Below the pieces are notes generated by a model. The model had not been told where the DNA came from, ran no database searches, and worked only from the letters and a program-made list of their open reading frames with translations. From NCBI GenBank assembly GCA_012517435.1, contig JAAYUY010000028.1:1-51739 (forward strand): a stretch of DNA of 51,739 nucleotides, written 5' to 3'. Position numbers and translations under genes: made by a program. Origin of the DNA: Sphingobacteriales bacterium. GTDB taxonomy: Bacteria; Bacteroidota; Bacteroidia; CAILMK01; JAAYUY01. Below, piece by piece: positions 1 through 51,739 of this stretch; within the stretch, counting starts at the first letter, position 1; every line of letters begins with the position of its first letter.

Positions 1-105
1 AGTTTTGGCATAAATCCCATGTTTACGGCAGCCAATAACAATCCCGGGTTTCTCTACATCTTTCAGAATTGCCTCTTTTTCTTCTCCTGTCCATGTTCTT
101 TTCAT
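1..105 (-). CDS. Transposase OrfA N-terminus (partial)
   Basis: The first 35 codons of an open frame begin at the ATG at 105 and continue past base 1. The translation starts MKRTWTGEEKEAIL and continues with a CRKHGIYAKT segment. This resembles the N-terminal helix-turn-helix of IS3/IS911-type OrfA proteins, which bind the terminal inverted repeats and, after frameshifting with OrfB, form the active transposase. Only the DNA-binding start is visible, so activity cannot be judged. The start is well placed behind the element's terminal repeat. Confidence 0.6.
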   Translation of the reverse strand, partial: MKRTWTGEEKEAILKDVEKPGIVIGCRKHGIYAKT

Positions 106-165
106 ATGTCTGAATTAGTGTTTTTAATTCACTAATTTAGTCCTAATGTTTAGGGGGCTAGATCA
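9..165. repeat. 157-bp tandem repeat, copy A
   Basis: Bases 9-165 match 166-322 without gaps at an offset of exactly 157. I count seven substitutions, about 95% identity. The unit runs from the IS terminal repeat through the leader to codon 32 of orfA. Confidence 0.92.
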
Positions 166-262
166 CATAAATCCCATGTTTACGGCAGCCAATAACAATC
201 CCGGGTTTCTCTACATCTCTCAGAATTGCCTCTTCTTCTTCTCCTGTCCACGTTCTTATTAT
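166..262 (-). pseudogene. Truncated transposase OrfA remnant
   Basis: This is the copy-B version of the OrfA start. The initiator codon is ATA (262-260) where copy A has ATG. The reading frame stays homologous for 32 codons, then runs into the terminal repeat of copy A and stops at a TAG (160-158). The lost start and the truncation make it a remnant. Its neighbour at 1-165 has an intact start, so copy B is likely the older element. Confidence 0.7.
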
Positions 263-322
263 ATGTCTGAATTAGTGTTTTTAATTCACTAATTTAGTAT
301 TAATGTTTAGGGGGCTAGATCA
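166..322. repeat. 157-bp tandem repeat, copy B (decayed)
   Basis: This is the second copy of the unit at 9-165, directly adjacent and in the same orientation. Its end at 322 carries the same TG-starting IS terminus. Sequence to its right (from 324) is unrelated to copy A. Confidence 0.92.
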
Positions 323-417
323 CTTTAAACCGATGTTAAAAAGCTGATAATTGCGTTTAATGATCCGGGTATATTTTCATGTGTCAATGCTGGATCTGAT
401 TGGCATTATTTTGTAAC

Positions 418-425
418 TATCTTTG
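418..425 (+). promoter_or_regulatory. Bacteroidota -7 promoter element (TATCTTTG)
   Basis: An exact TAnnTTTG match lies 18 bases before the ATG at 444 of the repeat-protein gene. It also argues against the TTG at 423 as a start, because that codon lies inside the promoter element. Confidence 0.65.
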
Positions 426-443
426 CATATCAAAAACTATCAG

Positions 444-3400
444 ATGAAAAAAATCAGTTTCGTTATTTTTTTATTGGGCATTGTCTTTTCATTGCAGGCA
501 CAGAATATCACACTCACTTCAAAAAACGCTAAATTCCGCTTAGGGTTTAACATAGGAAACCTTTACCAATGCAGCGATGTTGAACGATTACCTGGATTTG
601 GATATGGCCTTACCCTTGAACGCATATTAAAACCCGGGAGTGATGATTTTTTCAGCTTTTCGCTGAGAGCACGTTACCTTCATGGAATATCAAAAGGACT
701 TGACTATCAGTCATTTAGCGGCATACAGAACAATGTTGCACTGAATGGCACACGAAATACATTAATTAATTATGCCTCTTCTCCGGGATATGTTTACAAC
801 AATTACCGGACAAAAATTACTGATTTTTCAGGTGAATTAATGTTGTATTTCAATCAGTTGTGGTTAAAAACGCATATACTGCTTTATGGATGGGGAGGAT
901 TCAGCCTTGCTTCGTATGAAGCTACCATCAATGCAGTTGATGGTTTTGGAAATATGTACGACTATTCGTCCGTCATGCCCGGAACAAAAGATTTCGTCAG
1001 GGATCAACTGAAAAGCATGCTGGATAAAAAATACGAATCTTATGGCGACAATTTAGCAGGACCTGAACTGCTTTTTGGCCCTTCTGCAGGCATAGGGCTC
1101 GGGGTTCAGCTTACCAGACGAATTGCAGTTGGAATCGAACATAAAGTTACCTGGACCAATACAGACCTGCTGGATGGGCAGCAGTGGGATAAAAACAATA
1201 TTCGCTCAACGGATGATGACATTTACCACTATACCGTTTTGGGATTGAAATTTTTATTAGGAGGAAGTGATGAAACCAAAAAGAAAGACAAAACAAAACC
1301 CCAAACAGAAGATCCGCGCAGGCCACAGATTTTCATAACAGAACCTCAGCAAAATCCATATCTGAGCCCCGATTGCAAAACCTATATAACAGGAAGTGTA
1401 ACCAACCTCACCTCTGCCCAGCAACTGGTTATCAAAGAAAACAATGTGGTTCTCCCGCCAACGGCTTATTTTTTCAGACCTGAAACAGGTACTTTTAAAA
1501 TAGAAAAGACTATTACACAAAACAGTGAATACCAGATTATTGCCACAAACCAATATGGTAGTGCCATCAAGTTTCAGCACATCCACTGCACACCTAAAAT
1601 TAATAAACCCATCATAACCATTGAAAAACCGCAGGCCAATCCGTTTCAGACAAACAACTGCTTTGCTGAAATAATTGCTCACATCGAAAACATAAAAGGG
1701 AAAGAAAACATCACCGTTACAGAAAATAATGCTCCCCTGCTGGCAGCTGAATACACTTTCAACACCTATAACCGTTTGATTATCAATAAGAATATTAAAG
1801 ATCGCTCGGTTTTTGTCATCACCGCAAGAAACGAGGCAGGAACTACTTCTGCTGAAGTAGTCATTGATTGCCGAAAACCTTCCAATAAACCAGAAGTTAA
1901 AATCACTCTTCCTTCAGTAAGCCCTTTTATTACAAGCGATTGTAAAGCAGACATCAGGGCACTCGCCACCGGAATTACAAACAAATCTCAAATCAGCATC
2001 ACAGAAAACGGGAATTTATTGTCATCTTCCTTTTTCACCTTTGATCCGGTCAGTGGTTTGATAAAGATAAATAAAAACATCAGTGGATCAAGTACCTTCG
2101 TCATTAAGGTTCAGAATGAAAACGGCTCTGCTTCAGCCAGCACGATTATTCAATGCAAACAACTCCCCAAAACTCCTTTCGTTGAAATAACCAATCCCTC
2201 AGTCAATCCTTTTACCACAGAGGATTGCAGGGCAAACATCACGGCAACTATACAGAACATAGAGAATATCAATCAGATAAGCGTTTTTGAAGGATCAAAT
2301 CAATTGTCTTCAACTTACTACACCTACGACAGTTATGCCAAAATTCTGAAAATCAACAAGTTACTCTCCGGAAGTGCTGTCATAAAAATTGTCGTCAGAA
2401 ATGAAGCCGGGAGTGCAGAAGATGCCGTTGAAATCAAATGTTTAAAAGCACTTCCGCCATTACCAAAAGTAACGATTACCGAACCAAAGGCAAATCCTTT
2501 TGTTACAAGTAATTGTAATATAATTGTTTATGCTCTGGTAGAAAACATTAAAGGCTCTGAGCAATTAACCGTAACTGAAAACGGTTTCAGTCTGAATACT
2601 TCTTTCTGGAAATATAACCATGCCAACGGCATTGTCAGTATCAGTAAAGAAATCAGTGGAACTTCGGTATTTGAAATAACCGCAAGAAATGAAGCAGGAA
2701 ATTCAAAAGCCTCTGCAACGATAAATTGCGACAAAAAATCACTTCAACCATGCATCACCATTGTCAGTCCGCAGCAAAACCCGTATCAAACCACAGATTG
2801 CAAGGTAAGCGTTCGTGCCAATACCACAAATGTTACCAATAAATCGCAGATTATGATAAAAGAAAACGGTGTTGTAATTCCTTCCACTTCCTATTCTTTT
2901 GACAATTCAGGAGTTATCACCATGACAAAAGACTTCAGCGGGAAAAGCAACATTGAAATAAAGGTTACAACAGCCAATGGAACTGCCTCGGCCTCTCTGG
3001 TGGTCGAATGCCTGCCCAAAGCTTTACCTCCGGTGGTTACCCTGGTCGAACCAAATGTAAGTCCTTATCTGTCAGCTGATTGTATTGCAAAAGTAAAATT
3101 CAGTGTTAAAAATATTGAGAACAAAAACCAACTTGTACTAAAAGAAAATGGTAGCATTGTCCCATCATCCTCATGGTTTTATGATGCAGCCGAAAATATG
3201 GTTAGTTATACCAAAAACATTACAGGAGAAAGCAACTTTGAACTGACCGCCACCACAACGGCAGGAACTTCATCGGCAAAAGCAACCATCAGATGCCAGC
3301 GACAGGAACAAAAGCTCCCGAAAATTGTGATCACCTTTCCGGTTCAGAATCCATTCAAAACAAGTGAATGCAATGTTCAGGTAAAAGCATTGGCCACGAA

Positions 3401-5597
3401 TGTAACTTTAAAAAATCAGATAACGATAAAAGACAACGGAACCATACTGACATCTGAAGCCTTTTCTTTTGATCCGGCCAGCGGAATTATCAGCTTCACC
3501 AGAAATGTCAGTACCAAAAGTATAGTTGAAATAAAAGTCAATACGCCATCGGGCAGCGCAGTTGCTTCTCTGGTAATTGAATGTACGCCCAAACCAGAGC
3601 TTCCGGTCATTACCATCACACAACCTACCACCAATCCATACACCAGTCCTGACTGTAATACCGGGCTTAAAGCCACTATCAGGCATATTAACACCAAATC
3701 TCAGATTTCGGTTAAGGAAAGCGGCAGCCTGTTACCGGAAAATCTCTGGAGTTTTGACCCGTCAAGCGGATTGCTTAGTTTAAACAAATCAGTTGTGGGA
3801 GAGCAGTTATACGAAATTACAGCCACCAACCAGGCAGGTACATCAACGGCAAAAATAACCATTAAATGCCAACCTAAAATTCTTCCGCCTACTGTGGTGA
3901 TAAGCAGTCCTGCCATCAGCCCCTATGTAACAACAGATTGTAAAGCCACAGTAATAGCCAAAACCACCAATATCAGTCAAAAAAGTCAGATTAACATTAA
4001 GGAAAACGGAGTAACGATCCAGTCAGACCTGTTCACATTCGATCCTGTCAAACAGCAGGTAACTTTAACCAAAAACTTTGCAGGTACAGCCGTTTATGAA
4101 ATATTTGTTACGAATGAAAGCGGAACTTCTTCAGCCAAAACCACCTTTCAATGCCAGATACCTAAAAAACCACCTACAGTAAAAATTGTACAGCCCACGC
4201 AAAATCCTTTCATGACAAGCGAATGCAATGCAATAATACAGGCCACCGTAACAAATATCGAAAACAAATCGCAAATTACTGTTAAAGAAGGAAATACGCT
4301 GCTTACACAAAATGACTTTGAGTTCGATATTGCCACAAAAACTATCAGGGTTAAAAGGAATGTCAAAGGAACGGTAAATTTTGAAATCACAGTCAGTAAT
4401 CAGGATGGCTCAGCAACTGCCAGACAAACAATTACCTGTATTGAGCCGGTATTGCCACCGGTTGTAACCATCACCCAGCCTGCACTGAACCCATATAATA
4501 CTTACGACTGTAAGGCTGATATCAGGGCAAATGTTAAAAATGTTACCGACAAAAACAATATTTCCATTTTTGCAGGCAATCAGAAGCTTACCGCCTCCGA
4601 ATTTAATTTTGATGCAGCAACAGGGAATATCAGTTTTATTAAAGCATTGCCTCAAAGCAGTACAATTAAAATTACTGCAACCAACAGTGCAGGGACATCC
4701 GGTGCAGAAGTTACCATCAATTGCCTGCAGAAAGCTGATCCTCCGGAAGTGGTCATTATTACCCCTTCATCCGACCCGTATTTATCTGCACAATGCAATG
4801 CTTACGTAATCGCTAAAACAAAAAAAATCACGTCTAAGAACCAGATTACCATTTACAAAAACGGCTCTGTTCTGGATGGAATGTATTACAATTTTAATGA
4901 AGAAGAAGGTGAAATCATGTTTGACCAGGGTCTGAGCGGAGAAACCACTTTCCGTATAGTCGTTAAAAATGAAGGCGGCAGTGCAGAAGACAAGGTAACA
5001 ATCAAATGTCCTCCACCTGTAAAAACTCCTGACATAAAAATTCTGTCACCGGCCTCGAATCCTGCACAAATCAGCACCTGCAGAGCTGTTCTTCAGGCAA
5101 AAATCCTTGATTTTGGAGATGACGGGAAACTTGACGTCAGGGAAAACGGAAAAATATTACCTGCCTCCAACTATCAGTTTGATAAAGCTACCGGATTGCT
5201 GAACATCACCCGTGAATTTGTAGAAAAAACCACTTTCACCATCAATGTTTCAAACAAAGCTGGAAGTAAATCTGAGAGCATTTCATTTGTCTGTTCCGGT
5301 GGTGAAAAACTTCCGTTGGTTACAATAACAACACCCGTTGAGAATCCATATTATTCCGCTGATTGCAGTCTATATCTGACAGCTGATGTAATCAATGTTC
5401 AGGATGCAGACGGCCTGACGGTTCAGGTCAATGGGAAAGAACTTGAAAATAGCCAGTACACCTTTAATGCAGATAGCGGGAAACTGGTCGTCAACACCCG
5501 AAACCTGCCGGCAAAAGCAAAAATTACCCTTACTGCCAGAAATGAATACGGTACAACCGTCCGGTCGCTTGAGGTGAACTGCAAACCGGGATATTGA
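444..5597 (+). CDS. Giant outer-membrane protein with 15 Cys-paired Ig-like repeats
   Basis: The protein has about 1717 residues from the ATG at 444. A signal peptide (MKKISFVIFLLG...LQAQ) is followed by about 250 residues of alternating, aromatic- and glycine-rich sequence, consistent with a small outer-membrane beta-barrel (for example GPSAGIGLGVQLTRR). A charged Lys-rich linker leads into 15 successive repeats of about 95 residues filling the rest. Each repeat has an opening 'P.V.I..P..NP(Y/F)', then a Cys in a (D/N/E)C pair, 'NI..K.QI.(V/I).ENG', 'F.FD..(S/T)G.I' and a closing 'N..GSA.A...I.C'. The two Cys per repeat suggest one disulfide each in an Ig-like beta-sandwich. The chain ends KPGY just after the last repeat, with no T9SS sorting domain. 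It is probably a barrel-anchored stalk or adhesin; the function is unknown. A longer TTG-started reading from 423 is less likely because that codon is in the promoter. Confidence 0.8.
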   Translation: MKKISFVIFLLGIVFSLQAQNITLTSKNAKFRLGFNIGNLYQCSDVERLPGFGYGLTLERILKPGSDDFFSFSLRARYLHGISKGLDYQSFSGIQNNVALNGTRNTLINYASSPGYVYNNYRTKITDFSGELMLYFNQLWLKTHILLYGWGGFSLASYEATINAVDGFGNMYDYSSVMPGTKDFVRDQLKSMLDKKYESYGDNLAGPELLFGPSAGIGLGVQLTRRIAVGIEHKVTWTNTDLLDGQQWDKNNIRSTDDDIYHYTVLGLKFLLGGSDETKKKDKTKPQTEDPRRPQIFITEPQQNPYLSPDCKTYITGSVTNLTSAQQLVIKENNVVLPPTAYFFRPETGTFKIEKTITQNSEYQIIATNQYGSAIKFQHIHCTPKINKPIITIEKPQANPFQTNNCFAEIIAHIENIKGKENITVTENNAPLLAAEYTFNTYNRLIINKNIKDRSVFVITARNEAGTTSAEVVIDCRKPSNKPEVKITLPSVSPFITSDCKADIRALATGITNKSQISITENGNLLSSSFFTFDPVSGLIKINKNISGSSTFVIKVQNENGSASASTIIQCKQLPKTPFVEITNPSVNPFTTEDCRANITATIQNIENINQISVFEGSNQLSSTYYTYDSYAKILKINKLLSGSAVIKIVVRNEAGSAEDAVEIKCLKALPPLPKVTITEPKANPFVTSNCNIIVYALVENIKGSEQLTVTENGFSLNTSFWKYNHANGIVSISKEISGTSVFEITARNEAGNSKASATINCDKKSLQPCITIVSPQQNPYQTTDCKVSVRANTTNVTNKSQIMIKENGVVIPSTSYSFDNSGVITMTKDFSGKSNIEIKVTTANGTASASLVVECLPKALPPVVTLVEPNVSPYLSADCIAKVKFSVKNIENKNQLVLKENGSIVPSSSWFYDAAENMVSYTKNITGESNFELTATTTAGTSSAKATIRCQRQEQKLPKIVITFPVQNPFKTSECNVQVKALATNVTLKNQITIKDNGTILTSEAFSFDPASGIISFTRNVSTKSIVEIKVNTPSGSAVASLVIECTPKPELPVITITQPTTNPYTSPDCNTGLKATIRHINTKSQISVKESGSLLPENLWSFDPSSGLLSLNKSVVGEQLYEITATNQAGTSTAKITIKCQPKILPPTVVISSPAISPYVTTDCKATVIAKTTNISQKSQINIKENGVTIQSDLFTFDPVKQQVTLTKNFAGTAVYEIFVTNESGTSSAKTTFQCQIPKKPPTVKIVQPTQNPFMTSECNAIIQATVTNIENKSQITVKEGNTLLTQNDFEFDIATKTIRVKRNVKGTVNFEITVSNQDGSATARQTITCIEPVLPPVVTITQPALNPYNTYDCKADIRANVKNVTDKNNISIFAGNQKLTASEFNFDAATGNISFIKALPQSSTIKITATNSAGTSGAEVTINCLQKADPPEVVIITPSSDPYLSAQCNAYVIAKTKKITSKNQITIYKNGSVLDGMYYNFNEEEGEIMFDQGLSGETTFRIVVKNEGGSAEDKVTIKCPPPVKTPDIKILSPASNPAQISTCRAVLQAKILDFGDDGKLDVRENGKILPASNYQFDKATGLLNITREFVEKTTFTINVSNKAGSKSESISFVCSGGEKLPLVTITTPVENPYYSADCSLYLTADVINVQDADGLTVQVNGKELENSQYTFNADSGKLVVNTRNLPAKAKITLTARNEYGTTVRSLEVNCKPGY

Positions 5598-5599
5598 TA

Positions 5600-6883
5600 T
5601 TAAAAAATTCTTGAGTTTACGACAGAATACCCGACAATTTCCCAATTGTTGTAGAAACGGGAACGCATATAAACCAGTATGAGGTAATCATTTTCGGTTT
5701 CGTAGTGACTCCCCTGAAACCTGAAACAATCAGCTTTTCCGGAGGCCGGGTCTTTAATGACATAATAATAATTGTAGTAACCCTGCTTCAGGAAAATATC
5801 TGTCATATAAAGCTGTTTTTCAGGTACATAATGAAGTTTAAAGCGTGGATCAATCTTCCAGTCGCTCAGCGCCCCGAAAAGATAAATCTCTTCATCCTTG
5901 GGGTAAGGAGTACTTAACCTGAAAAACACTTTCACATAGTCAATTTCATTCATTCTCAGGGTTCGGGTTTCTCCTGCTATAATTCTTTCACCATTGATGT
6001 CGCTCCATTCGGCATAATCGAGATAGCTCCTGTCTTCATCAGTCAGCAGGTAGTACCTGAAAAAGGAATCGAGAACAATTTTATGAACACCCTGACCTGG
6101 AAATTTCTGCGGGCGTAAATCAATGAAACGCCATTCACTCAATCCGTCAAACAGATTTTCCTCATCATAATCATAAATCAGAACATTGTTTCTGACAAAC
6201 ATGGGTTGCAAATGTGTAATGACATTGTCCTGCCTTTTGTTTTGCGTGATGCTAACTTTGAAATCCAGTAAGGGGTTAGCCACATCAAGCCCCTGATAAT
6301 CAACTTCAAAATCAATTTCCTGTTTGCCGGCTTTAAACCTTGCCTGAGAAGCTCTCAATACTTCGGCAGTCACTTTGGCTGACGAGCTGACCACATAAAA
6401 TCTGCGGATAATAACCGGCTGATCTTTTTTCCCTGCCGGATAAACCATCAAGGCATAATTCCCCGTTAGTTTGAACCATGTTCCCCGAGAGGGAAAACTG
6501 ACATAATAGTTGGTATATCTGATATAAGTGTTGATGGAAAAATTGTAGTTTTCAATGTATCCATAATCAGGGCCTGTCAGGTATTGATCAGGGAAAAGTT
6601 CGCTGACCGTCCAGTCAAAATTGCAATAAACTATCTGATATTCAAATGATTTATAACCACCGCTCATGTCGTCAAAAGCAAGGGTAAGCGACATATCAGG
6701 TTTATTGATGTCGATAAAAGGATAGGAATTAATCTTCCCCGACTGATAAAACAAAATGGTCTGGAGCTGGTTGTCCAGAATAGTATCGGAAATGACATCA
6801 GGAAAAGAATATCCGGTACGATGGCACAGCATTAACAGCAGAAAGAATAAAAAAGTACTGGTTTTTTTCAAGAAAATATTCAT
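5600..6883 (-). CDS. Type IX secretion system Plug protein (DUF5103)
   Basis: A 427-residue protein with an N-terminal hydrophobic signal (STFLFFLLLMLCHRTGYS). The sequence matches my recollection of the DUF5103 family: an N-terminal region with SLTLAFDDMSGG, the aromatic stretch YQIVYCNFDWTVSELF, and a C-terminal beta-rich region with YLFGALSDWKIDPRFKL and GYYNYYYV. In Flavobacterium, DUF5103 is the Plug that closes the SprA translocon pore of the type IX secretion system. The length is normal and both ends look intact. Its stop lies two bases from that of the giant repeat protein, so the two genes converge with no room for a separate terminator. A divergent 200-bp spacer separates it from nqrA. 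No other T9SS machinery gene is in the window, but three likely cargo genes are. Confidence 0.8.
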   Translation of the reverse strand: MNIFLKKTSTFLFFLLLMLCHRTGYSFPDVISDTILDNQLQTILFYQSGKINSYPFIDINKPDMSLTLAFDDMSGGYKSFEYQIVYCNFDWTVSELFPDQYLTGPDYGYIENYNFSINTYIRYTNYYVSFPSRGTWFKLTGNYALMVYPAGKKDQPVIIRRFYVVSSSAKVTAEVLRASQARFKAGKQEIDFEVDYQGLDVANPLLDFKVSITQNKRQDNVITHLQPMFVRNNVLIYDYDEENLFDGLSEWRFIDLRPQKFPGQGVHKIVLDSFFRYYLLTDEDRSYLDYAEWSDINGERIIAGETRTLRMNEIDYVKVFFRLSTPYPKDEEIYLFGALSDWKIDPRFKLHYVPEKQLYMTDIFLKQGYYNYYYVIKDPASGKADCFRFQGSHYETENDYLILVYMRSRFYNNWEIVGYSVVNSRIF

Positions 6884-7038
6884 TTATTGTGTTTTAGAGC
6901 CAGTGCAAAAATGACAAATATCATTATTCGGTTGAATTCAGTAAGATAATTTTGCAATTCGTACAACTTTAAAGCCACAACCAAAGACAAGTATAAAAAG
7001 TTTCGCATAGATTAGAAATAATGAATTTAATAATTCAA

Positions 7039-7046
7039 TACTTTTG
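7039..7046 (+). promoter_or_regulatory. -7 promoter element of the nqr operon (TACTTTTG)
   Basis: An exact TAnnTTTG match followed by CAG lies 38 bases before the nqrA ATG, in an AT-rich 200-bp divergent spacer. It is the only full match I see upstream of the six-gene operon. Confidence 0.65.
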
Positions 7047-7084
7047 CAGAAGAAATTTTTATTCAATTTTTAATTGGAAAGCAA

Positions 7085-8437
7085 ATGTCATCAGACATCA
7101 TCAAAATTAAAAGAGGATTAGACATCAAGCTGGCAGGACAGGCTGAAAAAAAAATACATGAGGCATTAAGCATCGAAGAATATGCCCTGAAACCTACAGA
7201 TTTCAGAGGAGTCAGGCCAAGGTTGCTGGTAAAGGAAGGGGATAGCGTTAAAGCCGGAACTCCTTTATTTTACAGCAAAGACAACGAGCAAATCATGTTT
7301 TCATCTCCCGTTTCAGGTACTGTCATTGAGGTGTTGAGAGGTGAAAAGAGGGTTTTGCTTGAAATCAAAATCAAAAAAGATGAAACACAGGAGTACATTG
7401 ATTTTGGCTCAGCTGATCCGAAAAATCTTAGCAGAGAAGAAGTTCTTGAAAAGATGCTGAAAAGTGGTGTATGGCCACTGATACGTCAGCGTCCCTATGC
7501 CATAATGGCTAACCCCATCGATCAGCCAAAAGCCATTTTCATTTCTGCATTTGATTCTGCTCCGCTTGCACCCGACAAAAACTTTATTGTTCAAGGATAT
7601 AAAGAAGATTTTCAGGCGGGTATTCATGCGCTTTCCAAACTGACAAACGGCAAAATTCATTTGAATATCAGGGAAGGGGAAGCTGTTTCTGACGTATTTA
7701 CAGGAGCAACCGGAGTTCAGATAAACCGTTTTAAAGGCCCTCATCCGGCAGGAAATGTTGGTGTTCAGATTCATCATATCGACCCGATCAATAAAGGGGA
7801 AAAGGTCTGGTATTGTTATCCTGAAGATGTCATCATCATAGGACGCCTGTTTTTAAAAGGTATTTATCAGCCTGAAAAAATCATTGCCCTGACAGGCTCC
7901 GAAATTAAAGAACCTGCTTATTACCGTATCATATCGGGAGCAAAAGTAGAAAGCCTGCTGAAAAACAATCTTTTATCAGATCAGGTTCGTGTGATTAGCG
8001 GTAATATACTGACCGGAACAAAAATTTATCCAAAAGGATTCATTGGTTTTTACGATAGTCAGATAACCGTTATCCCCGAAGGGAATTATTATGAAATGTT
8101 CGGATGGCTGAGCCCCGGATTCAAAAAATTCAGCTTTTCCAGGACATTTCTCAATTTTTTCAACAGGAAAAATCTGAAACTGGATACCAACCTGCATGGA
8201 GGCGAACGTCCCTTCATTGTTACAGGACAGTACGAGAAGGTATTTCCTTTCGACATTTATCCGGTCTATCTGTTAAAGGCCTGCCTGACGGAAAACATTG
8301 ATAAAATGGAGCAACTGGGCATTTATGAAGTAGCTCCTGAAGATTTTGCCCTTTGCGAAGTCGTTTGCACTTCCAAAATCAATTCCCAGGACATCATTCA
8401 AAAAGGAATTGATTTAATGATTAAAGAAATGAGCTGA
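7085..8437 (+). CDS. nqrA: Na+-translocating NADH:quinone reductase subunit A
   Basis: NqrA is the large cytoplasmic-side subunit of the Na+-pumping NADH:ubiquinone/menaquinone oxidoreductase and has been linked to quinone binding. At 450 residues it has the family's usual length. The N-terminal half carries the biotinyl/lipoyl-like segment (RPRLLVKEGDSVKAGTPLF) and the middle has the conserved HPAGNVGVQIHHIDP stretch. It is the first gene of a six-gene same-strand operon in canonical A-B-C-D-E-F order, 31 bases before nqrB. The ATG at 7085 lies 38 bases after a clear promoter element. Confidence 0.95.
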   Translation: MSSDIIKIKRGLDIKLAGQAEKKIHEALSIEEYALKPTDFRGVRPRLLVKEGDSVKAGTPLFYSKDNEQIMFSSPVSGTVIEVLRGEKRVLLEIKIKKDETQEYIDFGSADPKNLSREEVLEKMLKSGVWPLIRQRPYAIMANPIDQPKAIFISAFDSAPLAPDKNFIVQGYKEDFQAGIHALSKLTNGKIHLNIREGEAVSDVFTGATGVQINRFKGPHPAGNVGVQIHHIDPINKGEKVWYCYPEDVIIIGRLFLKGIYQPEKIIALTGSEIKEPAYYRIISGAKVESLLKNNLLSDQVRVISGNILTGTKIYPKGFIGFYDSQITVIPEGNYYEMFGWLSPGFKKFSFSRTFLNFFNRKNLKLDTNLHGGERPFIVTGQYEKVFPFDIYPVYLLKACLTENIDKMEQLGIYEVAPEDFALCEVVCTSKINSQDIIQKGIDLMIKEMS

Positions 8438-8468
8438 AAATTTTTATAAAATTTTAAAACGAGAAAAA

Positions 8469-9629
8469 TTGAAAGCGCTTAGAAATCAAATAGATAAAAT
8501 CAAACCTCACTTTGAAAAGGGAGGAAAGTTTTATTTCCTTCACTCGACATTCGATGCGTTCGAGACATTTCTGTTTGTCCCCAACCATACAACCAAAAGC
8601 GGAGCACATATCAGAGATGCCATCGATTCGAAAAGGACAATGATTATAGTGGTTCTGGCTCTTCTTCCGGCCATGTTTTTCGGATGCTGGAATGTTGGCT
8701 ATCAGCATGACCTGGCTCTTGGCCTGGATGGCTCTGTTTTCAGCAGGTTCTGGCTGGGATTTGGTAAATTCTTCCCGATATTGGTGGTATCTTATGTGGT
8801 TGCACTGGGAATTGAATTTGCCTTTGCTCAGATTAAAGGCCACGAAGTTAATGAAGGGGTTTTGGTAACCGGATTTCTTATTCCACTGATCATGCCCCCT
8901 ACTATTCCGCTGTGGATGGTGGCTGTTTCCACTGCTTTTGCCATTATTTTCGGTAAGGAAGTTTTTGGTGGTACCGGAATGAATGTGTTTAACCCTGCAT
9001 TGGTTGCCAGAGCCTTCCTTTTCTTTTCCTATCCATCCAAAATTTCTGGTGTTGAGCCATGGGTTTATACAGGTGGTCAGCCGGTGGTAGATGGATTCAG
9101 TGCGGCAACACCGCTTGGAAATGCCGGAACGGGTGAATTCGATAAACTTGCCTCAACATGGGATGCATTTGTGGGAACCATTCCCGGTTCCATTGGTGAA
9201 ACCTCTTTCATCGCCATCATGATTGGTGCTTTAATTCTTTTACTGACCGGAATAGGCAGCTGGCGTATTATGCTTTCTGTTTTTGCCGGAGGTGCCCTGA
9301 TGGCATGGATATTCAACCTGATTGGTGCTAATGAATATATGCAAACCGTTGACCCTGTCATGCACCTTGTTTATGGCGGTTTTGCCTTCGGGGCCGTATT
9401 TATGGCAACCGATCCCGTTTCTGCTGCTCAGACCAATACCGGTAAATACATCTATGGTTTCCTGATTGGTATTTTCACCATTTTAATCAGGGTAATTAAC
9501 CCGGCTTATCCGGAGGGAATGATGCTTTCCATTCTCCTCATGAATACTTTCGCTCCCCTGATTGATTATTATGTGGTGGAAGCCAACATCAGGAAAAGGA
9601 CAAAAAGAGTTAAATTAGTCAATAAATAA
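8469..9629 (+). CDS. nqrB: Na+-translocating NADH:quinone reductase subunit B
   Basis: NqrB is the main sodium-channel subunit, a polytopic membrane protein of the Nqr complex; this one has 386 residues. The start is a TTG at 8469: it gives the conserved N-terminus MKALRNQIDKIKPHF, and no ATG fits. The motif DGFSAATPLG around residues 209-217 contains Thr214, the expected site of covalent FMN attachment through a phosphoester. About ten hydrophobic segments are visible, with the conserved GHEVNEGVLVTG and GGTGMNVFNPAL loops. The flavin transferase ApbE needed for FMN attachment is not in the window. Confidence 0.95.
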   Translation: MKALRNQIDKIKPHFEKGGKFYFLHSTFDAFETFLFVPNHTTKSGAHIRDAIDSKRTMIIVVLALLPAMFFGCWNVGYQHDLALGLDGSVFSRFWLGFGKFFPILVVSYVVALGIEFAFAQIKGHEVNEGVLVTGFLIPLIMPPTIPLWMVAVSTAFAIIFGKEVFGGTGMNVFNPALVARAFLFFSYPSKISGVEPWVYTGGQPVVDGFSAATPLGNAGTGEFDKLASTWDAFVGTIPGSIGETSFIAIMIGALILLLTGIGSWRIMLSVFAGGALMAWIFNLIGANEYMQTVDPVMHLVYGGFAFGAVFMATDPVSAAQTNTGKYIYGFLIGIFTILIRVINPAYPEGMMLSILLMNTFAPLIDYYVVEANIRKRTKRVKLVNK

Positions 9630-9639
9630 AATCACTTTT

Positions 9640-10350
9640 ATGTTTTCAAATCGGTATATTTTTATTTATTCATCAATATTGACGATTTTGGTGGCGACAG
9701 TTCTGGCTGCTGCGGCAAATCTGTTAAAGCCCCGTCAACAACAAAATATTGAAATTGAGAAAATTCAGAACATTTTGTCACCGGCAGGCATTGAAAGCAC
9801 CTATTCGACTGCAAAAGAGCTTTTTGCCAAATATGTTACCAAACAAATTGTGGTCAATAGTAATGGCGAAGAAATTCAGGGTGTCAGGGCTTTTGATGTT
9901 GACCTGTATATTGAAAACAAAAAGCCACTGGAAAAAAGGAACCTTTCCATTTTCGTCATCACCCACGATGACGGAGAAATCAATTATGTAGTTCCTGTCA
10001 GAGGAAAAGGTCTGTGGGGACCAATCTGGGGATACATTGCTTTCAAGGATGATTTAAATACCATCAAAGGTGTCCGCTTCGACCACAAAGGTGAAACACC
10101 CGGACTTGGCGCTGAAATCAATACGGAACACTTTCAAAGCCAATTTCCCGGTGAACAGATACTGGATGCCACAGGAAAGTTTATTTCCATAACTGTTTAC
10201 AAGGGAAAAACGCAGCCTGAAGACAAGCATGCCGTGGATGGCATATCAGGGGGGACTATTACCAGCAAAGGGCTTGAAGCCATGTTGCGTGATGGTCTGT
10301 CCGGTTACGAAAATTATTTTAAAAAATTACGAAACTCACAGAATCAGTAA
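9640..10350 (+). CDS. nqrC: Na+-translocating NADH:quinone reductase subunit C
   Basis: NqrC has one N-terminal membrane helix (about residues 6-28) and a periplasmic FMN-binding domain; this one has 236 residues. The flavinylation motif is DGISGGTITS at residues 200-209, with Thr206 as the predicted FMN-carrying residue. The usual motif is (S/T)GAT, so the Gly in third place is a mild variant. Conserved GKGLWGPIWGYIA and GETPGLGAEI segments support the call. It lies 10 bases after nqrB and 6 before nqrD. It was probably assigned correctly rather than as RnfG because all neighbours are Nqr subunits. Confidence 0.94.
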   Translation: MFSNRYIFIYSSILTILVATVLAAAANLLKPRQQQNIEIEKIQNILSPAGIESTYSTAKELFAKYVTKQIVVNSNGEEIQGVRAFDVDLYIENKKPLEKRNLSIFVITHDDGEINYVVPVRGKGLWGPIWGYIAFKDDLNTIKGVRFDHKGETPGLGAEINTEHFQSQFPGEQILDATGKFISITVYKGKTQPEDKHAVDGISGGTITSKGLEAMLRDGLSGYENYFKKLRNSQNQ

Positions 10351-10356
10351 GATACT

Positions 10357-11004
10357 ATGACACAGAAACAATCATTATTTTCAGCAAAAGAAAAAAAGCT
10401 GCTGTTAAATCCGCTGAATAAAGAAAATCCGATTACCGTTCAGGTACTTGGGATTTGTTCAGCACTTGCGGTTACAGTTCAGATGAAGCCTGCTATCGTC
10501 ATGGCATTGTCAGTAACCATCGTTACTGCATTTTCCAACCTGATTATTTCTCTGCTCAGAAACACTATCCCGCCCCGAATCAGAATCATCGTACAACTGG
10601 TAGTCATTGCGTCACTGGTAATCCTTGTAGATCAGATACTTAAAGCCTATATGTATGATGTCAGTAAAAAACTTTCCGTTTTTGTCGGACTAATCATCAC
10701 CAACTGTATCCTGATGGGTCGCCTTGAGGCTTTTGCAATGGCCAATAAACCTTTTCCTTCCCTGATTGACGGACTTGGCAATGGTTTGGGCTATGGTATG
10801 ATTCTGATTATCGTGTCATTTATCAGGGAACTTTTCGGATTTGGGAAAATACTCGGCTACCCGGTATTTGAAAAGCTTGGCATTTATTCTATCGGTTATG
10901 AAAACAATGGTTTGATCATAGCACCACCAATGGCTCTAATCATTGTCGGAACTATTATCTGGATACAAAGAACCAAAAACCGTGATTTGATTGAAACAAA
11001 ATAA
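10357..11004 (+). CDS. nqrD: Na+-translocating NADH:quinone reductase subunit D
   Basis: NqrD is a small six-helix membrane subunit (215 residues) related by inverted duplication to NqrE. Cys34 in [10 protein letters not shown] and Cys117 in [13 protein letters not shown] are the conserved membrane cysteines which, together with two from NqrE, hold an iron centre in the membrane between the two subunits. It lies 6 bases after nqrC and 13 before nqrE, so translation is likely coupled. The N-terminus (about 25 residues before the first helix) contains Lys-rich hydrophilic sequence. Confidence 0.94.
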
Positions 11005-11017
11005 AAAATAATAAAAC

Positions 11018-11635
11018 ATGCAGGAATTATTTAACATATTCGTCAGGTCTGTCTTTATCGACAACATGGTCTTTGCCTATTTTCTGGGCATGTGTTCTTT
11101 CCTGGCAGTATCAAAAAATGTCAAAACAGCTATCGGTCTCGGGACCGCAGTAGTTTTTGTACAAATTATAACTGTTCCGGTCAATTATCTTATTGAAAGG
11201 TACGTATTGAAAGAAGGAGCATTGGCCTGGTTAGGAAGCGGTTTCGCTGAACTCGACCTGAGTTTTCTTACCTTCATCATATTTATTGCTACCATAGCCT
11301 CAATGGTTCAGCTGGTCGAAATGGTGGTCGAAAAATTTTCTCCTTCTCTCTACAATTCATTGGGTATTTTTCTGCCACTTATTGCGGTCAACTGTGCAAT
11401 ACTTGGCGGCTCTCTCTTTATGTCAGAACGTGAATACCAGTCATTTGGCGAGGCATTTTCTTTCGGACTCGGTTCTGGTGTAGGTTGGGCTATTGCCATC
11501 ATCTCCATTGCTGCCATCAGGGAAAAAATTCAGTATTCACATATCCCTGCCCCCCTGCGTGGGCTTGGTATTTCATTTATTCTAACCGGATTGATGGCCA
11601 TTGCTTTTATGAGTTTCATGGGAATTAAAATTTAA
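11018..11635 (+). CDS. nqrE: Na+-translocating NADH:quinone reductase subunit E
   Basis: NqrE is the partner of NqrD in the membrane core; this one has 205 residues and six hydrophobic segments. Cys26 in [10 protein letters not shown] and Cys125 in [12 protein letters not shown] supply the second half of the iron centre. The typical opening ([22 protein letters not shown]) is present and the length is normal. The intact motifs and position separate it from RnfA, its closest relative. Confidence 0.94.
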
Positions 11636-11656
11636 TCATCGAATAATTTTAAAAAA

Positions 11657-12919
11657 ATGATACTACTTACCGTAAGTTTGTTCAAAATCTTCATTATCAG
11701 CTCAATAGCTTTTTTATTGATTATTTTGTTGCTTGTGGCAATATTACTGTACGCAAGGTCGAAACTCACCTCCGAAGGAGAAGTCAATATAAGGATTAAT
11801 GGAGAACACGACCTGAAAGTCAATGCCGGCACTTCCCTGCTTTCGGCACTTTCGGCTCAGAAACTTTTCCTGCCCTCAGCATGCGGAGGCGGAGGTACCT
11901 GTGGCATGTGTAAATGCCGTGTCATTTCAGGTGGAGGAAGTATTTTACCAACAGAAACCAGCTTTTTTACCCGTAAAGAACAATTGAACAACTGGAGATT
12001 AGGTTGCCAGGTAAAAGTCAGGGGTGACATGGAAATCATTATCCCCAAAGAAGTCTTTGGAATTAAAAAACTGGAATGTGAAGTAATCTCCAACAGAAAT
12101 GTAGCTACCTTTATCAAAGAATTTGTCGTTCGTTTACCCGAAGGAGAATCACTTGATTTTCAGCCAGGTGGATATATTCAGATTGATGTGCCGCCCATTG
12201 AGGTTGATTATAAAACCATTGAGGTAGATGAAAGATTCAAAAGCGATTGGGATAAGTACAAGATGTGGGATTTAAAAATGAAGAATACAGAGCCAATTTT
12301 CAGGGCATACTCTATGGCCAATCACCCCGCTGAAGGAAATATCATCAAGCTTAATATCAGAATAGCCACACCTCCATGGGATCCGAAGAAAGGAGGCTTC
12401 ATGAATGTAAATCCCGGGATTTGCTCATCCTATATTTTCTCCCGTAAGCCAGGCGATAAAGTAGTTATTTCAGGACCTTACGGAGAATTCCATATCAAGC
12501 ATACCAAACGTGAAATGATGTACATTGGTGGTGGAGCAGGAATGGCACCGCTCCGTTCTCATATTTTCCATCTGTTCCATACTTTAAAAACCACCGACAG
12601 AAAGGTTACATACTGGTATGGCGGACGTTCATTAAGGGAACTGTTTTATGTGGATGAGTTCAGAGCTATTGAGAAAGAATTTCCAAATTTTACTTTCAAC
12701 ATTGCCTTGTCGGAGCCACTACCTGAAGATAACTGGACAGGCTACACCGGGTTCATTCATCAGGTCATTATCGATAATTATCTCAAGCTTCATCCTGAGC
12801 CGGAAGAAATTGAATATTATTTCTGCGGCCCTCCCATGATGAATGCGGCAGTGCTTAAAATGCTTGATGATTTTGGTGTGCCACAGGAAAATATCGCCTT
12901 TGATGATTTTGGCGGATAA
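11657..12919 (+). CDS. nqrF: Na+-translocating NADH:quinone reductase subunit F
   Basis: NqrF takes electrons from NADH via FAD and passes them to a 2Fe-2S cluster; this one has 420 residues. A single N-terminal membrane helix (about 8-32) is followed by a plant-type ferredoxin domain with Cys76, Cys82, Cys85 and Cys117 ([11 protein letters not shown] and LGCQ). The FAD-binding RAYSMAN motif is at 216-222 and the NADH-binding GGGAGMAP at 291-298. The C-terminus ends in DDFGG, as is usual. It is the last gene of the operon. The next 87 bases contain no clear hairpin before the rpmB promoter. Confidence 0.96.
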
Positions 12920-12978
12920 GTATTTTCAGGGCATAAAACTTTTAAAAAAATTAATTTTGACAATATTTTTTTTCTCCA

Positions 12979-12993
12979 GATATTTGCACCCCC
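12979..12993 (+). promoter_or_regulatory. Ribosomal-protein promoter motif before rpmB
   Basis: The 15-mer GATATTTGCACCCCC lies 14 bases before the L28 start. It contains a one-mismatch version of TAnnTTTG (GATATTTG) followed by a C-run at the expected transcription start. The identical 15-mer occurs on the other strand before rplU (29060-29074). Confidence 0.6.
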
Positions 12994-13006
12994 TAAATAA
13001 TTAGTC

Positions 13007-13252
13007 ATGGCGCGTGTATGTGAATTAACAGGTAAAAGGCCGATGGTTGGGAATCATGTTTCTCACTCCAATAAAAAAACCAAAAGAAGATTTTTACCCA
13101 ATCTTCAGATGAAAAATTTCTTTATCCCGGAAACAGGTCAGACCATCAGGCTAAAGATTTCAACGAGTGCACTTCGGACAATCAACAAAAAAGGTTTGTA
13201 CAATTACCTTCTTGAACTTGAGAAAAAGGAAGGGATTAAAATTTTAAAATAA
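13007..13252 (+). CDS. rpmB: 50S ribosomal protein L28
   Basis: A small basic protein of 81 residues, starting [16 protein letters not shown] with the typical [15 protein letters not shown] segment. L28 (bL28) binds 23S rRNA in the large subunit. The length is normal for Bacteroidota. Its TAA stop overlaps the rpmG ATG by one base (TAATG), so the two are translated in tandem. It carries a dedicated promoter motif at 12979-12993. Confidence 0.96.
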
Positions 13253-13440
13253 TGGCAAAGAAAGGAAAAGGCGGAAGGCAGCAGATCATTTTAGAATGTA
13301 CTGAACATAAAGACAGCGGAATGCCCGGAACTTCCAGGTATATCACTACCAAAAACAAAAAAAATACTCCGGACAGACTTGAGCTGATGAAATACAATCC
13401 TATTTTAAGAAAACATACACTGCATAAAGAAATTAAGTAA
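13252..13440 (+). CDS. rpmG: 50S ribosomal protein L33
   Basis: A 62-residue basic protein of the bL33 family ([20 protein letters not shown]...), with the conserved [14 protein letters not shown] and KYNP segments. It lacks the four zinc-binding cysteines of the C+ form: only one Cys is present (ILECTE), so this is a C- type L33. It sits between rpmB and a DUF4295 gene, the standard Bacteroidota order. Confidence 0.95.
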
Positions 13441-13441
13441 T

Positions 13442-13594
13442 ATGGCAAAGAAAGTTGTTGCTGGTCTTAAAAAAGCTACAAATATTGTAAAGGTCATTTC
13501 CCCTGTCAAATCCCAGAAAACAGGGAAATACAGATTCAAAGTCGATGTAATCGATAAAGAAGAACTTTCAGGATTCCTCGCTAAGAAAAAATAA
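13442..13594 (+). CDS. DUF4295 small ribosome-associated protein
   Basis: A 50-residue basic protein (MAKKVVAGLKKATN...GFLAKKK) that starts one base after the rpmG stop. Small Lys-rich proteins of this family follow rpmG throughout the Bacteroidota. From memory, a lineage-specific protein of this kind has been seen in the Flavobacterium ribosome structure (named bL38), but I cannot confirm that identity here. In many relatives ftsY comes next; in this window a large secreted-protein gene follows instead. The composition and operon position support a ribosomal role. Confidence 0.85.
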   Translation: MAKKVVAGLKKATNIVKVISPVKSQKTGKYRFKVDVIDKEELSGFLAKKK

Positions 13595-13673
13595 TTTTTC
13601 TCTCTCTTTCACCCTTCATATTTAGATTCAGTATCCAAACATACTGATTTTTCTCATTACAAACAGGTGTTCC

Positions 13674-13685
13674 CGATAATTATCG
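13674..13685. other. 12-bp perfect palindrome upstream of the mosaic secreted protein
   Basis: CGATAATTATCG is a perfect inverted repeat 40 bases before the ATG at 13726, in a 131-base spacer that has no full TAnnTTTG match. It could be a regulator site; nothing else supports that. Confidence 0.3.
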
Positions 13686-13725
13686 AAATTATTGTAGTAT
13701 ATTGCGTTTACAAAAAATCAGCCTT

Positions 13726-16700
13726 ATGAAAAGATTATACGCTCTTTTAATAACAATTTTAGTAATAACAATTTCAGCAAATGCCCAGAATTATTGCACT
13801 CCGACCTATACAGGAGGCGGGCAGTTGTCGAGATTTTATACACATATACTTAATGTAACTTTCGGGGAGATTAACTTTACCACCGCAGAACCCTGGAATC
13901 TATATCCTGATGTAATTTATCAGGATTACTCCACTTATTCCACAGGGACAACTGATGTAGTTCCTAATTATACCTACCCCATTTCCATCAAAGTCGGTAA
14001 CGGAGCAAACACGCAGGACGTGACGGCATGGATCGACTTTAACCAGAATAAAATATTTGAATCGAGTGAACGACTCTTTCTGGTCAGAGATTATGAAAAC
14101 ACTGGCGACCACATTATACGTGCAAGTGTAAAAATCCCTGCCAATGCTGTATTAGGAGTTACCCGCCTGAGGGTATGTACCCAATCGGCCACAGCCACCC
14201 CACCGGATCCTTGTGTCAGCAATATTACCGTTCAGGGCGGAAATCCTCCGACAAATGTCAGCTCGGTGCATTATCAGGATTTTCAGGTAGTCATCAAACA
14301 GCCTGATATTCAAAAGTTTATCAGTACAACCTGCTCTCACGACATAACGGATGAGGTAGTTGCCGGCACCAATAATAATCAGATATTGAAAATCATTATC
14401 ACCACCAACACAAACGGGACATTATCACCCTTGAATGCCGATACATTTTATTTTTCAACTCTGGGGACCACCAATCCTGCCGAAATCACCAATGCAAAAT
14501 TGTTTTTTACCGGAAAAAGTCCTGAATTTTCAACCAAAACACAGGTTGGTTCAACAATTTCCTATCCTTCTTCCATGTTTAAAATTTCCACTTCACAAAA
14601 GCTCGAACCAGGGACAAATTATTTCTGGCTCACTTATGATATTTCAGGCAATGCTATTCTCGGCAATATCATTGATGCCCGTTACAATGGCATTCATATA
14701 GTGTCGAGGCGTTTTCCCACGGTATTTGACCCAACAGGTTCGCGAAGAATTGGTTATTGTATCTCAAAAGGAAGTAAAAGCCAGTTTGTTTATACACGAA
14801 GGGTAACAATAGGCACTATCAATAACGGTATTCAATATTATTCAGGGACAGGGTATTCGGACTACACTTATCTTAGTACACAACTCTACAAAAATAATTA
14901 TCAACAGCTATCAATAGAAACCGGGAACGGGGTTAATCCAAACTATGTTTCTGCATGGATTGACTTCAACAAAGACGGACTATTTGACAATTCTACCGAA
15001 AAAGTTTTGTTCGACAGTATTCTTCCTGTAGCCCCGAATGCAAGTTATGGACCTGTTATCGATAGCTTTATGATTCCTTTAAATGCACCGGTCGGGCCTA
15101 CCAGAATGCGTGTTACTACTCATTTTCGCGGACAACCCGGTGCACTCCGGACCCCGGCACTTCCCTGTGAAAACCCTGTCGATGTCGGTGAAGTGGAAGA
15201 TTATTCCATTATCATAGCTGATTCAGGACAAACCGTTGCCGATTTCAGCTCTAATGTTACCTGTCTTGGCAGTCCGACCATCTTCACTGATAAATCATAT
15301 ACTTTCGGGACACAATACAAAGTCAGTTCATGGATATGGGATTTTGGAGACGGTGATACTTCTCATGCGCAAAACCCATCACACACCTATAAAAATCCGG
15401 GCGTTTACAATGTCAAGCTTACAGCCAAAACAAATGCTCCCAATGCTATCAACGGAACTGTCATAAAATCAGTCATTGTCAATAAACCAAAAGCTGATTT
15501 TTCATGGAACAGTTATCTCTGGAAAAATCCTGTTACATTTCTGGAAGAAACCACTGGTGGAATCACAACAAGCTGGTATTGGGACTTTGGTGATCCTAAC
15601 AGTGGCTACAATAACTTTTCAAATTTGAAAAATCCTACTCATATTTATGATACAACAGGCTTTTTCACAATAACGCTGATTGCAACGGTTCAGGGAGGAT
15701 GCCGCGATACGGTTAAAAAGACCATTTTAATCGACAGTGTGGTGGCTCCGGTTGCTGATTTCAGTGCATCTACCTACAATCCATATTACAATCAGAATAT
15801 CAATTTCCTCGACCTTTCTGTCAATAAACCTCAATCGTGGAAATGGGTAATTACCCCCTCTTCTTTCAAGTTTAAAAACGGCACCAACCAATACAGTCAA
15901 AACATTACTGTTTCCTTTGACAGCATCAGGACTTACAATGTAAAACTGATTGTCAGCAATTCAAGAGGAAAAGACTCAGTAACCAAGGTCATTACCGTTA
16001 AAAACTATTCAAAGCCAACTGCCGATTTTTCAGCCATGCCATTGAGTGCCAAAGCAGGTCAGTTGGTTAGTTTTCTTGATGAATCAAAAAATGACCCCAG
16101 TTCGTGGACATGGAGTTTTGGAGACAAAGATTCTGCTTTTGTACAACATCCAAACCATGTTTACACCCAAACAGGTAACTACACAGTATCGTTAAAAGCC
16201 TCCAATCCTGCCGGAGATGATACAAAAATCAAAACAAACTATATCAAAGTAACCAATGAATACACGCTTTGCGACAACGATGCCCCCCGTTCCGACCTGT
16301 TCAGCGGTTTTATCTTTGATTCAGGCGGAAACAACGGCAATTATAAAAACAACTCTTCCTGCGGATTCCTCATTCAACCGAATTGTGCCGGGCCTATTAC
16401 CCTGAATTTCTATTTCCTTGACTATGCCTCCGGTGATTATCTCAGGATTTATGACGGGGTTGACAACAAAGGAAAACCCTTGTTCAGCGGAGATGGATTT
16501 ACCGGATCTGTTAAACCCAATCCGATCACTGCCTATTCCGGGGCCATGTATATTGAAGAAATAACCGATGGGACTACCAATGCCACCGGATTCAGTGCTG
16601 CATGGAGCGCTGTACCCAACATCAAACCCAAAGCCGTTATTGACGCTGACACTGTTGGTTATCTCAACGGGCCGGTAACATTTTTCAATAAAACCATTTT

Positions 16701-19485
16701 GGGAACAAATAACAGCTATAAATGGGACTATGATGATGACGGCATTTATGATGATTCGACCCACGTCAATGGGAATTTTAAGTTTACAACTATTGGTTAT
16801 CATACCGTTGCCTTGCTGGCAGAAAATTGTGCCGGAAGTCATGTTACCAAACATACCCTTCGGATAATCAAGCCCACTCAGGCTCCGGTTGCCGACTTTA
16901 TGACCGATAAAGATACTGTTGCTGAAGGCGAAAAAGTTCAGTTTTATGATCTTTCCACCAATGGCCCGACTCACTGGAAATGGGAAATAAAAGCTTATGA
17001 TTACTGGAGCGCATGGTATTTTACTGATGGCACTTCCGACACTTCACAAAACCCTGCCATTGAATTTTACGGAATTGATGCTTTCGACATCAGTCTGACA
17101 AGTGGAAATGACATTGGCACTAGCCAGAAAATCACCAAAAAGAAAAAGGTTGTAACCTTTGTCAGGGCACAGATGGGGACCTGGCCTTTCGAACAGGATG
17201 CTGGTGCCGGCAGGCTTTTCGATGGAGGAGGCCCTAGCGGAAACTACCTGAATAATGAAAACTATGCCTTACTCTTAAAACCCTGCGGTGAAAAAGTTTA
17301 CCTGAAGTTTTCAAAATTTGATTTTGCAGCAGGAGACTATCTCAGGGTTTATGACGGGAAAGATAATACCGGCAAGCCATTGCACCCCGGTTCAGGATTT
17401 ACCTTCGGTGCTCCGCCTTCCTTTACTTCACCCATTGTTGCCGAAAGCGGATTTATGTATATCGAAGAAGTTACAAACTCAAATACCACAGCTACCGGAT
17501 TTGTGGCCGACTGGTGGGTTAAACCTGTTGCCACTCCGGTTGCCTCTTTTGAATATCCCGATACTGCCTATACCGGAGGTGCTTTTACCTATTTTAAAAA
17601 TACTTCCAAAGGAAGAGTAGATAAAACTTACTGGGATTTTGACTATGATGGAAGCATTGACGATTCAAGCTACAACGGAATTTACCAGTTTTCAACTCCA
17701 AAACATCAGTATGTTTACATGAAAGTTGTCAACTGTGCAGACGAACATTCTACGACCAATGAGTTTGAGGTAATAAATCCTACCCGTAAGCCTCTTGCCG
17801 ACTTTAAAGCAGATCGTTTAAATGCCGATACTTCAGACATTATAGAGTTTACCGACCTGTCTAAATTCGGGCCTAATAAATGGCAATGGGTATTTACGCC
17901 ACCCAATGAAAAGATAGTTAACCCGGAAGGAAATAATTTCCCTGTCATACAGGCAAAAATCTCCACTCCGGGAAAATATGACGTTGAACTCAAATCTTCC
18001 AATGGCTTTGGAACAGACTCTCTTTTAAAACAATCTTACCTGAATATTTTTGCCTATTGCAGGCCGGGTGTCAGCAATCTGCAAAGCAACTGGGGTATTA
18101 CACGTGTCATGTTAAATACCCTTGACAACTCTTCAGAAGCCGGTAAAGCAGCCTATACCGATTATTCTGCCACTAAATCCACTATCCTTGAAGTTGGAGG
18201 AACTTATGCTTTTACCGTTCAAAGTCCCAATCTGCCTTATTCATTCAGTAAAAAGATATGGATTGATTACAATCAGGATGGTGTGTTTACAGAGCCCGAT
18301 GAATTAGCAGCATCTATTGCTTCCCAGCAGGCAACACAATGGAATGGGACATTAAAAGTTCCCTCCACTGCGATACTTGGCCCGACCAGAATGAGGGTCA
18401 GCTACAATTATTCCGGCTATGCCCACACACCCTGCGGACCAAATCAATTTGGCGAAATTGAAGATTACCGTATCATCATTTCCAAAGATGTTACTCCTCC
18501 TAAAATTACCCTGAAAGGATATAATCCCACCATGACAGAGATCGGATACCCTTATATTGATTCCGGAGCTGTTGCCATTGATGCAGTTGAAGGTGATCTT
18601 TCTTCACAGATAATTCTGACTACCAATGTTAATGTCAATAAAGTAGGTCAGTATTATGTCAAATACAATGTTTCGGACAGCAAAGGGAATAAAGCAACTG
18701 AAGAAGTCAGGGATGTATTTGTAACACCCGACAAAACCAAACCTGTTGTATCCCTTAAAGGTTCTAATCCTCAGATTGTTGCTGTTCATTTTCCATATAT
18801 TGAATCAGGTGCCACTGCCACCGATAATCTTGACGGAGACGTTAGTGCCAATCTGGTCATTCAGAATCTTGTCGATACAGGTAGAGTTGACACATATTTT
18901 GTCAGCTACATTGCTTATGACAAAAACGGTAATTTCTCTGATCCTGTGAAAAGAACCGTTTATGTCGTTGATACGGTGGCTCCGGTAATTACCCTTGTCG
19001 GGCCCGATACACTTATTGTTCCGCTTGGCGGCCCTGTTGATGACCCGGGTGTCGTCATCACCGACAATTACTACACCGGCTTAAAACCTTTGGTAACAGA
19101 CAATATTAACATCAACAAGGATGGCTGGTACTGGTACAAATATGATGTTACTGACCCTTCAGGAAATAAGGCAAAACAGGTAATCAGAGTGGTTAAAGTC
19201 GGGCACCCTGAATCTATAGACGAAAATGGTTTCAATGACTTAATTGCCGTTTATCCAAATCCTTCTTCCGGTGTGATCAATATTAATTTCAATCTCAGGA
19301 ATGAAGCCAATGTAGTTACCAGTATCTATAATTCTTTAGGCGAACTGATCTTTTCCGGAAAGCCTGAAAGAATTCAGCAATATGTAACCACGCTTGACCT
19401 GAGCCATTATGCCGAAGGAATTTATTTGATCAGAATCAATGTTGACGGTAATACCATCAGTTATCAGATAACGCTGACAAGATAG
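13726..19485 (+). CDS. Mosaic T9SS-secreted protein with GEVED, PKD, CUB and DUF5011 modules
   Basis: About 1919 residues from the ATG at 13726, chosen over an upstream in-frame TTG because a normal signal peptide (MKRLYALLITILVITISANAQ) then starts at residue 1. Modules by eye: GEVED near 80-185 (AWIDFNQNKIFE); a BNR-associated N-terminal-like domain at 200-330; second GEVED at 345-500; four PKD-like domains at about 503-843 (WIWDFGDGDTS is clearest); CUB-like domain at 846-965 (SGDYLRIYDGVDNKG); two PKD-like; second CUB-like at about 1152-1265; two PKD-like; third GEVED at about 1443-1585; three DUF5011 Ig-like repeats at 1588-1825; and a T9SS type A sorting domain in the last 80 residues (VYPNPSSGVI...AEGIYLIRI). 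It is expected to be exported by Sec, then T9SS, and anchored or released at the surface. No catalytic domain is recognised, so adhesion or matrix binding is an inference. Confidence 0.85.
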   Translation: MKRLYALLITILVITISANAQNYCTPTYTGGGQLSRFYTHILNVTFGEINFTTAEPWNLYPDVIYQDYSTYSTGTTDVVPNYTYPISIKVGNGANTQDVTAWIDFNQNKIFESSERLFLVRDYENTGDHIIRASVKIPANAVLGVTRLRVCTQSATATPPDPCVSNITVQGGNPPTNVSSVHYQDFQVVIKQPDIQKFISTTCSHDITDEVVAGTNNNQILKIIITTNTNGTLSPLNADTFYFSTLGTTNPAEITNAKLFFTGKSPEFSTKTQVGSTISYPSSMFKISTSQKLEPGTNYFWLTYDISGNAILGNIIDARYNGIHIVSRRFPTVFDPTGSRRIGYCISKGSKSQFVYTRRVTIGTINNGIQYYSGTGYSDYTYLSTQLYKNNYQQLSIETGNGVNPNYVSAWIDFNKDGLFDNSTEKVLFDSILPVAPNASYGPVIDSFMIPLNAPVGPTRMRVTTHFRGQPGALRTPALPCENPVDVGEVEDYSIIIADSGQTVADFSSNVTCLGSPTIFTDKSYTFGTQYKVSSWIWDFGDGDTSHAQNPSHTYKNPGVYNVKLTAKTNAPNAINGTVIKSVIVNKPKADFSWNSYLWKNPVTFLEETTGGITTSWYWDFGDPNSGYNNFSNLKNPTHIYDTTGFFTITLIATVQGGCRDTVKKTILIDSVVAPVADFSASTYNPYYNQNINFLDLSVNKPQSWKWVITPSSFKFKNGTNQYSQNITVSFDSIRTYNVKLIVSNSRGKDSVTKVITVKNYSKPTADFSAMPLSAKAGQLVSFLDESKNDPSSWTWSFGDKDSAFVQHPNHVYTQTGNYTVSLKASNPAGDDTKIKTNYIKVTNEYTLCDNDAPRSDLFSGFIFDSGGNNGNYKNNSSCGFLIQPNCAGPITLNFYFLDYASGDYLRIYDGVDNKGKPLFSGDGFTGSVKPNPITAYSGAMYIEEITDGTTNATGFSAAWSAVPNIKPKAVIDADTVGYLNGPVTFFNKTILGTNNSYKWDYDDDGIYDDSTHVNGNFKFTTIGYHTVALLAENCAGSHVTKHTLRIIKPTQAPVADFMTDKDTVAEGEKVQFYDLSTNGPTHWKWEIKAYDYWSAWYFTDGTSDTSQNPAIEFYGIDAFDISLTSGNDIGTSQKITKKKKVVTFVRAQMGTWPFEQDAGAGRLFDGGGPSGNYLNNENYALLLKPCGEKVYLKFSKFDFAAGDYLRVYDGKDNTGKPLHPGSGFTFGAPPSFTSPIVAESGFMYIEEVTNSNTTATGFVADWWVKPVATPVASFEYPDTAYTGGAFTYFKNTSKGRVDKTYWDFDYDGSIDDSSYNGIYQFSTPKHQYVYMKVVNCADEHSTTNEFEVINPTRKPLADFKADRLNADTSDIIEFTDLSKFGPNKWQWVFTPPNEKIVNPEGNNFPVIQAKISTPGKYDVELKSSNGFGTDSLLKQSYLNIFAYCRPGVSNLQSNWGITRVMLNTLDNSSEAGKAAYTDYSATKSTILEVGGTYAFTVQSPNLPYSFSKKIWIDYNQDGVFTEPDELAASIASQQATQWNGTLKVPSTAILGPTRMRVSYNYSGYAHTPCGPNQFGEIEDYRIIISKDVTPPKITLKGYNPTMTEIGYPYIDSGAVAIDAVEGDLSSQIILTTNVNVNKVGQYYVKYNVSDSKGNKATEEVRDVFVTPDKTKPVVSLKGSNPQIVAVHFPYIESGATATDNLDGDVSANLVIQNLVDTGRVDTYFVSYIAYDKNGNFSDPVKRTVYVVDTVAPVITLVGPDTLIVPLGGPVDDPGVVITDNYYTGLKPLVTDNININKDGWYWYKYDVTDPSGNKAKQVIRVVKVGHPESIDENGFNDLIAVYPNPSSGVININFNLRNEANVVTSIYNSLGELIFSGKPERIQQYVTTLDLSHYAEGIYLIRINVDGNTISYQITLTR

Positions 19486-19496
19486 TCTGCAATAAT

Positions 19497-19790
19497 ATGG
19501 TCGCAAGGAAAGATGAGGTTACGCTGAAGGAAGCTATCAATAAGTTTATTGAACACTACAATCTGAGAATTAAATTTGATGAAAGAAGAATTACCGAACA
19601 CTGGCAGGAAATAGCAGGAGAGCTTATTTATCGGCATACCACCAACCTTTTCATCAAAGAAAATGTTCTTTTTATTGAAGTCAATTCATCTGTTGTGAAG
19701 CAGGAACTGATTTTTTTAAAAGCAAGGCTGAAAACTGTTATCAACCGGTTTTTGGGTCAGGAGATAATCAAAGACATTAAGATTCTGTAA
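19497..19790 (+). CDS. DUF721 / DciA-like protein
   Basis: A 97-residue cytoplasmic protein starting at the ATG at 19497, 11 bases after the mosaic secreted-protein gene. The pattern 'W.EI.G..I..HT..L.I..N.L.I.V.SS....EL.FLK..L...IN..LG...I..I.I' matches the DUF721 family, which includes DciA, the DnaB helicase loader/operator. It is shorter than actinobacterial DciA but of normal length for Bacteroidota DUF721 proteins, which are often found next to recF. Here recF is 2.5 kb away, on the far side of ruvX and def. A DNA-replication role is likely by family but not shown. Confidence 0.8.
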   Translation: MVARKDEVTLKEAINKFIEHYNLRIKFDERRITEHWQEIAGELIYRHTTNLFIKENVLFIEVNSSVVKQELIFLKARLKTVINRFLGQEIIKDIKIL

Positions 19791-19830
19791 CTTTTTTGGT
19801 TTGCGGGCACTTAACCCTGAAATTTACCGG

Positions 19831-21273
19831 ATGAAAAAAACATATCTGTTTCTCATTTTTATTCATTTTCAGCTATTTGTCAGTGGTAACCGGTATTTGT
19901 CCGGTGAATTTTCATTTGATGTAGCAGGAAAAGACAGTATTCTCGTCAGGCTGACGCTGGTGAGAGATTGCCTAGGAGATGTTTTAACTCCTGTAACCAT
20001 AAACGTTTTCTGTGCTGAAAATGAAATATTATTAACTCAGCTGAAGATTGATGTCCCGGCAGGAACCGACATTACCTATGCCTGTCCATTGATGGGAGGT
20101 AGCAGATGTGAGAATCCAAAAAGTGTTTTTCCTTTCGGCTTTGAACAGTTTATTTTTCAGAAACTGTTAATATTGCCCGACACCCTGAATTGTTGTGCTT
20201 TGAGATTTAATTTTCAGGATTGTTGCCGGTCGCTCAATCTAAAAACAACTTCAATAAATCAACCTTTTTACACGGAAAGCACCCTTAACAGGTGTCTGAT
20301 GCAGGAGACTTCAATCAGCTATGCAAATCCTTCTGCCTTTGTCTATATTACACATATTGAACTTATTTATTCGCAAGGGATTCAGATAACTTCCAAAGGC
20401 TTAACTATAGACTCTGTCAGGTGCAGACTGGCCACCCCAAAAAATTCACACAATTCATCTTTTATTTTTGACAGTCCTTATACTTTTTCTACTCCTTTGT
20501 TTTTCAGGGGATTCCCGGATACATCTCTGGATTTTCCATCCGGTTTTCACTTGTCGAAAGAAGATGGGACACTCTCATTTACAGGCGATACTGCACAAAC
20601 AACTGTTTTATCTGTTCTTTATGAGCTTTTTGCACAGGGGAAAATGCTTGCCTCGCTCAGACGCGAAATGTATGTAGCCATTATGGACTACCCCATCAAC
20701 CATCTCCCTGAATTGATTTACGACACCACCTATAAAGAGGTTAAAGCAGGAGATTCCGTAATTTTTCATTTTCAGACTTTTGACAGCGACACTTCCAACA
20801 CTGTATTAATCTCCTATTCCGGTAGTCTGCCGGGGGCAATATGGACAAGTAACAGCGGATATGCAAAGCATCCGGAGGCGCAACTGATCTGGAAAACAAA
20901 AAGAGAATTTATCAATGTCATACCTTATCAGTTTACGGTTACTGTCAGCGATAATCATTGCCCTTCACATGGCATTGTTTCAACCGACTTCTATGTGCTT
21001 GTAAATGAAACAGGTGCGATGCCGGATATCCCTGCCATGTTTACCATCGAAAAATCTGAAGACAAAATATTCATTCATTTTAATCCTTCTTCACAAGATG
21101 ATTATACGCTACTGATTACTGATGTTTGTGGTAAATTACTGTATTACAATAACTCCTGTCGTCATTCAGAATCAATTGACTTAAGTAAACTGCCCTCAGG
21201 GATATACTTTCTCCGCATAAACAGTAATTATATGTTGAAAGAGAAAAAGGTATATAAATTTTTCAGAAAATGA
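19831..21273 (+). CDS. Cys-rich secreted protein with T9SS sorting domain
   Basis: About 480 residues from the ATG at 19831 (MKKTYLFLIFIHFQLFVSGN, a signal peptide). A TTG at 19801 in the same frame would put ten extra residues before the signal and is less likely. The first 200 residues are rich in Cys, including NCCALRF and DCCRSLN, and start with a 'G...F......DS..V.LTLVRDC.GD' pattern also seen at the N-terminus of large gliding/adhesin-type proteins in this phylum. A cadherin/PKD-like stretch follows (about 290-390), and the last 75 residues look like a divergent type A sorting domain (YTLLITDVCGKLLYY...LPSGIYFLRI). No enzyme motif is seen. Function unknown; surface location likely. Confidence 0.7.
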   Translation: MKKTYLFLIFIHFQLFVSGNRYLSGEFSFDVAGKDSILVRLTLVRDCLGDVLTPVTINVFCAENEILLTQLKIDVPAGTDITYACPLMGGSRCENPKSVFPFGFEQFIFQKLLILPDTLNCCALRFNFQDCCRSLNLKTTSINQPFYTESTLNRCLMQETSISYANPSAFVYITHIELIYSQGIQITSKGLTIDSVRCRLATPKNSHNSSFIFDSPYTFSTPLFFRGFPDTSLDFPSGFHLSKEDGTLSFTGDTAQTTVLSVLYELFAQGKMLASLRREMYVAIMDYPINHLPELIYDTTYKEVKAGDSVIFHFQTFDSDTSNTVLISYSGSLPGAIWTSNSGYAKHPEAQLIWKTKREFINVIPYQFTVTVSDNHCPSHGIVSTDFYVLVNETGAMPDIPAMFTIEKSEDKIFIHFNPSSQDDYTLLITDVCGKLLYYNNSCRHSESIDLSKLPSGIYFLRINSNYMLKEKKVYKFFRK

Positions 21274-21286
21274 GGCAACAGGTCAA

Positions 21287-21844
21287 TCAGTGTTTTTTAG
21301 CCCTGTAAAAATTAATGGGATAACCGGCATCTGCCGTACCTTTCAGAATGGCATCCAGCTTTTTGCGGATGAGCCGTTTTCTGAGAGGGGAAATCAGGTC
21401 AATAAATAAAACACCCAGCAGATGATCATATTCATGCTGAATCACTCTTCCGTTGATTCCGGTAAAAGTTTCCGTTTGCTCTTTAAAATTTTCATCCAGA
21501 TACCTGATGGTAACTGTATCAAGCCGCTCAACGTCTTCCCTGATTCCCGGGAGGCTCAGGCATCCTTCTTCATATTTCCACAACTTTCCGCTTTCTTCAA
21601 GGATTTCGGGATTGATAAAAACGAGTTTTTTCCCTTCAGGGTAGTTGTCAACACGGGTAGTATCGATAATAAATAAATTGATACTCAGTCCGATCTGGGG
21701 AGCAGCAAGCCCGACCCCACTGGCTGAATACATGGTTTCAAACATATCAGCTATCAATACGTCAAGTCCCGGATAATCCGGATTAATGTCTTCACTTTGC
21801 TGTCGCAATCTGGGATCGCCATACGCTGTAATTCTTCTGATCAT
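21287..21844 (-). CDS. def: Peptide deformylase
   Basis: Removes the N-formyl group from nascent proteins using a bound metal; 185 residues. All three family motifs are present: GVGLAAPQIG (43-52, with Gln50), EGCLSLPG (93-100, Cys95 as metal ligand) and HEYDH (137-141, His137 and His141 as ligands, Glu138 catalytic). The start overlaps the end of ruvX by four bases (ATGA-type), so the two genes are translationally coupled. It converges with the Cys-rich secreted protein, leaving 13 bases between stops. Confidence 0.96.
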   Translation of the reverse strand: MIRRITAYGDPRLRQQSEDINPDYPGLDVLIADMFETMYSASGVGLAAPQIGLSINLFIIDTTRVDNYPEGKKLVFINPEILEESGKLWKYEEGCLSLPGIREDVERLDTVTIRYLDENFKEQTETFTGINGRVIQHEYDHLLGVLFIDLISPLRKRLIRKKLDAILKGTADAGYPINFYRAKKH

Positions 21845-22257
21845 CTGTTATGGATTTCGAGATAAGATTGTAAAATGATGGTTGCACTGACTTTGTCCAC
21901 CAGCTCCTTTTCCCTTCTCTTCATTTTTTTCAGGCCACTTTCGATAATTACCCTGGAGGCCATCCGTGAAGTTAAACGCTCATCAATTGTAACTATATGA
22001 ATATCAGGGAATTTATTTTGAAAAAGTTTGATGAATTTTTTCACAGCCGGAGTGGCATCTGTCTCATTTCCGGATAAATCGACCGGATATCCTATCACAA
22101 CTTTTTCAACTTCTTCATTTCTAAGGTAATCTTCCAAAAATGAAAGGAGGCCGGTTGTTTCAACTGTGGTCAGTGAAGTGGCAATAAGCTGTAACTTGTC
22201 GGTAACTGCAATACCAACCCGTTTCAAACCATAATCTATTGCCAGAATTCTTGCCAT
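21841..22257 (-). CDS. ruvX: Putative pre-16S rRNA nuclease / Holliday junction resolvase-like RuvX (YqgF)
   Basis: A 138-residue RNase H-fold protein. Motifs: N-terminal ARILAIDYGLKRVGIAVTD with Asp8, VVIGYPVDLSGNETDAT in the middle, and TIDERLTSRMA with the acidic residue expected near the active site. YqgF/RuvX in Escherichia coli is implicated in 16S rRNA 5'-end maturation; the Holliday-junction role is by structural analogy. It is the first gene of a two-gene operon with def. Its start is divergent from recF, with only about 90 bases between the two start codons. Confidence 0.93.
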   Translation of the reverse strand: MARILAIDYGLKRVGIAVTDKLQLIATSLTTVETTGLLSFLEDYLRNEEVEKVVIGYPVDLSGNETDATPAVKKFIKLFQNKFPDIHIVTIDERLTSRMASRVIIESGLKKMKRREKELVDKVSATIILQSYLEIHNR

Positions 22258-22311
22258 GATTTTTAAAGTTGACTTAATTCACAAATATTATGCAATTATT
22301 TTTCAGTACTT

Positions 22312-22319
22312 TAGCTTTG
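22312..22319 (+). promoter_or_regulatory. -7 promoter element of recF (TAGCTTTG)
   Basis: An exact TAnnTTTG match in the ruvX-recF divergent region. Transcription from it would start near 22325, so the ATG at 22256 cannot be the recF start on this transcript. Confidence 0.6.
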
Positions 22320-22345
22320 GATTCCTACTTTTGTCAAAAAATCAG

Positions 22346-23470
22346 GTGTTTAAAATCAGGGAGATACATATTGAAAATTATAAAAACTTATCGTCTGTCC
22401 ACCTGAATTTTTCTTCCCGATTTATTTGTTTTACAGGAGAAAACGGAGCCGGAAAAACCAATATGCTCGATACCATTTACTACACTTCGATGGGAAAAAG
22501 TTATTTTTCCGGTAATGATGTAAGGAACATTCAGGAAGGCAAGCTTTACTTCAACCTCAGGCAGGTCAATGACATCAACGGAGAGATTACGGAAGTTTTC
22601 GTAGCCCTTGCAAACGGAAGTAAAAAAAGGATCAGAGCCAATCAAAAAGATTATGAAAAAATCTCAGACCACATCGGGCGTTTTCCTTTGGTTATGGTTA
22701 CACCTTACGACATTGAGCTGATCGACAATGGCAGTACAGAAAGAAGAAAATTTCTTGATCGCCTGATTTCTCAAACAGACCAGAATTATCTCAATCTGAT
22801 ACTTCAGTATAACCGTGCACTTCAGCAGCGTAATGCCCTGCTTCGCTGGATGAATGAAAAAGGCAGCCGGAATGTAAAGCTGCTTCAGGCTTACAATCAG
22901 GTAATAATAAAAACATCCAGTCCCATTTTCCTGATCCGTAAGCAATATATTGAAGATTTGAACGAGCTGGCTTCTGAATTTTATGCTGGCATTGGGAATA
23001 AAAAGGAAGAAATCAGTCTTTCCTATGTTTCTGTTTTAAATGAAAAATCAGCTGAAAATATTCTGACAGAAATGGAAGAAGATGATATCTCAGCCGGCAG
23101 GACAATTACCGGAATACACCGGGACGACATCAACATACGCCTGAATGGTAAAGAAGCAACATCATTTGCTTCACAGGGGCAGAAAAAAAGCATTCTGCTG
23201 GCTGTAAAACTGGCTGAATATATCCTGATAAAAAACCATAAAAATTTCAGACCTGTTCTGCTCCTTGACGACCTCATGGATAAACTCGATGAAAAAAGAT
23301 TTCAAAACCTGCTACATTTGATTACAAATGACGATTTTGGTCAGGTCTTTATTACCGACACCAGCTATGAAAGAATGAAAAACATGTTGGATGCTGTAAC
23401 TGCTGATTATTCTTTTTTTGAGGTCAATGAAGGGAATATTCAATTAAAAACTATTTTTGAAACATCATAA
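22346..23470 (+). CDS. recF: DNA replication and repair protein RecF
   Basis: RecF is an SMC-like ATPase that loads RecA at single-strand gaps with RecO and RecR. I place the start at the GTG at 22346, giving MFKIREIHIENYKNL, which fits the family's N-terminus, and 374 residues, near the usual 360-370. A TTG at 22331 is the alternative. The frame is open back to an ATG at 22256, but that would precede the promoter element and add 30 unrelated residues. Motifs: Walker A GENGAGKTN near the start, the signature region FASQGQKKSILLAVKLAEY, and Walker B PVLLLDDLMDKLD. It is followed after 30 bases by a ClC transporter gene. Confidence 0.93.
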   Translation: MFKIREIHIENYKNLSSVHLNFSSRFICFTGENGAGKTNMLDTIYYTSMGKSYFSGNDVRNIQEGKLYFNLRQVNDINGEITEVFVALANGSKKRIRANQKDYEKISDHIGRFPLVMVTPYDIELIDNGSTERRKFLDRLISQTDQNYLNLILQYNRALQQRNALLRWMNEKGSRNVKLLQAYNQVIIKTSSPIFLIRKQYIEDLNELASEFYAGIGNKKEEISLSYVSVLNEKSAENILTEMEEDDISAGRTITGIHRDDINIRLNGKEATSFASQGQKKSILLAVKLAEYILIKNHKNFRPVLLLDDLMDKLDEKRFQNLLHLITNDDFGQVFITDTSYERMKNMLDAVTADYSFFEVNEGNIQLKTIFETS

Positions 23471-23500
23471 ATCATCTGGTTTTTACGATAAAGCTGTATT

Positions 23501-25279
23501 TTGAACCGTTTTGAAAAATATCTCCGGCTGTTTTTGATGTGGCGTGTAAGAAACATCAAAGATAAGCCTTTTATCCTTATCCTGAGTGTGTTGATTGGTC
23601 TGCTGACCGGATTGGCTGCTGTAGTACTGAAAAACACGGTTCATTTTATTCAGGAAGTCCTTGTTAAACAATTCAGTGACCTGAATATCAATTACCTGTA
23701 TCTTTTTTACCCGTTTATGGGAATTTTATTTACGACCTTGATTATCAAATACATCATAAAAAAACCATTGGGACATGGAGTTCCGGCCACACTGCTTTCC
23801 ATTTCGCGTCAAAATGCAATAATGCCACTTCATTCGACCTATTCTTCCATCATTACAAGTGCTTTTACAGTTGGTTTTGGGGGAAGTGTCGGATTGGAAG
23901 GTCCGACTATCAGCACCGGAGCTTCGATTGGCTCAAACGTAGGTCGTTTACTTCGTCTCGACTTTCGCAACCGTGCTCTCCTGATGGCTTGTGCGGCTTC
24001 AGGTGCTATGGCAGCCATGTTTAAAGCTCCCATTGCGGCTGTCATCTTTTCTATTGAAGTGCTGATGCTCGACCTCACCCTTTCTTCCATGATTCCCCTT
24101 CTTCTGGCTTCTTCCGTAGCCGTTCTGACTTCTTATTTTTTCTTTGGAAGAGATGTCCTTTTGCATCCCGACATGAAAAATGCCTTCTTTTTTCATGAAG
24201 TCCCATTCTTCGTTTTACTGGGAATTCTTACGGGATTTTTCTCTGTCCATTTTACAAGGGGATTCTATATGGTCTCCGGATTTTTTAACAATATTAAAAA
24301 TACTTTTACCAAAATTTTAGCCGGAGGTGTTTTTCTGGGTGTTCTGATTTTTATATTTCCCCCACTCTTTGGCGAGGGTTATGAATCCATCAACTTCCTG
24401 CTGCAGGGGAACCATGATGTTTTGCTGAAATCTTCATTATTTTTTCCATTCCGTGATAATGTATGGATGGTCATCCTGTTCCTTGGGAGCATGGTTTTCT
24501 TTAAAACATTTGCAACCGCTGCCACATTAGGAGCAGGAGGAATAGGTGGGATTTTCGCTCCTTCCCTGTTTATGGGGAGCCTGCTGGGTTATACTTCAGG
24601 CCTCATTGCCAATGAGTTATTTAACATGGATGTTTCACTCATCAGTGCAGCTCTGGTAGGCATGACAGGCACTGTTGCCGGGGTTTTACACGCCCCGCTG
24701 ACCGCTATCTTTCTGATTGCTGAGGTTTCTTCGGGCTATGATCTCATCATTCCGCTGATGATGACCTCTGCCATTTCCTATTCCACCATGAGATATTTTG
24801 AAAAATATTCTATTTACACTTCTGAACTGGCAAAGCAAGGCGACCTCCTCACTCATCATAAAGATAAAACTGTCCTGACCTTGCTGAAAGTTCCCGATCT
24901 TGTCGAGAAAAACTTTTTAACAGTTAGTCCTGACGACAGCCTGAGAACTTTAGTAAAACTTATCAAGGAATCTGTCAGAAATATTTTTCCGGTCGTAAGT
25001 GAAGACGGTGATTTTCTGGGGCTTATACCATTGGATAACATCAGAAAAATTATGTTTGAGCAGGAAATGTACGACAATGTTTTTGTCAGAGACCTGATGA
25101 TACAACCTGGTGAACTGGTAACCATGCAGGATAATATGGATATTGTTATGGAGAAATTTAAATCCTCCGGACACTGGAATCTTCCGGTAGTGGACAACGG
25201 TAAATATATAGGCTTCGTTTCCCGTGCAAATATCTTTAATGCTTACAGAAATATGCTTCTGCGTTTTTCAGAAGATTAA
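23501..25279 (+). CDS. ClC-family chloride channel/antiporter with CBS domains
   Basis: A 592-residue membrane protein. The ClC selectivity motifs are visible: GHGVP (GSGIP-type, about residue 94), GLEGPTIS with the gating glutamate (about 132), and GGIFAPS (about 350). The gating Glu suggests H+/Cl- exchange or a gated channel. A cytoplasmic C-terminal region (from about 455) holds two CBS domains (VEKNFLTVSPDDSLRTLVKLI and VRDLMIQPGELVTM). The start is a TTG at 23501, kept because FEKYLRLFLMWRVRNI before the first helix resembles relatives; an ATG at 23537 is the alternative. It may be co-transcribed with recF (30-base gap), with no obvious functional link. Confidence 0.9.
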   Translation: MNRFEKYLRLFLMWRVRNIKDKPFILILSVLIGLLTGLAAVVLKNTVHFIQEVLVKQFSDLNINYLYLFYPFMGILFTTLIIKYIIKKPLGHGVPATLLSISRQNAIMPLHSTYSSIITSAFTVGFGGSVGLEGPTISTGASIGSNVGRLLRLDFRNRALLMACAASGAMAAMFKAPIAAVIFSIEVLMLDLTLSSMIPLLLASSVAVLTSYFFFGRDVLLHPDMKNAFFFHEVPFFVLLGILTGFFSVHFTRGFYMVSGFFNNIKNTFTKILAGGVFLGVLIFIFPPLFGEGYESINFLLQGNHDVLLKSSLFFPFRDNVWMVILFLGSMVFFKTFATAATLGAGGIGGIFAPSLFMGSLLGYTSGLIANELFNMDVSLISAALVGMTGTVAGVLHAPLTAIFLIAEVSSGYDLIIPLMMTSAISYSTMRYFEKYSIYTSELAKQGDLLTHHKDKTVLTLLKVPDLVEKNFLTVSPDDSLRTLVKLIKESVRNIFPVVSEDGDFLGLIPLDNIRKIMFEQEMYDNVFVRDLMIQPGELVTMQDNMDIVMEKFKSSGHWNLPVVDNGKYIGFVSRANIFNAYRNMLLRFSED

Positions 25280-25308
25280 AATTTTCCTTATTTTTATCCT
25301 TAAAACTT

Positions 25309-25316
25309 TAACTTTG
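25309..25316 (+). promoter_or_regulatory. -7 promoter element of ssb (TAACTTTG)
   Basis: An exact TAnnTTTG match 29 bases before the ssb ATG, between the ClC gene and ssb. Confidence 0.6.
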
Positions 25317-25345
25317 TGGGTGATTAATCCTTAAATTTTTTTAAA

Positions 25346-25777
25346 ATGGCATCATTAAACAAAGTATTTTTAATCGGGAATCTGGGACGTGACCCCGAAA
25401 TCAGAACATTCAGTGAAGGTTCAAAAAAAGCAACTTTCACTCTGGCAACCACAGAAAGATATAAAGACAAAAACGGTGACTGGAAAGATGATACGACCTG
25501 GCATAATATAGGTGCATTCGGATTTCTGGCCGACCGTGCTGAGACATATCTGAAAAAAGGCAGCCAGGTGTTCATTGAAGGTCGTATTACGACACGTACT
25601 TACACGGATTCAAACAATGTTGAAAAAAAATTTACTGAGATAATTGCCAGCAATTTCATGATTCTGGGTAAAAAGGAAAGCACTACTGAAACAAGGGAAA
25701 CCCCGGATCAGGTTCCTGAAATCGATTATCCTCCTGTCGGACTTGAAGCTGCACCTGAAGACGACCTCCCTTTTTAA
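25346..25777 (+). CDS. ssb: Single-stranded DNA-binding protein
   Basis: A 143-residue SSB with an N-terminal OB fold (MASLNKVFLIGNLGRDPEIR, DDTTWHNIGAFGFLADRAETYLKKGSQVFIEGR) and a short acidic tail ending in DDLPF, the tip that docks partner repair and replication proteins. The linker is short, as is usual in Bacteroidota. It stands immediately before gldE, a conserved pairing in the phylum (often mutY-ssb-gldE-gldD; mutY and gldD are not here). Confidence 0.96.
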   Translation: MASLNKVFLIGNLGRDPEIRTFSEGSKKATFTLATTERYKDKNGDWKDDTTWHNIGAFGFLADRAETYLKKGSQVFIEGRITTRTYTDSNNVEKKFTEIIASNFMILGKKESTTETRETPDQVPEIDYPPVGLEAAPEDDLPF

Positions 25778-25794
25778 ATTCTGCAAAATAATAT

Positions 25795-27138
25795 ATGATT
25801 CTTTCGGAGATAATCTCTGTTTATTTCAATTTGCTGCAAATTATTCAGGTTAAAAATGAAATCGACCTGAATTATTATCTGGTGGCTGCTTGTCTCCTTA
25901 TTCTTTTATTATTGTCGGCTTTAGCTTCCGGCTCCGAAGCTGCCTTTTTCAGTATTTCACCTAAACAAAAACATCTGATTGAACAGTCAAAACATTACCA
26001 TGATAAACTTATTTCCAAACTCATACATGAGCCGAAAAAACTGATCGGAACCATCCTCCTGTTTAACAATCTGGTCAATATTTCGATTGTGGTATTGTTT
26101 ACTCTTTCCTTTAATCATTATTACAGGATAAGCAATTCACCCCTTCTGTCTTTTTTATTTGAAGTGGTTTTTATCACACTTTTACTGGTTATTTTCGGAG
26201 AGTTATTCCCGAAAATTCTGGCAACTCAAAAAAATTATTCCTTTTCAAAGTTGGTGGCAATTCCAATATCCTTCTTGTTTAAACTTTTTAGCCCGTTTAC
26301 TTTTCTGATGATCTCAGGAACAAAAATAATTGATGAAAGAATCAAGCGTAAAAACATTGGTTTTTCTGCAGAAGAGCTCAGGCATGCCATTGAACTCACC
26401 GGTAATAAAGAGCAGTCTGCCGAAGAAAAAAACATACTGAAAAGGATAGTTACTTTCGGCAATGTGTCTGTCAAACAAATCATGACCCCACGTATGAATG
26501 TGGTTGCCGTTGAAAAAAACATGGACTTCCTTGAACTTTTAACGGAAATTAAAAACAATAAATTTTCAAGGGTTCCTGTGTATGATCTTAATCCGGACAA
26601 TATTTCAGGCATTCTTTATATCAAGGATCTTCTTCCTTATCTTGATAAAACTGCAAAATTCAACTGGCATAAGCTGATTCGGCCTGCATATTTTGTTCCG
26701 GAAACCAAAAAAATTGACGATCTGTTACACGATTTTCAGACAAAAAAAGTTCACATGGCTGTTGTTTTTGATGAATTTGGCGGATTTTCAGGAATTGCTA
26801 CCCTTGAAGACGTTTTAGAAGAAATTGTGGGTGAAATAACGGATGAGTTTGACGAAACCCAACTTCCTTTTATCAGAAAAATTGATGAAAATACTTTTCA
26901 GCTTTACGCTTCTACTTCTCTGACAGATACTGTTAAAGCGCTAAATCTGGAAGAAGATTTCTTCGATACATATTCAGCAGAGGTGGAATCTATCGGTGGA
27001 CTGATTGTCGAAATTCTCGGTAACATTCCGTCCACAGGGCAAAAAGTTAGTTTTAAAAATCTTGAAATGACCATAACTGCATCTGATGAGAAAAAAATAA
27101 ATGAGATTACCATAAAAATAATTCAACCGGAAGAATAA
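25795..27138 (+). CDS. gldE: Gliding-motility-associated GldE-like CNNM/CorC transporter
   Basis: A 447-residue protein with an N-terminal DUF21/CNNM membrane domain (about 25-190; GSEAAFFSISP is typical), two CBS domains (about 225-345; IMTPRMNVVAVE at the first) and a C-terminal CorC_HlyC domain (about 360-445). Relatives are implicated in Mg2+/Co2+ transport. In the Bacteroidota the paralogue next to ssb is called GldE and supports gliding and T9SS function through GldD. The assignment as GldE rests on the ssb linkage and length; gldD itself is not next to it, so gliding cannot be claimed. Confidence 0.82.
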   Translation: MILSEIISVYFNLLQIIQVKNEIDLNYYLVAACLLILLLLSALASGSEAAFFSISPKQKHLIEQSKHYHDKLISKLIHEPKKLIGTILLFNNLVNISIVVLFTLSFNHYYRISNSPLLSFLFEVVFITLLLVIFGELFPKILATQKNYSFSKLVAIPISFLFKLFSPFTFLMISGTKIIDERIKRKNIGFSAEELRHAIELTGNKEQSAEEKNILKRIVTFGNVSVKQIMTPRMNVVAVEKNMDFLELLTEIKNNKFSRVPVYDLNPDNISGILYIKDLLPYLDKTAKFNWHKLIRPAYFVPETKKIDDLLHDFQTKKVHMAVVFDEFGGFSGIATLEDVLEEIVGEITDEFDETQLPFIRKIDENTFQLYASTSLTDTVKALNLEEDFFDTYSAEVESIGGLIVEILGNIPSTGQKVSFKNLEMTITASDEKKINEITIKIIQPEE

Positions 27139-27144
27139 TTACCC

Positions 27145-28407
27145 ATGCCTGATTTTTCCCATCTGCTTAATGATCAAAACATCTCCCTCGTTATTTTTAT
27201 TATCACCTACACCGGTATTATTTTCACCCGACTTCCGTGGATCAATGTTGACAGGCCTTCAGCAGCCTTCTTCGGTGCTGTTGCGATGGTTCTTTTCGGC
27301 ATCCTCAGTATCGATGAAGCTATTCATGCTATCGATTTCAATACAATCCTGCTTCTGCTCGGCATGATGATTATTATTGCTACCCTTCAACTGGACGGTT
27401 TTTTCTCCCTGATCGCCACCAAAACCATTACCTACTCCCGGAATCAAAGACGTTTGCTTGTGTTTATCGTTTTTGTTACAGGCATTTCAAGTGCTTTTCT
27501 GGTCAATGATGCTGTTGTCCTGATTTTTACGCCTGTTATTATCATTATCTGTCAGCAATCTCAGCTCAATCCTCTTCCTTTTCTGATGGCTGAAATTCTC
27601 TCGTCCAACATCGGTTCAGCCATGACCATCACCGGTAATCCGCAAAATATGCTGATTGGTATTAATTCCGGTATTTCCTATTCCAGATTTTTATTTCAGC
27701 TACTACCTGTTTCGCTGATGGGTATGATCATGATTGTTTTTGTTGTCAGGTGGGTTTATAAAAAAGAATTTACGACTAAAAAGAAACTGATAACCAACCA
27801 TGATGAATTTTCCTTTAATTACTCCTCTATGAAGTTATCGGTTCCGGTATTCCTGCTGGTGATCATTTTTTTCTTTCTCGGCAAATTATTTTCAATCAGC
27901 ATTCCCCTGATTTCCCTGACCGGAGCTTCCCTGATACTGATATTTGGAAAAATAAAGCCATCAAAGGTTATTCAAAAAGTTGACTGGGTGCTGCTGCTCT
28001 TCTTTGCTTCCCTGTTTATTGTGGTGGAGGGTATTGAAAAAACGGGCATTACACGAGAACTTATTTCTTCTCCCATACTTCATGAAGACTTGAAAAGCAT
28101 AGGTATCATTCATCTGACCAGTCTTTTTATGTCGCAGATTGTCAGTAATGTTCCATATACCGTACTGATGCTTCCTGTAATGAATCAACACCAGAGCGAA
28201 CTGTTGTGGCTCTGTCTGGCTTCTGCTGCTACCCTTGCTGGTAATGCCACTCTCATTGGTGCCATGGCCAATCTTATCGTTGCCGAAAGTGCATCTTCCT
28301 ATGGTATTAAAATCAGATTCAATGAGTTCCTCAAGTCTGGTCTGCTGACCACTTTTTTATCATTTCTGATTTCGATAGCTGTTTTTTACCTTTACCTTCA
28401 CAGATAA
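27145..28407 (+). CDS. ArsB/NhaD-type (SLC13-like) membrane permease
   Basis: A 420-residue protein with about ten to eleven hydrophobic segments. The DRPSAAFFGAVAMVLFG opening, FLVNDAVVLIFTPVI and ITGNPQNMLIG are hallmarks of the ArsB/NhaD ion-transporter superfamily: the first repeat has NDA and the re-entrant loop TGNPQN. It is more similar in style to NhaD/P-protein or anion permeases than to true ArsB, and no ars genes are near. It starts 6 bases after the gldE stop, so it is probably in the same transcript, and ends before a strong hairpin. The substrate cannot be told from sequence. Confidence 0.82.
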   Translation: MPDFSHLLNDQNISLVIFIITYTGIIFTRLPWINVDRPSAAFFGAVAMVLFGILSIDEAIHAIDFNTILLLLGMMIIIATLQLDGFFSLIATKTITYSRNQRRLLVFIVFVTGISSAFLVNDAVVLIFTPVIIIICQQSQLNPLPFLMAEILSSNIGSAMTITGNPQNMLIGINSGISYSRFLFQLLPVSLMGMIMIVFVVRWVYKKEFTTKKKLITNHDEFSFNYSSMKLSVPVFLLVIIFFFLGKLFSISIPLISLTGASLILIFGKIKPSKVIQKVDWVLLLFFASLFIVVEGIEKTGITRELISSPILHEDLKSIGIIHLTSLFMSQIVSNVPYTVLMLPVMNQHQSELLWLCLASAATLAGNATLIGAMANLIVAESASSYGIKIRFNEFLKSGLLTTFLSFLISIAVFYLYLHR

Positions 28408-28411
28408 TAAA

Positions 28412-28436
28412 AGGCTGTCTTTATTCAAGACAGCCT
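28412..28436. terminator. Bidirectional hairpin terminator
   Basis: A perfect 10-bp stem (AGGCTGTCTT / AAGACAGCCT) with a 5-base loop sits between the stops of the permease gene and the converging rpmA. AT-rich sequence borders the stem on both sides, so it can serve both strands. Confidence 0.8.
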
Positions 28437-28458
28437 GACAGGTTTATATGTATTTTCC

Positions 28459-28728
28459 TTAGTTGTTTTCAGTCGTGAGCGGCTCAACAGAAACGTAGGA
28501 TTTGTCGTTCCTTTTCTTCCTGAACTTCACCATGCCGTCAATCTTTGCAAACAAGGTATGGTCTTTTCCGATTCCGACATTTTCACCGGGGTGATGTACT
28601 GTCCCGCGTTGCCTGACCAAAATGTTTCCTGCTCTGGCAAACTGTCCGCCATATAATTTAACGCCTAATCTCTTGCTGTGTGATTCGCGTCCGTTTTGTG
28701 AACTACCCGCACCTTTTTTATGAGCCAT
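28459..28728 (-). CDS. rpmA: 50S ribosomal protein L27
   Basis: An 89-residue bL27 protein starting [22 protein letters not shown], with [16 protein letters not shown] and [16 protein letters not shown]. The mature-type N-terminus lacks the cleavable extension found in Firmicutes. L27 reaches the peptidyl-transferase centre. It lies 5 bases after rplU and ends in a variable Glu/Asn-rich tail. Confidence 0.97.
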
Positions 28729-28733
28729 TTTGC

Positions 28734-29045
28734 TTAGTTTTTAATGTTTGTGATTAAAATTTTTGTCAGATACTGACGGTGTCCTCTTTTTACCCGGTAA
28801 CCCTTATGCTTTTTCTTCTTGAAAACGATTACCTTATCTCCTTTCAGATGTTCAACAATTGATGCCGTAACTTTTGCACCTTCTATGACGGGACTACCTA
28901 CTTCTACTTTCCCATTATTTTCTCTCAGCAATACTTTATCAAACTCCACCACATCACCTTTATTGCCTTCAATACGATGAATATACAAAGACTGATTTTC
29001 CTGAACCTTAAATTGCTGGCCTACAATGTCAACTATTGCGTACAT
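28734..29045 (-). CDS. rplU: 50S ribosomal protein L21
   Basis: A 103-residue bL21 protein from the ATG at 29045 ([18 protein letters not shown]). A longer frame begins at 29069, but those eight residues overlap the promoter motif and are not family-like. The C-terminal [21 protein letters not shown] is the conserved RNA-binding hairpin. It is the first gene of the rplU-rpmA operon. Confidence 0.96.
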
Positions 29046-29059
29046 AAAATGTTTTATTT

Positions 29060-29074
29060 GGGGGTGCAAATATC
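29060..29074 (-). promoter_or_regulatory. Ribosomal-protein promoter motif before rplU
   Basis: On the minus strand this reads GATATTTGCACCCCC, 14 bases before the rplU ATG, identical to the motif at the same distance before rpmB at 12979-12993. Confidence 0.6.
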
Positions 29075-29420
29075 CGGACTATTTTTTCAATTGCAAAATT
29101 AATTTTGATTTTATCTGAGTTTTTTATGCTCCTTAACATCTAACTTGACCTTTAACGAATCACTGATTTTCTATCTCATAGAAAATCAAGTTGTTACATC
29201 TCTCTCCATTCCTGATCTTTTTGCAAAACCAAGGAACTCACTTTGTCATTAAGTAAATAACATGATTCGACCTCATTTTATTAAAAATCTATTTAGTCCA
29301 TTAAATGATGAATGGTTTAGCTAAGAATAATCAGAACCTTCTCCAAAATATTTTTACAAAATTTATCTGCTTTAAAAATTTTAATCTCCCCACATCTCAT
29401 CTTCTGAGGAAGCGATAACT
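29075..29420. other. AT-rich spacer with an 11-bp hairpin
   Basis: This gene-free stretch between divergent rplU and the SGNH hydrolase gene holds a perfect 11-bp inverted repeat at 29164-29174 and 29178-29188 (TGATTTTCTAT, 3-base loop). It has no T-run after it. No reading frame, RNA gene or repeat could be supported in the rest. Confidence 0.5.
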
Positions 29421-29428
29421 TACCTTTG
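29421..29428 (+). promoter_or_regulatory. -7 promoter element of the SGNH hydrolase gene (TACCTTTG)
   Basis: An exact TAnnTTTG match 24 bases before the ATG at 29453. The upstream TTG at 29426 lies inside it and so is not the start. Confidence 0.6.
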
Positions 29429-29452
29429 CAGTATCATTATCTGTTGAATTTC

Positions 29453-30583
29453 ATGCTGAAAATATATTTTTGGATTATCACCGGTTGGTTTATCCTTCTG
29501 TTTCTATTCATTATATTCAGGAAAAGAAAAGTCAGAAAATTATTGCTTTATTTGGTTCTTATCAGTTTTTCCCTGATTCTGCTCGAAGCTTTGTCGCTGA
29601 TTGCGTTAAAAATCAATACCGGATACTGGCTTTTCACAGAATTGCACAACCCCAATGCTGAATTATTCAAGCCCAATCCATATATGGTCAGCGAGCCGAT
29701 TCCTGGTGCCTGCCTGCATATCAGGGGGATCACCTATACTCATAATTCATTGGGATTCAGAAATAAGGAATTCAAAAAGGGCAAAAATAAATTCCGGATA
29801 ATTGCCATTGGGGGCTCCACAACATACGGGACAGGAGTCAGCGATCATCAGACATGGCCATATTACCTCGACAGCTTACTGGAACCAAAAGCTGAAGTAC
29901 TGAATTTCGGAGTGTCAGGTCATTCCACTGTTGAACATCTTGCCCAATCTTTTCTGATAGTACCGGATTATCATCCGGATGCAGTAATTCTTCTTTGCGG
30001 TTTAAACGACCTCAGAAACTGTTTCATAAAAAATGTACGGAGCGATTATACCGATTTTCACCCCTATAATCTTGAAGCGGTACTTGGGTTTCACCAGTTC
30101 AACAAATTGCCACGCTTTGCTCTTATTCGGGTCAGCATTCTTTTGTTACAAAAGATTGGTTATTACCCCTATTTCAATTTTCAAAAAGTCCATATTGAAG
30201 AGGAACATAGCATTGCAAATGATCAATATATGCTTGGACTTTATCGCAGGAACCTCTGTTCACTGGTCAATCAGCTTAAGTTTATTGGTGCAGAAATTGT
30301 TTTAGTACCTCAGGTCTTACACCCGGAAGCAGTTAAGGGAGGGGGATTGAAATGGTGGATTCCATATGTAAAAGATAATGAATTGATTCCATTGCTCGAC
30401 AAATACAATGAAGTCGGAAAAGAAGTTGCCGACTCGATGAAGGTAATTTTTGCATCTGATGTATTGAATGCCGGCTGGAAAGCAACCGATTTTACCGACC
30501 CAAGCCATTTTACTCCTGAAGCTAATCTGAAATTTGCAGGAATTCTGGAAAACTGCATCAGGAAAAACATTTTACCTAATTAA
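29453..30583 (+). CDS. Membrane-anchored SGNH/GDSL-family hydrolase
   Basis: About 376 residues from the ATG at 29453. Two N-terminal hydrophobic helices (about 4-22 and 30-52) precede a domain with the SGNH signature blocks: IIAIGGSTTYGTG (block I, Ser near 122), NFGVSGHSTVEH (block II Gly), LLCGLNDLRN (block III Asn) and DPSHFTPEAN (block V Asp/His near 349). These proteins cleave or transfer acyl or other ester groups on lipids, glycans or peptidoglycan. The membrane anchor suggests envelope substrates. It is followed after 7 bases by the 846-aa barrel protein, so the two are probably co-transcribed. The exact substrate is unknown. Confidence 0.8.
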   Translation: MLKIYFWIITGWFILLFLFIIFRKRKVRKLLLYLVLISFSLILLEALSLIALKINTGYWLFTELHNPNAELFKPNPYMVSEPIPGACLHIRGITYTHNSLGFRNKEFKKGKNKFRIIAIGGSTTYGTGVSDHQTWPYYLDSLLEPKAEVLNFGVSGHSTVEHLAQSFLIVPDYHPDAVILLCGLNDLRNCFIKNVRSDYTDFHPYNLEAVLGFHQFNKLPRFALIRVSILLLQKIGYYPYFNFQKVHIEEEHSIANDQYMLGLYRRNLCSLVNQLKFIGAEIVLVPQVLHPEAVKGGGLKWWIPYVKDNELIPLLDKYNEVGKEVADSMKVIFASDVLNAGWKATDFTDPSHFTPEANLKFAGILENCIRKNILPN

Positions 30584-30590
30584 TTGACAA

Positions 30591-33131
30591 ATGAAAAAAG
30601 CAATAATTTTACTGTTTTTCAGTGCTATTACATTTTTAGTTTCTTCCCAAAGCCCAGACATCAGCATACGAACCACAGGAAAAATATGCGGAGAAATTCT
30701 GGAAGCTGAATTTATCAATGCAGGAACAACAGAATTATACATCAGTATTCAGCCCTTTTATTTACCGGATTTGCCGGGCGGACAGGCAGTTATTGTCCCG
30801 TACGGATTATCCTTCAACCTTCAGCCTTCAGAGCGAAAGCTGATTAACCTTAATGGTTTTACAGTTTTTTCCGACAGACCCTTTCCTGAAAAAGGCCTGC
30901 AGTTTACCCGACAGGATATTGAAAAATACAGGCTCACAGATAAAACTGACTTTAATGATTCAATAAGCCTTTACGGGAATTATATCCCTGAAAAATTTAC
31001 AGGTTCACGGCTAATCTCCCTTGATTTTATTCCGACCAAACCCGGCACTTTTGAACTTTTAGGCTATAAAATTGATTTACAACATCAACCCACTATTGCT
31101 TCCAGATTTTTGTTATCTCAGGCAAAGATGCTGGCAGATGGCTATGAGAAGCTTTTTACAGCCGGAAAAGTCATTACTCATTTCAACAATGACCCTCGTC
31201 TGGAAAAGAATATAATGATACAGGCAGCTCTATGGATCTGTTCTGCCGGACTCGAAGGCAAAGCATTGAAAAACAAAATTTTATCAAAACTCTTCAGGGA
31301 TATGTACATTGCTGTTTTACATCAGAAGCCTGAAGATGATTTTCTGAAACACACCGATAGTTATTTACGCCTTCTCGACCGGATGGGAAAAGAGGGAAAA
31401 GTGTTTATACGACCCGAAGACCTCGACCGTAAGCCACAGTGCCTTCCTGCTGTAGTTGGGCTGAGTGCTATCAGCGACAATGTCAGAACGCCAACCTTCA
31501 GCAAGGTCAGGTTTGCTGAATATACAGTGAGGAATCAGGCGATGCTCGGCCCAAAAAATGATTGTCTGCCTTGCATTTTACGTGAAGATATGAAACCCGC
31601 CTTAAGAAATTACCTGTATCAGACCGAAATCACAAAAGCATACGGAAATTTTACCTTTTTACGTAATTTGCTCGATTCGGTAGCTTTACCCGTTTTTGTT
31701 GCCCAGCCGCTTTCTTATCTCGATGGAATGAAAAATTTTGAACCCCGCCTCTGGGTTGCCGGAAGTGATAAAGAGCTAAATGAAACCCTGTTGCTGATGT
31801 ATGAAAACATGGCCTATTACCTCCAAAATATTACCAGATTTACTGATATTCAGGAACTTAAACCTGTATATAGTTTTGTATCTGCCTATCAGACGGAATA
31901 CATTAACTTGTTTAAATTCATATCGGATGTCTTCCGTTTCAGGGAAAGCCGGTATTCATTCGACTGTTGTGAGCTGACAAAAATGCCTGATGTTTCTTAC
32001 CTGCAACTCAGTCAAAAGCTGGAAGAATTTTTTAAAAAGTATCATAAGGATTTAAGCATAGAACTGCCACAATATGTTCCGCTTGTGTTTGATTCTCAGT
32101 TTTTTAACGACTTCATCATTAAGGGAATCGTTTTGTATAGCGAAAAGGCATTATTAAGTTTTTATAAAATGCTGGCCTCAGATAAGCAGATGATTTGCCT
32201 TGAAAGTCCTTTTCCGACAGAAAGATATTCCGCCCTTGAAAGAATCAATGCATTTCTGGGAACGAATCTGTCGGATATTGGTTCCTTTGCTTATGGCAGA
32301 CTACAGGTAAATCTTGATGAGAATACCGCATTGGAGTTTCGTTTTGGCGAATGCAACTGCGGAAAAAAACGTGAAAGCATGTTGCCTTTTCCGGTCATCG
32401 AACCGGAGAGTACTGCCTTACTGACAGAGCGACTGAAGCAGGTCAATCTTCAAACCAGGTATGAGATTTCAGCTCATGCCGGCAGGGCTTATTTTTCTTC
32501 AGACGGAGCTTCTGCTTTTGACGGAGGTGGATTGGACGGATTCAGCAACATACCTCAGCTTGCCGATTCATTTATCAAAATCCGTTATGGTGAAAAATAC
32601 TGGTTTTCTTCCCCCGACTCTTTCCGTTTTGACTGGTTTTCAGTTTACAGCCTTTCAGCAGGCTATGATCTCAATAAAAACCTGCAAGTGCGCATTTCGG
32701 GTTTCAAATCCAATGGCCTGGCACAGGCGAAAGCCGGATTTCACTACCTCTCCAACCCACTGGATAGTAATTCGGAAAAAGTCGTCAGTTCAGCTATTTT
32801 TACAAAAGTAAATGAATGGTCGGTCGGAGCTGGAGCCAGATATTATTCCGGGAATTATACCCGTATTTTTGGCGGAATTCAGCTTGCATACCACAGTTTT
32901 TCAGGCAATATAGCCAAAGATTACCTCGAAGAGCTTGAGATTGAAATGAAAAAAACAAATGGATTTTCCTGCTTTTCAGCCGGTATTGAAGCAGGTGCTC
33001 GTTATTACTTTAACCAGGATTTTTTTATTGAAGCTGCTGGCTTGCTGTCGAAACGTTTTGTTCAGAAAAGTTTTGCAGGAAGCGGAGGTTTTGATAAACA
33101 ACTACTCATTGGTGCCGGAGCAAGATTTTAA
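30591..33131 (+). CDS. Unknown exported protein with C-terminal outer-membrane barrel
   Basis: An 846-residue protein with a signal peptide (MKKAIILLFFSAITFLVSSQ). The first 600 residues match no family I recognise. They start with a beta-rich 110 residues (PFYLPDLPGGQAVIVPYG), then a mostly helical region with Cys pairs (NDCLPCILRED near 325, FDCCELTKMP near 465, GECNCGKKRE near 590). From about 690 the chain alternates aromatic and polar residues in barrel fashion (LSAGYDLNKNLQVRISGF, WSVGAGARYYSGNYTRIFGGIQLAY, AGARYYFNQDFFIEAAG) and ends in Phe (IGAGARF), as an outer-membrane beta-barrel does. It may scaffold or export something at the outer membrane, with its helical part in the periplasm. 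Gene neighbours suggest a link with the SGNH hydrolase just upstream. Confidence 0.65.
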   Translation: MKKAIILLFFSAITFLVSSQSPDISIRTTGKICGEILEAEFINAGTTELYISIQPFYLPDLPGGQAVIVPYGLSFNLQPSERKLINLNGFTVFSDRPFPEKGLQFTRQDIEKYRLTDKTDFNDSISLYGNYIPEKFTGSRLISLDFIPTKPGTFELLGYKIDLQHQPTIASRFLLSQAKMLADGYEKLFTAGKVITHFNNDPRLEKNIMIQAALWICSAGLEGKALKNKILSKLFRDMYIAVLHQKPEDDFLKHTDSYLRLLDRMGKEGKVFIRPEDLDRKPQCLPAVVGLSAISDNVRTPTFSKVRFAEYTVRNQAMLGPKNDCLPCILREDMKPALRNYLYQTEITKAYGNFTFLRNLLDSVALPVFVAQPLSYLDGMKNFEPRLWVAGSDKELNETLLLMYENMAYYLQNITRFTDIQELKPVYSFVSAYQTEYINLFKFISDVFRFRESRYSFDCCELTKMPDVSYLQLSQKLEEFFKKYHKDLSIELPQYVPLVFDSQFFNDFIIKGIVLYSEKALLSFYKMLASDKQMICLESPFPTERYSALERINAFLGTNLSDIGSFAYGRLQVNLDENTALEFRFGECNCGKKRESMLPFPVIEPESTALLTERLKQVNLQTRYEISAHAGRAYFSSDGASAFDGGGLDGFSNIPQLADSFIKIRYGEKYWFSSPDSFRFDWFSVYSLSAGYDLNKNLQVRISGFKSNGLAQAKAGFHYLSNPLDSNSEKVVSSAIFTKVNEWSVGAGARYYSGNYTRIFGGIQLAYHSFSGNIAKDYLEELEIEMKKTNGFSCFSAGIEAGARYYFNQDFFIEAAGLLSKRFVQKSFAGSGGFDKQLLIGAGARF

Positions 33132-33213
33132 CAGTCGCTTAAGTCTCCGATCACTCATTCATTAAGATTTCGGCAAAACAGGACAAAAGCTCTGTATTCT
33201 CAATGAAAAACCT

Positions 33214-33221
33214 TAACTTTG
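33214..33221 (+). promoter_or_regulatory. -7 promoter element of the chorismatase-like gene (TAACTTTG)
   Basis: An exact TAnnTTTG match 22 bases before the ATG at 33244, in a 112-base spacer. It suggests that the next two genes can be transcribed separately from the two upstream. Confidence 0.6.
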
Positions 33222-33243
33222 ATGAGCTTACTAATGCCTCATT

Positions 33244-34395
33244 ATGCAAAGATTTATATCCACAAAGGTTACTTCTTTTGATGACTACGAACTTATTTGG
33301 ATCAAAGTTGACCTTTCGGAATTCAATGACCTTGCATTGGCAGAAAGTATCTATTCAGGCTGCATTCAGAACCTGCATGAAAAAAACAGCTACATCCTTT
33401 CTGAAAAAGTGTTTGGGACAGAATCAATAATGTCCCTTTTATCTGAAATCAAGAAAAAATATATTGATAATCAGCTGATTAATCCTTATCCGACCAGTTA
33501 TATTTATTCAAAACGGGGAGTAAGATTTGACAACTCCTGCTGTTCAATCGTTGCAATTCGGTCGTTATCCGGTTCGGTGAGTCTGAAATATATAAATGAT
33601 AAAAAATCAGGAAAAATTGAAGGAACATACCTTAAGACAAAAGATACGGAGCGTTTGTACCTGACATCTTCAAATAAACGAGAATCAGGCACAGGCTTTA
33701 CTGCTTCATTTTACAATCTGACTAAGGCAGCTTCTGAATTTGGTTTTAAAGAGAAAGACCTGATTCGCACCTGGTTTTATCTTGATAAAATCGGTTTTAA
33801 TTACACAGAATTTAATCAAAACCGAAACCAATGTTATCAGGCACTTGGAATCGATTTATCCGCACAGTCGGATCATTTACCTTCGAGCACCTGTGTTGGT
33901 AAAAACGGGATAGAAGATAGCCTGAATGTGGAAGCGTGGTTTATTAAACGTAATAATGAAAACATCAGGATTTCAAGGATTTTTAATCCCTTTCAGAAAG
34001 AACCTGATGGAAAAAATTATATGTTTCAGCCTGCTTTTTCACGTGCCATACTGATAGAAACCCACGACTACAGGGAACTTCAGTTATCCGGAACAGCCAG
34101 CATCGGGATAAACGGAGAAACCTTATTCCCGGGTGATACGGCCATGCAGATTAAAACCACTTTCGAGAATGTATCAGCCATTCTTCATCAGTCAAAAATG
34201 GATTTTCAGGATTTTTGCCTTGCATATTGTTATCTGAAAAACCCTGAAGATGCTGAAATTTTCCATCGTATCATCAGGGAACTCAAGATTAACGCCCCTA
34301 ACAGTTTATTGATTTTTAATGATATATGCAGACCAGATCTGACATTTGAAATAGATGGTATAGCTATTAAAAAAATCAGGAATGATGAAAAATAA
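33244..34395 (+). CDS. Rid-superfamily protein resembling FkbO/Hyg5-type chorismatases
   Basis: A 383-residue protein, apparently cytoplasmic, with no signal. The C-terminal half has a clear Rid (YjgF) fold pattern: LQLSGTASIGINGETLFPGD, TTFENVSAILHQ and LLIFNDICRPDLTFEIDGIAI. Before it, LIRTWFYL, NQNRNQCYQALG and LPSSTCVG line up with RTWNY, the N..R segment and PAATGIG of chorismatases such as FkbO, as I remember them. The conserved Arg (IRTW) and the C-terminal Glu (EIDG) of the chorismatase site are present. A position usually Arg appears as Lys (YLKNPED). Chorismatases turn chorismate into hydroxybenzoate or dihydroxy-cyclohexadiene acids. Substrate and activity here are inferred. Its last bases overlap the next gene. 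Confidence 0.6.
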   Translation: MQRFISTKVTSFDDYELIWIKVDLSEFNDLALAESIYSGCIQNLHEKNSYILSEKVFGTESIMSLLSEIKKKYIDNQLINPYPTSYIYSKRGVRFDNSCCSIVAIRSLSGSVSLKYINDKKSGKIEGTYLKTKDTERLYLTSSNKRESGTGFTASFYNLTKAASEFGFKEKDLIRTWFYLDKIGFNYTEFNQNRNQCYQALGIDLSAQSDHLPSSTCVGKNGIEDSLNVEAWFIKRNNENIRISRIFNPFQKEPDGKNYMFQPAFSRAILIETHDYRELQLSGTASIGINGETLFPGDTAMQIKTTFENVSAILHQSKMDFQDFCLAYCYLKNPEDAEIFHRIIRELKINAPNSLLIFNDICRPDLTFEIDGIAIKKIRNDEK

Positions 34396-36790
34396 ACATT
34401 TACACTTTGGATGCTTGCTGAGCCTTTTTGTAACACTATGGCTGATGCAGGCCTGTCAGTCGAATGATGCAGAAAAGATATTTAATTCATGGCAGGAACA
34501 TCCTGTTTATGCCTATCTCAAAATCATCTATCCTTTCGACAGCAGTTTATTCCCTTCAGATTTTGCCTGTCCCGGGTTCATCTGGGAGGAAGATAGTGCA
34601 AAGTCAGTTTCGTGGATCATTTCATTTTATGACAAGAACCAACACTATTGTTTTTCATCCGGGACAAAAAAATGGAAACCTGAAAGGGGTTTCTGGGAAA
34701 GGATAAAAAAAGAATTCAAGGGTAAATATTTGAAAATCTGCATAATAGGAGTAGATGATAAAAAAAATATCACTTCAGCGGCTCAGATTAACATTGGCAT
34801 TTCTCCTGACCCTGTCGGAGCTCCGGTATTTTACCGCGACATACCTTTACCTTTTGCCTTTGCAAGAGCTCATGTGGATTCAATAAAATGGAGATTACAG
34901 GATGTCAGCTCTGATGAACTGGCACCTGTGGTGATGGAAAACCTGCCTGTTTGTGCCAATTGCCATTCCTTTTCCCCAAATGGCAAATATTTCGGGATGG
35001 ATGTGGATGCCCTGGGAATTAAATCGGCTTATATTACTGCTGATGTCAAAGAGGAAATTGATTTTTCCCCTGAAAAATTCAATTATTGGAGCGACTTTCA
35101 GAATGGAGAATTTACTTACGGGCTTCTTTCTCAGGTTTCACCAGACGGACGTTTTGTCGTCAGCACCCTGAAAGACCACGAAATATTTGTCCCCAAACCA
35201 GATCTGTATTATTCCAACTTTTTCTTTCCCATCAGGGGTATATTGGTGGTGTATGATCGTCAAACGAAAAAATATTGGGCACTTCCCGGTGCAGACAATC
35301 CTGATTTTATTCAGAGCAATCCTTCCTGGTCGCCCGATGGAAAATACATTTATTTCACACGGGGAACTGCTGTGTCACCTGAAGAATCAGGCATTCTGAG
35401 GGGAACTGCCATTGCTGATTCGGTTAAATTCAATGATTTCCTCAACAGATGTTTTGAATATAAGCGTCTGGTGGTGTTCGATCTGTATAAAATTCCCTTT
35501 AATGAAGGCAAAGGTGGGAAAGCAGAGCCTGTCAAAGGTGCTTCAGAAAATGGAATGAGTAATTATTTCGCTAAGGTTTCTCCTGATGGTAAATGGTTGA
35601 TTTTCAACAAAGCAAAAAGTTTTATGCTCCTGCAACCCGACAGCCGTTTATACATTATGCCGGTTGAAGGTGGCTGGGTACGTGAACTGGAATGCAACAC
35701 CAATCAGATGAATTCATGGCATTCGTGGTCGCCTGACGGGAAATGGATCGTATTTTCTTCCAAAGTACTCGGGCCTTATACCCGTTTGTTTCTTTCCCAT
35801 ATTGACGAAAACGGACATGCCAGTAAGCCTGTGATGATTGAAAATCTTGTTCCTGACAAGCGGGCTGTCAATATACCGGAATTTGTCAACATACCCCCGG
35901 GTCAGAAGATGAAAATGAATGACAAGTTTTCAAAAGAAGGGGATTACAATCTGATTGTCAGGGCTTATTGGCTCAGGCTCAGGGGCGACTATGACGCTTC
36001 GCTTCAAACACTTAATTTCGCCATGAAAAAAACGCCATCCGACCCTGAGATTTTTTATCAGCGAGGACTCACCTATATCAAACTGAACCGCCTCGAAGAA
36101 GCCTTAAAAGACCTTGACAGCTCAATTGTGCTGAATCCTGAAAATGCCTCTGCATGGGGCGAAAGAGGACATGTCAGACTTATGATGAAAGATTTTAAGG
36201 CAGCAGTGAAAGATTTGGAAAAATCAGTTGCTATTTATCAGAAATCACCTCAGGCCTATTACAATCTCGCCTATGCACACAGCAAACTCGGAAATAAAAA
36301 CGCTGCCATCCGGTATTATACAAATGCCCTCAGCCTGAACCCGGGATACATTGAAGCCCTGATGAACAGGGGGGTTGAAAGGATTGAAATAAAAGACTAT
36401 CAGGGAGCCATTGCTGATTTTTCAGCGTATATCAGGCTAAAGCCGGATGATCCGCTCATTTATGTCTTACGTGCCAATGCCTATGATGAAAGTGGAAATT
36501 ACAGTCAGGCTCTTACTGATTATGATAAAGCCATCAGCCTGAAAAGAAATTTTCTCCCTGCTTACCTCAACAAAGCCATCGCCCATTACAGGCAAAACGA
36601 TTTTAATCAGGCATGGAACAATATTATTCAGGCCTGGCAACTAGGCAGTCAACATCCTGAAGTGTTGTACTGGAAAGGTATGATTAGCATAGCTATGGGT
36701 AAAAAGACGGAAGGATATAACGACCTGAAAGCTTCAGCTGCCAAAGGTTTTCAGCCTGCCAGAGCCGAAGTCGAAAAATATTCAAGATAA
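34382..36790 (+). CDS. Lipoprotein with CxxCH motif, TolB-like propeller and TPRs
   Basis: An 802-residue protein whose start overlaps the end of the chorismatase-like gene by 14 bases. A second in-frame ATG at 34385 is possible. The N-terminal signal ends in a lipobox (LMQAC), so it is a lipoprotein, probably in the outer membrane. About residues 30-180 form a beta-rich domain; near 190 lies LPVCANCHSFSPNGKYF with a CxxCH haem-c type motif. TolB/PD40-like propeller blades follow (PDGRFVVST, SWSPDGKYIYFT, VSPDGKWLIF, SWSPDGKWIVFS), up to about 510. Residues 520-800 hold about eight TPRs (YQRGLTYIKLNRLEEALKDL...). The propeller-plus-CxxCH-plus-TPR layout is found in Bacteroidota proteins of unknown function. 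Only one CxxCH is seen; haem attachment is not proven. Confidence 0.75.
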   Translation: MMKNKHLHFGCLLSLFVTLWLMQACQSNDAEKIFNSWQEHPVYAYLKIIYPFDSSLFPSDFACPGFIWEEDSAKSVSWIISFYDKNQHYCFSSGTKKWKPERGFWERIKKEFKGKYLKICIIGVDDKKNITSAAQINIGISPDPVGAPVFYRDIPLPFAFARAHVDSIKWRLQDVSSDELAPVVMENLPVCANCHSFSPNGKYFGMDVDALGIKSAYITADVKEEIDFSPEKFNYWSDFQNGEFTYGLLSQVSPDGRFVVSTLKDHEIFVPKPDLYYSNFFFPIRGILVVYDRQTKKYWALPGADNPDFIQSNPSWSPDGKYIYFTRGTAVSPEESGILRGTAIADSVKFNDFLNRCFEYKRLVVFDLYKIPFNEGKGGKAEPVKGASENGMSNYFAKVSPDGKWLIFNKAKSFMLLQPDSRLYIMPVEGGWVRELECNTNQMNSWHSWSPDGKWIVFSSKVLGPYTRLFLSHIDENGHASKPVMIENLVPDKRAVNIPEFVNIPPGQKMKMNDKFSKEGDYNLIVRAYWLRLRGDYDASLQTLNFAMKKTPSDPEIFYQRGLTYIKLNRLEEALKDLDSSIVLNPENASAWGERGHVRLMMKDFKAAVKDLEKSVAIYQKSPQAYYNLAYAHSKLGNKNAAIRYYTNALSLNPGYIEALMNRGVERIEIKDYQGAIADFSAYIRLKPDDPLIYVLRANAYDESGNYSQALTDYDKAISLKRNFLPAYLNKAIAHYRQNDFNQAWNNIIQAWQLGSQHPEVLYWKGMISIAMGKKTEGYNDLKASAAKGFQPARAEVEKYSR

Positions 36791-36866
36791 AAAAACCAGC
36801 TCACGAAATAATTTGCGGGCATTGTTTATAAAATTGTATTTCAACCTCCCGGATGCAGGTTACCGT

Positions 36867-37967
36867 TTAAGAATTATTGATTATTCGTCCTTTAATTCTT
36901 TTGTCAGCCAACCACATAATTATCCAATACACAGGCATTACAAAAGGATATAAAATGATTGCCAGAAAATAATAGCCATGATAATTCGAGGCTGCATCAC
37001 CAATAATCAGGTCAATGATATTGAATGAGAACATGTAAATCAACAAAACTATAAACGGAAGAATAATACTGCCGGTAATGACAATCCTTGAATGTTTTTT
37101 TGCCGGCTCTTTTCTCCTGTATTTTTTAATACCAATGAGATGAAGAAAAGCAGTCAGCACAAAGAAAATGAGCGCCATTCCAATTGGTCTGACAGCAATC
37201 ATTGCCTTTGCAAAACCATTAATTCCGGGCTTGTAAATAACTTCAAAAAAGTCTGCAGGTAGTTCTGAAAAATTCCAGACAGAAATACCATCATTCTGCC
37301 CTTTGTTTGGCTTTCCGAGATTTGTTGTCAGCGGATAAGTAAAGTCCGATGCGTCTAAGGTTATTTCCAGATTGTCAAAAGATTTCCAATATTTTGCTGG
37401 TGAAAGAGAATAACGAAAGCTATATTCCTTAACCCAGTCCGACCTGTCTGTCCAGACATTTGCCATGTACTCAACCCTGATTTGATGTTCCCCCTTTGTC
37501 AGGTCAATCTCAAAGTATTTCAAATCATTCAGATAATAAATGGTCCCTGAATTTTCCTGCCAGAAAATTTCCACAGTTTCCCCCTCTTCATCCCTGGATG
37601 ATCGATTAAATGAATTTGAGAATTTTTCAAAAGGAGTATGCCTGATCGTCTTATATTCATAAGGTACATCAAGAACTTTAATCTCCCGGTTATCAACCCA
37701 GACGCTGAAATTGCCATTATAGTCCTTAGCGATAAATAGCATTGGAATTTGTTGGCCGGAAGTGTCAGTTCTGATGAGGTATTCTATCCTGTAAAATGCT
37801 GTCTTAAAGTCCTTATCAATTTTCAGGTAAATTTTTTCTTTGAGGATATCAATGTCATGGCTGGAGAAAGCAGAACCGGTTCGGGTTCCTTCCAAAACAG
37901 GGGATGCCATATTCGCCAAACATATTCGTCCGGAAAGAAATAAAATTATTGTCAGTATCTGCCTCAT
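36867..37967 (-). CDS. Unknown exported protein with C-terminal membrane helices
   Basis: A 366-residue protein with an N-terminal signal sequence (MRQILTIILFLSGRICLA), a beta-rich extracytoplasmic region (about 25-240) with many aromatic residues, then three hydrophobic stretches (about 243-266, 285-308 and 325-350). A short Arg/Lys linker (GIKKYRRKEPAKKHSR) between the first and second implies a cytoplasmic loop. I do not recognise the family. It resembles in layout proteins with a periplasmic sandwich domain held by C-terminal helices. It converges with the TPR lipoprotein gene, with a 76-base gap without a clear terminator hairpin. Confidence 0.55.
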   Translation of the reverse strand: MRQILTIILFLSGRICLANMASPVLEGTRTGSAFSSHDIDILKEKIYLKIDKDFKTAFYRIEYLIRTDTSGQQIPMLFIAKDYNGNFSVWVDNREIKVLDVPYEYKTIRHTPFEKFSNSFNRSSRDEEGETVEIFWQENSGTIYYLNDLKYFEIDLTKGEHQIRVEYMANVWTDRSDWVKEYSFRYSLSPAKYWKSFDNLEITLDASDFTYPLTTNLGKPNKGQNDGISVWNFSELPADFFEVIYKPGINGFAKAMIAVRPIGMALIFFVLTAFLHLIGIKKYRRKEPAKKHSRIVITGSIILPFIVLLIYMFSFNIIDLIIGDAASNYHGYYFLAIILYPFVMPVYWIIMWLADKRIKGRIINNS

Positions 37968-38133
37968 TATTTTTTTAAATTTTAAATCCGAAAAAAATAT
38001 TTCAACCTATCTGCAAATCACGAACAAATGTAGGAAAAGATTTAATGGAAGTAGTAAAGACATATATCAATTTCTTTCACCATATTTTTTGGCAGTAAAG
38101 CAGACGTCCTTAAAATATTTCCCGGGCAATGAT

Positions 38134-41073
38134 TTAATGTATTACATTGATCTTCATAACACAATGATTATCTCTGTTGATTCTGACGAGAAATGTTCCT
38201 TCAGGAAGTAATTCGGTCGAAATTGTATTTTGTGCCTTGTTTTGAAGTTTCTCTGAAAGCCACAAACGTCCGTACAAATCAAATATTTCGACTGAAAAAA
38301 TGCCTTTTGATGTATTGATAGTCAATTCTTTATTTGCGGGATTTGGAAAAAGAACAAATGATTTTGGGGAAATTTGCTCCGTTATAGAGTTTAGTACTTC
38401 AATAAAGGCCGTTTTATTCATAGTATCAGAATTACCCTGCTGGTCAGCCACGGCAAGAGAAACTGAAAAACTTCCCGGTATGGGGTAATGAATGTAAGGA
38501 GGAGTTTTTCCCGTCCACTGAGATGGAGTGCCTCCCTCAAAGTTCCATTGCCAGCTAATGGGATTTCCTTCTGAAATGTCGGTAAACAATAAGCTATCGC
38601 CTGCAGTGATTTGCTGTTTACTGGCAATAAATGAAGCTTTCAGAGGCCTTTCCTCCACAGGCCATACACAAGTCCATAATCCCCTGCCATGTGTGGCTGC
38701 AATTACTTTATTGTCTGATTTTCTTACCTGAAGCATATCAACCCTGACGTTTGGAATGGTATTGCTTTGCAGTATCCATTCCGGAGCAGCGGCTGAAATA
38801 TTATCACATGTCCATATCCCTGTTTCAGTGGCGAGCATGGCCTGAAGTGAGTTTTTAGGGTGAAGAATTCCCCACCTGACCGGTATGTCGGGGAGATTGC
38901 CTTCGATGGCTTTCCATGTTTTTCCTTGATCGAAAGTCAGCCAGACAGATGAAACTCCGTAATTTGAAATGGTTATCAGGATGGTGTCGTCAGTCGTACC
39001 GGTAGCTATGCCGGAAATGTTGGCTGTTGGAAATGAAGGGCTCCCGATTTCCTTAGCTTTTGCCGAGGTCAGTATTTTTTCAATCTTAAACAATCTTCCC
39101 GACAGGGTACCAACCAATACATCCGGATTATCATCTTTATATGACGGACAAATCTTTACAGCAGAGAATATTGCTGAAGAGCCTGTGTTTGCATTGATAA
39201 TTAAAGAAACGGGAGGGTTATCATTGGCATCAATAGTCAGGAGTTTGTCAATATTATCTCCTGCAAAGGTTACTGCATTGGCAATCAAAATATTATCGGC
39301 AGAGGCATAATCGGCAGGGGAGATAAAAGTTCCTGACTGAATACCTGCATTGGCATAAAACTGACCATTGTCGGTAAACTGATAGCGGTTATAATAAAAA
39401 GATGTGATCAGCATGTCGGGATAATCTTTGTCGAAGAAGCAAAAAGCTCCATCTCCGCCATTTATCATATCCCTCAGACTGAAAGCCTTGCCTGTAAACC
39501 AAAGGCTGCCATTATCCTGAAGGCCTCCGGCATATTCATTTCTCTGCGGATGAATGTCGCAGGTATAAAACTGAAGACTGTTAAAACCCCTGTTTCTTGG
39601 ATAAAAGACCGGTGTCGTTGAATTGGCATCTTCTGTATAAAAAATACCTCCATCGGTGGAGATAAGCATTTTTCCACCCGTACCAAGGTATAAAAACTGA
39701 TGAATATCTGCATGAACAAAGTCGTCTCCGCCAAGGGTGTACATTTTTGCCCAATCGCTCATTTTCACCCATGAGTTACCGCCATTTACAGAGCGGTGAA
39801 CATCCAGTCCTCCGATATAAACTGTATTGGCATTCAATGGGTCAACTTCCACAGTTAAGGCATGCCAGGCAATGGTAGCAAAACCATTTCCGCTGACATT
39901 GGGAAGGTTTTTTTGTTGCCAGCTTTTGCCCCCATCATTCGACCTGAGGATGTGTTTACAATAGCTGTAATTAAAACCTTCAGGAGTGAAATAGCCCGAT
40001 CCAATCAGGGCATATACCGTATTGGCATTTGAAGGAGCAGCAGCCAGCATCACCCGACCCGGGACATTCAGCTCCGGTGTAGCTTCTATCATTTTCTGAA
40101 AACTATCTATGACTGTCCATGAACCGGGAGTTCCGGCATCCGACCATAAAATCACTGCTCCACCCTTTGACTTCATGTTTTTCATTGTGCCGGCAATCAG
40201 CCTGTTTCCTGCTGTAATCTCTATATCAGAAACGGCATAAGGTTCTTTCTCACCTTTAATATCCGGCAAAACCTGTGTCCAGCTTGCTCCTCCGTCTTCC
40301 GAACGATAAAGCCCATCCTCCGGCAGGCTTTGATGTGTTTGTCCCTGATAAAATCCTGAGACCACGGCAGCATACACTACTGAATTCCCGTTTTCATTTC
40401 TCACCACGATATCTGAAATATAAGCAAAATCTTTTGTTGAAGGGAGTTTAAACCATGTTTTACCTCCGTCACTACTCTTAAAAATACCGCTTCCACGCCC
40501 GGATGATTCCCTGTAAATGATCCTTGCTGTAAAAGGCTCTCCCGTTCCAACGTAAAAAGTGGAGGGATGGTTTGGATCGTAACAAATTGCACTAACAGAA
40601 AGATTTTCCTGAAATCCATCTGCTACATACCACATTGAATTACTGTCAATTATATTGTTATTATACCACAAACCACCAGTAACACTGCCCGCCCAGATTT
40701 TTTTACCGCTGCCTTCATTGGGATCTATCATCATAGCCCTTACTCTTCCGCCCATATTTGAGGGTATTTCATTCCATGTCAACTGGCTTCCTGAACGGTA
40801 AAAACCGGATGATTTGATTTGTTGTAATGCATTTTCCAGTCTTTCGAGCGGTACACGGTTTAACTCCGGATCGAAAGTCATCAGAAAGTTTTGCCAGGCT
40901 GCGGCTGCAGGTTCATCCGCCATTTGTTTTTCATTCCTTATACCAAAATGACTTTCATATTCATCATAAAAAGCACAAAGTTTCCGTTCAAATTTTTCAT
41001 GAGGGCTTAAAACCATTTCCCCTCCTTCAATAAACAGAAACGATAACAGAATGACAAGGATAAACGCTTTCAT
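38134..41073 (-). CDS. T9SS-secreted Asp-box beta-propeller protein with PKD domain
   Basis: A 979-residue protein. A signal peptide (MKAFILVILLSFLFIEGG) leads to two sortilin/Vps10-like propeller regions with Asp-box motifs S.DGG..W: SSDGGKTWFKL, SEDGGASWTQV, SNDGGKSWQQK, SVNGGNSWVKM, STDGGIFYTED and TFDQGKTWKAI. A PKD domain (SFIASKQQITAGDSLLF...WQWNFEGGTP) lies at about 805-890, and a type A T9SS sorting domain (VLFPNPANKELTI...LLPEGTFLVRI) forms the last 75 residues. Such proteins are exported through T9SS. Asp-box propellers occur in sialidases and in non-enzymatic binding proteins, and no sialidase catalytic residues are identified, so enzymatic activity is uncertain. Confidence 0.85.
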   Translation of the reverse strand: MKAFILVILLSFLFIEGGEMVLSPHEKFERKLCAFYDEYESHFGIRNEKQMADEPAAAAWQNFLMTFDPELNRVPLERLENALQQIKSSGFYRSGSQLTWNEIPSNMGGRVRAMMIDPNEGSGKKIWAGSVTGGLWYNNNIIDSNSMWYVADGFQENLSVSAICYDPNHPSTFYVGTGEPFTARIIYRESSGRGSGIFKSSDGGKTWFKLPSTKDFAYISDIVVRNENGNSVVYAAVVSGFYQGQTHQSLPEDGLYRSEDGGASWTQVLPDIKGEKEPYAVSDIEITAGNRLIAGTMKNMKSKGGAVILWSDAGTPGSWTVIDSFQKMIEATPELNVPGRVMLAAAPSNANTVYALIGSGYFTPEGFNYSYCKHILRSNDGGKSWQQKNLPNVSGNGFATIAWHALTVEVDPLNANTVYIGGLDVHRSVNGGNSWVKMSDWAKMYTLGGDDFVHADIHQFLYLGTGGKMLISTDGGIFYTEDANSTTPVFYPRNRGFNSLQFYTCDIHPQRNEYAGGLQDNGSLWFTGKAFSLRDMINGGDGAFCFFDKDYPDMLITSFYYNRYQFTDNGQFYANAGIQSGTFISPADYASADNILIANAVTFAGDNIDKLLTIDANDNPPVSLIINANTGSSAIFSAVKICPSYKDDNPDVLVGTLSGRLFKIEKILTSAKAKEIGSPSFPTANISGIATGTTDDTILITISNYGVSSVWLTFDQGKTWKAIEGNLPDIPVRWGILHPKNSLQAMLATETGIWTCDNISAAAPEWILQSNTIPNVRVDMLQVRKSDNKVIAATHGRGLWTCVWPVEERPLKASFIASKQQITAGDSLLFTDISEGNPISWQWNFEGGTPSQWTGKTPPYIHYPIPGSFSVSLAVADQQGNSDTMNKTAFIEVLNSITEQISPKSFVLFPNPANKELTINTSKGIFSVEIFDLYGRLWLSEKLQNKAQNTISTELLPEGTFLVRINRDNHCVMKINVIH

Positions 41074-41153
41074 AAGTTCAAATAATCAATGAATTCAGGT
41101 GATTTTTCAGGCTGTAATTTACATCAAAAACGAGTAAGAAAACGATCTGACTT

Positions 41154-42002
41154 TCAACTTTTAGCAGTTGAAGCTAATACGACAGCAGACAGGATAAGGC
41201 TACCGCCCAGCAAGGTTGACCATGAGGGTATTTCATGCAGCAGAAGGAAAGCAAACAAAATCCCGTAAACAGGCTCCATACTTGCCGCCAGGCTTGCATA
41301 GGAGGCTTTAATATGTTTCAGAGAGCGCACAAATAAAGTGTGTGCCAGAGCTGTGAAAATGGTTCCTAATAAGAACAACAGAATAAATGATTTAAAATTC
41401 AGACTGAAAGGAATGAAGAATAATAACGGTAAAAGGCTGATACATGCAAAACCATCGAGATACAAAGAAATCAGCCATGGGGAATTTTGCTGAACGAGTT
41501 TCCGGTTTCCCAGTGCAATAAAAGAAAAAGACAGTCCTGAGAGGATGCCCCAAAGCACGCCTTTTGTTTCAGTATATGCCAGATTAAATTCAGGTATCAT
41601 CAGATAAACGCCTGCAATTGCGAGTAATGCAAGAAAAATGAACGTTTTTTTTAACCTTTCCCTAAAAAACAATGGTTCAAAAAGGGAAGTAAACAGTGGG
41701 AATGTACTATAGGATAGCAGGGCAATACCGACTGTGGAAAGCTGAACGGCTCTGAAAAAAGAAAACCAGTGAAAAGCCAGTAAAATTCCAAGGATTGCTG
41801 ACAAGCCATAATCTTTATTTTCATAAAGCTTAAAACTTTTCTTATTAAGACCTAAAGTGAGGGAAAGAGCAGCAGCTGCAAAAAGCACCCTGCCAAATGT
41901 AATCACCATTGCCGGAAGGCTCAGCCATTTGCCAAACAGCCCTGCAAAGCCAAATAACATGACTGAAAAATGGAGATTCAGATAGGATAGCTTCCTTTTC
42001 AT
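41154..42002 (-). CDS. EamA/DMT-family transporter
   Basis: A 282-residue protein with ten hydrophobic segments arranged as two EamA repeats (about 5-135 and 145-280), the normal drug/metabolite transporter layout. The first helix has the familiar VMLFGFAGLFGKWL and the repeat ends carry the SKNE-like positive-inside loops. Members export amino acids, nucleotides or other small metabolites, and substrate cannot be predicted from sequence. It has no operon partner: a 163-base spacer precedes it and 80 bases follow. Confidence 0.85.
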   Translation of the reverse strand: MKRKLSYLNLHFSVMLFGFAGLFGKWLSLPAMVITFGRVLFAAAALSLTLGLNKKSFKLYENKDYGLSAILGILLAFHWFSFFRAVQLSTVGIALLSYSTFPLFTSLFEPLFFRERLKKTFIFLALLAIAGVYLMIPEFNLAYTETKGVLWGILSGLSFSFIALGNRKLVQQNSPWLISLYLDGFACISLLPLLFFIPFSLNFKSFILLFLLGTIFTALAHTLFVRSLKHIKASYASLAASMEPVYGILFAFLLLHEIPSWSTLLGGSLILSAVVLASTAKS

Positions 42003-42165
42003 TCATGACAAAGGTCGGGAAATATTGGATTTACTTCCTGATGCAGCGACATTTTGTACCAGGAAATTTATCAGATTTTGTGAATATTCACGCTATCATT
42101 TAAGCATGACGTAATATATTTATCCTCTGACCGGGGAAAAAACCAGTTCAGAAAACATCCCGTGT

Positions 42166-42942
42166 TTATTTTTTCACTACTGCCGTAACTTTTTCTGCAA
42201 TGTGCAAAGCAGTGGTCAGGGTACTGAGATCCGGATACAATTCTCCGTTTTGACCAGAATAATGTCCATGTCCGATGGGTTTTAACTCATACAAGGCCTG
42301 AAGGTTATCAAGATCAATATCAGCTGCATAAATCAGGGATGGTTGGCAAGAGGTTTTGTAATTTTCATCATCCGGATACTTGTTGTTGGTCCAGTATTCA
42401 TTCCAGTCCCAGGTCTGGTTGATTTCCATCAAAAGGCGAAATTTTGAGGAGGGAAGTTCTCCGGTTTGACTGATGAGAACAAAATCGGCTTTGGGAGTGG
42501 CTGAAGTAACTGCATCTGGCATAGGTGTTTTAGCTGTTGGAATATAAAGGCCATCGGCTTCAACAACTCCTCTTTTGTGAGACCAGTAAGGAAGAGCAGC
42601 AGGTCTTCTTATCTCTCCCGGCTGCCAGTAGTTCCGGCTCTTGTCTCCATGTTCAAAAACCCCTTTGGCAATTGATTTCGCTACATAAAGAGTGGTAATA
42701 TATTGTCCATCCATTGTTTCAATCCAAATAGCCATCAGCGGATGATTGTGATATTTGCCTTTCTTAAAATTCAGTTCAATCTGAGGACCTGTCGTATGCA
42801 GGGAAGTTGTTATAATTTCAGGCATCATTTCTACCTGCTGATTTTTTTTGGTTCCTGTACAGGTTGATAGCAGGCTGATTATCAGGACAGCAAGCAAGGT
42901 GGCAATTATTTTATTTCTCAGGGTTAAAATGCTTTTTTTCAT
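42166..42942 (-). CDS. DUF2271-like exported protein paired with a TonB receptor
   Basis: A 258-residue protein with an N-terminal membrane/signal segment (KIIATLLAVLIISLLSTCTG; the Cys may be a lipid anchor, although LSTC is a poor lipobox). A core (HPLMAIWIETMDGQYITTLYVAKSIAKG) resembles DUF2271 proteins, which are periplasmic and often associated with iron, haem or flavin-related genes. The middle contains a conserved SRNYWQPGE / RRPAALPYWSHKRGV segment. It starts 10 bases after the stop of a TonB-dependent receptor gene, so they form an operon. The role is probably periplasmic capture or handling of what the receptor imports. The assignment to DUF2271 is by eye. Confidence 0.6.
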   Translation of the reverse strand: MKKSILTLRNKIIATLLAVLIISLLSTCTGTKKNQQVEMMPEIITTSLHTTGPQIELNFKKGKYHNHPLMAIWIETMDGQYITTLYVAKSIAKGVFEHGDKSRNYWQPGEIRRPAALPYWSHKRGVVEADGLYIPTAKTPMPDAVTSATPKADFVLISQTGELPSSKFRLLMEINQTWDWNEYWTNNKYPDDENYKTSCQPSLIYAADIDLDNLQALYELKPIGHGHYSGQNGELYPDLSTLTTALHIAEKVTAVVKK

Positions 42943-42952
42943 ATATGGAGTT

Positions 42953-45340
42953 TTAAAATTCTACAATGATACCAATAGAAGGCAATACCGTTCCCGAAAA
43001 TGACCTGATGCTTCGAAGCTGATAGCGTTTGGGGTCATTAGGATCATATAAAATATTGCCATTTTCATCTGTGTTCAGTAAAAATTCCTGTGTTTCAGAC
43101 TGAAAGTTATACACATTCTGAACGTCAGTATATAAGGTCAGAGACCATTTTTTAAAGAAAAATGATTTGTCGATGCGAATATCAAGTTGATGAAAAGGCT
43201 TGAATCTCAAGGAATTAAAGCGGGAGTAGTCGAGATATCCCCTTCCGCTTGCATCCCAGGCGGCAATCAGGCTCGATTTCTCAAGATCATAAGGCGTATA
43301 AGGAGTTCCTCCAACAAAGCGCCATTTAAAGCCAACATCCCATCCTTTGCCAAATGTTTTTCTGACAGTGATATTGAGCAGGTGTTTGTTGTCCCAGGCA
43401 GATGAGATATATTTTCCATCACCATTCAGAAATTCACTTCTGACAAAGGTATAGGAAAGAATAAAATTAATGCCTTTCCATTCTTTTTCCTGCATCAGCA
43501 CTTCGAATCCATAAGCTCGTCCTTTGCCTGTAGGAACAACTTCTTCGTCTCCGAAGGTTCCGAAATCACCGCCTTTGCTGGCAATACTGATGGAATCGGT
43601 AACCGAAAACGGATAATTGCTGTATAATTTATAAAAACCTTCCACTGTCATCCGTGCAGTTTTTGAAGGACGAAATTCAAATCCAGCGACAAGATGATCA
43701 GACCTGATGTATTTAAGCCCATTTTCCTTGTTGACAAGAACATTGTTGTTGTTTCTGTATCCCATGGTGGTGTAGGCAGGGGGTTGAAAATATCTTCCTG
43801 TATTGAAATTCAGGGAAATTTTATCAGTTAAAACATAAGATGCTGAAAATCTTGGAGAAAACTGATTCAGCAAATTCGACATCTGTGGGGTAAAGCTGTT
43901 GGCATCCATTCTCACACCGAGCGAAAGCGACAGCCTTTCATCCAGATAAGAGTTAGTGATTTGTCCAAAAACATTCCATTTGAACAGGTCGAATGCCGAG
44001 TAATATTTTAATGTAAGTAAGCTATCAAAAGCAAACACTTTCCGGGAAGTTTCATTGTTATAGCGGGCAAATTCAATACCTGCCCCAAATTTTATTTTAT
44101 AGGATTTCAGGCTTGAGGTGTTTTCATACCTGAACTTATTTTCCATTTCCTGAGATTTGTAGTTCAGCAAAAGATTTTCTGCTTTTGATTCATCATTGTT
44201 GAAATATTTGTAGGAGACATTATTTAGCATGTTTCGGCTGATGATAAAATTTTCAAAGGATTTTTCTCTGAAATGCTTAAAATTGGCGCCAATGGTATAG
44301 CTCCATTGTTTATTAACGGGCAGGTAGCCCAATATATAACGTTGGAACTCATTCGGGTTTTTCAGTCCGGTATTGAGGGTTGAAACGTCCAAAGCTCCTA
44401 AGCTAAGAATGGTTACTTCCGTTTTGTTGCTGATTTTTGATTTGACTTTCAGCTGATAATCATTATAGGTTGGCAAAAATGGAAGTCCGATAGCATCGAA
44501 AAGGAATTGAAGGTATGACCTGCGTACGGAAGCAATAAAGGTGGTATTATCTGACAGGGGACCGTTGGCTGTCAGTGCAAGGTCGGTTGCTCCGACTGAT
44601 CCTTTAAAAGAGAGTTTTTCAGAATTTCCGTCAATTTGTTTCATGTCGAGTACAGAACTCATGGCATTTCCATATACAGCAGGAAAAGCGCCTGTATATA
44701 AATCCACTTCCCTGATAAAATCAACGTTTATTATCCCTGTTGCACCGCCTGAAGCACCCTGAGTGGCAAAGTGATTAATATTCGGTATTTCAATACCATC
44801 CAGATAGAACCTGTTTTCACTGCTTCCTCCTCCCCTGACGATGAGATCATTTCGGTTTGCCGGTGTTGAAGCTACTCCCGGAAAAGATTGAATAACTTTT
44901 GAAATATCGCGGTTGCCTCCCGGACTTTTTTCTATCTCGCTGATGCTCAACGTACGAAGACTTACCGGACTTTCTTTTTTTATTTTAAATGGGGTAGCCT
45001 CGATTTTAATTTCCTCTGTCTCAATAACTGTTTGCTGCATGGGAATATCAATGACCGAGGTTTTGGCACTGCTGACCTGAATTTCTTCTGTGATTACCAT
45101 TTTATAACCGACTGAAGAAACCGCCAGCCTGATAAAACCAGGATTTACACCGGTAAATATAAATTTTCCGTCAAGGTCGGAGGTAGATCCGATATTGGTT
45201 CCATAAATGACAATATTGGCAAAAGGTAAGGGCTCATTATTTTTTTCATCATAAATTCTGCCCTGAATTTTTCCGGTCTGGGCAAAGGTGTTGATGATTG
45301 ATAAAATCAACAGAATAATTGTAAAAACAGTTTTGTTCAT
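42953..45340 (-). CDS. TonB-dependent receptor with CarbopepD_reg-like N-terminus
   Basis: A 795-residue outer-membrane transporter. Signal peptide, then a carboxypeptidase-regulatory-like beta-sandwich (about 22-105; GRIYDEKNNEPLPFANIVIYGTNIGSTSDLDGKF), a plug domain (about 110-230; SFPGVASTPANRNDLIVRGGGSSENRFYLDG pattern) and a long C-terminal barrel ending in Phe (GIIVEF). It lacks an obvious SusD partner, so it is not a typical SusC. The coupled DUF2271-like gene suggests import of a metal chelate or other small ligand rather than glycan. The upstream 55 bases separate it from the MORN-type gene on the same strand. Confidence 0.9.
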   Translation of the reverse strand: MNKTVFTIILLILSIINTFAQTGKIQGRIYDEKNNEPLPFANIVIYGTNIGSTSDLDGKFIFTGVNPGFIRLAVSSVGYKMVITEEIQVSSAKTSVIDIPMQQTVIETEEIKIEATPFKIKKESPVSLRTLSISEIEKSPGGNRDISKVIQSFPGVASTPANRNDLIVRGGGSSENRFYLDGIEIPNINHFATQGASGGATGIINVDFIREVDLYTGAFPAVYGNAMSSVLDMKQIDGNSEKLSFKGSVGATDLALTANGPLSDNTTFIASVRRSYLQFLFDAIGLPFLPTYNDYQLKVKSKISNKTEVTILSLGALDVSTLNTGLKNPNEFQRYILGYLPVNKQWSYTIGANFKHFREKSFENFIISRNMLNNVSYKYFNNDESKAENLLLNYKSQEMENKFRYENTSSLKSYKIKFGAGIEFARYNNETSRKVFAFDSLLTLKYYSAFDLFKWNVFGQITNSYLDERLSLSLGVRMDANSFTPQMSNLLNQFSPRFSASYVLTDKISLNFNTGRYFQPPAYTTMGYRNNNNVLVNKENGLKYIRSDHLVAGFEFRPSKTARMTVEGFYKLYSNYPFSVTDSISIASKGGDFGTFGDEEVVPTGKGRAYGFEVLMQEKEWKGINFILSYTFVRSEFLNGDGKYISSAWDNKHLLNITVRKTFGKGWDVGFKWRFVGGTPYTPYDLEKSSLIAAWDASGRGYLDYSRFNSLRFKPFHQLDIRIDKSFFFKKWSLTLYTDVQNVYNFQSETQEFLLNTDENGNILYDPNDPKRYQLRSIRSFSGTVLPSIGIIVEF

Positions 45341-45395
45341 TTTTCAGGCTTTCCTGTAAAACAAGTTAGAAGAATTTTTGTTCAGATGTAATTAA

Positions 45396-46127
45396 TTATT
45401 TTGGTTTTGCAGGTGGCTTTTTCTCATCATACACATTGACCGATTCTTTTTGTCCCTGCTCGTTGTACTTAACAAGTTTTATAATATTACCTCCTGAATA
45501 GGTTCTCTCTGCCTTGATTACTCCGTTTTCATACCACTCATAGGCAAGACCTTCAATTTTTCCAAACTTGTAATTTTCTTCAACACGTTTACCTCCGGTA
45601 GGGTAATATTCCGTTCGCTTCATCAGCGTATTGTTTTCGTAGTATTTTTCTTCCTTAACCTGTTTATTGATAAACCACTGATATTCAATTTTTACGGTTT
45701 TATCAACCAGATATTCCTCCTGATAGATTTTCAGCCCGAGTTGATCATATTTGATAAGCCTGACCAATCGGTTGTCTTCATAGTGTTTTTCGAATTCCGT
45801 TTTTCCATTCTCGTACCAGGTATATTCAATACCGATAATGGAATCGTTTGAATAGGTAATCTGGGATCTTTTATTGCCGTTGGCATACCACTCCGTAAAA
45901 GTTCCGTGTTTTTTCCCATCTTTGAAGTATTGAGCCATTTTTGGCTTTCCGTCTTCATACCACTGCTTCCATGAAACGACTTTATTGTTATTGTATATTT
46001 TTTCTTCTTTTTTCTGACGGCTGTTGGGATATTTGACAGTCTCAACCCGGTTTGGACGGGGTTGCTGGGCAAAAACCATCTGGCTGATCAGTAGAAATAA
46101 AGTCAGTATTTTAAGGTTTTTATTCAT
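45396..46127 (-). CDS. Exported MORN-repeat (YwqK-type) protein
   Basis: A 243-residue protein with a signal peptide (MNKNLKILTLFLLISQMVFAQ). The rest consists of MORN/YwqK-like repeats of about 22 residues: VVSWKQWYEDGKPKMAQYFKDGKKHG, TFTEWYANGNKRSQITY, EYTWYENGKTEFEKHYEDNR, and so on. YwqK-family proteins with this repeat are called antitoxins in databases, but in Bacteroidota exported versions have no known toxin and probably form a beta-sheet surface. It ends in a Lys/Pro-rich tail. An exact promoter element lies only 8 bases before the ATG. Confidence 0.8.
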   Translation of the reverse strand: MNKNLKILTLFLLISQMVFAQQPRPNRVETVKYPNSRQKKEEKIYNNNKVVSWKQWYEDGKPKMAQYFKDGKKHGTFTEWYANGNKRSQITYSNDSIIGIEYTWYENGKTEFEKHYEDNRLVRLIKYDQLGLKIYQEEYLVDKTVKIEYQWFINKQVKEEKYYENNTLMKRTEYYPTGGKRVEENYKFGKIEGLAYEWYENGVIKAERTYSGGNIIKLVKYNEQGQKESVNVYDEKKPPAKPK

Positions 46128-46135
46128 TTTCAGGG

Positions 46136-46143
46136 CAAAGATA
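46136..46143 (-). promoter_or_regulatory. -7 promoter element of the MORN-type gene (TATCTTTG)
   Basis: An exact TAnnTTTG match on the minus strand between the alaS stop and the MORN gene. Only 8 bases separate it from the ATG, which would give a nearly leaderless transcript. Confidence 0.55.
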
Positions 46144-46150
46144 AGCTTAT

Positions 46151-48796
46151 TTACGATTTCTGCTGTATTTTCTCCAAAATGTGTTTTCTTGCTTCATGCA
46201 TGGCTCTCTGAATACCTTCAGGGTTTTTGCCCCCTGCACTTGCAAAAAATGGCTGACCTCCGCCTCCACCCTGTATTTCTTTGCTGATGGATTTTATCAG
46301 CTCAACAGCATTTAGTCCTTTTTCTTCAATCAGTTCAGCGCTCAGCATCACCCACAGATTGGCCTTTCCTGCTGTCTGTGAACCAATTACCACCACTGAT
46401 GGCTTAAGCTTTTTATTGATTGCAAAAACAAGATCTTTTATCAATGAAGTATTTTCAATATCAATCTGCTTGACAATCAGATAAATATGATTAATTTTCT
46501 CGGCTTTTTCCATTAAACTCTCAGCAAGATGATTCATTTTTTCCTGCTGTAAACCTTCATTTTCTTTTTTCAGGCTTTTGTTTTCATCCAAAAGTCTTTC
46601 AATAGCAAATTGAATTTCTTCTGATGGTGTGTGAAGAATTTCGGCAGCATTTTTCAACGCAATCTCCTGATTTTGAATATATTTCAAGGCATTGAGCCCG
46701 GTTACGGCTTCTACTCTCCGGATTCCTGCCGCAATGGCACTTTCGGAAACAACTTTAAAAAAACCAATTTCTCCTGTGTTTTTCACGTGTGTACCTCCGC
46801 AGAGTTCAACAGATTGACCAAACTGTATCATTCTGACTTTATCTCCGTATTTTTCACCAAACAAGGCTATCGCACCTCTTTCAATTGCTTTTTGGTAGTC
46901 AATCTGACGTTCCTCCGAAAGGGAAAGGTTTTCCATGATTCTTTCGTTGACAAACTGCTCTATTTCAAAGATTTCCTGTTGACTTACCTTAGTAAAATGT
47001 GAGAAGTCAAAGCGTGTTCTTTCATGATCAACATAGGAGCCTTTTTGTTCAACATGAGGGCCTAATACCTTACGCAAAGCCTGATGCAACAGATGAGTGG
47101 CAGAGTGATTTTTCATGGTTGCCCTTCTGTCCGATTCATTGACTTTTGCCCTGAACACGGATTGAAGCCGTTCAGGAAGTTTTTTTGCCAGATGAACGAT
47201 TAAATCGTTTTCTTTTTGAGTATCAATAATTTCTATAACTTCATGATCATCAACAATTTGCCCCCTGTCACCCACCTGTCCACCGCTTTCAGCATAAAAT
47301 GGGGTTTTATCAAATACCAGCTGAAATATTTCTTCATTTTTGACTTTAATCTTTCTGTACCTGTTGATTTTCACATCACATTCAAGTTCATCATATCCCA
47401 CAAATACCGTTTCACTATCTTCCTTAGAAACCATCTGCCAGTCGTCACGTTCGATAATACCTGCCTGCTTCGACCTTTGTTTTTGTTTGTCAAGTTCCTG
47501 CTGAAATTCTTCAAGATCAACATCCAGATTTTTCTCCTTTAAAATCAATTGAGTGAGGTCAACAGGGAATCCATAGGTATCATAAAGAATAAAGGCCGTC
47601 TTTCCATCGAGTTGTTTTTTCCCGGAGGAAATAACATTTGAGGTGGCCTGATTCAGCATTTTAATCCCAGTATCGAGTGTACGAAGGAAGTTTTCTTCTT
47701 CTTCCCTGATTACTTTTGAAATAAACTCCTGCTGGGTCTTTAATTCCGGAAACTGATTTCCAAGTACATCCGACAAGGTGGGTAAAAGTTTGTATATAAA
47801 AGACTCTTTTTGATTCAGATAAGAAAAACCATAGCGGATAGCACGTCTGAGAATACGTCTGATAACATAGCCGGCCTTGTTGTTGGAAGGAAGCTGGCCG
47901 TCAGCAATGGCAAAAGCGACTGCCCGGAGATGGTCGGCAACCACACGCATGGCCACATCGCTCAAACCACCCATGCCATAACGAAGACCTGTTATTTCTG
48001 TAATTTCCCTGATGACCGGCTGGAAAATATCTGTATCATAATTTGATTTTTTCCCTTGTAAGACCATGCAGAGTCTTTCAAAACCCATTCCCGTATCCAC
48101 ATGTTTTTCAGGAAGTTGAATAAGAGTTTTATCCGACTGTCTGTTAAACTGAATAAAAACGAGGTTCCATATTTCAATCACTTCAGGATTCCCGGTATTG
48201 ACAAGTTTTTCTCCGGGTATTTCCCTGCGTTGTTCATCATTTCTCAGGTCAATGTGGATTTCAGAGCAAGGTCCGCAAGGGCCTGTTTCACCCATTTCCC
48301 AGAAATTATCTTTTTTTGAACCAGCCAGTATTCTGTTTTCAGGCAGTATTTTTTTCCAGAATTCGTATGATTCCTTATCGGGATCGAGGTTTTCGCTTTC
48401 GTCTCCACCAAAATAAGTGGCATACAGCCTGTTTTCATCAATACCATATACATCGTGGAGAAGCTCCCATGCCCATTCGATGGCTTCTTTTTTAAAATAA
48501 TCGCCAAAACTCCAGTTGCCAAGCATTTCGAACATGGTATGATGATAGGTATCGTGCCCCACTTCCTCAAGATCATTGTGTTTACCGGATACCCGCAGAC
48601 ATTTTTGTGTATTGGCAATTCGCTTGTTTTCTGCTGTCTTGTTTCCTAAAAAATAATCCTTGAATTGATTCATGCCTGCATTGGTAAACATCAGGGTCGG
48701 ATCATTTTTAACAACTATAGGGGCAGATGCAACAATTTTATGATTTTTTGACTGGAAAAATTCAAAGAATTTCTGACGGATTTCCTGGCTTTTCAT
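46151..48796 (-). CDS. alaS: Alanine--tRNA ligase
   Basis: An 881-residue class II synthetase of normal length. N-terminal catalytic core (FFQSKNHKIVASAPIVVKNDPTLMFTNAGMNQFKDYFLG), an editing domain with the zinc-binding HSATHLLH pattern and CGGTHVKNTGEIG, and a C-terminal C-Ala domain with the glycine-rich IQGGGGGQPFFASAGG. It charges tRNA-Ala and hydrolyses mischarged Ser/Gly. A one-mismatch promoter element (GACCTTTG, bases 48823-48830 on the minus strand) precedes the start. Confidence 0.97.
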   Translation of the reverse strand: MKSQEIRQKFFEFFQSKNHKIVASAPIVVKNDPTLMFTNAGMNQFKDYFLGNKTAENKRIANTQKCLRVSGKHNDLEEVGHDTYHHTMFEMLGNWSFGDYFKKEAIEWAWELLHDVYGIDENRLYATYFGGDESENLDPDKESYEFWKKILPENRILAGSKKDNFWEMGETGPCGPCSEIHIDLRNDEQRREIPGEKLVNTGNPEVIEIWNLVFIQFNRQSDKTLIQLPEKHVDTGMGFERLCMVLQGKKSNYDTDIFQPVIREITEITGLRYGMGGLSDVAMRVVADHLRAVAFAIADGQLPSNNKAGYVIRRILRRAIRYGFSYLNQKESFIYKLLPTLSDVLGNQFPELKTQQEFISKVIREEEENFLRTLDTGIKMLNQATSNVISSGKKQLDGKTAFILYDTYGFPVDLTQLILKEKNLDVDLEEFQQELDKQKQRSKQAGIIERDDWQMVSKEDSETVFVGYDELECDVKINRYRKIKVKNEEIFQLVFDKTPFYAESGGQVGDRGQIVDDHEVIEIIDTQKENDLIVHLAKKLPERLQSVFRAKVNESDRRATMKNHSATHLLHQALRKVLGPHVEQKGSYVDHERTRFDFSHFTKVSQQEIFEIEQFVNERIMENLSLSEERQIDYQKAIERGAIALFGEKYGDKVRMIQFGQSVELCGGTHVKNTGEIGFFKVVSESAIAAGIRRVEAVTGLNALKYIQNQEIALKNAAEILHTPSEEIQFAIERLLDENKSLKKENEGLQQEKMNHLAESLMEKAEKINHIYLIVKQIDIENTSLIKDLVFAINKKLKPSVVVIGSQTAGKANLWVMLSAELIEEKGLNAVELIKSISKEIQGGGGGQPFFASAGGKNPEGIQRAMHEARKHILEKIQQKS

Positions 48797-48884
48797 TTTT
48801 AAGAGAATTATTAAATAAACTGCAAAGGTCTGAAATTTCCGGCAGACCTCAAACAGGAAACATGAGCAATAGGACGAAGCCTGA

Positions 48885-49586
48885 TTACTTTATCTCCAGC
48901 AATAAACCGAGATTGATTCCGGTGCTGTTGTAAGGGAATGTATGGTGCAGTGGCTCTTGTCCGCTTGGGTACGGATAATCGATTTTATCATAAAACTTCA
49001 CCACTGTTCCATCTGATTCTTTACGGCTACGTGGAAACCAAACCAATGAAGCATGATAAATTTCACCAAAAATGCTGACGGGCTCTAACACTTTAATCCT
49101 TATTCCCAAGCTGCCGTTATATCCAAAAGGTATTCCTCCCCTGAAATGCTTGACATCCGTACCACCGACTGTTAATTTCATCAGAGGCAAACCTGTCAGA
49201 AAGCCTGCTTTCAGATAAGGGTTCACCTTTTTTTCATTATTCATTATGAAAATCATGGAAGGACTTACCGAGATAAGTGATCCCCTGAATTCTTTTGTTA
49301 ACATGCCCGGAACAGTAACTTTCTGCCCCGTACTGTATCCCAGCAAGGCTTCAAAACCAATATGGCTTTTGGTAAAATAGCCAAGGGCTGCAGAAATATT
49401 GATGCCTCCACCAAAGCTCCCATAGATGTTTTCATCGTAGGTAGTAGCGTAATACACCCCGATTATTTGTTTTTGGGTGGGAAGCCCATACCCTGCCTGA
49501 CCTTTTATAAAGAATGACTGGCTTTTTATCTGTGCTGAATATAATAATATTATTACAACAGCGCCAAGTTTAATAACTGTTTTCAT
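48885..49586 (-). CDS. Outer-membrane beta-barrel protein (small porin-like)
   Basis: A 233-residue protein with an N-terminal signal (MKTVIKLGAVVIILLYSAQIKS) and alternating aromatic/glycine strands throughout (FFIKGQAGYGLPTQKQIIGVYYATTYDENIYGSFGGGINISAALGYF), ending in LGLLLEIK. The length and pattern fit an eight-stranded barrel like OmpW/OmpX-type proteins, which are common in Bacteroidota. Function unknown. A weak promoter (TAATATTG, 49600-49607 minus) lies just before the start. Confidence 0.75.
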   Translation of the reverse strand: MKTVIKLGAVVIILLYSAQIKSQSFFIKGQAGYGLPTQKQIIGVYYATTYDENIYGSFGGGINISAALGYFTKSHIGFEALLGYSTGQKVTVPGMLTKEFRGSLISVSPSMIFIMNNEKKVNPYLKAGFLTGLPLMKLTVGGTDVKHFRGGIPFGYNGSLGIRIKVLEPVSIFGEIYHASLVWFPRSRKESDGTVVKFYDKIDYPYPSGQEPLHHTFPYNSTGINLGLLLEIK

Positions 49587-49649
49587 GTATTTTTTTCTGC
49601 AATATTAAGAATAATTAATCACAAGTATTTATGTTTTCTGGCACAAAAT

Positions 49650-49657
49650 TATCTTTG
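49650..49657 (+). promoter_or_regulatory. -7 promoter element of the DedA gene (TATCTTTG)
   Basis: An exact TAnnTTTG match, 25 bases before the ATG at 49683. Confidence 0.6.
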
Positions 49658-49682
49658 TAAGCTACCCTAAATTAAGCATACC

Positions 49683-50312
49683 ATGGGAATCACTGAGTTT
49701 ATTGCCACCTATGTAACTGATTTTATCGATAAGACGGGTTATATTACCATATTAATCGGAATGACAATGGAAAGTATGGTTTTCCCGGTTCCAAGCGAGG
49801 CAGTCATGCCATTTGCCGGTTTTCTGATCGCTGAAGGCCGTTTTACTTTTGCCGGTGTTATTGGATTCAGCACTTTGGGGAGCCTGATAGGCTCTTATTT
49901 ATCTTACCTGATCGGCAGATATGGCGGAGAGCCTTTTATCAATAAATTTGGGAAATATCTTCTGCTTGACCACGAAGAGCTGGAAATTACCAATAAGTTT
50001 TTCAGCCGTTACGGCCAGCTGACTGTATTTATCAGCAGGTTTATCCCTGTGGTGCGACATCTGATTTCGATACCAGCAGGGATTGCCAAAATGAATCTTT
50101 TCAGGTTTATGTTGCTGACCCTGATTGGCGCAGGAATGTGGAATGCCTTTCTGGCCTGGTGTGGATATTATCTTCGCCAACGCTGGCATCTGGTCATGGA
50201 ATACAGCCATGTGGTGGATATTGTCGTTTTGGTTATTTTGGTTCTGCTGTTTTTAATGTTTGTCTATCGCCAATACCGGAAATATACAAAAAGGAGACTG
50301 TTGGCAAAATAA
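49683..50312 (+). CDS. DedA-family (VTT/SNARE-associated) membrane protein
   Basis: A 209-residue inner-membrane protein. Conserved motifs: ESMVFPVPSEAVMPFAGFLIAEGR near the N-terminus, GSLIGSYLSYLIGRYGG, and FISRFIPVVRHLISIPAGIAKMNLFRFML, the F.RF.P..R....AG...M signature with the essential Arg. DedA proteins act in membrane homeostasis and lipid-carrier (undecaprenyl-phosphate) recycling. The start is a clean ATG at 49683. It is a lone gene with its own promoter, between the OM barrel (divergent) and tRNA-Val. Confidence 0.93.
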   Translation: MGITEFIATYVTDFIDKTGYITILIGMTMESMVFPVPSEAVMPFAGFLIAEGRFTFAGVIGFSTLGSLIGSYLSYLIGRYGGEPFINKFGKYLLLDHEELEITNKFFSRYGQLTVFISRFIPVVRHLISIPAGIAKMNLFRFMLLTLIGAGMWNAFLAWCGYYLRQRWHLVMEYSHVVDIVVLVILVLLFLMFVYRQYRKYTKRRLLAK

Positions 50313-50496
50313 TAGATTTTCGAGCAGAAGATCAACCATTCCTCGCTAAAAAGAATTGTCATAGATAATTCAGAATCACATATTCAGGCAAGAAAAAGCA
50401 CAGAAGAAAAATATCCTGATTATTTAATCCGGTTTATTTCACCCAAAAGGATTATTTTGTCAAATGATGAAAAGCAGCAGGAAGGATAAAATCAAG

Positions 50497-50571
50497 TGGG
50501 GCGTACTGGGCTCGAACCAGTGACCTCTTGCCTGTCAAGCAAGCGCTCTGAACCAACTGAGCTAACGTCCC
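50497..50571 (-). tRNA. tRNA-Val (anticodon GAC)
   Basis: On the minus strand, a 75-base cloverleaf: acceptor GGGACGT / ACGCCCC, D arm GCTC/GAGC, anticodon stem CTTGC/GCAAG with loop TTGACAG (anticodon GAC), five-base variable loop and T arm ACTGG/CCAGT around TTCGAGC. The 3' CCA is not encoded. The fourth acceptor pair is A-C rather than G-C, a mismatch discussed in findings. Other stems pair fully. Confidence 0.9.
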
Positions 50572-50578
50572 AAAGCCT

Positions 50579-51199
50579 TTATTTTGGCACTGCAAAATTA
50601 TACTTTTTCAAAAGATATTTTTCTGATACCGTTAAAATTTTTACGCTCATTCTAATGTTTTCAACCGGCCTGTCGTTTTGACCCTTTGGCTGGTCGGCAA
50701 TTTTTTCTGCCACCTCCATTCCGGATATAACCTTTCCAAACACGGTATAGCCACCATTTAAGTGGGGTGTACCATTTTTGTTGATGACGATATAAAACTG
50801 CGACCCGCTCGACCTGCGTTCTGGATTGATGTTGTCGCCTTCGCGGGCAGCTCCCACAGCCCCGTATTCATGTTTCAATTGTGGACGAATTTCAGCAGGT
50901 ATAGTATAATCAGGGCCTCCTTGCCCGTCATTCAACGGATCGTTGTCTTTCGAATTGGGATCGCCTCCCTGAATCACAAAGTTTTTTATTACCCTGTGAA
51001 AAGTTGTCGAATCAAAATATCCCTCACGGGCAAGTTTGATAAAATTTTCCTTGTGCTGAGGGGTTTCCTGATAGAGCCAGATTAATATTTTTCCAAACCT
51101 TGTTGAAATTTCAGCTATCTCATGTTTCTTTGATGGCTGCTGAGCTACACATGAAAAACCAAATAACAAAAACAAATAAATAGCCGTATTTTTCATCAT
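50579..51199 (-). CDS. Peptidyl-prolyl cis-trans isomerase, cyclophilin type (lipoprotein)
   Basis: A 206-residue cyclophilin. Signal with a lipobox-like FGFSC puts it as a lipoprotein on the outside of the inner membrane or at the outer membrane. Core motifs: TFHRVIKNFVIQGGDP with the catalytic Arg and Phe, GAVGAAREGD, SGSQFYIVI and NGGYTVFGKVISGMEVAE. It catalyses proline isomerisation in exported proteins. It starts 2 bases after the secDF stop, so it is in the same transcript as the Sec translocon accessory protein, which fits a role in folding exported proteins. Confidence 0.92.
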   Translation of the reverse strand: MMKNTAIYLFLLFGFSCVAQQPSKKHEIAEISTRFGKILIWLYQETPQHKENFIKLAREGYFDSTTFHRVIKNFVIQGGDPNSKDNDPLNDGQGGPDYTIPAEIRPQLKHEYGAVGAAREGDNINPERRSSGSQFYIVINKNGTPHLNGGYTVFGKVISGMEVAEKIADQPKGQNDRPVENIRMSVKILTVSEKYLLKKYNFAVPK

Positions 51200-51201
51200 T
51201 T

Positions 51202-51739
51202 TCAGGCCTTTTTCTGTCCCTGAGCTTCCCTCAAAATTGTCTGCTCTTTTTTGCTAAACTCAATCAGAATAGGCGTTGAAACAAAAATGGAAGAATAAGT
51301 TCCAACAATAATACCTATCAATAAGGCAAATGAAAACCCGCGGATGACCTCACCACCAAACAGGAATAATACGATAACCACCAAAAGAGTAGTACCTGCG
51401 GTTAGTAAGGTACGGCTAAGTGTTTCATTGATGGCCAGATTAATAGTTTCAAAGTAAGGCCTTTGTTTCAAAAGCCCAAGTTTTTCCCTGATCCTGTCGA
51501 ACACCACCACCGTATCGTTTATGGAATAACCAATAATAGTCAGCAGGGCTGCGATGAATGCCTGATCAATTTCGAGGCTGAAAGGTAAAATATCTTTGAA
51601 AAGAGAAAATATCCCCAGAATAAAAAGAACATCATGGAAAGGAGTCAATGTAGCGGCAAGAGCATATTGCCAGGTCCGGAACCTGACAAAAATGTAAAGA
51701 AAGATAATGAAAAGAGAAATAACAATAGACCAGACAGCA
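51202..51739 (-). CDS. secDF: Protein translocase SecDF, C-terminal (SecF) part; 5' cut by window edge
   Basis: The frame is open from the window edge (51739) to a TGA at 51202, so only about 178 C-terminal residues are seen. The SecF membrane region is clear: RFRTWQYALAATLTPFHDV, GYSINDTVVVFDRIRE (SecF signature) and LSRTLLTAGTTLLVVIVLFLFGG, with conserved helices to the end. The full protein in Bacteroidota is usually one SecD-SecF fusion of about 1000 residues; the fusion cannot be confirmed here. SecDF uses the proton (or Na+) gradient to help preprotein translocation. A TTG at 51648 is only an internal codon, not a start. Confidence 0.92.
   Translation of the reverse strand, partial: AVWSIVISLFIIFLYIFVRFRTWQYALAATLTPFHDVLFILGIFSLFKDILPFSLEIDQAFIAALLTIIGYSINDTVVVFDRIREKLGLLKQRPYFETINLAINETLSRTLLTAGTTLLVVIVLFLFGGEVIRGFSFALLIGIIVGTYSSIFVSTPILIEFSKKEQTILREAQGQKKA

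Follow-up and report, generated by a model that had tools for sequence, protein, structure and literature searches.

A Chorismatase-Like Gene Recurrently Linked to c-Type Cytochrome Genes in Bacteroidota, and Its Separation from a Neighboring Envelope Gene Pair

Four consecutive genes of a Sphingobacteriales bacterium, found in a 51,739-nucleotide stretch of DNA (the whole stretch analyzed, hereafter the window), belong to two modules. Genes 1 and 2 are an inherited, lineage-specific envelope pair. Genes 3 and 4 encode a predicted cytosolic enzyme of the chorismatase type and a predicted exported lipoprotein cytochrome, and they probably form an accessory enzyme–cytochrome module in which the two proteins are functionally tied. 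Taken jointly, the division into two modules and a functional link between enzyme and cytochrome are held with high confidence. The kind of enzyme is known and the setting appears to be new: the chorismatase–cytochrome pair recurs across Bacteroidota, and no description of it was found in those parts of the open-access literature that were covered.

Organization of the Locus

All four open reading frames (ORFs) lie on the + strand, between positions 29,426 and 36,790 of the window. Genes 1 and 2 are separated by 7 bp and genes 3 and 4 overlap by 14 bp, in agreement with the same-direction arrangement and spacings given in the original prediction, while 112 bp lie between genes 2 and 3. This tight spacing within each pair, together with the wider interval between them, supports a division into genes 1–2 and genes 3–4.

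An internal promoter had also been proposed at positions 33,214–33,221. The motif TAACTTTG is indeed present there on the + strand, 22 bp upstream of the gene 3 ATG, and could be a Bacteroidota −7 promoter element for the second module. However, TANNTTTG occurs in the window at chance frequency (53 found versus 58 expected). Because the motif is no rarer than chance, it adds little to the case for the split, and as a promoter for genes 3 and 4 TAACTTTG is suggestive only. The window, which is a Bacteroidota contig, also encodes T9SS sorting domains, GldE and NQR genes.

The Chorismatase-Like Protein

Gene 3 (33,244–34,395, + strand) encodes a divergent chorismatase-like protein of the FkbO/Hyg5 type, in which an N-terminal domain is followed by a Rid C-terminal domain. 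The Rid domain matches PF01042 with an E value of 1.4e-9, and there is a weak match to TIGR04444 (E 2.8e-12), so that the earlier description of this protein as a Rid-type relative of chorismatases holds. The TIGR04444 score of 46.5 bits does not reach the curated cut-off of 325 bits, and no protein of this genome matches TIGR04444 over that cut-off. Among PDB entries, gene 3 matches the chorismatase chain 5ag3 (Hyg5). A family profile made from a 12-row alignment of gene 3 and distant relatives (alignment A1), every row of which matches TIGR04444, matches 5ag3, 5a3k and 4bps at E values from 1.9e-32 to 9.5e-24. Single-sequence fold prediction gave no usable model (pLDDT 36). Neither a signal nor a hydrophobic segment is present in the gene 3 product, which is predicted to be cytosolic.

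Conservation within the family follows the chorismatase active site. Eighteen columns are invariant in A1, and at 16 positions each of the 52 full-length relatives has the same residue, including R175, W177, Y187, R194, T216, F265, R267, S282–A285, C362, R363 and E369. Those invariant residues that were traced on the alignment coincide with identities in Hyg5. The last three lie in the motif CRPDLTFEIDG, which runs from Cys362 to Gly372 (34,327–34,359, + strand) and is the counterpart of the Hyg5 segment with Cys327 and Glu334. Counted along the 5ag3 row, E369 aligns with Glu334, which in Hyg5 is the catalytic acid that protonates chorismate (PMC7170507). Markers of the CH-II, or 3-hydroxybenzoate-forming, chorismatases have been given as Gly164, Gly231 and Cys318 in Nat-hyg5 (PMC7170507); shifted by 9, these are Gly173, Gly240 and Cys327 in the Hyg5 numbering used here. 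Two of the markers are kept, with G283 aligned to Gly240 and C362 to Cys327. The third, Gly173, is replaced by Cys217 in gene 3, and 51 of the 52 members have Gly at this position.

Gene 3 also departs from the family at the conserved positions E266 (Ser) and Q90 (Lys). It forms the longest branch among the 52 (3.7), with the relatives at loci L139 and L138 nearest to it, and its best identity is 26–28%. Since it is the most divergent member and has lost conserved positions, gene 3 may be inactive. For its low TIGR04444 score, Cys217 and the long branch, it is classed here as chorismatase-like and not as a member of TIGR04444.

The same features would suit a protein that has kept the chorismatase fold but catalyzes a different reaction, or does no more than bind a small molecule, and this might apply to gene 3 or perhaps to the whole Bacteroidota family. 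Examples would be an enzyme acting on another enolpyruvyl or imine substrate, or a sensor for cytochrome expression, and several activities are known among Rid domains (PMC4433059). However, the invariant residues that remain are those of chorismatases, among them the catalytic Glu and the Gly and Cys of the CH-II group, and we consider a change of function rather doubtful.

The Haem c Lipoprotein

Gene 4 (34,382–36,790, + strand) encodes the lipoprotein that had been predicted, with one haem c motif, a propeller and TPRs. Matches to PF07676 (PD40 propeller) and to TPR families are accompanied by a single CxxCH motif, CANCH at residues 191–195, and by a lipobox cysteine, Cys25. Among 12 homologues, the two cysteines and the histidine of CANCH are invariant and Cys25 is conserved in 10; overall, lipobox, CxxCH and propeller residues are kept in 10 to 12 of the 12. 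A CxxCH motif in an exported protein predicts an exported c-type cytochrome, and the host genome encodes a Cytochrom_C_asm protein (G000:C202, E 6.2e-41), so that haem c maturation is provided for.

Relatives of gene 4 were found only through chorismatase-like loci, and among these fetched loci the closest are at L137 (47.7% identity) and L128 (41.6%). Both sit divergently beside chorismatase-like genes. As these belong to another clade than gene 3, the two loci constitute an independent line of evidence for the pairing.

Neighborhoods of the Gene 3 Family

Genes of the gene 3 family are recurrently linked to c-type cytochromes across Bacteroidota. The comparison covered 51 loci, namely the window and 50 fetched neighborhoods, in which all ORFs were clustered; three RidA-only loci with short single-domain proteins (L010–L012) and a split or degraded copy (L050 in G043) were left out. 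A full-length relative of gene 3 is held by 46 of 295 genomes of one order, as counted by hand from the list, and further relatives come from other orders and classes.

A gene encoding a CxxCH protein lies directly beside the chorismatase-like gene in 20 of the 51 loci, and these represent 14 of 33 GTDB families. For the 49 comparable loci, 18 such adjacencies were observed, compared to 2.8 expected from genes farther away. When the cytochrome c assembly cluster is counted too, 28 of the 51 loci have a cytochrome-related gene within two genes (26 observed versus 3.8 expected in 46 comparable loci). By another count, the proportion was 12.2% among genes up to three positions away, compared to 2.0% among those at a greater distance. 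The cytochrome-linked loci are scattered over deep clades of the gene 3 tree, and most of the recurrent neighbors of chorismatase-like genes either are haem-related or accompany haem genes. At the level of whole genomes, a cytochrome c assembly protein is present in 45 of the 46 genomes with a full-length member (the 45 being read by hand from two lists), compared to 193 of the 249 without one, with a p-value of 4e-4; this and other p-values are too small, because related genomes are not independent samples. The chorismate–haem association that had been proposed from the window thus stands for genes 3 and 4, since the neighbors of chorismatase-like genes repeatedly include genes for c-type cytochromes.

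Three layouts are seen. Layout A sets the chorismatase-like gene among outer-membrane porins, an imelysin, a di-haem oxidoreductase, a CxxCH lipoprotein and an assembly protein of the CcsBA type. In layout B, a DUF6057 protein occurs together with a gene 4 homologue, likewise a propeller lipoprotein, before or after the chorismatase-like gene; genes 3 and 4 of the window are a variant of this layout without DUF6057. Layout C comprises an IclR regulator, a protein of the propeller/MauG-like kind that carries two CxxCH motifs, and the chorismatase-like gene; some of these loci also have an HZS-alpha protein (two CxxCH motifs), and some have the assembly protein. Among the 62 other close neighbors, no family occurs in more than 3, and no gene of further aromatic chemistry recurs beside the chorismatase-like genes of the 51 loci. 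A role in flexirubin or aryl-polyene synthesis was considered and rejected, as genes for neither were recurrent in the vicinity of the chorismatase-like genes. A DAHP synthase gene in L017, beside topoisomerase genes, is a lone hint from a single locus.

The chief alternative is a purpose in iron acquisition, because layout A resembles the BT2473–BT2482 locus of Bacteroides thetaiotaomicron and because FeoAB genes lie beside layout A in L020. A chorismate-derived aromatic compound would chelate or reduce ferric iron, surface cytochromes would pass electrons, and ferrous iron would enter the cell. The B. thetaiotaomicron locus is raised 63- to 324-fold by iron depletion and shares with layout A an M75 imelysin, a thiol (di-haem) oxidoreductase, a porin, a lipoprotein, CcsA and hypothetical proteins (PMC10434189). 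A hemerythrin gene likewise adjoins layout A in L109. However, no chorismatase-like gene is reported for the B. thetaiotaomicron locus in the accessible portion of its source, and the resemblance is based on its remaining genes. Layouts B and C contain no iron genes among those scanned, and the layout found in the window, of the gene 4 type, consists of the enzyme and the propeller cytochrome with no iron gene. A purpose in iron uptake seems unlikely.

It could further be argued that the adjacency reflects chance, or the shared inheritance of a few operons. The genomes sampled are related, layout A may go back to a single inherited operon, and in 20–22 of the 51 loci (about 40%) no cytochrome-related gene lies within three genes. 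However, the excess directly beside the gene is about six-fold and is seen in 14 families, in two deep clades, with three gene contents and in either orientation, which makes this explanation very improbable.

Genes 1 and 2 as a Separate Module

Gene 1 (29,453–30,583, + strand; ORF from 29,426, with the first ATG at 29,453) is classed as an SGNH/GDSL hydrolase on the basis of both its family profile and its catalytic blocks. It matches PF13472 with an E value of 2.5e-13, confirming the earlier call, and PF00657 is also above its cut-off. Its translation contains a GGST block and a DPSHFTPEA (DxxH) block, and hydrophobic segments at the N-terminus, near residues 6 and 35 in the numbering of the TTG-started ORF, are putative membrane segments. 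Gene 2 (30,591–33,131, + strand) encodes a predicted exported protein of 846 amino acids that is specific to the lineage. Searches of Pfam, NCBIfam and the PDB, the last with a 4-row profile, gave no match, and single-sequence fold prediction gave no usable model (pLDDT 33). The outer-membrane barrel once assigned to gene 2 is thus not borne out; the features that would fit a barrel are limited to a start resembling a signal peptide and a Phe at the C-terminus.

Each of the four genomes in the host's GTDB family has a homologue of gene 2, and the 391 other genomes of the class have none. Copies of gene 1, 45–51% identical, occur in all three family relatives. In two of these (G001 and G002) gene 2 directly follows gene 1, and the two overlap by 1 bp; G003 has them on different contigs, whose short ends show no trace of the partner. 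Direct back-translation searches of the genome contigs with gene 2 or gene 3 found nothing.

Neither gene 3 nor a convincing gene 4 was found in the 11 other genomes searched of the host's order (12 including the host), among them the three family relatives that keep genes 1 and 2. As the relatives are without genes 3 and 4, genes 1 and 2 are an inherited pair; genes 3 and 4 were either acquired together in this genome or lost together from the others. The original prediction of a single four-gene envelope system that makes, attaches or oxidizes an aromatic acid can hardly be maintained: shared direction and tight spacing inside each pair would fit it, but its conserved neighborhood fails in all three family relatives, no SGNH or gene 2 relative adjoins any of the 50 other chorismatase-like loci, and among the genomes searched the four genes are together in this one only. 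The alternative that came with this prediction, two independent halves, is backed by the synteny of genes 1 and 2 in genomes without genes 3 and 4. A part for genes 1 and 2 in attaching or moving an aromatic acid at the envelope finds no support.

Proposed Function of Genes 3 and 4

We infer that gene 3 is an active enzyme, which most likely would split chorismate into pyruvate and a hydroxybenzoate. Because CH-II residues are retained, the products suggested are 3-hydroxybenzoate and pyruvate, so that the route would probably be that of Hyg5. A cytosolic enzyme in a unit with an exported cytochrome implies a small molecule, and either in the periplasm or on the cell surface this product, directly or after further steps, would meet the haem protein as its small redox partner or substrate. 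That the product serves as a small redox partner of cytochromes is a tentative proposal. A still wider proposal, put forward with low confidence, is that a divergent chorismatase family found throughout Bacteroidota might make a chorismate-derived aromatic compound that exported c-type cytochromes use as a dedicated small redox partner, as a substrate or as the precursor of a cofactor, genes 3 and 4 being a minimal and mobile version.

Comparison with Known Systems

The FkbO/Hyg5 chorismatases (TIGR04444; 4bps, 5a3k and 5ag3) resemble gene 3 in their two domains with a Rid-like C-terminus, the invariant active-site residues, the catalytic Glu, and Gly240 and Cys327. Gene 3 differs from them in its long divergence, its score far under the cut-off and the Cys at the Gly173 equivalent, and in lying beside an exported cytochrome gene and outside a polyketide or peptide cluster. 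XanB2, the 3-/4-hydroxybenzoate synthase of Xanthomonas, belongs to the chorismatase superfamily and is set beside gene 3 by description. Its aromatic acids feed pigments and ubiquinone (cited in PMC7170507 and PMC12423496). Unlike this system, loci of the gene 3 family have no recurring aryl-polyene or ubiquinone genes nearby.

With respect to BT2473–BT2482, the window differs in having the enzyme and the propeller cytochrome only. Gene 4 is itself one of the PD40/TolB-like propeller lipoproteins with one CxxCH motif, but has a long C-terminal TPR array and a chorismatase-like partner gene. No link of chorismatases to cytochromes or iron in Bacteroidota was found in the open-access literature within reach of the search; a 2025 paper on Hyphomicrobium only mentions the absence of XanB2 there.

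Biological Significance

Whatever the mechanism, the census of neighborhoods provides a guilt-by-association clue for DUF6057 proteins and haem propeller lipoproteins. If the redox reading is true, chorismatases would be used outside secondary metabolites and ubiquinone. The link is open to direct study in tractable Bacteroidales through deletion of a single gene. If it is real, the Rid/chorismatase-like family would gain a role connected with electron transfer or iron, and it would do so in a dominant phylum of guts and soils; chorismate would also be used beyond menaquinone, folate, amino acids and secondary metabolites.

Neighbourhoods of the chorismatase-like genes

In one type of chorismatase-like neighbourhood (layout A: L020, L102, L108, L109, L116 and L120), the cluster comprises an imelysin, a di-haem oxidoreductase, porins, a CxxCH lipoprotein and a CcsBA-type protein. 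This gene content is that of the B. thetaiotaomicron iron-starvation locus BT2473-BT2482 (PMC10434189). In L020, FeoAB adjoins the cluster.

Elsewhere, a CxxCH propeller lipoprotein repeatedly lies directly beside DUF6057 (L018, L023, L118, L127, L138 and L139), and this pairing is sometimes present twice within one locus. DUF6057 proteins have multiple membrane spans and no known function, and the open-access literature searched held no mention of them.

Proteins with two CxxCH motifs and the hydrazine synthase alpha middle domain (HZS_alpha) are encoded beside or near chorismatase-like genes of Bacteroidota at L022:10772-14770, which additionally carries FGE-sulfatase and NPCBM domains, and at L105:2151-4655; L024 and L133 contain their cluster-mates. 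The PSCyt2/PSD1 and DUF1501 families are best known from planctomycetes. The family scan of L132 (7904-10933) placed such proteins after the chorismatase-like gene, here in Bacteroidota, and L135 has the same protein clusters.

Other reading frames, a split copy and a synthase run

Within the window, a 1724-aa ORF without a Pfam match (423-5597, + strand) adjoins a T9SS plug protein gene, and a 366-aa membrane protein without a Pfam or NCBIfam match (36867-37967, - strand) is convergent with the CxxCH lipoprotein gene.

The chorismatase-like gene of L050 (G043:C2) is broken across two frames, contains an internal stop and is probably a decaying copy; a search of the same genome detected no cytochrome c assembly protein. 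In L017, DAHP synthase, a 651-aa protein without a Pfam match and the chorismatase-like gene form one tight run (5777-9854), which may represent a dedicated chorismate supply.
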